Shown here: piece after piece, positions 1 to 44,685 of the stretch
How the letters are laid out: the number at the start of each line of letters is the position of its first letter
How positions within the stretch are numbered: position 1 is the first letter of the stretch
DNA from: an uncultured Clostridia bacterium
GTDB taxonomy: Bacteria; Bacillota; Clostridia; Christensenellales; Aristaeellaceae
NCBI GenBank assembly: GCA_945928315.1
Contig: CAMENN010000011.1
Location: 1-44,685, forward strand
Length of the DNA stretch: 44,685 nucleotides
Direction of reading: 5' to 3'
Translations under genes and position numbers: made by a program
The notes under the pieces: generated by a model
Databases searched by the model: none
What the model was told of the DNA's origin: nothing
The model's input: the letters and a program-made list of their open reading frames with translations, nothing else

Positions 1-75
1 GTCACAGAGCGCTGCTATGTGGAATTCCGTCAGCAGGGGATGCATGCGGCCCGCAGGATCATGAACACGATCTGA
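1..75 (+). CDS. C-terminal end of a probable site-specific integrase (partial)
   Basis: An open frame enters from the left edge and stops at TGA 73-75. The visible 24 residues end in EFRQQGMHAARRIMNTI. They resemble the tail that follows the catalytic tyrosine in tyrosine recombinases (here VTERCYVEF), but the diagnostic motifs lie outside the window. Context supports the call: the frame ends about 230 bp from the 3' end of a tRNA-Thr gene that faces it, a common layout for an element integrated at a tRNA. It mirrors the integrase and tRNA-Ser at the right edge. The identification is an inference from a short fragment. Confidence 0.4.
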   Translation, partial: VTERCYVEFRQQGMHAARRIMNTI

Positions 76-108
76 TCCGATTTGTGATTGTTTTGTGATG
101 GCAAAAAG

Positions 109-143
109 GCCGCAAAAACCCTGATGGCACAAGGCTTTGCGGC
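109..143. repeat. Hairpin resembling the att-scar sequence at the right edge
   Basis: GCCGCAAA (109-116) pairs with TTTGCGGC (136-143). The right half, positions 121-142, matches positions 43842-43863 and 44023-44044 at 19 of 22 bases and shares CAAGGCTTTGCGG. It lies 33 bp after the integrase-like stop codon. It may be a conserved element-end sequence. Confidence 0.5.
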
Positions 144-215
144 GGCGGCGTGTGATGGTTTTTGTGATGATTTCTGTGGTGCATAGCGCATACAGCGCAG
201 AAGGAGACATACAAC

Positions 216-244
216 GAGGGCTGCCCCACACAGAGGCAGCCCTC
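216..244. repeat. Perfect 10-bp inverted repeat downstream of tRNA-Thr
   Basis: GAGGGCTGCC (216-225) and GGCAGCCCTC (235-244) are separated by 9 nt. Neither strand has a clear T-run after it, so it is not a standard terminator. It lies between the integrase-like tail and the tRNA-Thr terminator. The rest of 76-263 shows no gene. Confidence 0.6.
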
Positions 245-263
245 AAAAACCAAACAATACAAC

Positions 264-299
264 AAAAAAATCACCCTCCGCGTCTATATCGGAAGGTGA
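264..299 (-). terminator. Intrinsic terminator of tRNA-Thr
   Basis: On the minus strand TCACCTTCC (299-291) pairs with GGAGGGTGA (279-271), with one G-U pair, followed by seven T (270-264). It starts 6 nt after the tRNA CCA end. Confidence 0.85.
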
Positions 300-304
300 C
301 TTTA

Positions 305-380
<76 letters not shown>

Positions 381-396
381 GCTGGCAACGTAGAGT

Positions 397-425
397 ATTT
401 TACCACGTTTCCGGCAGTTTGGCAA
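397..425 (-). promoter_or_regulatory. Sigma-A promoter of tRNA-Thr
   Basis: Minus strand: TTGCCA (425-420), 17-bp spacer, TAAAAT (402-397), ending 16 bp before the tRNA 5' end. Confidence 0.8.
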
Positions 426-459
426 GGGCTTTCCGCAAATTTCCCCCGATCTTTTTTCT

Positions 460-936
460 TCACCGCACCCGCAGGCGCGTGCGCCCGTCGCTCAGGTACA
501 TTTCTTTCGGATAGCTCTCCATCGCGTTGAACTCGAAAAAGACCTCCTTCGCCCCCGCCTCGGTCATGCCCTGCGCCCCGCGCACCGCGCTTTCCAGCAC
601 CGCGCCGTCCCTGCCGCACAGCACCGCCCGGCGCGCCCAGCGCGCATTCACCGCCGCCGCGCTCCAGAGCGCGTCCACCTCGAACAGCCCCGCGGCCTGT
701 CTGCGGTCTGCCTCCCGCTGCGCGGCAAGCGCCTCCGGCTTGGGCTCCATGCTCACGCACAGGTACAGCCGCACCGGCCCGTAGATCGCATGCACGCCCG
801 TAGCGATGCTCTCGCCCAGGTCGGCCGTCTCGCTGCGGCGCGCGGTCGTCGTGCGGAAGACCGGGCGCGGCGGCTCCGTCCGCCCCGCATCCATGGCAAA
901 GAATCTCTGAATCGCCTGTCCTGCTGTGCTCCTCAT
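460..936 (-). CDS. Hypothetical protein, 158 aa
   Basis: I do not recognise this family. The start ATG (936) has a strong site, GGAGGA, about 7 nt upstream, so the frame is very likely translated. The protein is soluble and Arg/Ala-rich, with no signal peptide or membrane segment. The middle (around 50-60, IYGPVRLYLCVSM) could be a beta-strand. The C-terminal half contains an EVFFEFNAMES stretch and ends LSDGRTRLRVR, suggesting a small alpha/beta domain. It is monocistronic, between the tRNA-Thr promoter and a divergent secreted-protein gene. No function is proposed. Confidence 0.7.
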   Translation of the reverse strand: MRSTAGQAIQRFFAMDAGRTEPPRPVFRTTTARRSETADLGESIATGVHAIYGPVRLYLCVSMEPKPEALAAQREADRRQAAGLFEVDALWSAAAVNARWARRAVLCGRDGAVLESAVRGAQGMTEAGAKEVFFEFNAMESYPKEMYLSDGRTRLRVR

Positions 937-1062
937 GGCTCTTCCTCCTTCGGATTGTGCGCTTTCCGGCGGCAGCTCGCCGCCCCGCTGTACCTTTCTA
1001 TATGCATTAACGCATAAATCTTAACAACGTTTGCAAAATCGTCACACTTTTGTAAAAAATAC

Positions 1063-1088
1063 AAAAACCGTCCCGGCAGACGGTTTTT
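1063..1088. terminator. Terminator-like hairpin between divergent genes
   Basis: AAAAACCGTC (1063-1072), loop CCGGCA, GACGGTTTTT (1079-1088), with T-runs on both strands. Both neighbours are transcribed away from it, so it has no obvious gene to terminate. It may insulate the two promoters or be part of a 5' leader. Confidence 0.55.
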
Positions 1089-1128
1089 TTCAAAAGAGTT
1101 GCAATTTTTGTCAGGCGTGCGCCGTCTT

Positions 1129-1178
1129 ATGACATAGAGAGTTGAATCCACCCCCGCTACAGAGGATGACATAGACAG
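1129..1178 (+). repeat. Pair of 13-bp direct repeats upstream of the DUF3048 gene
   Basis: ATGACATAGAGAG (1129-1141) and ATGACATAGACAG (1166-1178) differ at one base and lie 37 bp apart, 52-101 bp upstream of the start codon. They could be a regulator site. There is no direct evidence of function. Confidence 0.35.
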
Positions 1179-1229
1179 AGGCAGCTGCCCGCGGATTCCG
1201 GGCAAACCCAAAAAGGAGGACAACATCCC

Positions 1230-3073
<1,844 letters not shown>

Positions 3074-3162
3074 CTATTGACAGTCAAAAGCCGGCCGTTG
3101 TACAATGTGGCATACGCGATGCGCGGATACGCCCCCCAAAACGGATGAAGGGAAGCATGTTC

Positions 3163-5502
3163 ATGGTCAACGGTGCTTTCAGGCGCCTTGGGTGCGCCTT
3201 TTTGCTAGGCCTGCTGGCGGCGCTTGCCGTCTGCGGCGCCCTTGCCGAGGAGGCCTCCTACGAGCTGTTCATCAGCGAGGCCCAGAGCAACAACGACGCG
3301 GAGTGGGCGCAGGGCTTTCACGACTACATCGAGCTGTACAACGGCGGGGACAGCGCCGTGCTGCTCTCCGACTTCTTTCTGACGCGGGACGAGGACGAAC
3401 CGTTCTCCTGCCCGCTGCCGGACGTCACGCTCGCGCCGGACAGCTATGCGCTGCTGATCTGCGACGTCGATCTGTCGGACCTGCATCTGCCCAAGGAGGG
3501 CTGCTCGCTCAGCCTGTTCCACCGCGACGGCACGCTGTGCGACGCGGTCGAGCTGCCCGCCATGGAGGACAGCGTCTGGCAGGCAGAGCACGGCCTCACG
3601 CTGCAGCCCTCGCCCGGCTATGCCAATACGCGGGAGGGGGCGGCGGCGTACCGCGCGTCGATTGCCGCCGGGCAGACGCTGGTTATCAGCGAGGTCGTCT
3701 CCTCCAACAGCAGCCTCCTGCCGCAGGATGACGAATACAACGACCTCATCGAGCTCCAGAACATCGGGCAGGAAGCCGTCCGCCTGAACGGCTTCTATCT
3801 CTCCGACAAGAAGAAGGAGCTGCTGCTCTGGCAGCTGCCGGATGTCACGCTCGAGCCGGGCAAGTGCTATGTGGTGCAGGCCTCCGGCAGCGGGAAGGGA
3901 AATGAGGCGCCGTTCAAGGTGTCCGCCGACGGCGAGACGCTCTATCTGAGCGACGGGGACGGGCAGTGCATCGACGCGCTGTACGTGCCGCCGCTTCAGC
4001 CGGACACCTCCTACGGCCGCAGCGGGGATGCGCTGTGCTACTTCGAGACGCCGTCCATCGGCAAGCCGAACCCGGAGGGCGCGCAGAGCGTCACCGCAAC
4101 GCCGCAGGCCAGCCTGCCCAGCGGCGCGCTTGCCGGCCCCGCCTCCGTGACGCTCAGCGGCGAGGGGGCCATCTACTACACGCTGGACGGCAAAACGCCC
4201 ACGGAAAAGAGCGCCCGCTACGACGGCACGCCCATCACCATCGGGAAGAGCTGCGTGCTCCGCGTGCGCGCGCTGGCGCAGGATGCGCTCTGGTCCGACA
4301 CGGCGACCTATCATTACCTGTTTGACGCGGAGAAGTACGAGCTCCCGCTGCTGTGCATCAGCGGCGAACCGGGCGCCATCCTCGGCTCCGGCGGCATCTA
4401 CGAGCAGTACGAAAAGCGCTACAGGGAGGCGGCCATCAACCTGACGCTCATCGAGGACGGCGAGACGAAGTTCAGCGTGGACTGCGGCCTCAAGATCCAC
4501 GGGCAGGGCAGCCGCGAGCTGAGCAAGAAGAGCTTCTCCGTGCGCTTCCGGGCCAAATACGGCACGAGCCGCCTCGAGTACAGGGTGTTTGAGGATTCCC
4601 CGGTCACGTCCTTCCATTCGCTGGTGCTGCGCTGCGGCTCGGAGGACCAGAACCGGGCGTTTTTCCGCGACGAGATGCTCACATCGCTCACGGCCGAGAC
4701 CATGCCGGAGGTGCTCTATCAGCACTACAGGCCGGTCAACCTGTTCATCGACGGGGAATACTTCGGCCTCTACTACATCCGCGAGCGCGTGACGGACGCG
4801 TTTGCCGCCTCCTGCCTGGGCGGGGAGGAATCGGACATCGACATGATCAACGGCTGGTCGAAGGTGGAGCACGGCACGCGGGACGACTGGCAGGCGCTGA
4901 TGCGCTTTTGCCGGAACAACGATCTCTCGGTTCAGGAAAACTTTGACCATGTGGCCAGCCGGATCTGCCTGGAGAGCTTCATGGATTACTATATCGCGCG
5001 CGCCTACACGGGCGACCGCGACTATGCCAACATCCGCCATGTGCGCTCGCGGGGCGGGGACGGGCTGTGGCGCATCGTGAACTTCGACATCGACTGGGGC
5101 TTCGGCACGCAGCCCGCCGCGCTTCACCAGATGATCGGCAAGGTCAGCGACACCTCCGCGCTCAACACGGTGATCATCAACGCGCTGCTCGAGAACGAGG
5201 GCTTCAAAGATCAGATGATCAGATGTCTTGTCTGGCATCTGAACAACACCTACGCGCCGGAGCGGGTGATCGCGCACATCGACGGCATGGCGGCGCAGAT
5301 CGATCACGACATCGTCTACAACTACGAGCGCTGGAACGGCACCTATGAGGGCTGGCAGGAGCATGTGCAGTTTCTGCGGGACTTCGTCCTGAGCGAGGGA
5401 AGCGACCGCGTGGCCACCATGGTGCAGAGTGCGCAGCGCGCCTTCGGGCTCAGCGATGAGCAGATGCGGAGCTACTTCGGGGCGCTGGTTCAGGCGGAAT
5501 GA
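3163..5502 (+). CDS. Secreted CotH-like kinase with lamin-tail domains
   Basis: About 779 aa. ATG 3163 best fits the AAGGGA site at 3148-3153, though ATG 3157 is possible. A signal peptide covers about residues 1-28. Two lamin-tail-type beta domains follow (ELFISEAQSNN...DYIELYNGG near 32-140, VISEVVSSNS...DLIELQNIG near 170-290). Next is a chitobiase C-terminal-like segment (YYTLDGKTPT, about 340-380), then a CotH kinase domain (about 420-760) with GLKIHGQGSRELSKKSF, FIDGEYFGLYYIRERV and the acidic NFDIDWGFG motif. CotH proteins are atypical kinases; B. subtilis CotH phosphorylates Ser-rich spore-coat proteins. This lamin-tail plus CotH arrangement is common in exported Clostridial proteins of unknown substrate. 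The Ser-rich neighbour upstream is a plausible substrate, by inference only. Confidence 0.85.
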   Translation: MVNGAFRRLGCAFLLGLLAALAVCGALAEEASYELFISEAQSNNDAEWAQGFHDYIELYNGGDSAVLLSDFFLTRDEDEPFSCPLPDVTLAPDSYALLICDVDLSDLHLPKEGCSLSLFHRDGTLCDAVELPAMEDSVWQAEHGLTLQPSPGYANTREGAAAYRASIAAGQTLVISEVVSSNSSLLPQDDEYNDLIELQNIGQEAVRLNGFYLSDKKKELLLWQLPDVTLEPGKCYVVQASGSGKGNEAPFKVSADGETLYLSDGDGQCIDALYVPPLQPDTSYGRSGDALCYFETPSIGKPNPEGAQSVTATPQASLPSGALAGPASVTLSGEGAIYYTLDGKTPTEKSARYDGTPITIGKSCVLRVRALAQDALWSDTATYHYLFDAEKYELPLLCISGEPGAILGSGGIYEQYEKRYREAAINLTLIEDGETKFSVDCGLKIHGQGSRELSKKSFSVRFRAKYGTSRLEYRVFEDSPVTSFHSLVLRCGSEDQNRAFFRDEMLTSLTAETMPEVLYQHYRPVNLFIDGEYFGLYYIRERVTDAFAASCLGGEESDIDMINGWSKVEHGTRDDWQALMRFCRNNDLSVQENFDHVASRICLESFMDYYIARAYTGDRDYANIRHVRSRGGDGLWRIVNFDIDWGFGTQPAALHQMIGKVSDTSALNTVIINALLENEGFKDQMIRCLVWHLNNTYAPERVIAHIDGMAAQIDHDIVYNYERWNGTYEGWQEHVQFLRDFVLSEGSDRVATMVQSAQRAFGLSDEQMRSYFGALVQAE

Positions 5503-5529
5503 GCCGCTCCATATCAGGCAGGCACACAG

Positions 5530-5559
5530 AAAGCCGCCGGGCAGATACCCGGCGGCTTT
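5530..5559. terminator. Bidirectional terminator
   Basis: AAAGCCGCCGGG (5530-5541), loop CAGATA, CCCGGCGGCTTT (5548-5559): a perfect 12-bp stem between the convergent CotH and M56 genes. Confidence 0.8.
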
Positions 5560-5576
5560 GCTGATTGATCCGTCTT

Positions 5577-7211
5577 TCACCGGCCCATTTCCCGCGTGCG
5601 CGCGTCAAACTCCTCCTTCGTCGCCTCGCGCAGGCCCAGCAGCGTGCCGCTCGGATCGAACGAGCCGTCGGCGTTGCGCACGATGGGCGCGCTCAGGTCG
5701 CGCACGCCGTACACGTCCACCTCGCCGTCCGGGAACTGCATGACCGTGCCAGACTCCATCCCCGGACCGATGGGCCACATGTCCTCGAACACGCGCACGA
5801 TGCGCCCGCCAAACGTGAGGCGCTTCGTCGCCTCGTCGTAGCCGAGGCCGTAGGGCGCGTACCGGGCAAGCTCCTTCGCCCACGTTTCCTTCGAGAGTTC
5901 GGGAGTCCTGCTCCCGGCAGCTGCCACGGCGGTATCCTCGGCGGCGGCGTCCTGCGCACCGTCCTCCGGGATGCTCTGCATCAGCTGGATTCCGATTTCC
6001 CCCGTACCGTTCACAGCCCTGGACACCCTCACCCCGCGGCGAAGCTCGCCGAGGATGTCAGCATGCACAGCCATCGTCTCGTCCATCCGCTCCTGCGTCC
6101 ACTGGAACCAGCCGTCCGTCTGCGTGCAGCCCCAGTCGCCCGCCGCGACCATCTGCGCAAGCGCCGCGCGCTGTTCCTCCATGTAGACCTCGTACGCCTC
6201 CGCCGTCCACCATTCGACGTCCTGCGTCGCCGCATCTTCGACCTGCCCGGCATGGGCGACCGCGTCCTGCGGGGCGCTCGTCGCCAGCGCAGCGGCAGTG
6301 CCGCCCACGATCATCACCGCAGCCAGCACGGGGGCCGCGCCGCGTCGTTTCATCCTTGTCATCGCTTTGATCCTCTCTTCCAGCGCATTCATGCTGAAGC
6401 CGCTGGCCGAGGGCGAAACCCGCTGGCGCTCCTCCTCCATGCGAAGCAGCGTCATCGCGTAGGCCCTTCGCGCCTCCCGGCCCTTCCGGGCCAGCACGCG
6501 CTCGTCGCACAGCAGCTCCATGTCCCGGTTGACGAGGAGGAACATCCCACAGACCGTCGGGTTCATCCAGTGCAGGCAGAGGCACGCGGCCGCCGCCAGC
6601 TTGCGCAGCGCGTCCAGTGCGCGGATGTGATGCCACTCGTGCAGCAGCACAAAGTGCAGCGTTTCCGCATCACCTGTGTTCATGGACGCTGGCAGCAGGA
6701 TGACCGGGCGAAGCACGCCGAAGGCCACCGGCGAGGCAATCCGGCTGCTCAGGCGCACGCGCACCGTGCGGCGCAGATTGTGCGCTCCCATAAACGCCTC
6801 AACCTGCGGCTACGCGCACGGCAGCGATTCCGCCAGCACGCGCCGCCCGCGGGCATACAGCCGCGCAAAGCGGACGGCCAGAATCAGCGCGCCGGTCAGC
6901 CACAGGGCAAGCAGCGCCGCTTTCCACGGAAATCCGGCCTGCGCCGCCGGAGCAACGTCCCCTGCTAGCGCCTCCGCACCGGATGCAAGCGTCTGCGGAA
7001 CCGCCTGCGCCCATACGGGTGCGGCAACCTGCACGACGCGCTGCACCGAGGTGAGCGCGGGCAGCCGGAATGGCACGAGCAGCCGGAGCATCGCCAGATC
7101 CCACAGCGCGACGTACATGCGCCGGGGCAGGCGGTCCCTCAGCAGCAGGCGCAAAAGCGCCGCCACCAGAATCATCGCGCCGCCGTACAGGCTCATCTCA
7201 CCTAACGACAT
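5577..7211 (-). pseudogene. M56 (BlaR1-type) metallopeptidase gene interrupted by an in-frame TAG
   Basis: BlaR1-family proteins are membrane sensors with a zinc protease domain that inactivates a BlaI-type repressor. The frame starts at ATG 7211 (AAAGGAGG, 7-nt spacing), encodes two N-terminal membrane segments (around GGAMILVAALLRLLL and ALLALWLTGALILAV), then meets TAG at 6812-6810. The same frame continues as PQVEAFMGAHNLRRTV, then the zinc motif LLHEWHH, two more membrane segments and an extracellular domain of about 200 residues ending at 5577. The alignment reads straight through the stop, with no frameshift, so a single substitution (for example GAG or CAG to TAG) explains it. Restart at ATG 6791 would drop the first two membrane segments. 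No BlaI gene lies beside it. Either a pseudogene, a sequencing error, or suppressed. Confidence 0.75.
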
Positions 7212-7225
7212 GACAGGCCTCCTTT

Positions 7226-7440
7226 CCGTTTCCAGACGCTCCGCCTCGCTTTTTCGCCCACAGGGCGCGCTCGGCTCCGGTCCCAAACCTGCTCAGTGGC
7301 GCGAGCCCAGGAAACTCACATAGTCGCGCCATGAATGGCGCTCCTCGCGATTCCCGACACTCCGTCCGCCTTCATCCGTCACAAGCGTCGGCAGGCTCCG
7401 GTCCCCTTGACCCCGCTTCGCTTCGCGCTGCATAAAGCAT
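7226..7440 (-). repeat. Nested-hairpin intergenic repeat, copy 1 (reverse, decayed)
   Basis: Read on the minus strand, it shows two partial modules of the family described in the findings. The hairpin module at 7310-7355 has inner stem GCGCCAT/ATGGCGC flanked by TAGTC and TCCT (GACTA and AGGA on the minus strand). Its outer arms no longer pair fully. A second truncated module runs into the M56 gene and supplies its ribosome binding site. Confidence 0.7.
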
Positions 7441-7458
7441 GCAGACGCAAAACAATAT

Positions 7459-7496
7459 CAAAAGAAGCTGCCAAATGCTTCCGCTGCGGCAGCCTT
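7459..7496 (-). terminator. Terminator of the exonuclease gene
   Basis: Minus strand: AAGGCTGCC (7496-7488) with GGCAGCTT (7472-7465), followed by CTTTTG. Confidence 0.65.
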
Positions 7497-7528
7497 TCTG
7501 ATTCTCTTTTCCGGACGTCACACCCGGC

Positions 7529-8530
7529 TCATTCCTGCACCGTGCCCGCCTTTTTGACCTGCTCCTCCATGCTCAGCCGGTGATGCCGCTTTCTGGGCGG
7601 AATCAGCTGATAGAGCCGGTAGCCCTCGCGCACATCGGCAATCTGCTCCTCGTCGGCGGCGTAGACGCGCTGATGCATGATCAGCGTACCCGCCGGAATG
7701 CGCTTGAAGTGCATCTGGCAATAGGCGATGCCGTGCTGCGGGCAGCGGGCCAGCGCCAGATACTTCTCCCGCCCGCCGTCAAACCACGGCGTGTCAAACG
7801 CCATGCGCCGTCCGCAGGCAGGACACTCGACCGCCATCAGCCGGGTGTCGGCCAGCGCGTCGCTCTGGTAGACGTAGCGCGTGGGCATGGAGCGCAGCGA
7901 GGAGGCGGCGATGCGCTTTTCGCGCAGCAGCGTGCGCTCAAGCTGGGCGCGCTGGGCGTCGTCCATGGCGCGCACGGCCCCGTCGATGGAGGCGAGCAGC
8001 GCGGCGGTGCACTGCGCGTCATACACGGCGCGGTGGGCCGGCACATCCACGGTGATCTGCATGGTTTCCAGCGCGTTGTGCAGGTTCATCTGCTGGTGCG
8101 CGCTGTGCAGGCAGGCGTGCGCGAAGACGAGCTGGGCGTCGATGGGCGGCTCGAAGGGCATCGGCGTCATGAAAAACGCGGCGTTGCGCCGCAGCACGGG
8201 GAAGTCGTCACGGCCCCAGGTGCACAGCTGGGCGTCCTCGCCGCACCACTGGATGAACTCGCCGAACACGTCGGAGAAGGGGCGGCCCTGCGCGAGCTCC
8301 TCCTCGGTGATGCCGGTGACGGAGCGGATGTGCTTGTCGAGCTTTTTGTACACGCGGGGCCGGATGACCGCGCTGAAGGTGCCGGTCACCTGATAATCCC
8401 TGTTCACGCGGCACGCGCCGATTTCGATGATCTCATGCGGCATGCGGTGGTTGGGGGTATAGCTGCTCTGGTTCCATTCGAGGTCGAATACGATCAGGTG
8501 CTCTGCCTGGGGGGATACTAAAGAAAACAT
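7529..8530 (-). CDS. DEDDh 3'-5' exonuclease-like protein with C-terminal zinc-binding segment
   Basis: 333 aa. The start is placed at ATG 8530 because the family begins just before the first motif and the longer frame to 8608 has no ribosome site. Residues of about 10-190 form a DnaQ-like exonuclease fold with the DEDDh set: FDLEWNQ (D and E), TWGRDDFPVL (D) and HRAVYD (H and D). It hydrolyses DNA or RNA from the 3' end, with two metal ions expected. Related stand-alone proteins in Firmicutes are often labelled 'inhibitor of KinA', a name with weak support. Residues of about 245-300 hold CPACGRR and ARCPQHG, a likely zinc ribbon. A TACAAT -10 box lies at 8570-8565. It is monocistronic with its own terminator. 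Confidence 0.85.
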   Translation of the reverse strand: MFSLVSPQAEHLIVFDLEWNQSSYTPNHRMPHEIIEIGACRVNRDYQVTGTFSAVIRPRVYKKLDKHIRSVTGITEEELAQGRPFSDVFGEFIQWCGEDAQLCTWGRDDFPVLRRNAAFFMTPMPFEPPIDAQLVFAHACLHSAHQQMNLHNALETMQITVDVPAHRAVYDAQCTAALLASIDGAVRAMDDAQRAQLERTLLREKRIAASSLRSMPTRYVYQSDALADTRLMAVECPACGRRMAFDTPWFDGGREKYLALARCPQHGIAYCQMHFKRIPAGTLIMHQRVYAADEEQIADVREGYRLYQLIPPRKRHHRLSMEEQVKKAGTVQE

Positions 8531-8619
8531 GGTCCACGTCCTGTCCTTTGGGAATTCGTCCTCTATTGTACCGCATTGCGCGGGATTTTCATAGGGGGAA
8601 TTTTTCATTTGGACGACGG

Positions 8620-8662
8620 GATGAAGAAAGCCGCCCCATTCGCGAAGGAACGGGGCAGCTTT
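8620..8662 (-). terminator. Terminator of the ABC exporter operon
   Basis: Minus strand: AAAGCTGCCCC (8662-8652) with GGGGCGGCTTT (8637-8627), then CTTCATCC. It starts 18 nt after the last stop codon of the operon. Confidence 0.7.
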
Positions 8663-8679
8663 CCGTGACTTCAGGCGGC

Positions 8680-10596
8680 TTATGCGCTCTCCGAGAAGTC
8701 ACCCGTATAGAGCTGGTAATACTTGCCGTGCTGGGCGATCAGCTCATCGTGCGTGCCGCGCTCGATGATGCGTCCCTGCTCGAGCACCATGATGCAGTCC
8801 GAGTTGCGCACCGTCGAGAGCCTGTGCGCGATCACGAACGTCGTGCGGCCCTTCATCAGCGAGTCCATGCCCGCCTGCACCAGTGACTCCGTGCGCGTAT
8901 CGATCGAGGACGTCGCCTCGTCGAGGATCAGCACAGGCGGGTCGGCTACGGCCGCGCGCGCAATCGCCAGCAGCTGGCGCTGGCCCTGCGAGAGGTTGCC
9001 GCCGTCGCCGGTGAGCAGCGTCTCATAGCCCTGCGGCAGCTTTTCGATGAAGCTGTCCGCGTTGGCCAGCTTCGCCGCGGCGATGCACTCCTCGTCCGTG
9101 GCGTCCAGCCGCCCGTAGCGGATGTTGTCCATGACCGTGCCGGTGAACAGGTGCGTGTCCTGCAAAACGATGCCCAGCGAGCGGCGCAGGTCGTCCTTGC
9201 GGATCTTGTTGATGTTGATGCCGTCGTAGCGGATCTTGCCGTCCTGAATGTCGTAGAAGCGGTTGATCAGGTTGGTGATGGTCGTCTTGCCCGCGCCGGT
9301 GGAGCCGACAAAGGCGATCTTCTGGCCCGGCGTGGCGTAGAGCTTCACGTCGTGCAGCACCAGCTTGTCGTCCGTGTAGCCGAAGTCCACGCCGTCCATC
9401 ACGATGTCGCCGCGCAGCTCCACGTATTCCGTCTCGCCGGTGGCCTTGTGCGGGTGCTTCCAGGCCCAAAGGCCGGTGCGCTCCCTGCACTCGCTGAGCG
9501 TGCCGTCCGGATTCCTGCGGGCGTTGACGAGCGTGACGTAGCCCTCGTCCTTTTCCGGCTCCTCGTCGAGCAGGGCGAACACGCGCTCGGCGCCGGCCAG
9601 CGCCATGATGATGGAGTTGCTCTGCTGGGAGACCTGGTTGATCGGCTGGTTGAAGCTCTTGTTGAGCGTGAGGAAGGAGACGAGCGTGCCGATGGTCAGC
9701 CCCAGATAGCCGTGGGAGGCCAGCAACCCGCCGGTCACGGCGCACAGCACGTAGCTCACGTTGCCCAGCGCCATGTTGACGGGCATGATCGTGTTGGCGA
9801 TGCGGTTGGCGCTGTTGGCACTCTCGCGCAGGCGCCCGTTGAGGGCATTGAACTCGCTGATGGCTTCCTCCTCGTGGCAGAAGACCTTGACGACCTTCTG
9901 GCCGTCCATCATCTCCTCGATGTAGCCGTTGACCGCGCCCAGGTCGCGCTGCTGCTTGACGAAGAAGCCACCGGACTTGCGCACGCGGGTCATGGAGACG
10001 AAGAGCATCAGCGCGACCATCATCAGCGTGAGCAGCGTCATCGGGACGTTGAGGATGATCATGGAGGTCATGACGCTCACGATCGTCACGGCGCTGGAGA
10101 TGAGCTGGGGCATCGACTGGGAGATCATCTGGCGCATGGTGTCGATGTCGTTGGTGTAGACGCTCATCACGTCGCCGTGGGCGTGGGTGTCGAAGTACTT
10201 GATGGGCAGGCGCTCCATCTTGTCAAACAGGCGCAGGCGCAGGTTGCGCAGCGTGCCCTGGGAGACGAAGATCATCAGGTAGTTGCCGGCCCATGCTGTG
10301 AATACGCCGATGGCGTACACCGCGGCGATGCGCAGGATGGCGGAGAGCAGCGGGCCGAAGTCCGCGGACTGCTGCTGCGTCATCGGCAGGATGTACCCGT
10401 CGATCAGAGTCTGCAGAAAGAGGGTGCCGCGCACGTTGACCACCGCCGTGGTGATGATGCAGATCACCACGAGCAGGCAATGCAGCTTGTAGTGCGCGAG
10501 AATTTCGGAGAAGATGCGGCGCAGCGTCCTGCCGGGGTTTTTGGCGCCGGGCTTGCCGGCGTTCTTCATGGCGCGATGCGGTCCGGGTCCGTGCAT
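8680..10596 (-). CDS. ABC exporter half-transporter, catalytic subunit
   Basis: 638 aa: six membrane helices (about 35-330) followed by an ATPase domain (about 390-635). Walker A is GSTGAGKTT and Walker B is VLILDEATSS, with the catalytic glutamate present. The signature is LSQGQ where LSGGQ is usual. The partner upstream has the opposite pattern, which marks a heterodimeric exporter of the TM287/288 or BmrCD type with one degenerate ATP site. An insert of about 40 residues, including WAWKHPHKATGE, separates the two domains. ATG 10596 overlaps the partner's TGA by one base (TGATG), so translation is coupled. The substrate is unknown; drugs or peptides are typical for the family. Confidence 0.92.
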   Translation of the reverse strand: MHGPGPHRAMKNAGKPGAKNPGRTLRRIFSEILAHYKLHCLLVVICIITTAVVNVRGTLFLQTLIDGYILPMTQQQSADFGPLLSAILRIAAVYAIGVFTAWAGNYLMIFVSQGTLRNLRLRLFDKMERLPIKYFDTHAHGDVMSVYTNDIDTMRQMISQSMPQLISSAVTIVSVMTSMIILNVPMTLLTLMMVALMLFVSMTRVRKSGGFFVKQQRDLGAVNGYIEEMMDGQKVVKVFCHEEEAISEFNALNGRLRESANSANRIANTIMPVNMALGNVSYVLCAVTGGLLASHGYLGLTIGTLVSFLTLNKSFNQPINQVSQQSNSIIMALAGAERVFALLDEEPEKDEGYVTLVNARRNPDGTLSECRERTGLWAWKHPHKATGETEYVELRGDIVMDGVDFGYTDDKLVLHDVKLYATPGQKIAFVGSTGAGKTTITNLINRFYDIQDGKIRYDGININKIRKDDLRRSLGIVLQDTHLFTGTVMDNIRYGRLDATDEECIAAAKLANADSFIEKLPQGYETLLTGDGGNLSQGQRQLLAIARAAVADPPVLILDEATSSIDTRTESLVQAGMDSLMKGRTTFVIAHRLSTVRNSDCIMVLEQGRIIERGTHDELIAQHGKYYQLYTGDFSESA

Positions 10597-12392
10597 CACT
10601 GCTCACCGCCTTTCGGGTCCTTCATGGCTGCTTCGTCGAAGTCGCCCGCGCCCTGCTGGCTGAGGGCGACCTCCTGATAGATCGGGTTGTTCCGCATGAG
10701 GTTTTCCGGCGTGTCAAAGCCGCTGACGCGGCCGTTGTCGAGCACCAGCACGCGGTCGGCATCCTCCACGGAGGAGATGCGCTGCGCGATGATGATCTTG
10801 GTCGTGCCGGGGATGTGCGTGCGCATCGCGGCGCGGATCTTCGCGTCCGTCGCGGTGTCCACGGCGGAGGTGGAGTCGTCGAGCACGAGCACCTTCGGCT
10901 GCTTGAGCAGCGCGCGGGCGATACACAGGCGCTGCTTCTGGCCGCCGGAGACGTTCGTTCCGCCGCGCTCGATGCGGGTGTTGTAGCCCTCGGGCATGCG
11001 CTCGATGAACTCGTCGGCGCAGGCGAGGCGGCAGGCTTCGCGGCACTGCGCCTCGGTGGCCTGCTCGTTGCCCCAGCGCAGGTTGTCGAGGATCGTGCCG
11101 GAGAAGAGGACGTTCTTTTGCAGCACGACGGAGACGGCGTCGCGCAGGGTGTCGAGGTCGTATTCGCGCACGTCGCAGCCGCCGACCTTCACGCAGCCGC
11201 CGGTCACGTCGTACAGGCGGGAGATGAGGCTGACCAGGCTCGACTTCGAGGAGCCGGTGCCGCCGATGATGCCGATGGTTTCACCGGATCGGATGTGCAG
11301 GTCGATATCCGAAAGCACGGGCTTTCCGTCCTTCCCGCCGTAGGAGAAGGAGACGTGCTCAAAGTCGATGGAGCCGTCGGCGACCTGCGTGCGCGCGTTT
11401 TCCGGCGCGGTGATGTCGGCCTGCTCATCGAGCACCTCCTCGATGCGCTGCATCGCGGCGGCGGACTGGGTGATCATGACGAACACCATGGAGAGCATCA
11501 TCAGGCTCATCAGGATGTTCATGACGTAGGAAAGCAGGCTCGTCAGCTCGCCCGTGGTCAGCCCGGTGCGCCCGACGATCATCTGCGCGCCGAACCAGCA
11601 GATGAGCAGGATGCAGGTATAGACGCTGCCCATCATGACCGGGTTGCTCAGGGACATGATGCGCTCGGCGGCGACGGAGTTGTCGTAGAGGTCGTCGGCG
11701 GCATGTTTGAATTTGTCGTTCTCGTGCTCCTCGCGCACGAACGCCTTGACCACGCGGATGGCGCCGACGTTCTCCTTGATGACGGCGTTGATGACGTCAT
11801 ACTTGCGGAACATCTGCTTAAAGTAGCGCATGGCCTTCGGGATGAGCACGACGATCATCACCAGCAGCACCGCCATGACGACCAGAAAGACCATGGAGAG
11901 CTTTGCGTTGATGGAGAGCGCCATGACCAGCGCGACGATGAGCGTCACAGGGGCGCGGGTGAACATCATGAGCATCATCTGGAAGGCGTTTTGCACGTTG
12001 CTCACGTCGGTAGTCATGCGGGTGACCAGGCCGGCGGTGGAGAAGCGGTCGATGTTGGAGAACGAGAACGTCTGGATGTTTTTGAACATGTCCTCGCGCA
12101 GGTTGCAGGCGAAGCCCGTGCTCGCGCGGGCGCTGTGCTGTCCGGCCTTGACGCCGCAGACGGCCGCCAGCAGCGCCATGACCAGCATCTGCGCGCCGAT
12201 GACCGCGACGCGGCGCATGTCGCCCACGGCGATGCCCTCGTCGATGATGGCGGCGGTCTTGTAGGGGATCAGGATTTCCAGGATGACGCACAGGATGGTG
12301 AACAGCGGGGAGAGCAGCGCGTCCTTTTTGTACTGGCGGATCTCCCCGGCCAGCCGAAGGCCGGTCATTCGTTTTTTCTCTTTTTGGCTCAT
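10596..12392 (-). CDS. ABC exporter half-transporter, degenerate-site subunit
   Basis: 598 aa, with six membrane helices (about 20-310) and an ATPase domain (about 350-585). Walker A is GGTGSSKSS, with Ser in place of a Gly, and Walker B reads VLVLDDSTSAVD, with Asp where the catalytic Glu should be. The signature VSGGQ is intact. Such asymmetry is established for heterodimeric exporters, where this subunit's own site binds ATP but hydrolyses it poorly. The start ATG (12392) has AAGGAGG upstream and overlaps the MarR stop codon by four bases (ATGA). The MarR gene in front suggests substrate-induced expression. Confidence 0.92.
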   Translation of the reverse strand: MSQKEKKRMTGLRLAGEIRQYKKDALLSPLFTILCVILEILIPYKTAAIIDEGIAVGDMRRVAVIGAQMLVMALLAAVCGVKAGQHSARASTGFACNLREDMFKNIQTFSFSNIDRFSTAGLVTRMTTDVSNVQNAFQMMLMMFTRAPVTLIVALVMALSINAKLSMVFLVVMAVLLVMIVVLIPKAMRYFKQMFRKYDVINAVIKENVGAIRVVKAFVREEHENDKFKHAADDLYDNSVAAERIMSLSNPVMMGSVYTCILLICWFGAQMIVGRTGLTTGELTSLLSYVMNILMSLMMLSMVFVMITQSAAAMQRIEEVLDEQADITAPENARTQVADGSIDFEHVSFSYGGKDGKPVLSDIDLHIRSGETIGIIGGTGSSKSSLVSLISRLYDVTGGCVKVGGCDVREYDLDTLRDAVSVVLQKNVLFSGTILDNLRWGNEQATEAQCREACRLACADEFIERMPEGYNTRIERGGTNVSGGQKQRLCIARALLKQPKVLVLDDSTSAVDTATDAKIRAAMRTHIPGTTKIIIAQRISSVEDADRVLVLDNGRVSGFDTPENLMRNNPIYQEVALSQQGAGDFDEAAMKDPKGGEQ

Positions 12393-12847
12393 AGGGTTCC
12401 TCCTTGACGGCGGCAGGCGCCGCGCTCCTCGGAAAGGATCGCGAACACCCGTCCCAGCAGATGAACGAACTGCCGGGCGTCCTCCTCGCCCAGCCGTTCC
12501 AGCAGATGTGCAAAGTCCCGTTCCGCGTCCCTTCGGCGGGCCAGGCAGAAGTCCTCTCCGGACGGCGTCAGGCGGACCACGACGCGCCGCCTGTCGCCGG
12601 GATCGGCGCAGCGGATGATCATTCCTTTCCTTTCGAGGCTGTTGAGCACCGCGGCGATGCGCGAGGTGGTCATGCCCAGCCCCCTGCTGATTTCCCCGGC
12701 CAGCAGCTGCCGCTTTTCCCCGGCCAGCAGCCGCAGCACGGCCATCTCCCCGCGCATGGTCTGGGAGAGCTCCTCGTGCGGCGGCTGACAGCGGTTTTTG
12801 TCCAGCGCGAGGAGCATCTCCTGCGCCAGAGCCGTGTAATTCGTCAT
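12389..12847 (-). CDS. MarR-family regulator of the ABC exporter operon
   Basis: 152 aa with a winged-helix domain: LLAGEKRQLLAGEISRGLGMTTSRIAAVLNSLERKGMI is split over residues of about 40-80, followed by the wing motif DPGDRRRVVVRLT. MarR proteins are dimeric repressors that release DNA on binding small aromatic or phenolic ligands. The start (12847) has AAAGGAGG at 5-nt spacing. It is first in a three-gene operon with overlapping stops and starts, and probably controls its own promoter (12878-12906). No clear palindromic operator is seen over that promoter. Confidence 0.9.
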   Translation of the reverse strand: MTNYTALAQEMLLALDKNRCQPPHEELSQTMRGEMAVLRLLAGEKRQLLAGEISRGLGMTTSRIAAVLNSLERKGMIIRCADPGDRRRVVVRLTPSGEDFCLARRRDAERDFAHLLERLGEEDARQFVHLLGRVFAILSEERGACRRQGGTL

Positions 12848-12877
12848 GTCTGCCTCCTTTTGCTAACACTGTGAGAA

Positions 12878-12906
12878 ATTATACGGGACGTGCACACCGC
12901 TGTCAA
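12878..12906 (-). promoter_or_regulatory. Consensus sigma-A promoter of the MarR-ABC operon
   Basis: Minus strand: TTGACA (12906-12901), 17-bp spacer, TATAAT (12883-12878). Both hexamers match consensus. Confidence 0.9.
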
Positions 12907-12959
12907 GCCCAAACAGACCAAAATTGCGCGCGGTCAGGGCGCAAAAACGCACAATATGC

Positions 12960-12988
12960 TTGACAGTCTTCAGACAATGTGCTATCAT
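12960..12988 (+). promoter_or_regulatory. Sigma-A promoter of the ABC-F gene
   Basis: TTGACA (12960-12965), 17-bp spacer, TATCAT (12983-12988). It is divergent from the MarR promoter 53 bp away. The spacer contains the small palindrome GTCT-TC-AGAC (12966-12975). The predicted transcript has a leader of about 215 nt before the ABC-F start. Confidence 0.85.
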
Positions 12989-13017
12989 TTCTCCAAATCG
13001 ACAGACGAGGTGAAGCG

Positions 13018-13035
13018 TTGACCATGCGCAAGTGA
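13018..13035 (+). CDS. Possible leader peptide (TTG- or ATG-started, ending Arg-Lys)
   Basis: GAGGTGA (13007-13013) is followed by the frame TTG-ACC-ATG-CGC-AAG-TGA. Translation from TTG 13018 gives MTMRK and from ATG 13024 gives MRK. It is the first translatable frame in the ABC-F leader, 128 nt before the terminator hairpin. Short leader peptides with basic residues control several ribosome-targeting resistance genes. That it is translated here is an inference. Confidence 0.35.
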   Translation: MTMRK

Positions 13036-13162
13036 TTTCGTTTTTGTGTGCACAGGCCCCGGCGATGCGCGGGGACGCCCTTCGGGCGTTGTTTGTGCTG
13101 CACGGAAAACGGAAGCGCTGCGCGTTCCCGCCCGGGCGGGCGTCTGTTTGCATGCGCATATT

Positions 13163-13198
13163 CCGTCTCCGGCAGCCGCCGGGGGCGGATTTTGTTTT
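13163..13198 (+). terminator. Intrinsic terminator (attenuator) in the ABC-F leader
   Basis: CCGTCTCCGGC (13163-13173), loop AGCC, GCCGGGGGCGG (13178-13188): an 11-bp stem with two G-U pairs, then ATTTTGTTTT. It ends 15 nt before the ABC-F start, so constitutive transcripts should stop before the gene. Upstream lie stems ACGCCC/GGGCGT and CCCGCC/GGCGGG that could rearrange; CCGCCC there can pair with GGGCGG of the terminator arm. Confidence 0.75.
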
Positions 13199-13212
13199 GC
13201 AAAGGAGCTTCT

Positions 13213-14745
13213 ATGCTGGAAATCAGAAACCTCTCTGTCTATCATGACAAGGACCTCACGCCGCTCATCTCGGACCTGAGCTTCACGCTGCGCGCAGGCG
13301 ACCGCGCCGCGCTCATCGGCGAGGAGGGCAACGGCAAATCGACGCTGCTGCGCCTGCTGGCCGGGCAGGACGTGCCCTACGTCACCTGCGAGGGGCAGGT
13401 GCTCGTCACCGGCGCGCGGGGCTACCTGCCCCAGGAGCTGCCCGCCTGCGAGCGGGAAAAGAGCGCCTACGAATATTTCGCGGACAGCCCCGTCTTCTTT
13501 GACCAGACGCCGCGCGAGCTGGCCGGTCTGGCGCGGGAGATGGGCCTGCCGCAGGACGTCTTTTACAGCGCACAGACGCTTTCGCGCTTCTCCGGCGGGG
13601 AGCGCGTCAAGCTGCAGATGGCGCGCATCCTGATGGAAAAGCCCGCGCTGCTGCTGCTCGACGAGCCGACCAACGACCTCGATCTCGCCTCCGTGCGCTG
13701 GCTTCAGGACTTCCTGTGCCGGTGCGGGATCCCGACCGTGTTCGTCTCCCACGACGAGGTGCTGCTCGGGCGCGCAGCGAATGTGATCATTCTGCTCGAG
13801 CGCCTGCGCAGGCGGCAGATGCCCCGCGCGAGCGTCTGGCGCACGGACTATGCGACGTTCGTGCGCACGCGGTCTTCGGGCATGGCGCATCAGGAGCAGG
13901 TCGCGCGCAAGGAGCGCGAGGAGTTCGACGCAAAGCTGCGCCGCTACGAGGACATCCGCCGCAAGGTGGAGCGCGACCAGAACGCCATCTCCCGGCAGGA
14001 CCCCGCCGGAGGACGGCTGCTCAAAAAGAAGATGCACGCGGTCATGTCCATGGGCCGGCGCTTTGAGCGCGAGCGGGATGGCCTGACCGAAATGCCCGAG
14101 AGCGAGGAGGCGATCTTCGCGAAGCTCACCTGCGAGGCCCAGCCCGCAGGCAAGGTGGTGATCGATGCGAGCCTGCCGCAGCTGTGCGCGGGCGGGCGCG
14201 TGCTCTGCCGGGACGTGCGATTGCAGGTGCGCGCCGGGGAAAAGGTGCTCATCACCGGCAGAAACGGCGTGGGCAAATCGACGCTGCTGCGCGCGCTGTG
14301 GGAGGGGCTGCGGGCGCGCGGCGACCTGCGCGTCTTCTACATGCCGCAGGACCCGTGCGACCTGCTCGACCTGACCCGCACGCCCGTGGAGCTGCTTTCC
14401 ATCACGGGGGAAAAGGAGGAGACGACCCGCAATCGCGTCGCGCTCGGCTCGATGAAGTTCACCCCGGAAGAGATGGAGCACCCGGCCGCCTCTCTCTCCG
14501 GCGGACAGAAGGCGAAGCTGATGTTCCTGATGATGGCGCAGCGCCAACCCGATGTGCTGCTGCTCGATGAGCCGACGCGCAACCTCTCGCCGCTGTCCGG
14601 GCCGGTGGTGCGCGCGCTGTTTGCGGACTATCCCGGCTGCATCGTCGCCGTCTCCCACGACAGGCTCTTCGCGCAGGCGGTGTTCAGCCGCGTGGTGGAG
14701 CTGGCGGAGGACGGCATACACGATTCGACAGATTTCGGCATTTGA
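13213..14745 (+). CDS. ABC-F ribosomal-protection-type ATPase
   Basis: 510 aa, with two ATPase domains and no membrane helices, as in ABC-F proteins that act on the ribosomal exit site. Domain 1 has EEGNGKSTLL, FSGGERVKL and LLLLDEPTNDLDL. A basic linker (about 215-310) follows. Domain 2 has GRNGVGKSTLL, LSGGQKAKL and LLLDEPTRNLSPLSG, then VSHDR. The DEPTRNLSPLS motif is typical of the Lsa/CplR-like resistance branch (lincosamides, pleuromutilins, streptogramins A). The start ATG 13213 has AAAGGAG at 6-nt spacing. It is monocistronic behind a leader with a possible uORF and terminator, as known for vmlR and lmo0919. The exact drug range cannot be read from sequence. Confidence 0.88.
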   Translation: MLEIRNLSVYHDKDLTPLISDLSFTLRAGDRAALIGEEGNGKSTLLRLLAGQDVPYVTCEGQVLVTGARGYLPQELPACEREKSAYEYFADSPVFFDQTPRELAGLAREMGLPQDVFYSAQTLSRFSGGERVKLQMARILMEKPALLLLDEPTNDLDLASVRWLQDFLCRCGIPTVFVSHDEVLLGRAANVIILLERLRRRQMPRASVWRTDYATFVRTRSSGMAHQEQVARKEREEFDAKLRRYEDIRRKVERDQNAISRQDPAGGRLLKKKMHAVMSMGRRFERERDGLTEMPESEEAIFAKLTCEAQPAGKVVIDASLPQLCAGGRVLCRDVRLQVRAGEKVLITGRNGVGKSTLLRALWEGLRARGDLRVFYMPQDPCDLLDLTRTPVELLSITGEKEETTRNRVALGSMKFTPEEMEHPAASLSGGQKAKLMFLMMAQRQPDVLLLDEPTRNLSPLSGPVVRALFADYPGCIVAVSHDRLFAQAVFSRVVELAEDGIHDSTDFGI

Positions 14746-14822
14746 GTGGTGCATAGACGGTTGAATACCGGCTATAATCGGGCAAAAATGGAGCATGAAT
14801 GGATGAAAATAGGAGTAAACGA

Positions 14823-14850
14823 TTGACAAGTGGATAAAAAAGGATAAAAT
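14823..14850 (+). promoter_or_regulatory. Sigma-A promoter of the MBL-fold gene
   Basis: TTGACA (14823-14828), 16-bp spacer, TAAAAT (14845-14850), about 75 bp before the chosen start. Confidence 0.7.
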
Positions 14851-14924
14851 GGATATGGTGATGTGGCGCGGCGCACAGGCGCTTGGGCCGCTCAATGACG
14901 AAGAAAAGGAGCGCGTACGGCAGT

Positions 14925-15716
14925 ATGAAGGACATTGGAGTCACCTATCTGGGAGGCAGCGGCTTCCTCGTTGCGCTGGGCGACATCGGCCTGCTCTTTG
15001 ACGCGAGCGAGCACGGGCAGGACCGGCGCGTGCTGCCGGACCGCGGGGATCTTTCCGCGTTCCGCAAGCTGTACGTCTTCGTCAGCCACGGGCATGACGA
15101 CCACTTCTCCGAGACGATCTACGGCCTGTGCGGGGAGAACGCGGTGTACATCGTGGGTGAGGACGTGCCCGAGCCGTACCGCGGCGTGCGCATGTCCCCG
15201 GGCGATGAGCAGGGCTTCGGCCCGGTCAGCGTGCGGGCGTTCGGCTCGACGGACGCGGGCGTCTCGTTCCTGGTGACGTGCGCGGGCATCACGCTGTTCC
15301 ACGCGGGCGATCTGAACCTGTGGCACTGGCGGGACGAGAGCTCGATCACGGAGATCGAGGAGGCGGAAAAGGCGTTTTACGCCTGTGTGGAGCCGATCCC
15401 CAAGCAGATCATCGACGTGGCGTTTTTCCCGGTCGATCCGCGGCAGGGGAGCATGTACGACGCGGGCGCGGGCTACTTTGTGATGACGGTGAAGCCGAAG
15501 ATTCTGATCCCGATGCACTTCCAGGGGCGCGCGGACGTGGCAGTGCGCTTTGCGGTGACGGGCGAGACGGCGAGCACGAAGGTGGTAGCGCTTGAGGAGC
15601 CGGGCGACCACATCGAGCTGCACATTCCGGACACGGACGAGACAGCGCCGGACAGGAGGCTGCGCGAGCTGCTGGCGGACGAGAGCTTCGGGGACACGCC
15701 GGAGGAGAAGGAATAA
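14925..15716 (+). CDS. MBL-fold metallohydrolase
   Basis: About 263 aa from ATG 14925 (MKDIGVTYLGGSGFLV), the usual family start. ATG 14895 or TTG 14883 would add 10-14 residues; AAAAGGAG lies 13 nt before 14925, slightly far. The metal motif HGHDDH is present (VFVSHGHDDHFSE), with later ligands in LFHAGDLNLWHW and PMHFQG, as in UlaG/YtnP-like MBL proteins. It is cytosolic and acts on an unknown phosphodiester, lactone or amide. It has its own promoter and ends at a shared bidirectional terminator. Confidence 0.85.
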   Translation: MKDIGVTYLGGSGFLVALGDIGLLFDASEHGQDRRVLPDRGDLSAFRKLYVFVSHGHDDHFSETIYGLCGENAVYIVGEDVPEPYRGVRMSPGDEQGFGPVSVRAFGSTDAGVSFLVTCAGITLFHAGDLNLWHWRDESSITEIEEAEKAFYACVEPIPKQIIDVAFFPVDPRQGSMYDAGAGYFVMTVKPKILIPMHFQGRADVAVRFAVTGETASTKVVALEEPGDHIELHIPDTDETAPDRRLRELLADESFGDTPEEKE

Positions 15717-15726
15717 CGCGCAAGGC

Positions 15727-15800
15727 AACGGGCCATAAGCACGAAGCGAGGAAGGAGTCTGGGGGACCTCTTCCTCGCTTCGCGCCTATGGCCCGTTTTT
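15727..15800. terminator. Bidirectional terminator; minimal member of the nested-hairpin repeat family
   Basis: Outer arms AACGGGCCATA (15727-15737) and TATGGCCCGTT (15787-15797) enclose CGAAGCGAGGAAG (15742-15754) and CTTCCTCGCTTCG (15770-15782). T-runs follow on the plus strand. It lies between the convergent MBL and sdaAA genes. The arm sequences are those that bound the larger repeats elsewhere. Confidence 0.85.
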
Positions 15801-15812
15801 CTCAGAGCGGCA

Positions 15813-16688
15813 TCACTGCTCCGACGTGCGGAGCATCTTCTTGCTGACCTTCTGTCCGAAGGGCGTGCCGGCGACGCCGCCCAGCCCCGTCTCGCGCAGG
15901 GATTCGTCCATCTTGTCGCCGACCTCGCGCATCGCCAGAATCACCTCGTCCGGCGGCACCGCCGAGCGGATGCCCGCCATCGCCATGTCCGCGCTCGTCA
16001 TCGCGATCATCGCGCCTGCCGCGTTGCGCTTGACGCACGGCACCTCCACCAGGCCCGCGATCGGGTCGCAGACCAGGCCCATCAGGCTCTTGAGCGCCAT
16101 CGCCGCCGCGTGGCAGACCGCCTGCGCATCGCCCCCGGCCAGATAGCACAGCGCCGCCGCGCCCATCGCGCTCGCCGTGCCGATCTCCGCCTGACAGCCG
16201 CCCGCCGCGCCCGCGATCGACGCCTTCTCCGCGATCACCTGCCCGACGGCGCCCGCGACGTACATCGCGCGCACCATCGTCTCGTCGTCCAGCCCCTCGC
16301 GCCGCTGATACGGCAGCAGCACCGCCGGGAGCACGCCACAGCTGCCCGCCGTCGGCGCAGCGACGATGCACTTCATGCAGGCGTTGCTCTCGCCCATCTC
16401 CAGCGCCTGCGCGATGACTTGCCCCGCGTAGTCCCCGCAGATGGTCCTGCCCCGGGCGACGTATGCGCGCATTTTCGCGCCGTCGCCGCCGACCATGCCG
16501 CTCTGCGAGCGCAGCGACGGGTCATAGCCCGCGCTCGAGCGCCGGATGGCCGCGTACAGCGCCCGCATGCGCGCCAGCGAGTCCTCGCGCGAGGCTCCGC
16601 GCTCCACGCAGTCGTCCGAGATGATGACCTCCACCAGGTCGCGCTCCCGCGCCGCGTCCATCAGCGCCTGCAGCGATTCAATCGCCAT
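15813..16688 (-). CDS. sdaAA: L-serine dehydratase, iron-sulfur alpha subunit
   Basis: 291 aa. Together with SdaAB it deaminates L-serine to pyruvate and ammonia using an oxygen-sensitive [4Fe-4S] cluster. Family motifs are clear: NACMKCIVAAPTAGSCGVLP, GAAGGCQAEIGTASAM and GLVCDPIAGLVEVPC, which together supply the cluster cysteines. The start is set at ATG 16688 because GGAGGAGG lies 6 nt upstream. The gene overlaps the end of sdaAB by 11 bp, so the subunits are translationally coupled. Confidence 0.95.
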   Translation of the reverse strand: MAIESLQALMDAARERDLVEVIISDDCVERGASREDSLARMRALYAAIRRSSAGYDPSLRSQSGMVGGDGAKMRAYVARGRTICGDYAGQVIAQALEMGESNACMKCIVAAPTAGSCGVLPAVLLPYQRREGLDDETMVRAMYVAGAVGQVIAEKASIAGAAGGCQAEIGTASAMGAAALCYLAGGDAQAVCHAAAMALKSLMGLVCDPIAGLVEVPCVKRNAAGAMIAMTSADMAMAGIRSAVPPDEVILAMREVGDKMDESLRETGLGGVAGTPFGQKVSKKMLRTSEQ

Positions 16689-17358
16689 CCGCATCCTCCT
16701 CCACATTCAAAAAGGTCACGCCGTTGATGCCCTCCACCCGCTTGAGCCAGTCGATGCCCGCCTGCGGCACGGCCTTGTCGATCTCGATGACCATGACCGC
16801 GTTGCCGCCGGGGTGATCGCGGTAAAGCTGGAGGGTGGCGATGTTCACGCCGTTGCTGGCGAGCATGCTGGCCACGTCGCTGACATGGCCGGGCTGATCG
16901 CGGTTTTGCACGATGAGCGTCGGCAGGTCGCCGGAGAAGCGCACGCGCAGGCCGTCGAGCTCGACGACCGTGATGCGCCCGCCGCCCAGCGAGGAGGCGA
17001 CGAGGCTCATCTGCCGCCCGCTCCTGCCGGTCAGCGAAAGGCGCGCGGTATTGGGATGCTCGCCGCGCAGGTTGGCGTTCTCGAAGCGGAAATCCATGCC
17101 CTTGTCGGCGGCGACGAAGAAGCTGCGGGCAATGCGCTCGTCGTCCGGCTGCATGCCCAGCAGGCCCGCGACGAGCGCGCGGTCGGTGCCGTGGCCGCGG
17201 CCGGTGGCGGCGAACGAGCCGGAGAGGGTGATGACGGCGCGGCGGGGCGTGCCCTCGCCGAGCAGGCGGCGGGCGATGCGGCCGATGCGCACGGCGCCCG
17301 CGGTATGCGAGCTGCTGGGGCCGACCATCACCGGGCCGAGAATATCGAACAGATTCAT
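16678..17358 (-). CDS. sdaAB: L-serine dehydratase, beta subunit
   Basis: 226 aa. The N-terminal domain has the family hallmark MNLFDILGPVMVGPSSSHT and a conserved GSFAATGRGHGTD segment. Residues of about 150-220 form an ACT domain (LIVQNRDQPGHVSDVASML), which in this family often senses serine. The start ATG 17358 follows GGAGGA at 7-nt spacing. It is first in the sdaAB-sdaAA operon, driven by the promoter at 17395-17423. Confidence 0.95.
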   Translation of the reverse strand: MNLFDILGPVMVGPSSSHTAGAVRIGRIARRLLGEGTPRRAVITLSGSFAATGRGHGTDRALVAGLLGMQPDDERIARSFFVAADKGMDFRFENANLRGEHPNTARLSLTGRSGRQMSLVASSLGGGRITVVELDGLRVRFSGDLPTLIVQNRDQPGHVSDVASMLASNGVNIATLQLYRDHPGGNAVMVIEIDKAVPQAGIDWLKRVEGINGVTFLNVEEDADGD

Positions 17359-17394
17359 GGGCTGATCCTCCGTATGGTGCGGATTCTGCATAAG

Positions 17395-17423
17395 ATCATA
17401 GCAGAAATATGCCCAACTTGCAA
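17395..17423 (-). promoter_or_regulatory. Sigma-A promoter of sdaAB-sdaAA
   Basis: Minus strand: TTGCAA (17423-17418), 17-bp spacer, TATGAT (17400-17395). Confidence 0.8.
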
Positions 17424-17505
17424 CCGGAACACAAAGGCCGGAACATGAAAAAGAAAAAGGGAAGGAAAAAAACGGAAAATGAACCGCGGACGCGGGAAAA
17501 ACACC

Positions 17506-17546
17506 AAAAGCGAAGAGGAGGGGGAAAATTCCCGCCGCCTCTTCGC
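17506..17546 (-). terminator. Terminator of the beta-galactoside operon
   Basis: Minus strand: GCGAAGAGG (17546-17538) pairs with CCTCTTCGC (17518-17510), with further GC pairing inside, followed by TTTTGGTGTTTTT. It lies about 40 nt after the lacZ stop. Confidence 0.75.
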
Positions 17547-17587
17547 CGTCAGGTCACGCCTGTTTTCCCGTTTTTTCCCGAATCACC

Positions 17588-20500
17588 CTAAATCACGCCC
17601 CGGAAGCTGAAGCCAAACTCGAGGCGCCTGGTCACGTCCACGAGGTATTCCTCATGCGTGCGCGCGCCCCAGCTGTCGTCGCCGCCGACGCCCATCTGGC
17701 GCAGCGCCGCGCGCACCACCGTGTAGTGGATGGGCGGCAGCTCGTCCTCATGCGCCGCGCACTCCATTTCGTGCGGCGTGTAGGGCAGCACGGAGAAGTC
17801 CATCGGCACGCTGCTCTCAAAGCGCAGGCCGCGGCCGCGATAGTCCGTCACCTCCGCCCAGCGCACGCCGGTGCGGTTGCCGCACTCCTGCGGGACGAGG
17901 TAGTGCGCGACGTTGTCCTTCGCCGTCGTGCGGTGGATGCCGAGCCGCGCGCCGTGGCAGCGGTCCACATAGCACTCTCCCGGCCCCATGCCGTACCAGC
18001 GCAGCTGATCACAGTCCGCGTCGAGCTTCAGCATCATACCGAACTCCGGCATCGGCGGCAGGCCCGGCACCGGGTCGTATGTCAGCAGCACGTCCACCCT
18101 GCCGCAGGGATGGACGGTGTAGGTCACGTCGCAGGCGGCCGCGGGCGTGGTCGGCAGCGGATAGTGGAAGCGCACGGTGGCGGAGCCGTCCGGGTTTTCG
18201 GCGATCACCGGGTCCTGTGCGTCGCCCGGCGTGCGCAGCGAGGCGTAGAGCGAGGCCAGCTTCCATTGGCCATAGCGCGCGGGCATCTGGCAGCCGTTGT
18301 CGTTGTCGGTCGGAGCGCGCCAGAAGTTGGGCATCGGGATGGAGCGCAGCAGCTCCTTCCCGCCATAGCGGTAGGAGACGAGGCCGTTGCTCAGCGAGGA
18401 GAACAGCACGTCGAAGTCCTCGCCCACTACGCCGAAGTTCAGTCCGCCGCGGACGAAGCGCAGCGGCTTGTGCCGGCATGCGTGCGCCTGCGGCGCGGCG
18501 ACCGTGTAGACGCCCTGCCCGAAGGCGATCTCATGCCCGCGCTGCGCCCAGAGCGTGTCCTCGCGCAGGCGGAAGGAGACGGTCACGGCGTACTCGCCCG
18601 GCTGCGTCTGCACCGGGAAGGGCAGGTCATAGACGGCCTCGCCCAGCGGCGGCACGTCGGTTTCAAGCGGCGCCTCGGCGATCGTCACGCCGTCCCGCGC
18701 GAGCGTGACGGTGCAAGCGTACGCGGAGGTCGCGGTGAACAGGAAGCGGTTGCGGACCGTCACGCGGTCCATGCCGACCTCGCAGTCGATGTCCCGGTAG
18801 CAGAAGCGCACCTCCTGCATCTTCGGGCTCTCGCTGCCGTCGCTGTAGACGATGCCGTTGCCGCAGAAGTTGCCGTCGTTCGGGTGCTCACCGAAGTCGC
18901 CGCCGTAGGCGTAGCGCGTCTGCCCGAAGCGGTTCTTCGTGCGCACGGTCTGGTCGATGAAGTCCCAGATGAACCCGCCCTGGAAGAGCGGCTCCTCGTA
19001 GGCGTAGTCGGTGTACTTGTGCAGCGCGCCGGTAGAGTTGCCCATCGCGTGCGCATACTCGCAGAGGATGTACGGCTTGTCCCGGTGCTGCGCGAGGTAC
19101 CCGCGGATCTCCGCCGCGGGGATGTACATCGTGCTCACGACGTCGCTCTCCTCCGGGAAGGAGGGAATGCGGTACGCGCCCTCGTAGTGCACCAGACGCG
19201 TATCGTCGAGGGAGCGGAACAGGTCGCTCATCGCCTGAATGACCCTGCCGCCGGAGGACTCGTTGCCGCAGCTCCACATCAGCACGCATGGGTGATTCTT
19301 GTCGCGCTGATAGGTGGAGTTCACGCGGTCGAGCAGGATGTCGAGCCAGTCCATCCGGTCGCCGGGCAGCGTGTAGTCCTTCGGCTTGTTCCCCTTGAGC
19401 ACCTGATCCCAGACGCCGTGGGATTCCATGTTGTTCTCGTCGATGACGTACAGGCCCAGCTCGTCGCACAGGGCGTAGAGCGCGCTGTGGTTGGGATAGT
19501 GGCTGGTGCGGATGGCATTGATGTTGTTGCGCTTCATCGTCAGCAGGTCGCGGCGGATCATCTCCGGGCGCGCGGCGCGGCCGAACTCGGCGCAGTAGTC
19601 GTGCCGGTTGACGCCCTTGAATACCACGCGCCTGCCGTTGAGCTGCATGACGCCGTCGCGGATCTCGAAGCGGCGGAAGCCCACGCGCTGGCGCACGAAC
19701 TCGCAGGCCGTGCCGTCCGAAAGGCGCGCGGTCAGCTCCAGCGTGTACAGGTTCGGATGCTCGGCGCTCCACAGGCGCGGCGCCTTCACCGGCAGGCGCA
19801 GGGCGATTTCGCCGCCCCGCTCCTGCGCGCTGAGCACGGGCGTCTCCCCGTCCATCAGCCGCACGTCGAGCACGGCGTCCTGCGGCGCGTCGAGCCAGAC
19901 GTCGAGCGCGAGCACGGCGTCGCAGTACGCGTCGTCGAGCAGCGTCCTGACGCGCAGGTCGCGGATGTGCGCCTCGGGCGCGGCGTAGAGCACGACGTCC
20001 CGGAACAGGCCGGAGAAGCGCATGAAGTCCTGATCCTCGATCCAGCTGCCGGAGCACCAGCGATAGACGCGACAGGCGAGCTTGTTTTCCCCGGGCACGA
20101 GAAAATCCGTCAGCTCGAAGTCGTGCGGGGTGAACGAATCGGAGCTGAAGCCGACGTACTGCCCGTTGAGCCAGACGGCGACGCAGCTCTCCGCGCCCTC
20201 GAAGGAGACGAACACGCGCCTGCCCTCCATGGCCTGCGGCAGCGTGAAGGTCTTCACATAGCAGGCGACGGGGTTGAACTGCGTGGGCATATCGCCCACC
20301 TCGAGCGTCTCGCGTCCGTCCCAGGGATACTGCACGTTGGCGTACTGCGGCACGCCGTAGCCCTCCATCTGGATGTGCGCGGGCACGGGGATGTCCGCCC
20401 AGCCGCGGCAGTCGTAATCCGGCGATTCAAAGCCGGGAATGATCTGCCCGGGGTTCTGCGCACAGAAGAACTTCCACAGCCCGGCGAGGGACAGCCTCAG

Positions 20501-20620
20501 GCTGCTCTTCCCCGCTGCCGCCTCCTCCCGGCTGGCATAGGCGATGTGGTCGGCATGTGCGCGCACGCGGTTTTCCGCGAAGAACGCGGGCGAAGAGAGC
20601 CTGCTTTCATCGAATGTCAT
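17588..20620 (-). CDS. lacZ: Beta-galactosidase, GH2 family
   Basis: 1010 aa from ATG 20620, with the full GH2 layout: a sugar-binding jelly roll (about 30-215), an Ig-like domain, a TIM barrel (about 325-620), another Ig-like domain and a C-terminal beta-sandwich. Catalytic motifs are present: SCGNESSGG holds the acid/base and ILCEYAHAMGNS holds the nucleophile, as in E. coli LacZ. No signal peptide, so it acts on imported beta-galactosides. The family normally begins close to MTFDESRLSSPAFF, which favours ATG 20620 over ATG 20635. A hairpin sits between the ribosome site and this start. It is last in the operon after a solute-binding protein and two permeases and ends in TAG, showing TAG works as a stop here. 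Confidence 0.93.
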   Translation of the reverse strand: MTFDESRLSSPAFFAENRVRAHADHIAYASREEAAAGKSSLRLSLAGLWKFFCAQNPGQIIPGFESPDYDCRGWADIPVPAHIQMEGYGVPQYANVQYPWDGRETLEVGDMPTQFNPVACYVKTFTLPQAMEGRRVFVSFEGAESCVAVWLNGQYVGFSSDSFTPHDFELTDFLVPGENKLACRVYRWCSGSWIEDQDFMRFSGLFRDVVLYAAPEAHIRDLRVRTLLDDAYCDAVLALDVWLDAPQDAVLDVRLMDGETPVLSAQERGGEIALRLPVKAPRLWSAEHPNLYTLELTARLSDGTACEFVRQRVGFRRFEIRDGVMQLNGRRVVFKGVNRHDYCAEFGRAARPEMIRRDLLTMKRNNINAIRTSHYPNHSALYALCDELGLYVIDENNMESHGVWDQVLKGNKPKDYTLPGDRMDWLDILLDRVNSTYQRDKNHPCVLMWSCGNESSGGRVIQAMSDLFRSLDDTRLVHYEGAYRIPSFPEESDVVSTMYIPAAEIRGYLAQHRDKPYILCEYAHAMGNSTGALHKYTDYAYEEPLFQGGFIWDFIDQTVRTKNRFGQTRYAYGGDFGEHPNDGNFCGNGIVYSDGSESPKMQEVRFCYRDIDCEVGMDRVTVRNRFLFTATSAYACTVTLARDGVTIAEAPLETDVPPLGEAVYDLPFPVQTQPGEYAVTVSFRLREDTLWAQRGHEIAFGQGVYTVAAPQAHACRHKPLRFVRGGLNFGVVGEDFDVLFSSLSNGLVSYRYGGKELLRSIPMPNFWRAPTDNDNGCQMPARYGQWKLASLYASLRTPGDAQDPVIAENPDGSATVRFHYPLPTTPAAACDVTYTVHPCGRVDVLLTYDPVPGLPPMPEFGMMLKLDADCDQLRWYGMGPGECYVDRCHGARLGIHRTTAKDNVAHYLVPQECGNRTGVRWAEVTDYRGRGLRFESSVPMDFSVLPYTPHEMECAAHEDELPPIHYTVVRAALRQMGVGGDDSWGARTHEEYLVDVTRRLEFGFSFRGVI

Positions 20621-20628
20621 AAAAAAGG

Positions 20629-20663
20629 GCTGCATGTCCTTGCGACACGCAGCCTCCTCCTTT
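20629..20663 (-). promoter_or_regulatory. Ribosome binding site separated from the lacZ start by a hairpin
   Basis: Minus strand: AAAGGAGGAG (20663-20654), then GCTGCGTGTC (20653-20644), loop GCAAG, GACATGCAGC (20638-20629), one wobble pair, then eight bases and ATG 20620. Unfolded, the site is over 30 nt from ATG 20620. Folded, the remaining linear spacing is 8 nt. The alternative ATG 20635 is buried in the stem. Confidence 0.55.
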
Positions 20664-20680
20664 CACACAGAAAAGGTTGT

Positions 20681-21505
20681 TTACTTGACCGCGCCGGCGA
20701 CGGCGTTGGTAAAGCTCTTCTGCAGGCAGAAGAAGATGATGACCGTCGGCAGCGAGCAGATGGTGACGCCCGCCATGACCACGCCGTAGTCGATGACGTA
20801 GCCGCCCATCAGGTTGGAGACGAGCATCGGCATCGTGGTCGCGTTGCTCGTCTGCATGATGACCTTCGGCCAGAGGTAGGAGTTCCAGGCGTTCATGAAC
20901 GTGATGGTCGCCGCGGCCGCGTAGGTCGGCTTCATCATCGGCACGAACATGCGCACGAAGATCTGGAATTCGTTGAGGCCGTCGATGCGCGCCGCCTCGA
21001 TGGTATCCTTCGGGAACGTGCGCGCGCTGTTGCGGAAGTACATGATCAAAAACGGCGTCGCCAGACTCGGCAGGAAGAAGGCGACCCAGGTGTTGAGCAG
21101 GCCCATCTTGGAGAACAGCTGGAACAGCGGAACGAGGACGGCCACGAACGGCACCATCATCGCCAGCATGAGCACGCTCATGACGCGGTCCTTCCACTTG
21201 TCGTGGTAGATCTCAAAGCCGTAGCCCGCGATGGAGCTGATGGCCAGCGAGAGCACGACCTGCAGTAGCGTCGTGGCAAAGGAGTTCTTGAGCGCGGTGA
21301 GCACGTCCTGCTGCGCAAAGAGGTTGCGCAGGTTTTCCATCAGGTGCGTGCTGGGGATCATCCTGCCGCCCAGAATCTGCTGGGTGTTGTTGCAGGAGGA
21401 GATGAACGCCCAGTACAGCGGGAAGACCGAGATGAAGGAGACGATCACCAGAAACGCGTACATGAAGAACCGGGAAACGTGCTTGGAAATGGCGCCTTCT
21501 CTCAT
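20681..21505 (-). CDS. Sugar ABC transporter permease, MalG type
   Basis: 274 aa with six predicted membrane helices. The cytoplasmic EAA loop EAARIDGLNEFQIF lies near residues 170-185 and would contact the ATPase. It belongs to the CUT1 carbohydrate family. The start ATG 21505 overlaps the previous permease stop by four bases (ATGA). No ATPase gene is in the operon; CUT1 systems in Firmicutes commonly share an MsmK-like ATPase encoded elsewhere. The position before lacZ points to a beta-galactoside substrate. Confidence 0.93.
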   Translation of the reverse strand: MREGAISKHVSRFFMYAFLVIVSFISVFPLYWAFISSCNNTQQILGGRMIPSTHLMENLRNLFAQQDVLTALKNSFATTLLQVVLSLAISSIAGYGFEIYHDKWKDRVMSVLMLAMMVPFVAVLVPLFQLFSKMGLLNTWVAFFLPSLATPFLIMYFRNSARTFPKDTIEAARIDGLNEFQIFVRMFVPMMKPTYAAAATITFMNAWNSYLWPKVIMQTSNATTMPMLVSNLMGGYVIDYGVVMAGVTICSLPTVIIFFCLQKSFTNAVAGAVK

Positions 21506-22416
21506 CGCTTGTCACCCACTTTCATCTGAATCGCAGCCAGCACGGCGACCATCACCAGAATGACGAAGGACATGGCCGCGGCATAGCCGAAGTTCGGGTT
21601 CTTGGTGAACATCGTGTTGTAGATGTAGTGCGACATCGTGATGGTCATGTTCGCCGGTCCGCCGCGTGTCAGGTTGACGGACTCGTCGAACAGCTGCAGC
21701 GTGCCGTTGGTGGACATGATCGCCGTGACCAGGATGATCGGCTTGAGCAGCGGAATGGTGATCTTGAAGAGCTGCTGCACCTGGTTGGCGCCGTCGATGC
21801 GGGCCGCCTCGTAGATCGAATACTCGATGCCCTGCATGGCGGAGAGGTAGAAGACCATGTTGTAGCCCGTCCAGCGCCAGATCAGGCCGAGGATGATGAC
21901 CACCTTGGCGTAGAACGGATCGTTCAGCCAGTTGATCGCCTCGGAAATCACGCCCATCTTCATCAGCAGCGCGTTGACCATGCCGTCATAGGTGAACAGC
22001 GTGCGGAAGATCATGGAGTAGGCGACCAGGCCGGTCGCACAGGGCAGGAAGATGCAGGTGCGGAACAGGCCGCGGAACTTGAGGTCCCGGTTGTTGAGCA
22101 GCGTGGCGAAGATGATGGCCAGCACCAGCATGATCGGCACCTGGATGATCAGGTAGGTGAAGGTGTTCTTGACGGACTGGATGAACACCTTGTCCTTGAG
22201 CATGTAGGCGTAATTGCGGTAGAGCGGATCGGAATACTGCAGCGCCGTCGGCAGGCCGCGCTTGAAGGAGGTCAGGAACGCCTGAAACATCGGCCAGAAG
22301 CTGAACAGGACGATCAGCAGCGTGGCGGGCAGCAGGAAGGCCCAGCCGGCCGCGCTCTGCTTGCGCTCCATACTCCAGAAGCGCTTCTTTCTCGGCGCAG
22401 GGGTCGCGTTGGTCAT
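21502..22416 (-). CDS. Sugar ABC transporter permease, MalF type
   Basis: 304 aa, six predicted membrane helices, EAA loop YEAARIDGANQVQQLFKI near 205-222. The start ATG 22416 (MTNATPAPRKKRF) is preferred over GTG 22428 because GAGGTGG lies about 8 nt upstream of it and overlaps the GTG. It pairs with the MalG-type permease that follows. Confidence 0.92.
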   Translation of the reverse strand: MTNATPAPRKKRFWSMERKQSAAGWAFLLPATLLIVLFSFWPMFQAFLTSFKRGLPTALQYSDPLYRNYAYMLKDKVFIQSVKNTFTYLIIQVPIMLVLAIIFATLLNNRDLKFRGLFRTCIFLPCATGLVAYSMIFRTLFTYDGMVNALLMKMGVISEAINWLNDPFYAKVVIILGLIWRWTGYNMVFYLSAMQGIEYSIYEAARIDGANQVQQLFKITIPLLKPIILVTAIMSTNGTLQLFDESVNLTRGGPANMTITMSHYIYNTMFTKNPNFGYAAAMSFVILVMVAVLAAIQMKVGDKR

Positions 22417-22459
22417 CGGGAAGTCCACCTCTCTTTACTCGCTTTGTTGATAAGGAGAA

Positions 22460-22487
22460 CTGCCGCCCCGGGAAGCCGGAGCGGCAG
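22460..22487 (-). repeat. Stem-loop between binding-protein and permease genes
   Basis: CTGCCGCCCCGG (22460-22471), loop GAAG, CCGGAGCGGCAG (22476-22487), a 12-bp stem with one wobble and no T-run. Such stems often protect the abundant upstream mRNA for the binding protein. Confidence 0.65.
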
Positions 22488-22510
22488 CATTCTCACGGGG
22501 AATCTGGAAA

Positions 22511-23767
22511 TCAGAAGCCCATGGCGAAGTTCACGGTGTCCTCGGCGGTCTGCAGCTCGGAGGCGAGATCGCCGCCGTTGATGTAGTTGGTCAGCGCAGT
22601 GCCCAGCGCCTCACGGGCGTCGTAGTAGTACGCGCCGGTGGTGTTGGACGGCACATGGCTGGTGTACTCAACGATCTTCGCGAAGATGGCGTCGCCATTG
22701 TAGAAATCGTTGCCCGCCTGATAGTTGGAGCCTTCCTTGGCGTGCGCCCAGGTGCCGATGGCAGAGGTGCTCGGGAGGATCTCGTTGTAGAAGTCGACGT
22801 TGCGGTACATGCCCATGAAGTCAAGCGCAAGGTCGAGGTCGGTGCCGTTGGTGAACACCCAGGAGGAGCCGCCGTTGTTGGAGTAGTTGGTGGCGCCCTC
22901 GATGCCCGGCATCGACGGCATGTTGGTCAGCGCCCACTTGCCGGCCTGATCCTGCACGCCCATGATGGTGCCCAGGATCCAGCAGCCGTTGACAGTGCCC
23001 ACGACGGACGCGTTGGACAGCGTGCCGCAGTACTCATCCCAGGTATTGACCTCGATGAAGATGCCTTCCTGCACCATGGTCTTGTAGTACTCAAGAACCT
23101 TCTTGCAGGCCTCGTTGTTCACGAAGTTCACGGAGCCGTCCTCGTTGAACATGGACGCGCCGCAGGACTGCATCATGATGAGCACGGTGTCGATGGCGCC
23201 CGCCTGGCCGGAGAGCATCGGGCGGCCGGTCTTGGCCTTGACGTCCTTGCCGATCTCGATGAAGCGATCCCAGTCGATGTCGGTCAGGTCATCGATGGTG
23301 TAGCCCGCCTCGGCGAGGTAATCGGTGCGGTAGGTGCCCACGACGGTGCCCGCGTCAAACGGGATGCCGTAGTTCTTGCCGTCGACCACGGAGTAGGCCA
23401 GCTTGCCCTCGGCGAAGTCAGTGAAATCATACTTGCCGGTGATCTCGGCGTAGACCTCCGGATAGTTCAGCACGAACTTCTGGATGGAGTTGTCCTGGCA
23501 GAGCATGATGTCCGGCAGGTTGGAGATGTCGCCCGCGGACGCCGCGGTGATGACGCGGGTCTCGACGTCCTCGGAAAGGACCTCCTCGATGACGATCTCC
23601 ACGTCCGGATGATCCTTCTGGTACATTTCCTTGGCGACCTGCATCGCCTTGATGTTGAAGTTCGGGTCCCAGGTCCAGATGGTGATCTTGCCGTCCTCAG
23701 CAGCCAGAGCCAGCGAGCAGGCCATAACCAGAGCCAGAGCCAGGATCAGGGAGACAATTTTCTTCAT
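22511..23767 (-). CDS. Extracellular sugar-binding protein of an ABC transporter
   Basis: 418 aa, solute-binding family 1 (CUT1). An N-terminal signal peptide is followed by the mature start KITIWTWDPNFNIKAM. A cysteine at residue 17 (LVMACSL) is a poor lipobox, with Met at -2, so lipid anchoring is uncertain; cleavage at ALA-AED is the alternative. The start (23767) has AAGGAGG at 9-nt spacing. It is first in a four-gene operon with two permeases and lacZ. It probably captures a beta-galactoside or galacto-oligosaccharide, inferred from the neighbours. Confidence 0.92.
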   Translation of the reverse strand: MKKIVSLILALALVMACSLALAAEDGKITIWTWDPNFNIKAMQVAKEMYQKDHPDVEIVIEEVLSEDVETRVITAASAGDISNLPDIMLCQDNSIQKFVLNYPEVYAEITGKYDFTDFAEGKLAYSVVDGKNYGIPFDAGTVVGTYRTDYLAEAGYTIDDLTDIDWDRFIEIGKDVKAKTGRPMLSGQAGAIDTVLIMMQSCGASMFNEDGSVNFVNNEACKKVLEYYKTMVQEGIFIEVNTWDEYCGTLSNASVVGTVNGCWILGTIMGVQDQAGKWALTNMPSMPGIEGATNYSNNGGSSWVFTNGTDLDLALDFMGMYRNVDFYNEILPSTSAIGTWAHAKEGSNYQAGNDFYNGDAIFAKIVEYTSHVPSNTTGAYYYDAREALGTALTNYINGGDLASELQTAEDTVNFAMGF

Positions 23768-23832
23768 AACGCGAAATCCTCCTTGTTTGCGTTGTTCAGT
23801 TCGCCCAAATCGGGGACTGAATCGTTGTCACC

Positions 23833-23861
23833 ATTATAGCATGCTCAAAAACGCGAATGTG
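23833..23861 (-). promoter_or_regulatory. Promoter of the beta-galactoside operon with a poor -35
   Basis: Minus strand: TATAAT (23838-23833), and 17 bp upstream only CACATT (23861-23856). The weak -35 fits an activator-dependent promoter, and the AraC gene lies just upstream. The -35 region falls inside the inverted repeat 23853-23893. Confidence 0.65.
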
Positions 23862-23893
23862 CGCAGATTCGATTCAATCCTGCGCACATTCGC
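23853..23893 (-). terminator. Inverted repeat: terminator of the araC-type gene and possible operator
   Basis: GCGAATGTGCGCAG (23853-23866) and CTGCGCACATTCGC (23880-23893) form a perfect 14-bp stem with a 13-nt loop. On the minus strand GTTTTTGAGC follows, consistent with termination. It starts 5 nt after the AraC stop and overlaps the next promoter. Confidence 0.75.
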
Positions 23894-23897
23894 TTCT

Positions 23898-24854
23898 TTA
23901 TTGTTCCGGATGACGGGAATCGGGCTTCGGATTTGTGCCGGTTTGCATCCGCCGCCAGGCCACGGGGCTCATGCCCGCACAGCGGCGGAAGTTGCGGTTG
24001 AACGCCGCGATGGAGGAAAAGCCCACCCGCGCGGCGATGTTCTGCACCGGGTCGCCGGTGATGCGCAGCAGGAGCATCGAGCGCTGCACGCGGTAGCGGT
24101 TCACATACTCCAGCGGCGCAAGGCCCATGCTTTTTGTGAAGAGACGTCGGAAATAGCTCTCGCTCATGGAGCAGCTGCGGGCCATGTCGCCGATCTTCAC
24201 ATCCTCGCGGAAGTGCTCGCGGACGTAGGCGAGCGCGGGCCCGAGCGGCACGCGGGAGGCGGGCGCCTCCGGCTCGCAGGGCGCGACGGCGGGCGTGCTC
24301 TCCGCCTGGCGCACGATCAGCGTCAGCAGCAGCAGCGCGCACAGCTCCTCCTGCTGCGCGCTGCGCAGGATGCCGCCTTCGCGCAGGGAGAACATGAGTG
24401 AAAAGAGCGCCTGTGCGCCGCCCTCCCCGCCGCCGGGGAGGAAGATGCCGCCGCGCGCCGCGCCGCCCAGCAGCGGGGCCAGCTCGCTTTGGTAGCGCCG
24501 GGGCATGCGCCGCAGCAGGTAGTCCTCGTTGAGGGCGATGTAGCGCCAGTGCGTCAGCGGCACGCCGGCGTGCATCTGGTTGTGGGGCACGCCCTGCGGC
24601 ACGAGCACGAGCGCGCCGGGGGAGAACGCGAAGGTCTGCTCCCGGCCCAGGTGCAGCATACCCTCGCCCGCCAGGCACAGCCCGATCTCCATGCAGTTGT
24701 GCATGTGCATGGCGTCCGGCAGATAGGGCGGGTAGAAGGGGATGTCGGTCATCGCGGCAAGCAGCGCGTCCTCATCGACGGGATAGCTGCGCATTTCAGC
24801 GCCCGCCGGCTCCTCCGTGCGGCGGCGCGGCGGGCGTTCCCGCTCAGAGCTCAT
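23898..24854 (-). CDS. AraC-family regulator of the beta-galactoside operon
   Basis: 318 aa from ATG 24854. ATG 24794 is a weaker alternative. The N-terminal half is a cupin-like sensor (HMHNCMEIGLCLAGEGML, PQGVPHNQMH). The last 100 residues hold two helix-turn-helix motifs (VKIGDMARSCSMSESYFRRLF, VQNIAARVGFSSIAAFNRNF) and the family ending GMSPVAWRR. It should bind a sugar and activate the downstream promoter. The gene overlaps the DUF6106 gene upstream by 11 bp and shares its promoter. Confidence 0.9.
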   Translation of the reverse strand: MSSERERPPRRRTEEPAGAEMRSYPVDEDALLAAMTDIPFYPPYLPDAMHMHNCMEIGLCLAGEGMLHLGREQTFAFSPGALVLVPQGVPHNQMHAGVPLTHWRYIALNEDYLLRRMPRRYQSELAPLLGGAARGGIFLPGGGEGGAQALFSLMFSLREGGILRSAQQEELCALLLLTLIVRQAESTPAVAPCEPEAPASRVPLGPALAYVREHFREDVKIGDMARSCSMSESYFRRLFTKSMGLAPLEYVNRYRVQRSMLLLRITGDPVQNIAARVGFSSIAAFNRNFRRCAGMSPVAWRRMQTGTNPKPDSRHPEQ

Positions 24855-25446
24855 CGACGAACACCTTCCCCGGGCAGAGCCTGCGCAGGCAGTCCATGAG
24901 CTGCGGATACGGCTGCAGGTAGACGCGCACGAGCCGGCCGCTGTCCGTTCCGGTGCCCTCGCAGAAGAGCACAGCGCTGGGGCGGTCCGGGTCCTGCGCG
25001 GAGGTGTTGTAGGTGACGCGCTGCCTTCCGGCGGCGTCAAAGCGGCGCTGCGCCTCCTCAAGCTCCGAAGCGCCCTGCCCGGCGATGACGAGCACACGGG
25101 TCAGGTCGAGCACGACGAACTCCACGGAAACCGGGCGCGAGCGCATGCCGCTGTGGCGCAGGATGCGCAGGGTGTAGCCGTCGAGCTGGTATTCGTAGGT
25201 GACGCTGGCGATGCCGTTGAAATACCACGCAAAGAAGAGCGTGCCCAGCGAGAGCACGAGCATGGGGAAGCCCCACATCGTGCCCAGAAAGGTGAAGACG
25301 GCGACGCTCAGATACAGGAGCGCCAGCAGCACATAGACGTACGGCGGCTTCCTGCGCGTGACGCTCTGGCGGCAGGAGATTTCGTTGAGAACGGGGTTCG
25401 GAATCACTTCGGCGGCCTCCTTGGGCGTGATGATGAACTTGTCCAT
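24844..25446 (-). CDS. DUF6106-type membrane protein
   Basis: 200 aa. The N-terminal motif MDKFIITPKEAAEVIPNPVLNEI and two close membrane helices (about 37-80) are followed by a soluble domain of about 120 residues (YEYQLDGYTLRILRHSGMRSRP). This resembles Clostridial proteins annotated DUF6106; function is unknown. The start ATG 25446 has GGAGGTG upstream. It is co-transcribed and translationally coupled with the AraC regulator, an odd pairing that may be chance or a membrane input to regulation. Confidence 0.75.
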   Translation of the reverse strand: MDKFIITPKEAAEVIPNPVLNEISCRQSVTRRKPPYVYVLLALLYLSVAVFTFLGTMWGFPMLVLSLGTLFFAWYFNGIASVTYEYQLDGYTLRILRHSGMRSRPVSVEFVVLDLTRVLVIAGQGASELEEAQRRFDAAGRQRVTYNTSAQDPDRPSAVLFCEGTGTDSGRLVRVYLQPYPQLMDCLRRLCPGKVFVDEL

Positions 25447-25496
25447 GCACGCACCTCCATGTTGATGATGCGGCCATTCAGCAGGTACGCCATCAA

Positions 25497-25526
25497 ATTA
25501 TATCACAAACTGCATTGACAAATCAA
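25497..25526 (-). promoter_or_regulatory. Sigma-A promoter of the DUF6106-araC operon
   Basis: Minus strand: TTGATT (25526-25521), 18-bp spacer, TATAAT (25502-25497). Confidence 0.75.
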
Positions 25527-25614
25527 CGCACGCCCAATTGCCGCGTGCGCCTGTTTTTTGAGCATGCGGAAAAAACCGGGAACCCGCCGCCCCGCCGCTC
25601 CGTCTAATACTTAT

Positions 25615-25895
25615 CTCAGATAAAAACGAGCTATAAGCGCGAAGCGAAGAAGGGGGCCGGGGACTGGTCCCCGGGCTAGGGGTGGGGGACCGGAACCCGC
25701 CGCCGCCAGTGGCGGATGAAGGCGGGTGGAGCGTCGGAAACGGAAAGGAGCGCTTGCGCGACTATTCCGTTTCCCGGTCTGAAATCCCCCAACGTCCCCA
25801 ATCGCGAAGCGATCAAAGAAAAAGCAGTCAGGGAGCGAAGCGATACCTGACGGGTTGTTTTCGCATAGTTCGGTTTGATTTGAGAGTAGTATAAA
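25615..25895 (+). repeat. Nested-hairpin intergenic repeat, copy 3
   Basis: It fills the gap of about 500 bp between 25447 and 25945, where no gene is seen. Outer arms AACGAGCTATAA and the reverse of ATAGTTCGGTTT bound it. Inside: stem CCCGCC/GGCGGG (25696-25701, 25721-25726) around CCGCC/GGCGG; the two-stem module 25736-25774 (outer GGAAACGGAA/TTCCGTTTCC, inner GCGC-TT-GCGC, loops AGGA and GACTA); ATCGCGAAGCGAT; and TCAGG/CCTGA. The short peptides it could encode are artefacts. Confidence 0.85.
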
Positions 25896-25910
25896 AGGGG
25901 AACAAAAAAA

Positions 25911-25926
25911 CCGCCCGTCCGGGCGG
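25911..25926 (+). promoter_or_regulatory. Hairpin just before the cystatin-like gene
   Basis: CCGCCCG, loop TC, CGGGCGG, preceded by seven A. It sits directly before the ribosome site (GGAAGGAGCAGGG). On the minus strand it would look like a terminator, but no minus-strand gene needs one here. Confidence 0.5.
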
Positions 25927-25945
25927 ATGGAAGGAGCAGGGACAC

Positions 25946-26287
25946 ATGACGAAACGGATTCTTGCGCTGGCCCTGGCGCTGACGCTGGGGCTTGCGGGCG
26001 CATCCGCACAGGCGTTGGTCGGCGCGTACGCGATTCCGGAAACCCCGGGCATCACGCAGGAGGCGCGCGCGGCGTTTGACGCGGCGACAGCGGAGCTTTG
26101 CGGCTGCACCTATGAGCTGGTGGCGCTTCTGGGCACGCAGGTCGTCGCGGGGACGAACTACCGCCTGCTGTGCACGGCGGCGTCCGTCATTCCGGACGCA
26201 CAGACCTCGTATGTGCTGATGACGGTGTATGCCGATCCGGACGGAAATGCGGAGATCACGGCGATAGACGGCATCAACGTGTTCTGA
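25946..26287 (+). CDS. Small secreted cystatin-like protein
   Basis: 113 aa: a signal peptide (about 1-23, ASAQA) and a single domain of about 90 residues. It carries GTQVVAGTNYRLL (63-75), which matches the first inhibitory loop of cystatins and stefins (QVVAG). The helix before it (ITQEARAAFDAATAEL), the two strands after it and the ending DGNAEITAIDGINVF fit the cystatin order. Cystatins block papain-like cysteine proteases. Three cysteines lie at about 52, 54 and 76. It is monocistronic with a terminator at 26325-26361. The fold call is from motif and order; inhibitory activity is inferred. NPU-like or other cystatin-fold carrier domains are alternatives. Confidence 0.72.
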   Translation: MTKRILALALALTLGLAGASAQALVGAYAIPETPGITQEARAAFDAATAELCGCTYELVALLGTQVVAGTNYRLLCTAASVIPDAQTSYVLMTVYADPDGNAEITAIDGINVF

Positions 26288-26324
26288 GGAGGCCCGGGAC
26301 GCGCAGGTCACACGAAGGGGACGG

Positions 26325-26361
26325 CGGGTTTGCTCTACTGTGCGGGGCAGGCCCGTTTTTT
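26325..26361 (+). terminator. Terminator of the cystatin-like gene
   Basis: CGGGTTTGC (26325-26333) pairs with GCAGGCCCG (26347-26355), two G-U pairs, then six T. Confidence 0.7.
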
Positions 26362-26381
26362 GCTGCCTCTTTGCGGCGGCT

Positions 26382-27131
26382 TCAGAGGGCTTCCCCCAGC
26401 TCGAGCGCTTCGCCCTCCCTGCAGATCTGCGTGAGCCGGCCGTCGGCGATGCGGTAGGCCTCGCCGTACAGCGTGGCGCGGCCGGCGTGCTGCTCGATGT
26501 AGCTGCCGTCCACCAGCGCGATGAACGCGCGGCCCATGCTGTCGGCATAGGTGATGTCCTCGTAGAGGCGGCGGCCGTCGAGCGTGAAGTGGCGCGCGCG
26601 CTGATAGTGCGGCAGGAGCATGAACCCCGTGAGGCCGAGTCCAGGGGCGAAGCGGACGAACGCCGGGTCGAGGGACTCGCCGGGCAGCTCCGGCTGGACG
26701 TAGACGGTGCGGGCACAGTTCATCGTGCCCGCGCTGATGCCCATGACGGTGCCGGTGAACTCGCGCAGCAGCGCGCGCAGGCCGAGCTGCTCAAAGAACG
26801 CGAGCTGCGTGGGCACATGCCCGCCCGCGAGGATGAGGAAGTCGGCGAGGGTGACGATGCGGGCGGCATCCCGCTCGTTGCGCGCGTCGATGAGGGTCAT
26901 GTCCCGCAGGGTCAGGCCGTGATAGGCGAGCGCCCCGGCGAAGGTCTGCGCCATTTCGTCGTTGAGGGCGGCGTTGCAGGGGTCGGCGCTGACGATGACG
27001 GCGCGGGAGTCGGGCTTCCAGCACGCGGCGAGGCGATCGACGAAGCCGTTGCGCGCATCGAGAATGCAGGGGAGGCAGACGCCCTGCGGGACGTTGTCGT
27101 CACAGGGGCTGCTGGTCAGGAAGAGGTGCAT
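26382..27131 (-). CDS. Peptidase S51 (peptidase E-like) family protein
   Basis: 249 aa with a class I amidotransferase-like fold. The nucleophile elbow is GISAGTMNC (Ser), preceded by LILAGGHVPTQLAFF, as in peptidase E and cyanophycinase relatives. Peptidase E cleaves Asp-X dipeptides; the exact substrate here is unknown. No signal peptide. The start (27131) has AAAGGAGG at 8-nt spacing. Convergent with the cystatin-like gene and flanked upstream by a large intergenic repeat. Confidence 0.85.
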   Translation of the reverse strand: MHLFLTSSPCDDNVPQGVCLPCILDARNGFVDRLAACWKPDSRAVIVSADPCNAALNDEMAQTFAGALAYHGLTLRDMTLIDARNERDAARIVTLADFLILAGGHVPTQLAFFEQLGLRALLREFTGTVMGISAGTMNCARTVYVQPELPGESLDPAFVRFAPGLGLTGFMLLPHYQRARHFTLDGRRLYEDITYADSMGRAFIALVDGSYIEQHAGRATLYGEAYRIADGRLTQICREGEALELGEAL

Positions 27132-27171
27132 GGGAGGTGCCTCCTTTATTCATATCTGTGTCAAACGCTTT

Positions 27172-27645
27172 TCTCGGACAGAAACGAGCCATAGGCGCGA
27201 AGCGAGGAAGGGGTCTGGGGACTAAGTCCCCAGGCAGGGTTTTAGGGGTGAAACCCCTGACGTCCCCCATCGCGAAGCGATCAAAGAAAAAGCAGTCAGG
27301 GAGCGAAGCGAGACCTGACGGGTTGTTTTTGCATGGCTCGTTTTGATTTGAGAGCAATAAATGAGTACTTTGCGAATCAGCCCCGTTTCAATCGCAGGCT
27401 GCTGCGCAGCCTGCGATTGAAACTACGTTTTCTTTGGAAATTTTGGGCTGCCGACCCGGGAAACGGAATAGTCGCGCAAGCGCTCCTTTCCGTTTCCAGA
27501 CGCTCCGCCTGCCTTCTCCGCCCACTGGGCGCGGCAGGCTCCGGTCCCAAACCTGCTTGGGGCGCCGCCCCAAACCCCGCAAGGGACTTCGCCCCTTGAC
27601 CCCACTACACTTCGCGCTTATGGCTCGCTTTTTTCTGAAATACCC
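27172..27645. repeat. Nested-hairpin intergenic repeat, copy 4 (two inverted halves)
   Basis: This gap of about 510 bp has no gene. The left half (27180-27350) reads in the same direction as copy 3 and is bounded by AAACGAGCCAT and ATGGCTCGTTT. The right half (about 27445-27640) is inverted; its module 27459-27497 is the exact reverse complement of the one in copy 3, and it carries stem CGCCC/GGGCG in place of CCGCC/GGCGG. Between the halves is the palindrome 27385-27423. Confidence 0.85.
27385..27423. repeat. Perfect 18-bp palindrome with a 3-nt loop
   Basis: Arm 27385-27402 begins GTTTCAATCGCAGG and arm 27406-27423 ends CCTGCGATTGAAAC; the loop is TGC. No T-run follows, so it is not a simple terminator. 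It is a single copy, with no spacer array, so it is not a CRISPR. Confidence 0.85.
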
Positions 27646-29436
27646 TTATTTTTCCTTCCCCAGCACCCGCCACAGCGTCGTGCGGCTGATGCCCAGCGCG
27701 CGGGCCGCGGCGGTCTGGTTGCCGCCGTGCGCGGCGACGCTCTGCTCGATCACCTCGCGCGTGATCTCCTCGAGCGTCCGCCCCTCGATGGCCACGCCCG
27801 ACTGCGGCGCCGCCGATGTGCCGCGCGTGATCGCCCGCTGCTTGGCCAGCAGCTCCGCCACCGCGCTCGAGCGGATGTAGGAGGAGGTCGCCAGCGTCGC
27901 CAGCTCGTGGAGCACCTGCTTGAACTGCGTGTAGTTGTGCGGCCAGTCGTACTGGCGCAGCAGCTCCACCGCGTGCGGATCAAAGCCGGAGATCTGCTTG
28001 TCCAGCTCCAGGTTCAGGCTGCCCAGGTACAGGCTCGCCAGCGAGGGAATCTCGTCCGAGCGGCTGCGCAGCGTCGGCAGGCGCAGCGCCAGACAGCCCA
28101 GCCGCGAGACGAACATCCGCCCCACCTCCGGCACCGGCGCGCCCTCCAGGCAGTTGCAGGAGAAGATCAGCCGCACGCGCTTGGTCATGCCCGTCTCCTG
28201 AATCAGCGAGAGCAGCTCGCTCTGCCGCGTGGCGGGCAGGTCCTCCAGGTGCTGGAAGTAGATCGTGCTGCCGCTGTCGTTGAGCGGGGAGGCGTGATGC
28301 CCCAGCAGATAGTCCCAGTTCTTGTCGTCCATCAGCGTGCAGTCCACCACCACCAGCGGGCTGTTGACCAGCGGCCCCCGCAGATAGATCGCCCGGGCGA
28401 TCTGCTCCTTGCCCGTGCCCGGCTCGCCGAAGATCATCACCGCCTGACGCGAGGCCGCGATGGGCGTCAGCCGCCCCTCCAGCTCGCCCATCGCCCCGGA
28501 GATGCTGTAGAAGCTGTTCATGAACAGGTGGTCGCATTCCTCCTTGCCCAGCGTGCGGATGCCCAGCCGGCCGGCGCGCAGCGGAATCTGCGTCGGGTGG
28601 CAGTGGAAGCAGAGCAGCCGCTCCCCCTCCACCTCCGCGGCCTGCGCGGTGACGCTGTGCAGCGCGCCCCGCGCGTTCAGGTAAAAGCGCAGCGGCGCGT
28701 GCCGCGGCACCTCCTTCACCCGCTGGCGCAGCGCGGCGAGCAGCTCCTCCGGCGGGTTCTCCGGCATGGAGAAGACCGTGCTCCCGTCCGCGCGCAGCGC
28801 GACGAGGATGCCCTCGTCCTGCCCGGTCATCTGCCGCAGCAGCAGGTTCTCCCGGCGCATCCGCCGGAAGCACGCGCCCTGAATCTGCGCCTGCGCCAGC
28901 GCGTCGTGCAGGCTCTCCGCGCCGGAGGTGATCAGAAACGCGTCAAAGCCCATTCGCCGGGCAACCGTGTGCGTCACCATGTCGCTGATGACCATGCGGT
29001 AGCCTTTCTCCTGAAGCGAGCGCAGCGTGCGTTCCACCTCCTGCGGCGCATGCACCGTCAGGATGTCGATGTCGTAGCGCAGCAGATCGCACAGGATGTG
29101 CGCCGGCTCCGTGATCGAGGGGAAGCCCACGATGGCGTAGAGGCTCGAGTAGTTCTGCGCCAGACGGATGCAGCGCAGCACGTCGTAGACCGAGGTCTGG
29201 ATCTCCACGACCGGCAGGTTCGTCACCCGGCGGATCATCTCCGCCGTGCCGCCGCGCGAGAGGATCGCATCGTAATCTCCCGGCGGGCTGCGGCGCACGA
29301 TTGCCACGCCCTCCTCCAGGTCGCCGGTCTGCACATCGACGCGCAGGCCGGGATACGCCTCCGCGGCGCGCTCGATGGCCGTCCTGAGGCTCTCGAAGGG
29401 GGCGATGCCCAGCACGCGGACAATGGACTCTTCCAT
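27646..29436 (-). CDS. PrpR-type regulator with degenerate AAA+ domain
   Basis: 596 aa from ATG 29436 (AGGAG 11 nt upstream). Residues of about 5-190 are a PrpR N-terminal sensor domain. About 310-520 is a sigma-54-activator-type AAA+ domain, and 553-596 a Fis-type helix-turn-helix (GGNQTAAARALGISRTTLWRVL). Walker A is intact (GEPGTGKEQ, about 337-345). The Walker B position reads TIYFQHLEDLP instead of a hydrophobic run ending DE, and the GAFTGA loop that touches sigma-54 is absent. It therefore probably does not remodel sigma-54 and acts as an ordinary DNA-binding regulator. It is divergent from the acid-sugar operon, its likely target. Confidence 0.85.
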   Translation of the reverse strand: MEESIVRVLGIAPFESLRTAIERAAEAYPGLRVDVQTGDLEEGVAIVRRSPPGDYDAILSRGGTAEMIRRVTNLPVVEIQTSVYDVLRCIRLAQNYSSLYAIVGFPSITEPAHILCDLLRYDIDILTVHAPQEVERTLRSLQEKGYRMVISDMVTHTVARRMGFDAFLITSGAESLHDALAQAQIQGACFRRMRRENLLLRQMTGQDEGILVALRADGSTVFSMPENPPEELLAALRQRVKEVPRHAPLRFYLNARGALHSVTAQAAEVEGERLLCFHCHPTQIPLRAGRLGIRTLGKEECDHLFMNSFYSISGAMGELEGRLTPIAASRQAVMIFGEPGTGKEQIARAIYLRGPLVNSPLVVVDCTLMDDKNWDYLLGHHASPLNDSGSTIYFQHLEDLPATRQSELLSLIQETGMTKRVRLIFSCNCLEGAPVPEVGRMFVSRLGCLALRLPTLRSRSDEIPSLASLYLGSLNLELDKQISGFDPHAVELLRQYDWPHNYTQFKQVLHELATLATSSYIRSSAVAELLAKQRAITRGTSAAPQSGVAIEGRTLEEITREVIEQSVAAHGGNQTAAARALGISRTTLWRVLGKEK

Positions 29437-29540
29437 GCAAAATCCGACTCCTTTTTTGTTCCTTCGGGCAAGCGGTCTGTTCCCTTTTGAAATGGCATCA
29501 TACAGAACAGGGGTTTTGGATTCGTTCATCTGCGTTGATT

Positions 29541-29647
29541 GTATCACATTGGAACTGATTTGTACCGCAAAACCCGAGAATAGTTTCATATTGAAACGCT
29601 TTTCCAAAGAAATTTGAGGAAAAATGGAGAATGTTCCGAATTGAAAC
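29541..29647. promoter_or_regulatory. Three related operator-like palindromes in the divergent region
   Basis: GTTTCA-TAT-TGAAAC (29583-29597) is a perfect palindrome. GTTCCG-AAT-TGAAAC (29633-29647) and GTATCA-CAT-TGGAAC (29541-29555) are imperfect copies, each matching 11-12 of 15 positions. Starts are 42 and 50 bp apart. The leftmost site overlaps the TACAAT -10 box of the regulator gene (29546-29541, minus strand), which fits autoregulation. Confidence 0.6.
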
Positions 29648-29743
29648 GAAAAAGAGCGGACTTCCTGCTGTTTTTTGCGTCAGAAATTTGTACAATAGGG
29701 CCATGAAATCACGGCGGGTATCGCCTCAGAGAGGGGACGGACG

Positions 29744-31021
29744 ATGATCAGGCTTTTCATTATCGCGGACGACTTTACCGGAGCGCTGGATACGGGCGTG
29801 CAGCTGGCCGCCCAGGGCGCATGCACCCGGGTCATCACCAATCCCGCCGCCGACCTCTCCGCCGTCGCCCCGGAGGTGGAGGTGCTCGTGCTGGACGCGG
29901 AGACGCGCCACCTGAGCGCCGCACAGGCCGCCGGCATCGTCGGCAGCGCCGTGCGCCAGGCCGTGCGCCTGGGCGTTCCCTACATCTATAAGAAGACCGA
30001 CTCCGCGCTGCGCGGCAACATCGGCGCGGAGCTGACCGCGGTGCTGCGCGAGAGCGGGCGCAGCCAGCTGCCCTTCCTGCCGGCCTTCCCGCAGATCGGC
30101 CGGCGCACGCAGGGCGGCGTGCACTACATCGGCGACACGCCCGTGGCCGAGAGCGTCTTCGGGCAGGACCCGTTCGAGCCGGTGACGCGCTCCTGCGTCG
30201 CGGAGCTCATCGCCCAGCAGAGCGACGTACCCGTCCGCAGCCTCCCCGCCCCCGCGGACGCGGACGGCCTGTGCGCGGAGCCGGGCATCGTCGTCTACGA
30301 CGCCGCAGCCCAGGAGGAGCTCGAGCGCGCCGGCAGGCTGCTCATGCAGGCGGATGCGCTGCATGTGATGGCGGGCTGCGCGGGCTTTGGCGCGGTGCTG
30401 CCCCAGCTGCTGGGGCTGGGGGCACACGGCCGCAGGAGGATGCCGCAGCTTGACGAGCGGCTGCTGGTCCTCTGCGGCAGCGTGAACCCCATCACCCTCG
30501 CGCAGCTGGACGCCGCGCAGCAAAGCGGCTTCGCCCGCCTGCGCATGACCCCCGCCCAGAAGCTCACGCCCGACTACTTCGCCTCGCCCGAGGGCCTTGC
30601 CCAGATCGAGGCCTGGAAGCAGACGCTGCACGCGTGCGACGCCTGCATCATCGACGCGAACGACGAGGGCGGCAACGAGCCGACCGCCGCCTACGCGAAG
30701 GCACACGGCCTGACCATCGAGGACCTGCGGCAGGGCATCTCCGGCGCGCTGGGCCTGATCATGAAGGGGCTGTTCGACTGCCCGGACCTGGGCACGCTGC
30801 TCATCACCGGCGGCGACACGCTGCTCCAGTGCATGAACCGCATCGGCATCGACGAGATGGAGCCCATCGGCGAGCTGTACGCCGGCGTGGTGCTCTCCCG
30901 CTTCACGCTGGGCGGGCACAGCCGGTTCGTCATCTCCAAGTCCGGCGGCTTCGGCGAGCCGACGCTGCTGTGCGATCTGCTTTCCCTGATCCGCGGCGCG
31001 GAAAAGAAGCCCGCGGACTGA
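29744..31021 (+). CDS. Four-carbon acid-sugar kinase (DUF1537, OtnK/DtnK-like)
   Basis: 425 aa. The N-terminal motif IADDFTGALDTGVQLA and C-terminal motif LLITGGDTLLQCMNRIGI are hallmarks of the DUF1537 kinase family, which phosphorylates threonate, erythronate or related acids at C4. With a PdxA2-type dehydrogenase, as encoded downstream, the established route runs acid to 4-phospho-acid to dihydroxyacetone phosphate plus CO2. The start ATG 29744 has AGAGGGG at about 8-nt spacing. It is first in the acid-sugar operon, about 300 bp from the divergent PrpR-like gene. TACAAT at 29692-29697 may be its -10. The exact substrate cannot be read from sequence. Confidence 0.9.
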   Translation: MIRLFIIADDFTGALDTGVQLAAQGACTRVITNPAADLSAVAPEVEVLVLDAETRHLSAAQAAGIVGSAVRQAVRLGVPYIYKKTDSALRGNIGAELTAVLRESGRSQLPFLPAFPQIGRRTQGGVHYIGDTPVAESVFGQDPFEPVTRSCVAELIAQQSDVPVRSLPAPADADGLCAEPGIVVYDAAAQEELERAGRLLMQADALHVMAGCAGFGAVLPQLLGLGAHGRRRMPQLDERLLVLCGSVNPITLAQLDAAQQSGFARLRMTPAQKLTPDYFASPEGLAQIEAWKQTLHACDACIIDANDEGGNEPTAAYAKAHGLTIEDLRQGISGALGLIMKGLFDCPDLGTLLITGGDTLLQCMNRIGIDEMEPIGELYAGVVLSRFTLGGHSRFVISKSGGFGEPTLLCDLLSLIRGAEKKPAD

Positions 31022-31042
31022 ACACATAAGGAGGATTTCACC

Positions 31043-32203
31043 ATGGCCTATGCGAAGCTTCCGGGCCTGACCCCGGACGGACGGCTCTATGAAAACGAGG
31101 AGATGGGCACCGTCGAGGCCCGTCTGCCCGACGGCGGCTATCCCACCGCCCACGCGCCCGCGCTGCTGGAGCTGCCGAATGGCGACATGCTCTGCTGCTG
31201 GTTCGCCGGCACCTACGAGGGCAGCGCCGACATCCGCATCATCTGCTCCCGCCTCGAGAGGGACGGCGACCGCTGGAGCAAACCGGTGGACATCTCCGGC
31301 GACCCGACCCGCAGCGAGCAGAACCCCTCCCTGTTCTACGGCCCGGACGACGCCGTGTGGGCGATCTACACCGCGCAGCTTGACCGCCAGGCCGGCAAGG
31401 ACAACATGCAGTTCACCTCCCAGATCCGCTGCCAGAAGAGCACCGACGGCGGCAGGACCTGGGGCCCGTATGAGACGCTCTTCGCCCGCGAGGGCAGCTT
31501 CTGCCGCCAGCCGATTCAGGTGCTCGCAAACGGCCGCTGGATCTTCGGCAACTGGCTGTGCACCGATTCCGTGGACGGCCTCTCCGGCGACCCCACCGCC
31601 TTCCAGATCAGCGACGATCAGGGCAAAACGTGGCGTCAGGTCGATATGCCGAACAGCCGCGGCCGCGTGCACGCCAACGTCGTGGAGATGGACGACGGCC
31701 ACCTGCTTGCCTTCATGCGCAGCCGCGAGGCCGACTTCATCTACCGCAGCGAGTCCTTCGACTGGGGCGACACCTGGAGCGAGCCGAAGCCCACGCCGCT
31801 GCCCAACAACAACTCGAGCATCAGCGCCCTGCGCCTGCAGAGCGGCCGCGTGGCCATCGCCTACAACCCGACCTGCACGCCCGACCCCAAGCCGGGCAAG
31901 GCGGCCTGGCCGGGCCTGCGCTGCCCGGTGGCCGTGGCGCTCTCCGAGGACGGCGGCCTCACCTTCCCGATCGTGCGCTGGATGGAGCGCGGCGAGGGCT
32001 ACATGGGCGAGGAAAACCGCACCAACAACAAGCAGTATGAGTATCCCTACCTGATGCAGAGCCGCGACGGCATGCTGCACCTGGCCTATGCCGCCTTCAC
32101 CCGTCTGGGCGTCAAGTACGTCCGCTTCAGCGAGCAGGACGTGCTGGGCAAAAAGCGCGAGCGCGTGGGCCTGTACAACCCCACCGCCGCACAGAGCCGG
32201 TAA
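31043..32203 (+). CDS. Cytosolic sialidase-fold (BNR/Asp-box) protein
   Basis: 386 aa with four Asp-box motifs (STDGGRTWG, SDDQGKTWR, SFDWGDTWS, SEDGGLTFP), the mark of a six-bladed propeller. No signal peptide is present, unlike secreted sialidases. N-terminal YPTAHAPALLELPNGD fits the BNR_2 family. It starts 22 bp after the kinase with AAGGAGG upstream. Proteins of this family appear in acid-sugar and uronate loci, where they may act as hydrolases or lyases on an imported glycoside. True sialic-acid cleavage is not supported here: no NanA, NanK or NanE is seen. Confidence 0.8.
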   Translation: MAYAKLPGLTPDGRLYENEEMGTVEARLPDGGYPTAHAPALLELPNGDMLCCWFAGTYEGSADIRIICSRLERDGDRWSKPVDISGDPTRSEQNPSLFYGPDDAVWAIYTAQLDRQAGKDNMQFTSQIRCQKSTDGGRTWGPYETLFAREGSFCRQPIQVLANGRWIFGNWLCTDSVDGLSGDPTAFQISDDQGKTWRQVDMPNSRGRVHANVVEMDDGHLLAFMRSREADFIYRSESFDWGDTWSEPKPTPLPNNNSSISALRLQSGRVAIAYNPTCTPDPKPGKAAWPGLRCPVAVALSEDGGLTFPIVRWMERGEGYMGEENRTNNKQYEYPYLMQSRDGMLHLAYAAFTRLGVKYVRFSEQDVLGKKRERVGLYNPTAAQSR

Positions 32204-32213
32204 TTCCCGGCGA

Positions 32214-32320
32214 GGATTTTGGGGCGGCTGCCCCAAGCCCTGCCCGGGGCGCTGCCCCGGACCCCGCAAGGGGCTTAGCCCCTTGACCCTTCCTCGCTTC
32301 GCGCTGCTTTAAGCCTCTTT
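32214..32320 (+). repeat. GC-rich intergenic repeat, copy 5, inside the acid-sugar operon
   Basis: It consists of short stems (GGGGC-GGCT-GCCCC, CGGGGC-GCT-GCCCCG, AAGGGGC-TTA-GCCCCTT) and ends with the family arm TTCCTCGCTTCGCGC. It lacks the AGGA/GACTA module. It may cause partial termination between the sialidase-fold and ADH genes. Confidence 0.7.
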
Positions 32321-32347
32321 ACATCATAGAAAAGGAAGTCGATTGCC

Positions 32348-33514
32348 ATGCTTACCCAGTACAGCATCAAGATGCCGCACGCGGTCTACGGCGGCGAGAA
32401 CGCCATGGACAACGTGACCGAAATCCTCAAAAAGAACGGCGTCAAGAAGGTCGCCATGTTCACCGACAAGGGCATCGAGGGCTGCGGCCTGTTCGCCCTG
32501 CCGGAGGAGGCCGTCAAGGCCAGCGGCGCGGAATACTACGTCCTCGATGAGCTGCCGCCCGAGCCCAGCTACATGGCCGTGCAGAAGCTCGTCGATGAGT
32601 TCAAGGCCAGCGGCGCGGACATGATCGTCGCCTGCGGCGGCGGCAGCGTCATGGACGCGGCGAAGCTCGCCAGCGTGCTCGTCACCGACGCGTACGGCGT
32701 CAAGGAGCTCCTCGACAACCCCGGCATGGCGAAGAAGTGCGTGCCGATCATCCTCATCCCGACGACGGCGGGCACCGGCGCCGAGGTCACGCCCAACGCC
32801 ATCGTCGCCGTGCCGGAGCGCGAGCTGAAGGTCGGCATCGTCAACGAGAACATGATCGCGGACTACGTCATCCTCGACGCCCGCCTGATCAAGAACCTGC
32901 CCAAGAAGATCGCCGCGGCGACCGGCGTGGACGCGCTGGCGCACGCCATCGAGTGCTACACCAGCAACAAGGCGAACCCGTTCTCCGACACCTTCGCGCT
33001 CGAGGCCCTCGACCTGATCCTGGAGAACATCGTGCCGGCCTGCGAGGACAGCACCGCGATGGAGGCCAAGAACAAGATGCAGATCGCGGCGTACTACGGC
33101 GGTCTGGCGATCACGGCCTCGGGCACGACGGCGGTGCACGCGCTGTCCTACCCGCTGGGCGGCAAGTACCACATCGCGCACGGCGTCTCCAACGCGATCC
33201 TGCTCGTGCCGGTGATGAAGTTCAACCAGGGCGATCCGGCGTTCTGCGCGCGGCTGGCCGCGGCGTATGACCGCTGCTGCCACGACGGCAGCGCCTGCCG
33301 GACCGTCGAGGAGAAGGCGGCGTGGCTGGTGAACAGGATGGACGCGATCGTCCGCCGTCTGGAGATTCCGACGAGCCTGCAGTCCTTCGGCGTGCCGAAG
33401 GAGGACCTCGAGGGGCTGGTCGCCGCGGGCATGCAGGTCACGCGCCTGCTGGTCAACAACATGCGCCCGCTGACCGCCGACGACGCCCGCAGCATCTATC
33501 TGGAGATCATGTAA
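32348..33514 (+). CDS. Iron-containing alcohol dehydrogenase family protein
   Basis: 388 aa, group III. Residues of about 93-100 hold the NAD(P)-binding GGGSVMDAAK motif. Metal ligands are supplied by DYVILDARL, GVDALAHAIECY and the two histidines in HALSYPLGGKYHIAHG. In this cluster it probably oxidises or reduces a hydroxyl/keto acid or an aldehyde from the acid-sugar pathway; the step is unknown. The ribosome site AAAGGAAG is weaker than those of its neighbours. Flanked on both sides by intergenic repeats, so it may be expressed at a different level from the rest. Confidence 0.9.
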   Translation: MLTQYSIKMPHAVYGGENAMDNVTEILKKNGVKKVAMFTDKGIEGCGLFALPEEAVKASGAEYYVLDELPPEPSYMAVQKLVDEFKASGADMIVACGGGSVMDAAKLASVLVTDAYGVKELLDNPGMAKKCVPIILIPTTAGTGAEVTPNAIVAVPERELKVGIVNENMIADYVILDARLIKNLPKKIAAATGVDALAHAIECYTSNKANPFSDTFALEALDLILENIVPACEDSTAMEAKNKMQIAAYYGGLAITASGTTAVHALSYPLGGKYHIAHGVSNAILLVPVMKFNQGDPAFCARLAAAYDRCCHDGSACRTVEEKAAWLVNRMDAIVRRLEIPTSLQSFGVPKEDLEGLVAAGMQVTRLLVNNMRPLTADDARSIYLEIM

Positions 33515-33535
33515 CACTGTTTCCGAATAGAAGCA

Positions 33536-33795
33536 GATAAGTGCTAAGCCCCGTCAGGTAACGCTTCGCTCCCTGACTACGCTTTCCTGGATCGCTTCGC
33601 GATGTAGGAACGTTGGGGGATTTCATCCCCCAAACCCCTAGCCTGGGACCGGAGCCTGCCGCCGCCAGTGGCGGATGAAGGCAGGCGGAGCGTCGGAAAT
33701 CGCAAGGAGTGCCGCTTGCGGCACGACTATGCGAGTTTCCCGGGTCCCCCAGACTCCTTCTTCGCTTCGCGCTTATAGCTCGTTTCTATTCAGAA
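33536..33795 (+). repeat. Nested-hairpin intergenic repeat, copy 6
   Basis: It fills the 336-bp gap between the ADH and DapA-like genes. Outer arms GAATAGAA...ATAAGTGC and the reverse of GCGCTTATAGCTCGTTTCTATTC bound it in two parts. Module 33695-33740: outer GGAAATCGCA/TGCGAGTTTCC, inner GTGCCGC-TT-GCGGCAC, loops AGGA and GACTA. Upstream are the TCAGG/CCTGA stem, ATCGCTTCGCGAT, and CCTGCC/GGCAGG around CCGCC/GGCGG. Confidence 0.85.
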
Positions 33796-33850
33796 AATTG
33801 TATGGAGCTGTATCTAAAATCTCTCATATATACCCGAAAGGAGATCTCTC

Positions 33851-34759
33851 ATGAAGAACGTCGCCATCCGAGGCATCATCCCTCCGATTCTCACCCCGAT
33901 GAACGAGGATGAGAGCATCAACGTCGCGGAGCTGCGCAATCAGGTCAACCGCATGATCGAAGCCGGCTGCCATGCACTCTTCCCGTTCGGCACCAACGGC
34001 GAGGGCTACATCCTCTCCGGCGAGGAGAAGAAGCTCGTGCTCGAGACCGTCGTCGAGGAGACCAACGGCCGCGTCCCGGTCTATGCCGGCACGGGCTGCA
34101 TCTCCACCCGCGAGACCATCGCCCAGAGCAAAATGGCCCGCGACATCGGCGCCGACGTGCTCTCCATCATTACGCCGAGCTTCGCCGCAGCCAGCCAGAA
34201 TGAGCTCTACGACCATTACAAGGCCGTCGCCGAGGCCGTCGACATGCCCATCGTGCTCTACAACATCCCGGCCCGCACCGGCAACGCCATCGCCCCGGCG
34301 ACCGTCGGAAAGCTCGCGCAGATCGAGAACATCGTCGGCGCGAAGGACTCCAGCGGCAACTTCGCCAACATCCTCGGCTACATCGACGCTGGCAGGGGCA
34401 AGCAGAACGGCGATTTCGCCACCCTCTCCGGCAACGATCAGCTGATCATCTGGACGCTGCTGGCGGGCGGCACCGGCGGCATCGCGGGCTGCGCCAACGT
34501 CTATCCGCACACCATGGCCTCCATCTACGACCTGTTCATGGCCGGCAGGATTGAGGAGGCGAAGGCCGCCAACGCGAGCATCCAGAGCTTCCGCGCCTGC
34601 TTCAAGTACGGCAACCCCAACACCATCGTCAAGACCGCTGTCGCCCTGCTGGGCTACAACGTCGGCAAGTGCCGCGCGCCGTTCAACCAGGTGCCGGAGG
34701 AGGGCATCGAGGCCCTCAGGAAGGTCCTCGCGGAGAACGCCGCCAAGGGCATGTGCTAA
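33851..34759 (+). CDS. DapA-family aldolase/lyase
   Basis: 302 aa TIM-barrel protein of the dihydrodipicolinate synthase/N-acetylneuraminate lyase superfamily. It has FPFGTNGEGY near 45, the Tyr in LYNIPARTG and the Schiff-base lysine in IVGAKDSSG. Strong AAAGGAG site. It lies next to a PdxA-like gene, with 12 bp between them, so a role in 2-keto-acid or acid-sugar breakdown is more likely than lysine synthesis. Substrate specificity is not visible. Confidence 0.9.
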   Translation: MKNVAIRGIIPPILTPMNEDESINVAELRNQVNRMIEAGCHALFPFGTNGEGYILSGEEKKLVLETVVEETNGRVPVYAGTGCISTRETIAQSKMARDIGADVLSIITPSFAAASQNELYDHYKAVAEAVDMPIVLYNIPARTGNAIAPATVGKLAQIENIVGAKDSSGNFANILGYIDAGRGKQNGDFATLSGNDQLIIWTLLAGGTGGIAGCANVYPHTMASIYDLFMAGRIEEAKAANASIQSFRACFKYGNPNTIVKTAVALLGYNVGKCRAPFNQVPEEGIEALRKVLAENAAKGMC

Positions 34760-34771
34760 GGAGGAATCACC

Positions 34772-35821
34772 ATGAGTGAGAAAATGACCATCGGCATCAC
34801 GATGGGCGATCCGGCCAGCATCGGCCCGGAGATCACCGTCAAGGCGCTCGCCAACCGCTCCGTCTATGAGGCCTGCAATCCCGTCGTCATCGGTGACGCC
34901 AACGTGATGGAGGCCGCGACGAAGATCGTCGGCCGCGAGGACATCAAAATCCGCGCGATCGATGCCGTCTCCGAGGCGAAGTACGAGTTCGGCACCATCG
35001 ACGTGCTCGACATGAAGCTCGTGGACATCGACAAACTCGAGCGCGGCAAGGTCTCCGTGATGGCGGGCGACGCGGCCTTCCAGTATGTGAAGCGCGTCAT
35101 CGAGCTGGCCAACGCCGGCGAGATCGACGGCACCGTGACCAACGCCTTCAACAAGGAGGCCGTCAACCTCGCGGGCCATCACTACTCCGGACACACCGAG
35201 ATCTACGCCGAGATGACCGGCACCAAGAAGTACACCATGCTGCTCGCGCACGAGAACCTACGCGTCGTGCATGTTTCCACCCACTGCTCCCTGCGCGACG
35301 CCTGCGACCGCGTGAAGAAGGACCGCGTGCTGGAGGTCATCCGCATCGCCAACCAGGCGTGCCTCGACCTGGGCATCGAGAAGCCGCGCGTCGGCGTGGC
35401 GGGTCTCAACCCGCACAGCGGCGAGAACGGCCTGTTCGGCCGCGAGGAGATCGAGGAGATCATCCCCGCCATCGAGGCCGCCCGCAGCGAGGGCATCACC
35501 GTGGACGGCCCCGTGCCGCCCGACACCATCTTCTCCAAGGCCCGCGGCGGCTGGTATGACATCGTCGTGGCGATGTACCACGATCAGGGCCATATCCCGC
35601 TCAAGGTGATCGGCTTCGTGTACAACCAGGCCGAGAAGAAGTGGGACGCCGTCGCCGGCGTCAACATCACGCTGGGTCTGCCGATCGTTCGCGCCTCGGT
35701 GGACCACGGCACCGCCTTCGACCAGGCGGGCCTGGGCGTGGCCAATGAATTGAGCTTGATGAATGCGATCGACTATGGCATTCGTTTAGCAAAGAGCAAC
35801 AAGACCAGAAGGACCAAGTGA
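34772..35821 (+). CDS. PdxA2-type 4-phospho-acid-sugar dehydrogenase
   Basis: 349 aa, PdxA fold. It has the N-terminal ITMGDPASIGPEI, the metal and substrate motifs GLNPHSGENGLFG and AMYHDQGHIP, and SVDHGTAFD. PdxA makes a B6 precursor, but the PdxA2 branch found beside DUF1537 kinases oxidises and decarboxylates 4-phospho-D-threonate or -erythronate to dihydroxyacetone phosphate. The kinase is in the same operon and no other B6 genes are present, which favours PdxA2. AAGGAGG precedes the start. Its stop lies 15 bp before the TRAP binding-protein start. Confidence 0.9.
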   Translation: MSEKMTIGITMGDPASIGPEITVKALANRSVYEACNPVVIGDANVMEAATKIVGREDIKIRAIDAVSEAKYEFGTIDVLDMKLVDIDKLERGKVSVMAGDAAFQYVKRVIELANAGEIDGTVTNAFNKEAVNLAGHHYSGHTEIYAEMTGTKKYTMLLAHENLRVVHVSTHCSLRDACDRVKKDRVLEVIRIANQACLDLGIEKPRVGVAGLNPHSGENGLFGREEIEEIIPAIEAARSEGITVDGPVPPDTIFSKARGGWYDIVVAMYHDQGHIPLKVIGFVYNQAEKKWDAVAGVNITLGLPIVRASVDHGTAFDQAGLGVANELSLMNAIDYGIRLAKSNKTRRTK

Positions 35822-35835
35822 AGGAGGACACAACC

Positions 35836-36834
35836 ATGAAGAAGCTCATTACCCTCGTTCTCGCCGCGGCGATGATCCTCACCGCAGTCTCCGCGTTCGC
35901 GCTCAGCGCGGACCTCACCTTCGGCACCCAGGAGACCGGCACCGCCGGCTACACCTACGCCACCGCCATCCAGTCCGTCATCCAGAAGATCGACGGCATC
36001 CAGGTCAGCCTGACCACCAACTCCTCCGGCAACGTCAGCTCCCCGGTGCTCATCCAGAATGAGGACGCGGACCTGACCATGAGCAACTCCGCTCCGGCGC
36101 TCTGGGCCAAGACCACCGGCATCGCCTCCGCGAGCGTTCCGGTCTGCCCGGACATCGCCTGCATCGCCGGCGGCCTGGGCAACGACTTCATCAACGTGAT
36201 GTTCACCCAGAAGTTCGTCGATGAGACGGGCATCACCACCGTCGAGGAGCTGGTCGAGAAGAAGTACCCGGTCAAGCTCGTCATCAAGAAGCCGGGCTCC
36301 TTCGGCGAGCTGGCGGCTGAGAAGGTGCTCGAGGTGCTCGGTGTCACCTTCGAGGACATCAAGGCCTGGGGCGGCGTGGTCGAGATGACCGGCGGCGCGC
36401 AGATCAAGGACGGCCTGCAGGACGACCTCTACGACATGACCATCGACCACATCGGCGCGGGCCAGGCCAACACCACCGAGCTGTGCATCAACCACGCGAT
36501 GTACGACGTGCAGCTGGGCGAGGAGACCATGGCGAAGCTGTGCGAGCTGGGCTATGACTATGTGACCGTACCGGCCAACACCTGGAACGGCCAGACCGAG
36601 GAGATCAAGACCGTCGGCTCCCAGCAGTGCATCCTCGTGTCCACCAGCATGGACGAGGAGGTCGCCTACGCGATCACCAAGGCCCTGTGCGAGAACAAGG
36701 ACGCCCTGAAGGAGGCCTCCGCGGCTCTGGGCTACTTCAATCCGGAAGTTGCCGGCTCCAAGGCGCTCACCGGCTGCGACCTGCATCCGGGCGCGGCGCG
36801 CTACTATCAGGAGATGGGCTACGCCTTCGAGTAA
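35836..36834 (+). CDS. TAXI-family TRAP transporter solute-binding protein
   Basis: 332 aa with a signal peptide (about 1-23) and no clear lipobox. The mature start LTFGTQETGTAGYTYATAI is the TAXI-family entry. These proteins bind organic acids and deliver them to a fused membrane protein. The start ATG 35836 has AAGGAGG at 9-nt spacing. Position after kinase and PdxA2 genes suggests the operon's acid sugar as ligand. Confidence 0.92.
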   Translation: MKKLITLVLAAAMILTAVSAFALSADLTFGTQETGTAGYTYATAIQSVIQKIDGIQVSLTTNSSGNVSSPVLIQNEDADLTMSNSAPALWAKTTGIASASVPVCPDIACIAGGLGNDFINVMFTQKFVDETGITTVEELVEKKYPVKLVIKKPGSFGELAAEKVLEVLGVTFEDIKAWGGVVEMTGGAQIKDGLQDDLYDMTIDHIGAGQANTTELCINHAMYDVQLGEETMAKLCELGYDYVTVPANTWNGQTEEIKTVGSQQCILVSTSMDEEVAYAITKALCENKDALKEASAALGYFNPEVAGSKALTGCDLHPGAARYYQEMGYAFE

Positions 36835-36859
36835 TCCGGGCGCAGTCTGACAGCGGACC

Positions 36860-36931
36860 GGGGCGCGCGAGCGCGCGCCCCTCTCCCGCCTTTGTCAGGG
36901 GAAGGGAAAGAGCCGTGAGCGTCACGGCTCT
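36860..36931 (+). repeat. Two strong stem-loops between TRAP genes
   Basis: GGGGCGCGC-GAGC-GCGCGCCCC (36860-36881) and AGAGCCGTGA-GCG-TCACGGCTCT (36909-36931), both perfect and without T-runs. They sit between the binding-protein and membrane-protein genes and probably set unequal mRNA levels. Confidence 0.75.
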
Positions 36932-37025
36932 ATCCGTTCTCCTGAGCCGCATTCAGCTTTCTTTGCACCGATAAAACCGTGAACGAGCAACCCCTCAGAT
37001 CTGACTGAAAGGGAGAGGCCTGATC

Positions 37026-39035
37026 ATGTCAAAACAACTTCGCAAGACCTGTACGATTGCGCTGACGATAGCGTTCTTCGTATTCCAGATGTATCTTGCC
37101 CTGGTCAAGCAGCTGACCATCATGCTCCAGACGCCGCTGCACATGTGCTTCGCGCTGGCGCTGGTGTTCCTGTACAACCCGATTGACAAGGGCTACCAGA
37201 AGAAGCTCAAGAAGAAGGCCGCCGAGCAGGGCAGGACCCCGACCGACGCGGAGCTTAACAAGTGGGCGAAGCTGCGCGTCATCGACATCGCGTTCTTCGT
37301 CGGCATCGCCTTTGTCGTGTTCTACACGATCACCAACGTCGAGCGCCTGCGCGGCTTTGACAAGGTCGTCTCGCAGGTGCTGACGATCGACTACGTCGCG
37401 ATGGCCGTCATCATCGTGCTGCTGCTGGAGGCTGTCCGCCGCACGCTGGGCAACATCCTCTTCGGCTTCATCATCGTGTTCATCATCTACGCGTGGACGG
37501 CGAAGTACTTCCCGAAGAGCTGGGTGCTCTACACCAAGGGCAAGTCCTTCCCGAAGATGCTGCGCCAGTTCTGCGCCGGCATGACGCTCACCGAGAGCGG
37601 CGTTTACGGCACCCCGCTGACCACCTCCTGCACGAGCCTGTTCTACTTCATCGTGTTCGGCGCGTTCTTCTCGGAGTGCGGCGGCGGCCAGCTGCTCATT
37701 GACGTCGGCCTCAAGTTCTCCAACAAGTCCTCCGGCGGCCCGGCGAAGGCCGCGGTCATCTCCTCCGGCCTGATGGGCATGGTCTCCGGCTCCGCCGTGG
37801 CGAACGTCGCCACCACCGGCGTCATGACCATCCCGATGATGAAGAAGATCGGCTACGAGCCCGAGGAGGCCGGCGCCATTGAGGCGGTCGCCTCCACCGG
37901 CGGCCAGATCATGCCCCCGATCATGGGCGTCGGCGCGTTCATCATGGCCGAAATGCTCGGCGTGAACTACCTGAGCGTCGCGGCCTCCGCGATCATCCCG
38001 GCCGTGGCGTACTACTTCGGCGTGTTCGTGCTGGTCACCTACCTGGCCAAGAAGCGCGCCAGCCGCGCCGGCGGCAGCGAGGATGCCAAGATCGCCGTCG
38101 CCAAGCCGCTGCTGCCGCGCCTGTATCTGCTCATCCCGGTCGTCGTGCTGATCATTTCGATCATGAACGGCAACTCTCTGATGCGCTCCGGCATGTACGG
38201 CATCTTCACCTGCCTGGCCTGCAACGTCGCCAGCTTCTTCATCGGCGGCGGCAAGAAGACCGACTGGAAAAAGGATCTGGTCAACGGCATCGAGGACGGC
38301 AGCTTTGCGGGCCTCAAGCAGATGTGGGGCTGCTGCATGGCGGGCGCGAAGTCCGCGGCGGAGATCGCCATCCCGACGGCGGCCTGCGGCATCATCATCG
38401 ACGTCATGACCGAGCAGACCTCCCTGGCGACGAACCTCTCCGGCGTCATCGCCTCCCTGGGCATGACCAACCTGTTCGCGGCGATGCTCATCGCCATGGT
38501 CGGCTGCATGCTGCTGGGCATGGCCCTGCCGACGGTTGCGGCCTATCTGGTCGGCGTCACGCTGTTCGTGCCGACGCTGCGTCAGCTGGGCATCAGCCCG
38601 CTGGTCGCCAACATGTTCGTGTTCTACTACGGCATCATGGCCCAGATCACCCCGCCGGTCTGCGTGGCCTCGTACACGGCCGCAGGCATTGCGGACGGCG
38701 ATGCGATGAAGACCGGCCTCAAGGGCATGCTCTTCGCGCTGGTCGGCTTCCTGGTTCCGTTCGTGTTCGTGTACAATCCGGCGATCCTGCTGGAGGGCAC
38801 GATGCTGCAGACGGTCATCGGCGCAGCGCAGCTGCTGGTGGGCACGTTCTTCCTGGCGGTCACGGTTGCGGGTTACTTCAAGACGGCGATGCCCAAGTGG
38901 ATGCGCGCGCTGACGTTCGTGGTGGCGCTGGGCTTCATCTCTCCGGATGTCGTCTCCACCATCGCGGCGCTCGTGGGCGGCGTGGTCATGCTGTTCCTCA
39001 ACTTTGAAATGGCCAGGAAGGCGCAGAAGGCGTAA
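37026..39035 (+). CDS. TRAP transporter fused membrane subunit
   Basis: 669 aa with about 16-18 membrane helices: a small-subunit (DctQ-like) N-terminal part of about 170 residues fused to a DctM-like part, as is normal for TAXI systems. Conserved segments include GMVSGSAVANVATTGVMTIP, STGGQIMPPIMG and FYYGIMAQITPPVC. TRAP systems use ion gradients to import organic acids. Ribosome site AGGGAGAGG. Last gene of the acid-sugar operon; a repeat element follows. Confidence 0.93.
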   Translation: MSKQLRKTCTIALTIAFFVFQMYLALVKQLTIMLQTPLHMCFALALVFLYNPIDKGYQKKLKKKAAEQGRTPTDAELNKWAKLRVIDIAFFVGIAFVVFYTITNVERLRGFDKVVSQVLTIDYVAMAVIIVLLLEAVRRTLGNILFGFIIVFIIYAWTAKYFPKSWVLYTKGKSFPKMLRQFCAGMTLTESGVYGTPLTTSCTSLFYFIVFGAFFSECGGGQLLIDVGLKFSNKSSGGPAKAAVISSGLMGMVSGSAVANVATTGVMTIPMMKKIGYEPEEAGAIEAVASTGGQIMPPIMGVGAFIMAEMLGVNYLSVAASAIIPAVAYYFGVFVLVTYLAKKRASRAGGSEDAKIAVAKPLLPRLYLLIPVVVLIISIMNGNSLMRSGMYGIFTCLACNVASFFIGGGKKTDWKKDLVNGIEDGSFAGLKQMWGCCMAGAKSAAEIAIPTAACGIIIDVMTEQTSLATNLSGVIASLGMTNLFAAMLIAMVGCMLLGMALPTVAAYLVGVTLFVPTLRQLGISPLVANMFVFYYGIMAQITPPVCVASYTAAGIADGDAMKTGLKGMLFALVGFLVPFVFVYNPAILLEGTMLQTVIGAAQLLVGTFFLAVTVAGYFKTAMPKWMRALTFVVALGFISPDVVSTIAALVGGVVMLFLNFEMARKAQKA

Positions 39036-39059
39036 ACGCGCGAATTCTCCGGAAACAAT

Positions 39060-39336
39060 GGGGCTGTCAGGCTCAGAATCCAAACATTCCAAGCAAAAAC
39101 TAAGAGGGTTTGCGCCCGAAGGTTTCCAAAGGGGCCGGAGCCTGCCGCCGCCAGTGGCGGGAGCAGGCAGGCGGAGCGTCGGAATTGCAAAAGAGCAGCA
39201 TGCTGCGACTATTGCAATTCCCGGACCGATCGGAAAGCCCTTTGGCGGGGCGTTGGGGCAGAGCCCCAAGCTCCCAAAGCCAATCATTCTTAGAAAAGTT
39301 GCTTTATGGACTGTTCATGATTCGCCTGACAGCCCC
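39060..39336 (+). repeat. Nested-hairpin intergenic repeat, copy 7, with terminal inverted repeats
   Basis: Ends GGGGCTGTCAGGC (39060-39072) and GCCTGACAGCCCC (39324-39336) are perfect 13-bp inverted repeats, each followed on the inside by GAATC. Inside: CCTGCC/GGCAGG around CCGCC/GGCGG, then module 39181-39221 (outer GGAATTGCAA/TTGCAATTCC, inner GCAGCATGCTGC, loops AAGA and GACTA). It carries no gene and fills the gap before the MATE gene. Confidence 0.85.
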
Positions 39337-39365
39337 TTTATCAAATCAAAAAGGAGAAACGCCCC

Positions 39366-40748
39366 ATGAGCACTGCGCAATATGAGCGGATGACCGGGGA
39401 GCCGGTCGGGCGGCTGACGCTGAGCCTGGCGGTTCCTGCGGTCATCGGCATGATGATCACCACGATCTACAACATGGTGGACACCTGGTTTGTGGCAAAG
39501 CTGGGCACGCAGGCCGTGGCGGCCTGCGGCGTCACGCTCTCCATTCAGGAGCTGACGATGAGCGTGGGCTACTGGTTCGGCATGGGCGGCGGCACGGCCA
39601 TCGGCCTGCTGCTGGGCGCGCGCAGGACCGAGGAGGCCGGGCGCATCGGCTCCACGGCGTTCTTCACGACGCTGATGCTGGGCACCCTCTGCGCGCTGCT
39701 GGGCAACGCGTGCATTGGGCCGCTGATGCGCTTTCTGGGCGCAAGTGCAACGATCCTGCCCTACGCCGTCGCCTACGGGCGGTTCATTCTGCTGTGCTTC
39801 CCGGTGATGGCCGGTTCGCTGGTGCTGAGCACGATCCTGCGCTGCGAGGGCAAGATGAAGCTCTCCATGCTGGGCATCGCCAGCGGCGGCGTGCTCAACA
39901 TGCTGCTCGATCCGCTGTTCATCTTCGGGCTCCGCCTGGGCGTGACGGGCGCGGCGCTGGCGACGTTCCTGAGCCAGCTGGCGGGGCTTGCGCTGCTGCT
40001 CTTCTTCTTCCTGTCGGGCCGCAGCGAGACGAAGCTCTCCCCGCGGCTGTTCACGCCGCGCGCAGGCGTCTACCGGCGGATCCTCGTGACGGGCCTGCCC
40101 TCGCTCACGCGCCACGGCGTGACGACCGTCGCCAACATCGCAATGAACACGGCCGCGGGCCTGTACGGCGGGGACGTGCTGATCGCCAGCCTGTCGATCG
40201 TCGGCAAGATCATGGCGCTGCTGATGGCGGTCATCAAGGGCATCTTCCAGGGCTCGACGACGATCTTCTCCTACAACAAGGGCGCGGGCCGCACAGACCG
40301 CGTGCGTGCGGCGTACCGCTTCGCGCTCTCGTTCACCACAGGCATCACGCTGGTCTACGCGGCGGTGCTCACGTTCACGGCGGAGGGCGTGCTCTCGCTC
40401 TTTGGCGCGGCGGACCCGTTGATCGTGTCGCTGGGCGCGCGGGCGCTGCTGATTCAGGTGTATGCGCTGGTGCTGATGCCATTCAACTTCTCGGGGAACT
40501 CGCTGCTGCAGTCGGTGGGCGAGGCGTGGAAATCGACGTTTCTGGCGGCGCTGCCGCAGGGCGTGTTCTACGTCCCGGCGGTGTTCCTGCTGCCGCTTTG
40601 GCTGGGGCAGGACGGCGTGCTGCTGGCCCCGGCGCTGGGGCAGGTGCTGACCGCCGTGGTCAGCGCGCCGGTGATCCGGGGATACTGGAGACGGATGAAG
40701 GAGGAGCCGGGCCAGGCTTCTTATACGAATTCGCAGTTGAATGCCTAA
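39366..40748 (+). CDS. MATE-family efflux transporter
   Basis: 460 aa, 12 predicted membrane helices in two similar halves. The start MTGEPVGRLTLSLAVPAVIGMMITTIYNMVDT is split by a short linker and is typical of the Clostridial MepA/NorM-like branch. Uses a sodium or proton gradient to expel cationic compounds. The start 39366 has AAGGAG at 9-nt spacing. Monocistronic; preceded by a repeat and followed by hairpins at 40749-40774 and 40893-40947. Confidence 0.92.
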   Translation: MSTAQYERMTGEPVGRLTLSLAVPAVIGMMITTIYNMVDTWFVAKLGTQAVAACGVTLSIQELTMSVGYWFGMGGGTAIGLLLGARRTEEAGRIGSTAFFTTLMLGTLCALLGNACIGPLMRFLGASATILPYAVAYGRFILLCFPVMAGSLVLSTILRCEGKMKLSMLGIASGGVLNMLLDPLFIFGLRLGVTGAALATFLSQLAGLALLLFFFLSGRSETKLSPRLFTPRAGVYRRILVTGLPSLTRHGVTTVANIAMNTAAGLYGGDVLIASLSIVGKIMALLMAVIKGIFQGSTTIFSYNKGAGRTDRVRAAYRFALSFTTGITLVYAAVLTFTAEGVLSLFGAADPLIVSLGARALLIQVYALVLMPFNFSGNSLLQSVGEAWKSTFLAALPQGVFYVPAVFLLPLWLGQDGVLLAPALGQVLTAVVSAPVIRGYWRRMKEEPGQASYTNSQLNA

Positions 40749-40774
40749 CAGAGCGCATCAGATTTTTCGCTCTG
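40749..40774 (+). terminator. Hairpin at the end of the MATE gene
   Basis: CAGAGCG (40749-40755) pairs with CGCTCTG (40768-40774), starting one base after the stop codon; the loop contains five T. No T-run follows, so the strength is doubtful. The sequence 40775-40890 holds no gene. Confidence 0.4.
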
Positions 40775-40892
40775 ACGAAGCCGAGTGCAGTGAGGCGTTA
40801 CTCACGGTACGTTGAACGGAACGAGGCAAAGCCAGGGCGGAAAAGATGGTGCGCGGATTGGGCCATTTTAACAAGAATTAGTATTAAACAAA

Positions 40893-40947
40893 CGCGAAGC
40901 GGGGAAGGATCAGGGGACAGCATCCCCTTTTTCTTCCCCGCTTCGCG
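40893..40947. terminator. Bidirectional terminator; minimal member of the repeat family
   Basis: CGCGAAGCGGGGAAG (40893-40907) and CTTCCCCGCTTCGCG (40933-40947) are a perfect 15-bp stem. Inside is GGGGA-CAGCA-TCCCC. It lies between the convergent MATE and exporter genes and shares the GCGAAGCG arm with the larger repeats. Confidence 0.85.
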
Positions 40948-40961
40948 CGGTTTGAAGCCGC

Positions 40962-41420
40962 TCAGCGGAACCGCCGTGTCTTCGCAAAGCTCCTTCTCGC
41001 CAGGACCCGGAAGCACACGCTCGTCACCGCCGCGCCCACGGCAATCGCCGCGACGATCTGGATCGCCTCCAGCCCGCAGGCCGCCGCCCGCGCGCCGTTG
41101 TCCTTCACCAGCGCCAGCATCGCGCAGTAGAAGTTGTAGCCCGGCACCAGCGGCACCAGCGACGTCAGCAGAAAGACCGTCGAGGGCAGATGCAGCAGCT
41201 TCGCCAGCATCTCGCAGATCACCGTCACCACAACGGTCGCAAAGAAATAGCTGGCCAGCAGGCCCCGCCCCGCATACCGGTACAGCACCACATAGATCAG
41301 AAACCCTAGCATGCCCGTCAGCGAGGTCGGCAGGATCGTCCTGCGGGGCAGGTTGAGCAAAAACGCAAAGCCCATCGCGCCCCCGAACGCGCCGACGGCG
41401 CTGACAAAGACGTCTTCCAT
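40962..41420 (-). CDS. ThrE-type exporter, small membrane subunit
   Basis: 152 aa with about five membrane helices, matching the DUF3815 (ThrE_2) family: FGGAMGFAFLLNLPRRTI and SLVPLVPGYNFYCAMLAL. In split systems this protein pairs with a DUF1212 protein to export threonine, serine or, in some bacteria, succinate-like acids. ATG 41420 overlaps the partner's TGA by one base (TGATG). Confidence 0.88.
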   Translation of the reverse strand: MEDVFVSAVGAFGGAMGFAFLLNLPRRTILPTSLTGMLGFLIYVVLYRYAGRGLLASYFFATVVVTVICEMLAKLLHLPSTVFLLTSLVPLVPGYNFYCAMLALVKDNGARAAACGLEAIQIVAAIAVGAAVTSVCFRVLARRSFAKTRRFR

Positions 41421-42184
41421 CACAGGAGCACACCCCCCAGCATCGCAGCCAGCTCCAGCCCGACGTACACGCCCAGCGCGACTGACGCGGCCAGCAGCAG
41501 CGCCTCCACCGCGCGCGTCACGCCGGAGATCAGGTCGCCGTACATGGTATCGCGGACGGCGTTGGTCATCAGCAGCCCGGAGAGCAGCGGCATGATGCCG
41601 CCGACGATCGCGGCGTTCACGCTGCCGTAGGGGATCACCCAGCTGACGGCGTCCGCGGCGATGGCGGTGATCAGCCCGCCTGTGAAGTTGCCAAAGAGCA
41701 CGCCCATCTCCATCTGGGAGAAGAGCGGGTGAATCGCCTGCACGAGCACGCCGATGACGAACGCGACGGCAAACGTGCCCAGCCGTCCGCCGAACAGCAG
41801 GCTGAAGGACGCGGCGGCCAGTCCGCAGCCGAGCATCAGCGTGAGCTGGGAGGGGCCGGGAGCCGCTGCGGCGCCCTCGAGCAGCCGCTGCGACTCCTCA
41901 AAGGAGAGCTGCCCACGCTCCACCCGGCGGGAGACGTCGTTGGTCAGCGCCAGACGCTTCATGTCGTTTCCGCGGCGGCTGATGCGCCTCAGGCGCGCCT
42001 GCCCGCCGGACTCCACAAAGATGGACGTCGGAAACGCCGCGATGTGCGCGTCCGGCAGGCCGAGGCCCTTGGCCATGCGCGCAGCCGTCTCCTCCACACG
42101 ATAGGTTTCTCCGCCGTTTTCCAGAATGAGCTGCGCCGCCAGGCAGACCAGCTCCAGGCGGCTGTCGATGCTGTGCTGTTCCAT
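41420..42184 (-). CDS. ThrE-type exporter, DUF1212 subunit
   Basis: 254 aa from ATG 42184 (GAGGAAG at about 8 nt). The N-terminal soluble domain has ENGGETYRVEETAARMAKGLGL, typical of ThrE. The C-terminal half has about five membrane helices, with GGIMPLLSGLLMTNAVRDTMYGD split across two of them. It is co-transcribed and coupled with the small subunit. A consensus promoter lies 32-60 bp upstream. Confidence 0.9.
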   Translation of the reverse strand: MEQHSIDSRLELVCLAAQLILENGGETYRVEETAARMAKGLGLPDAHIAAFPTSIFVESGGQARLRRISRRGNDMKRLALTNDVSRRVERGQLSFEESQRLLEGAAAAPGPSQLTLMLGCGLAAASFSLLFGGRLGTFAVAFVIGVLVQAIHPLFSQMEMGVLFGNFTGGLITAIAADAVSWVIPYGSVNAAIVGGIMPLLSGLLMTNAVRDTMYGDLISGVTRAVEALLLAASVALGVYVGLELAAMLGGVLL

Positions 42185-42215
42185 AAGATGCTTCCTCGCA
42201 TGATGTGCTGTGTGC

Positions 42216-42244
42216 ATTATACCGGCTGCATGCAGAGGTGTCAA
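42216..42244 (-). promoter_or_regulatory. Consensus sigma-A promoter of the ThrE-type operon
   Basis: Minus strand: TTGACA (42244-42239), 17-bp spacer, TATAAT (42221-42216). It starts 5 bp after the stop of the preceding MATE gene. The spacer holds TGCATGCA. Confidence 0.9.
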
Positions 42245-42249
42245 GCCGG

Positions 42250-43629
42250 TCAGGCCGCGCGCCGCAGCGGATTCCACGTCCCGCGGACGTAGCAGATGAG
42301 ATACAGGCCAAAGAGCAGCAGGTTGTGCGCAATCATGCAGCCCCACGCGCTGACCAGCCCCATCCCGAGCAGCCGCGTGCACACGAACGTGCCGACGATG
42401 CGCACCAGCCACATGCCCGCGATGTTGAACAGGAACGGCTCACGCGTGCGCCCGACGCCCTGCATCATGCCCTCCACGATGATGGAGAAGCCGTAGAACG
42501 GCTCGGAGACGGCGACCATCCGCAGCACCGTCGCGCCGAGGGTGACGACGTCCGCGCTGCGGGAGAAGAGGCGCATGAGCGCGGGCGCGAAGGCGAAGAG
42601 CAGTCCGCCGGAGACGATCATCAGCCCGATCTCGATGGGGATGAACATCGCGGCGAGGGACTCCATGCGCTTCTCATCGTGCGCGCCGTAGGCGTTGCCG
42701 GTCAGCGTCGCCGCGGCGGTCTGCATGCCGTAGCCGGGAATGTAGAACGCCGATTCGACCGTGTTGGCGATGGTGTGCGCGGCGGTGGCAACCTCGCCCA
42801 GCGCGTTGATCATCGAGGCGAAAGCGACGTACCCCAGCGACGTGCCGAAGCGCTGGAGCATGTTGGGCACGGCGACGCGCAGGCACGGGCGCAGGATCGC
42901 GCTGTCGGGGCGGATGCGCTCGCCGCGCGGGGAGATGCGCGGGTGCCGCCAGAGCCGCACGGTCATGATGACGCCGCCGACGGTATACGCGATGGCGCTG
43001 GCCACCGCCGCGCCGAGGACGCCCCAGCCCGCGCCGGGGATTGTGACGCGCAGGCCGAGGACCGTCGCCCCGCGCGCGGGGTAGATCAGCAGGAAGTTGA
43101 GCACGACGTTGACAAGATTGACGGTCACGCCGGTCTTCATCGGCGCTCGGGTATCGCCCGCGGCGCGCAGCACCGTGCCGAAGATGATGCTGGCCGCGCG
43201 CGGGAGCATCGGGATATAGAGGATGAAGAAGTACGCGGAGGCGAGCGGCCGGATGGCCGGCTCGACCTGCATGAGCGCGGGGATGACACCGCTCATGGAG
43301 AGCGTGACGGCGGTGAAGAGCGTGCCCATGCACAGCACGGCGAGCACCGCCTGCATCGCGGCACGCCGGGCACGCTGTGCCTCGCCCGCGCCGAGCGCCC
43401 GGGCGATAAACGCGAGAAAGCCGACGCCCAGCGCCGAGAGCGAGCTGTTGACGAGCCAGTTGACGGTGCTCGTCGCGCCGACGGCGGCGGTGGCGCTGGT
43501 GCCCAGCGAGCCGACCATCGCCGTATCGATGTACTGCACGGCGGTCTGCATGAGCTGCTCGAGCATGGTCGGCCACGCCAGCGTCAGGATGACGCCGAGC
43601 ATGGCGGTATCGGGTTTTCTCAGGTGCAT
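42250..43629 (-). CDS. MATE-family efflux transporter (second, DinF/NorM-like)
   Basis: 459 aa, 12 predicted membrane helices. Motifs include LTLAWPTMLEQLMQTAVQYIDT (split over helix 1) and GVGRTREPFLFNIAGMW. It differs clearly from the MATE protein at 39366, so it is not a recent duplicate. The start ATG 43629 has GAGGG at about 8 nt. No clear terminator separates it from the ThrE operon, so read-through is likely. Substrate unknown. Confidence 0.92.
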   Translation of the reverse strand: MHLRKPDTAMLGVILTLAWPTMLEQLMQTAVQYIDTAMVGSLGTSATAAVGATSTVNWLVNSSLSALGVGFLAFIARALGAGEAQRARRAAMQAVLAVLCMGTLFTAVTLSMSGVIPALMQVEPAIRPLASAYFFILYIPMLPRAASIIFGTVLRAAGDTRAPMKTGVTVNLVNVVLNFLLIYPARGATVLGLRVTIPGAGWGVLGAAVASAIAYTVGGVIMTVRLWRHPRISPRGERIRPDSAILRPCLRVAVPNMLQRFGTSLGYVAFASMINALGEVATAAHTIANTVESAFYIPGYGMQTAAATLTGNAYGAHDEKRMESLAAMFIPIEIGLMIVSGGLLFAFAPALMRLFSRSADVVTLGATVLRMVAVSEPFYGFSIIVEGMMQGVGRTREPFLFNIAGMWLVRIVGTFVCTRLLGMGLVSAWGCMIAHNLLLFGLYLICYVRGTWNPLRRAA

Positions 43630-43662
43630 GGCGCGTCCCTCTTCCGTCTGTTGATCGTCCCT

Positions 43663-43691
43663 ATTGTAGCAGAAAACGTCTCCGGCCGCAA
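43663..43691 (-). promoter_or_regulatory. Sigma-A promoter of the second MATE gene
   Basis: Minus strand: TTGCGG (43691-43686), 17-bp spacer, TACAAT (43668-43663). Confidence 0.75.
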
Positions 43692-43711
43692 GCACCGCGC
43701 AAATCTGGGGC

Positions 43712-43741
43712 TTGACAGTGCGCCGCCCTGTGGCATATAAT
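43712..43741 (+). promoter_or_regulatory. Sigma-A promoter of the tRNA-Ser region
   Basis: TTGACA (43712-43717), 18-bp spacer, TATAAT (43736-43741). It lies 29 bp before the first tRNA-like 5' half, but 385 bp before the intact tRNA-Ser. Confidence 0.85.
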
Positions 43742-43769
43742 AAAGAAGTCCCTGCGCGGGACGGTATTT

Positions 43770-43945
43770 GGAGCGGTATCGAAGCGGTCATAACAGGCGC
43801 GAAATCGTGAATCCCTCGCGGAACACGGCTGCGGGAAAACCCTGACGCCGCAAGGCTTTGCGGGCAGCTAAGGCTCGAATTGAATAATCTGTTCTCTCCT
43901 GTTGTTCTCTCCGATTTCCCGGGGAGTGCGGCAGAGGAACTATAC
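43770..43945 (+). repeat. Tandem tRNA-Ser 5'-half cassette, unit 1
   Basis: It starts GGAGCGGTATCGAAGCGG, a tRNA-Ser 5' half, loses part of the anticodon stem (AACAGGCGCGAAATC), and then continues with a non-tRNA sequence of about 140 bp containing CCGCAA-GGCT-TTGCGG. Nearly identical to unit 2 except for the shorter and diverged tRNA part. Not a functional tRNA. Confidence 0.85.
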
Positions 43946-44126
43946 GGAGTGGTATCGAAGCGGTCATAACGGGGCAGACTCGAAATCGTGAATCCCTCGC
44001 GGAACACGGCTGCGGGAAAATCCTGACGCCGCAAGGCTTTGCGGGCAGCAAAGGCTCGAATTGAATAACCTGTTCTCTCCTGTTGTTCTCTCCGATTTCC
44101 CGGGGAGTGCGGCAGAGGATATATAC
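43946..44126 (+). repeat. Tandem tRNA-Ser 5'-half cassette, unit 2
   Basis: Its first 41 bases are identical to the intact tRNA-Ser gene, through CTCGAAATC in the anticodon loop and stem, then switch to GTGAATCCCTCGCGG. The switch point inside the anticodon arm is what a tyrosine-recombinase crossover would leave. The remainder matches unit 1 closely. Confidence 0.88.
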
Positions 44127-44215
44127 GGAGTGGTATCGAAGCGGTCATAACGGGGCAGACTCGAAATCTGTTGGCCCTTCCGGGTCCGTGGGTTCGAATC
44201 CCACCCACTCCGCCA
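44127..44215 (+). tRNA. tRNA-Ser (anticodon CGA)
   Basis: 89 nt, class II. Acceptor GGAGTGG pairs with CCACTCC, anticodon stem GCAGA/TCTGT encloses loop CTCGAAA (anticodon CGA), a long variable arm follows (TGGCCC-TTCC-GGGTCC), then the T-arm GTGGG-TTCGAAT-CCCAC, discriminator G and an encoded CCA. Two truncated copies lie directly upstream, and an integrase gene faces its 3' end. Confidence 0.95.
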
Positions 44216-44221
44216 ACATTC

Positions 44222-44251
44222 GGCCAAGTGACATGTGTTGCTTGGCCTTTT
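44222..44251 (+). terminator. Terminator after tRNA-Ser
   Basis: GGCCAAG (44222-44228) pairs with CTTGGCC (44241-44247), then TTTTCCTTT. Confidence 0.7.
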
Positions 44252-44254
44252 CCT

Positions 44255-44685
44255 TTACGGGCTCGAATCCTCCGGGGATGCGAAGCCCAGTCCGCGCAGC
44301 ATGGCATCCGCCGTGCTGCTTTTGCTTTGCGCATCCAGATGCGCGTAGATGTTTGCCGTCGTGCTGAAATCGCTGTGCCCCAGCCACTCCTGAATCTGCT
44401 TGAGCGGCACGTGGTTCGCCAGCAGGAGACTGGCGCTGCTGTGCCGCAGATCGTGGAAGCGGATGCGGCGCAGACCGTTCCTCTCCAATACCTGTTCAAA
44501 GTGGCTGGACAGGTACTCCGGGCGGATGCGCGCGCCCACCTCATTGATGCAGATGTAGCCCTCGTAGCCGCGGATGTAGGAATCTCCGCACAGCCGCCGG
44601 TTCTCCGCCTGCTCCGCCCTCAGCCGGAGCAGCAGCTCCCGGATGGGCGGCGTCAGCGGCAGCGTGCGCCGGCTGGACTTGGTCT
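44255..44685 (-). CDS. Tyrosine recombinase (Tn916-like integrase), C-terminal part
   Basis: The frame enters from the right edge and stops at TAA 44257-44255, about 142 residues. It begins TKSSRRTLPLTPPIREL, typical of Tn916-family integrases, then shows the catalytic box FHDLRHSSASLLL (H and R), GHSDFSTTANIYAH (H and nucleophilic Y) and a short tail. The first catalytic arginine is outside the window. It faces the 3' end of tRNA-Ser, so the element it belongs to extends to the right. It probably recombines within the anticodon arm of that tRNA. Confidence 0.92.
   Translation of the reverse strand, partial: TKSSRRTLPLTPPIRELLLRLRAEQAENRRLCGDSYIRGYEGYICINEVGARIRPEYLSSHFEQVLERNGLRRIRFHDLRHSSASLLLANHVPLKQIQEWLGHSDFSTTANIYAHLDAQSKSSTADAMLRGLGFASPEDSSP

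Follow-up and report, generated by a model that had tools for sequence, protein, structure and literature searches.

A repeated two-hairpin DNA unit of an uncultured gut Clostridia bacterium, best read as a new family of mobile DNA hairpins

When examining a 44,685-nt stretch of DNA from an uncultured Clostridia bacterium (hereinafter, the window), we observed that a repeated hairpin module is only one half, denoted H2, of a larger unit of about 98 nt, the other half of which, H1, is a hairpin that abuts H2 on its 5' side at each site. The resulting element, a gene-less unit of ~91-98 bp consisting of two adjacent hairpins, is best read as representing a new family of mobile DNA hairpins that are REP-like or IS200/IS605-like in behaviour. 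The initial annotation had described five modules with the plan outer stem, AGGA (or AAGA), inner stem, GACTA, outer stem, all of which were found in the sequence and correspond to H2. The copies and associated features in the window are the following (CM, covariance model).

7160..7283, minus strand: truncated sixth copy, adjoining the copy at 7307..7404; H1 is kept and H2 stops at the end of AAAGGAGG, with an ATG (7211-7209) 6 nt downstream; CM match of 49.7 bits
7307..7404, minus strand: element copy; H1 7356-7403, H2 7310-7355, whose outer stem includes three G·T pairs; CM match of 90.5 bits
25620..25860, no strand assigned: host hairpins forming a composite block that surrounds the copy at 25687..25777; GCGCGAAGCGAAG..., GGGGGA/TCCCCC, ATCGCGAAGCGAT, GTCAGGGAGCGAAGCGATACCTGAC; repeats D4, D7, I2, I7
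25687..25777, plus strand: element copy; H1 25688-25735, H2 25736-25774; CM match of 98.8 bits; a row of alignment A1 (a plain MAFFT alignment)
27454..27545, minus strand: element copy, with limits from the exact paralogous empty sites GGTTTGGG^CGGCAGCCCAAAA (context E); H1 27499-27546, H2 27459-27497; CM match 27456-27547 (minus strand), 93.2 bits; H1 begins on the final G of the target run
33545..33789, no strand assigned: composite block of like type around the copy at 33646..33743; repeats I2, I4, I7, I8
33646..33743, plus strand: element copy; H1 33647-33694, H2 33695-33740; CM match of 122.3 bits, the joint top score of the genome
39126..39133, plus strand: host hairpin left arm CCAAAGGG, forming an 8-bp stem in the host-stem analysis
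39134..39226, plus strand: element copy; H2 39181-39221; exact paralogous empty site with CCAAAGGG on the left and CGATCGGAAAGCCCTTTGG on the right (context F); CM match 39132-39224
39238..39245, plus strand: host hairpin right arm CCCTTTGG, the partner of CCAAAGGG in the same analysis

H1 and the host hairpins had escaped the initial annotation. The H2 at 7310-7355 had been considered decayed and does contain the three G·T pairs, but its stems are retained. The region around the copy at 33646..33743 (33640-33755) gave fold z values of -2.8 as DNA and -3.4 as RNA, and the longer stretch 33520-33810, which takes in its composite block, a value of -5.4. At the H1/H2 junction is a CGTC sequence in which three of the four bases are paired and covary in the outer stem of H1, and which is altered in relatives.

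The compensatory changes in the stems are strong. Among 35 copies, two-sided changes were detected at 18 of 32 pairs, and 95.2% of the cells were paired compared to 83.5% after shuffling, neither value being reached in any of 500 shuffles; slid partners gave 34-47%, and further pair types, scored as one of five measures, showed no excess over shuffles (294/500). Across the order, 38 distinct rows harbor two-sided changes at 27 of 31 pairs, which was equalled by one of 500 shuffles, with a covariation score of 0.576 against 0.142 for shuffled rows. The proposal in the initial annotation that constant loops combined with covarying stems indicate selection on structure is borne out by both sets; moreover, the copies are not simply exact duplicates, with 93 distinct rows among the 107 aligned from this genome. 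The AGGA/GACTA loop does stay constant, as described, but RNAalifold pairs its columns, and it appears to be better read as comprising an A-T pair, a G-C pair, tandem G·A and a single bulged A. By eye, locus L183 contains G-C in place of the loop A-T pair, and L174 and L179 (CAGAG/CGACAA) disrupt the proposed A-T and G-C pairs.

The covariance-model search of the genome and its relatives that had been suggested yielded 125 matches in the window's genome at E<=0.01 (150 of 3,376 candidates scored), a number far above chance. Within the order, there are matches in at least 38 of 396 genomes and related units in at least 21 of 142 sampled genera, in each case including its own; of 390 other genomes sampled across the class, at least 6 contain matches. 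The order and class genome counts are lower bounds because at most 10 candidates per genome were scored, with stricter filters, as against 34 in the genus scan; members of the scanned groups had themselves gone into models R1 and R2. In the genus scan, eight genomes showed no match to the element, and in a relative, the elements form head-to-tail arrays with a 98-bp period. In accord with the initial view that the motif belongs to no named family, an Rfam scan of the window and 28 distinct relative loci recovered no family matching the element at the gathering threshold, and no published description was found among top-ranked titles in the open-access literature. A plasmid search gave no element match, and one strict pattern had no exact matches in viral contigs; two 27-29 nt matches labelled as phage were rejected, being located on contigs that carry bacterial-type genes beside a weak two-hairpin unit (22-25 bits).

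Placement, nesting, host stems and empty sites were analysed for 105 of the 125 matches, the 20 weakest being excluded (n=104 for host stems, n=99 for empty-site flanks). With ORFs predicted by a caller seeded with Pfam-confirmed ORFs, 99 of the 105 copies lie between genes; for the 75 with a called gene on either side, the gap is convergent in 25 cases, tandem in 49 and divergent in one, and copies in tandem gaps are oriented as the genes in 30 cases and oppositely in 19. Host stems of at least 6 bp flank 51 of 104 copies, compared with a mean of 15.7 and a maximum of 30 in 500 flank shuffles, and these enclosing stems also covary. Some copies are nested, occupying the tip of H1 in a second copy; where GTGGCGGATG is the parent, one C is missing from most such insertions.

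The boundaries of insertion are most clearly seen at empty sites. Among seven contexts, picked after inspection of the copies, three contain exact paralogous empty sites, including those of two window copies: context D, CAAGGGG^CACTGCCCCTTG, with two empty and two filled sites of that type; context E, with three empty and two filled, one of the latter in the window; and context F, CCAAAGGG^CGATCGG, with one empty and two filled, again one in the window. In all three, the insertion is exact, 3' of GGG, and without target duplication; a G precedes the aligned element (position -1) in 97 of 99 copies, and the cut is placed only to within the G-run. The other four contexts are not exact, the parental loop being not known in B, B2 and C, and one base being ambiguous in A. 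In addition, at six orthologous gaps on four contigs elsewhere in the genome (three on C36 and one each on C56, C106 and C32), a block of the composite type seen in the window is absent in a relative; the syntenic pairs L144+L145/C11, L141/C151, L139/C81 and L129/C135 were left out of this comparison. Orthologues of DHDPS, used as a probe for empty sites, were found in only four other genomes at E<=1e-80, with 55-67% identity. The element does not qualify as a TIR-type MITE, a kind of element with terminal inverted repeats and target duplication: by eye, its ends have only CCGG in common, and in none of contexts D, E or F is the target duplicated.

We propose that, in this genus, the element is probably a non-autonomous mobile DNA of ~91-98 bp, the G·A-loop strand folding into H1 and H2 and inserting in single-stranded form into hairpin loops with the help of an enzyme acting in trans. 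In such a route, modelled on IS200/IS605-type single-strand transposition, replication or repair would expose the element strand, which would then fold into the two hairpins; a putative trans-supplied enzyme would recognise the shape, that is, the internal loops and the tip; and, after cleavage at both ends, the folded unit would be joined to the loop of a further hairpin, where the DNA is single-stranded. Most copies would subsequently decay as passengers near the 3' ends of genes.

Mobilisation of an IS200/IS605- or REP-type element by an extant or recently lost Y1 (HUH) transposase is a possible but not a probable alternative. IS200/IS605 elements carry hairpins near both ends and insert in a set orientation on the 3' side of a short target, which is not duplicated; MITEs derived from them share their ends with a Y1-encoding autonomous copy and pass through a single-strand circular intermediate. 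Compared with these elements and MITEs, the element likewise inserts 3' of a short fixed target without duplication, with two hairpins and hairpin targets, but it is gene-less and consists almost wholly of its hairpins, and Y1 is inconsistently present in the host genomes (for IS200/IS605 elements and derived MITEs, see PMC6006769 and PMC5934647). Specifically, in 29 genomes of the genus, including that of the window, there are matches to Y1 in 16, to reverse transcriptase (RT) in 9 and to IS110 in 7, such that none of Y1, RVT_1 and IS110 is consistently present where the element is, and all three are absent from G021, which is 94% complete and carries at least 34 copies. Of the three, the window's genome has only a 31-residue Y1 piece with a stop. 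This fragment and the Y1 matches in 16 genomes speak for the alternative, whereas eight genomes with at least 15 element matches (G010, G011, G017, G018, G021, G025, G026 and G028), most of them incomplete MAGs, have no Y1 match. Furthermore, a search of ten out of 12 retrieved Y1 loci gave no R1 match, hence no copy of the element, and no autonomous Y1-encoding copy with its ends was encountered; a GTAG tag is lacking as well.

It is unlikely that the element is a structured RNA, whether a small RNA or a cis-element, kept for its own function, although the strong covariation and the conserved internal loops would be in line with such a role, tandem G·A and GAA/GAA internal loops being motifs common in RNA. 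DNA is favoured over a working RNA because G·T and A·C mispairs in the stems are nearly equal: in 87 of the 93 distinct own rows, there are 44 G·T and 32 A·C among 2,801 stem cells (23 versus 19 pair-type events), and order-wide the counts are 22 and 30, without a clear G·U excess. In 17 tRNAs, the corresponding counts were 15 and 0 of 367, where the tRNA finder itself favours pairs. The counts vary among samples: alignment A3 shows more G·T than A·C (39 versus 17), in favour of an RNA, and a count of own copies with an extra closing stem, later left out, gave 65 and 31. Pair counts on A2, A3 and A5 lean toward the model because these alignments were fitted to its structure. In two human-faecal contigs, a weakly matching unit precedes likely start codons by ~40-60 nt, but the scanned genes beside the faecal units and the tRNA-linked loci (see below) have no function in common. 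Thus, between the structured RNA and the protein- or transposase-recognised DNA hairpin initially envisaged, the latter is favoured because of the near-equality of mispairs, the occurrence in either orientation relative to genes, the six compared gaps, each filled in one species and empty in another, the exact insertions without target duplication, and the nesting and arrays of an element with more than 100 matches.

Growth of the blocks through errors made when hairpins are replicated (template switching or fold-back synthesis), with no enzyme recognising the unit, appears still less likely: host hairpins, nested growth, loops that seem to have been replaced in some contexts and inverted tRNA pieces within tRNA-linked units would fit, but the constancy of the unit, its fixed ends, its exact insertion into three unrelated hairpins and the conservation of its loops in genomes dispersed over the order argue against it. 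Transcription terminators or mRNA 3'-end stabilisers maintained by the host are very improbable, for although the copies follow genes and are rare in divergent gaps, they lie in either orientation, are absent at the compared orthologous gaps and, among the copies inspected from this genome and the genus, show no T-run 3' of H2.

In some distant Clostridia, the element occurs as one or a few units at tRNA genes, and several of these members adjoin tRNA genes together with pieces of tRNA 3' ends. Scanning of 10 proteins revealed no common neighbour gene at these loci. This state, with single or few units adjacent to tRNA genes, may be the older form of the element. Conceivably, but with rather low probability, the family is a class-wide gene-less mobile DNA, the substrate of an uncharacterised enzyme that would recognise the two-hairpin shape rather than the sequence, and the ancestral unit was linked to tRNA 3' ends, with a strand complementary to the tRNA target; in some genera, it would have escaped and multiplied via insertion into hairpin loops.

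The hairpin units described here resemble REP sequences, REPINs and BIMEs, both GTAG- and CGTC-tagged (PMC3733652, PMC8266576, PMC3116915), in being high-copy intergenic palindromes with stem variants and paired and clustered copies; for CGTC REPs, a dedicated transposase is reportedly lacking. A REP is one palindrome of 20-40 bp, whereas the element spans ~98 bp, with two hairpins and conserved G·A internal loops, lacks an unpaired tetranucleotide tag and sits in the loops of other hairpins. Membership among the CGTC REPs was accordingly rejected, since the element is not a single 20-40 bp palindrome and has no unpaired GTAG or CGTC end tag. In the GTAG type, the repeats flank a RAYT gene; the ten Y1 loci that were searched hold no element. 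BOX, ERIC and the nested small dispersed repeats of cyanobacteria are also modular, nested, gene-less intergenic hairpins; the element differs from them in sequence and plan, in its order-wide structural conservation and in its tRNA-linked relatives. With about a hundred copies, the element shapes the intergenic landscape of this uncultured gut bacterium. Given the exact empty sites, the ~98-nt unit and the shape-coded substrate, the spread of small palindromic repeats without a known transposase becomes testable.

The feature was confirmed and proved to be larger than first reported. The five modules of the initial annotation are present in the window as described, and their plan holds, although each module accounts for only the 3' half of a unit of about 98 nt, composed of two adjacent hairpins, H1 and H2, on a plan that is constant across 35 aligned copies. 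H1 consists of the outer stem GAC-C/G-C-GTC, a GGA/GGA internal loop, a 7-bp stem and a 5-bp tip with the loop NGT, and its 3' side reads ATGAA or a variant in this alignment; in a frequent H1 variant (23 of 87 rows), GA/GA replaces TG/CA. H2, the module originally noticed, has a 10-bp outer stem, AGGA/GACTA and an inner stem of 4-7 bp. With window positions 33640-33750 as the BLAST query, the window's own genome yielded 53 matches, the longest spanning all 111 bases; the covariance model R1 found at least 125 matches at E≤0.01 among the 150 of 3,376 candidates that were scored, the weakest being fragments. Within the genus, 21 of the 29 genomes, the own one included, contain a match (one weak match each in G006 and G012), and eight contain none.

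The structure of the element is selected, and the compensatory stem changes reported initially are borne out by two-sided changes both in a plain MAFFT alignment of the 35 own copies and in order-level rows. In the former, 18 of 32 named pairs changed on both sides (0/500 shuffles as high) and 95.2% of the cells pair, compared with 83.5% in shuffles (0/500) and 34-47% with slid partners, with no excess in the count of further pair types (294/500 shuffles). In the order-level alignment of 38 distinct rows, 27 of 31 pairs show two-sided changes, a count reached by 1/500 shuffles, and covariation scored 0.576 versus 0.142 shuffled (0/500) and 0.06-0.11 in slid controls; because these shuffles take no account of relatedness and the alignment is model-fitted, the slid controls weigh most. 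Unaided, RNAalifold recovered the outer stem of H1, with pairs that covary, and extended H2 through one A-T and one G-C pair of the "loop", which leaves tandem G·A and one bulged A of AGGA/GACTA.

The initial alternatives were a structured RNA and a DNA hairpin; the near-equal G·T and A·C counts in the own copies favor the latter, with the relatives leaning the opposite way. Near parity would be the expectation for decaying DNA copies. Of the 2,801 stem cells in 87 distinct own rows, 44 are G·T and 32 are A·C, or 23 and 19 as distinct pair-type events (65 and 31 in an initial count that included a closing stem, later left out), and the order alignment contains 22 and 30. The relatives' alignment, fitted to the model structure, has 39 G·T and 17 A·C, away from parity; 17 tRNAs from the fetched loci, called by a finder that favors pairs, show 15 and 0 of 367. 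Through the conserved G·A loops, one strand differs from the other, consistent with a single DNA strand that folds. All this is an argument for DNA rather than RNA, not proof.

By a home-made codon-model caller seeded with Pfam-confirmed ORFs, 99 of 105 copies lie between genes, and six overlap a called ORF. Where both neighbors were called, 25 copies are in convergent gaps, 49 in tandem gaps and one in a divergent gap, the element in tandem gaps having the orientation of the genes in 30 cases and the opposite one in 19. In six compared gaps (three at contig C36, one each at C56, C106 and C32), relatives sharing 75-89% nucleotide identity have the same neighboring genes but no block; at C56, another relative (locus L066) has a different block. 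A truncated element on the minus strand (window 7160-7286) ends in AAAGGAGG, 6 nt ahead of an ATG, so that its AGGAG strand looks like the ribosome-binding site for a Peptidase_M56 (BlaR1-like) frame; adjacent frames at 6810-7286 and 5577-6791 each match one half of that family.

Flank-to-flank stems of at least 6 bp surround 51 of 104 copies, whereas shuffling the flanks between copies 500 times gave a mean of 15.7 and a maximum of 30. The host blocks are a modular hairpin repeat rich in GCGAAGC, an unusually stable DNA mini-hairpin, and occur with and without the element. Paralogous sites were found both empty and filled.

Host blocks and filled copies in the window
25620-25860: host block, GCGAAGC-rich
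27183-27360: host block, GCGAAGC-rich
33545-33789: host block, GCGAAGC-rich
15727-15807: host block, GCGAAGC-rich
27545-27454, minus strand: filled copy of context E, with paralogous empty sites
39134-39226, plus strand: filled copy of context F, with a paralogous empty site

Seven insertion contexts, picked by eye, were compared. The empty site of context D, CAAGGGG^CACTGCCCCTTG (^, insertion point), is identical to the filled one except for the unit, which runs from A-CCG to CGG-AT. Context E is empty at three sites, GGTTTGGG^CGGCAGCCCAAAA, and its filling units end CGG-GT; context F, CCAAAGGG^CGATCGGAAAGCCCTTTGG when empty, is filled twice, once in the window. Neither target duplication nor loss was seen in D, E and F; the parental loop is not known for B, B2 and C, and one base is ambiguous in A. 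In 97 of 99 copies a G immediately precedes the aligned element; the position of the cut inside the G-run is ambiguous. Elements also nest, one interrupting another within its H1 tip; by eye the insertion is exact at C16 (GTGGG^CGATG), whereas in the GTGGCGGATG parents of nested copies one C is absent. In a relative, L136, three elements lie head to tail with a 98-bp period, the last decayed. At L095:11880-12300, each unit of a tandem repeat with a period of about 202 bp contains one copy, flanked by TGCANCATTGTACTTGGCTAGGT-like sequence that recurs at C66 and partly in L068. An extra hairpin, GAATCGCAGCGGAGCCGAAGGCGACTATTGCGATTC, resembling H2 alone, occurs at C36 (about 7645-7680) and L066:1796-1878; in the latter, an H2-like hairpin lies within such a sequence.

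With the second covariance model, R2, to which relatives were added, matches were found in at least 38 of 396 genomes and 21 of 142 genera of the order, and in at least 7 of 391 genomes of a class sample, six of them outside the order (both counts include the own genome). A strict-pattern search returned 22 named stretches, all from MAGs of Clostridia or Clostridiales, some of which came from the rectum of water deer; plasmids gave no match. Two faecal "bacteriophage" records match the plan weakly (22-25 bits) and are read as bacterial because the neighboring genes are of pseudouridine synthase, M23, phosphorylase or FtsX type.

Among 39 order and class loci, 15 have flank stems of at least 8 bp (100 shuffles gave a mean of 3.9 and a maximum of 8), some of them terminator-like rather than tRNA-derived. 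At seven of these loci the tRNA T-loop motif (GTTCRANYC) lies no more than 75 nt 3' of the element, compared with 9 background windows out of 1,826. Intact tRNA genes (Val-GAC, Val-CAC, Asn-GTT, Ser-GCT, Met-CAT) precede units in L084, L177, L188, L195, L209, L210, L212 (the unit twice in tandem) and L214. By inspection, such units are placed between the tRNA and a piece of a tRNA 3' end, and their 5' strand is partly complementary to the T-arm or anticodon region of that tRNA. Inverted T-arm or anticodon segments, mostly downstream of a tRNA gene, adjoin the element in L188, L189, L195, L084, L177, L183, L209, L210, L212 and L214. The tRNA-linked arrangement may represent the ancestral form, a target of integration or a byproduct. 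The window itself contains, at 43765-44215, two 181-bp tandem repeats with the 5' part of tRNA-Ser, followed by an intact tRNA-Ser(CGA) gene.

None of three candidate enzyme families is consistently present: among the 29 genus genomes, Y1 was found in 16, RVT_1 in 9 and IS110 in 7, and G021, which has at least 34 copies in a 94% complete genome, matched none, although MAG incompleteness could hide some. Ten Y1 loci searched (L151-L160), of 12 fetched, contained no element.

Oriented insertion after a short G-run, the lack of target duplication, the two hairpins and the hairpin targets together resemble single-strand transposition of the IS200/IS605 type, by which the element may move; it is a possible member of that group. 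GTAG and CGTC REPs are treated in PMC3733652; the element lacks two of the defining features of tagged REPs. No description of it was found in the open-access literature searched. The description that fits best is a new family of mobile DNA hairpin elements, working like REP or IS200/IS605-derived elements.
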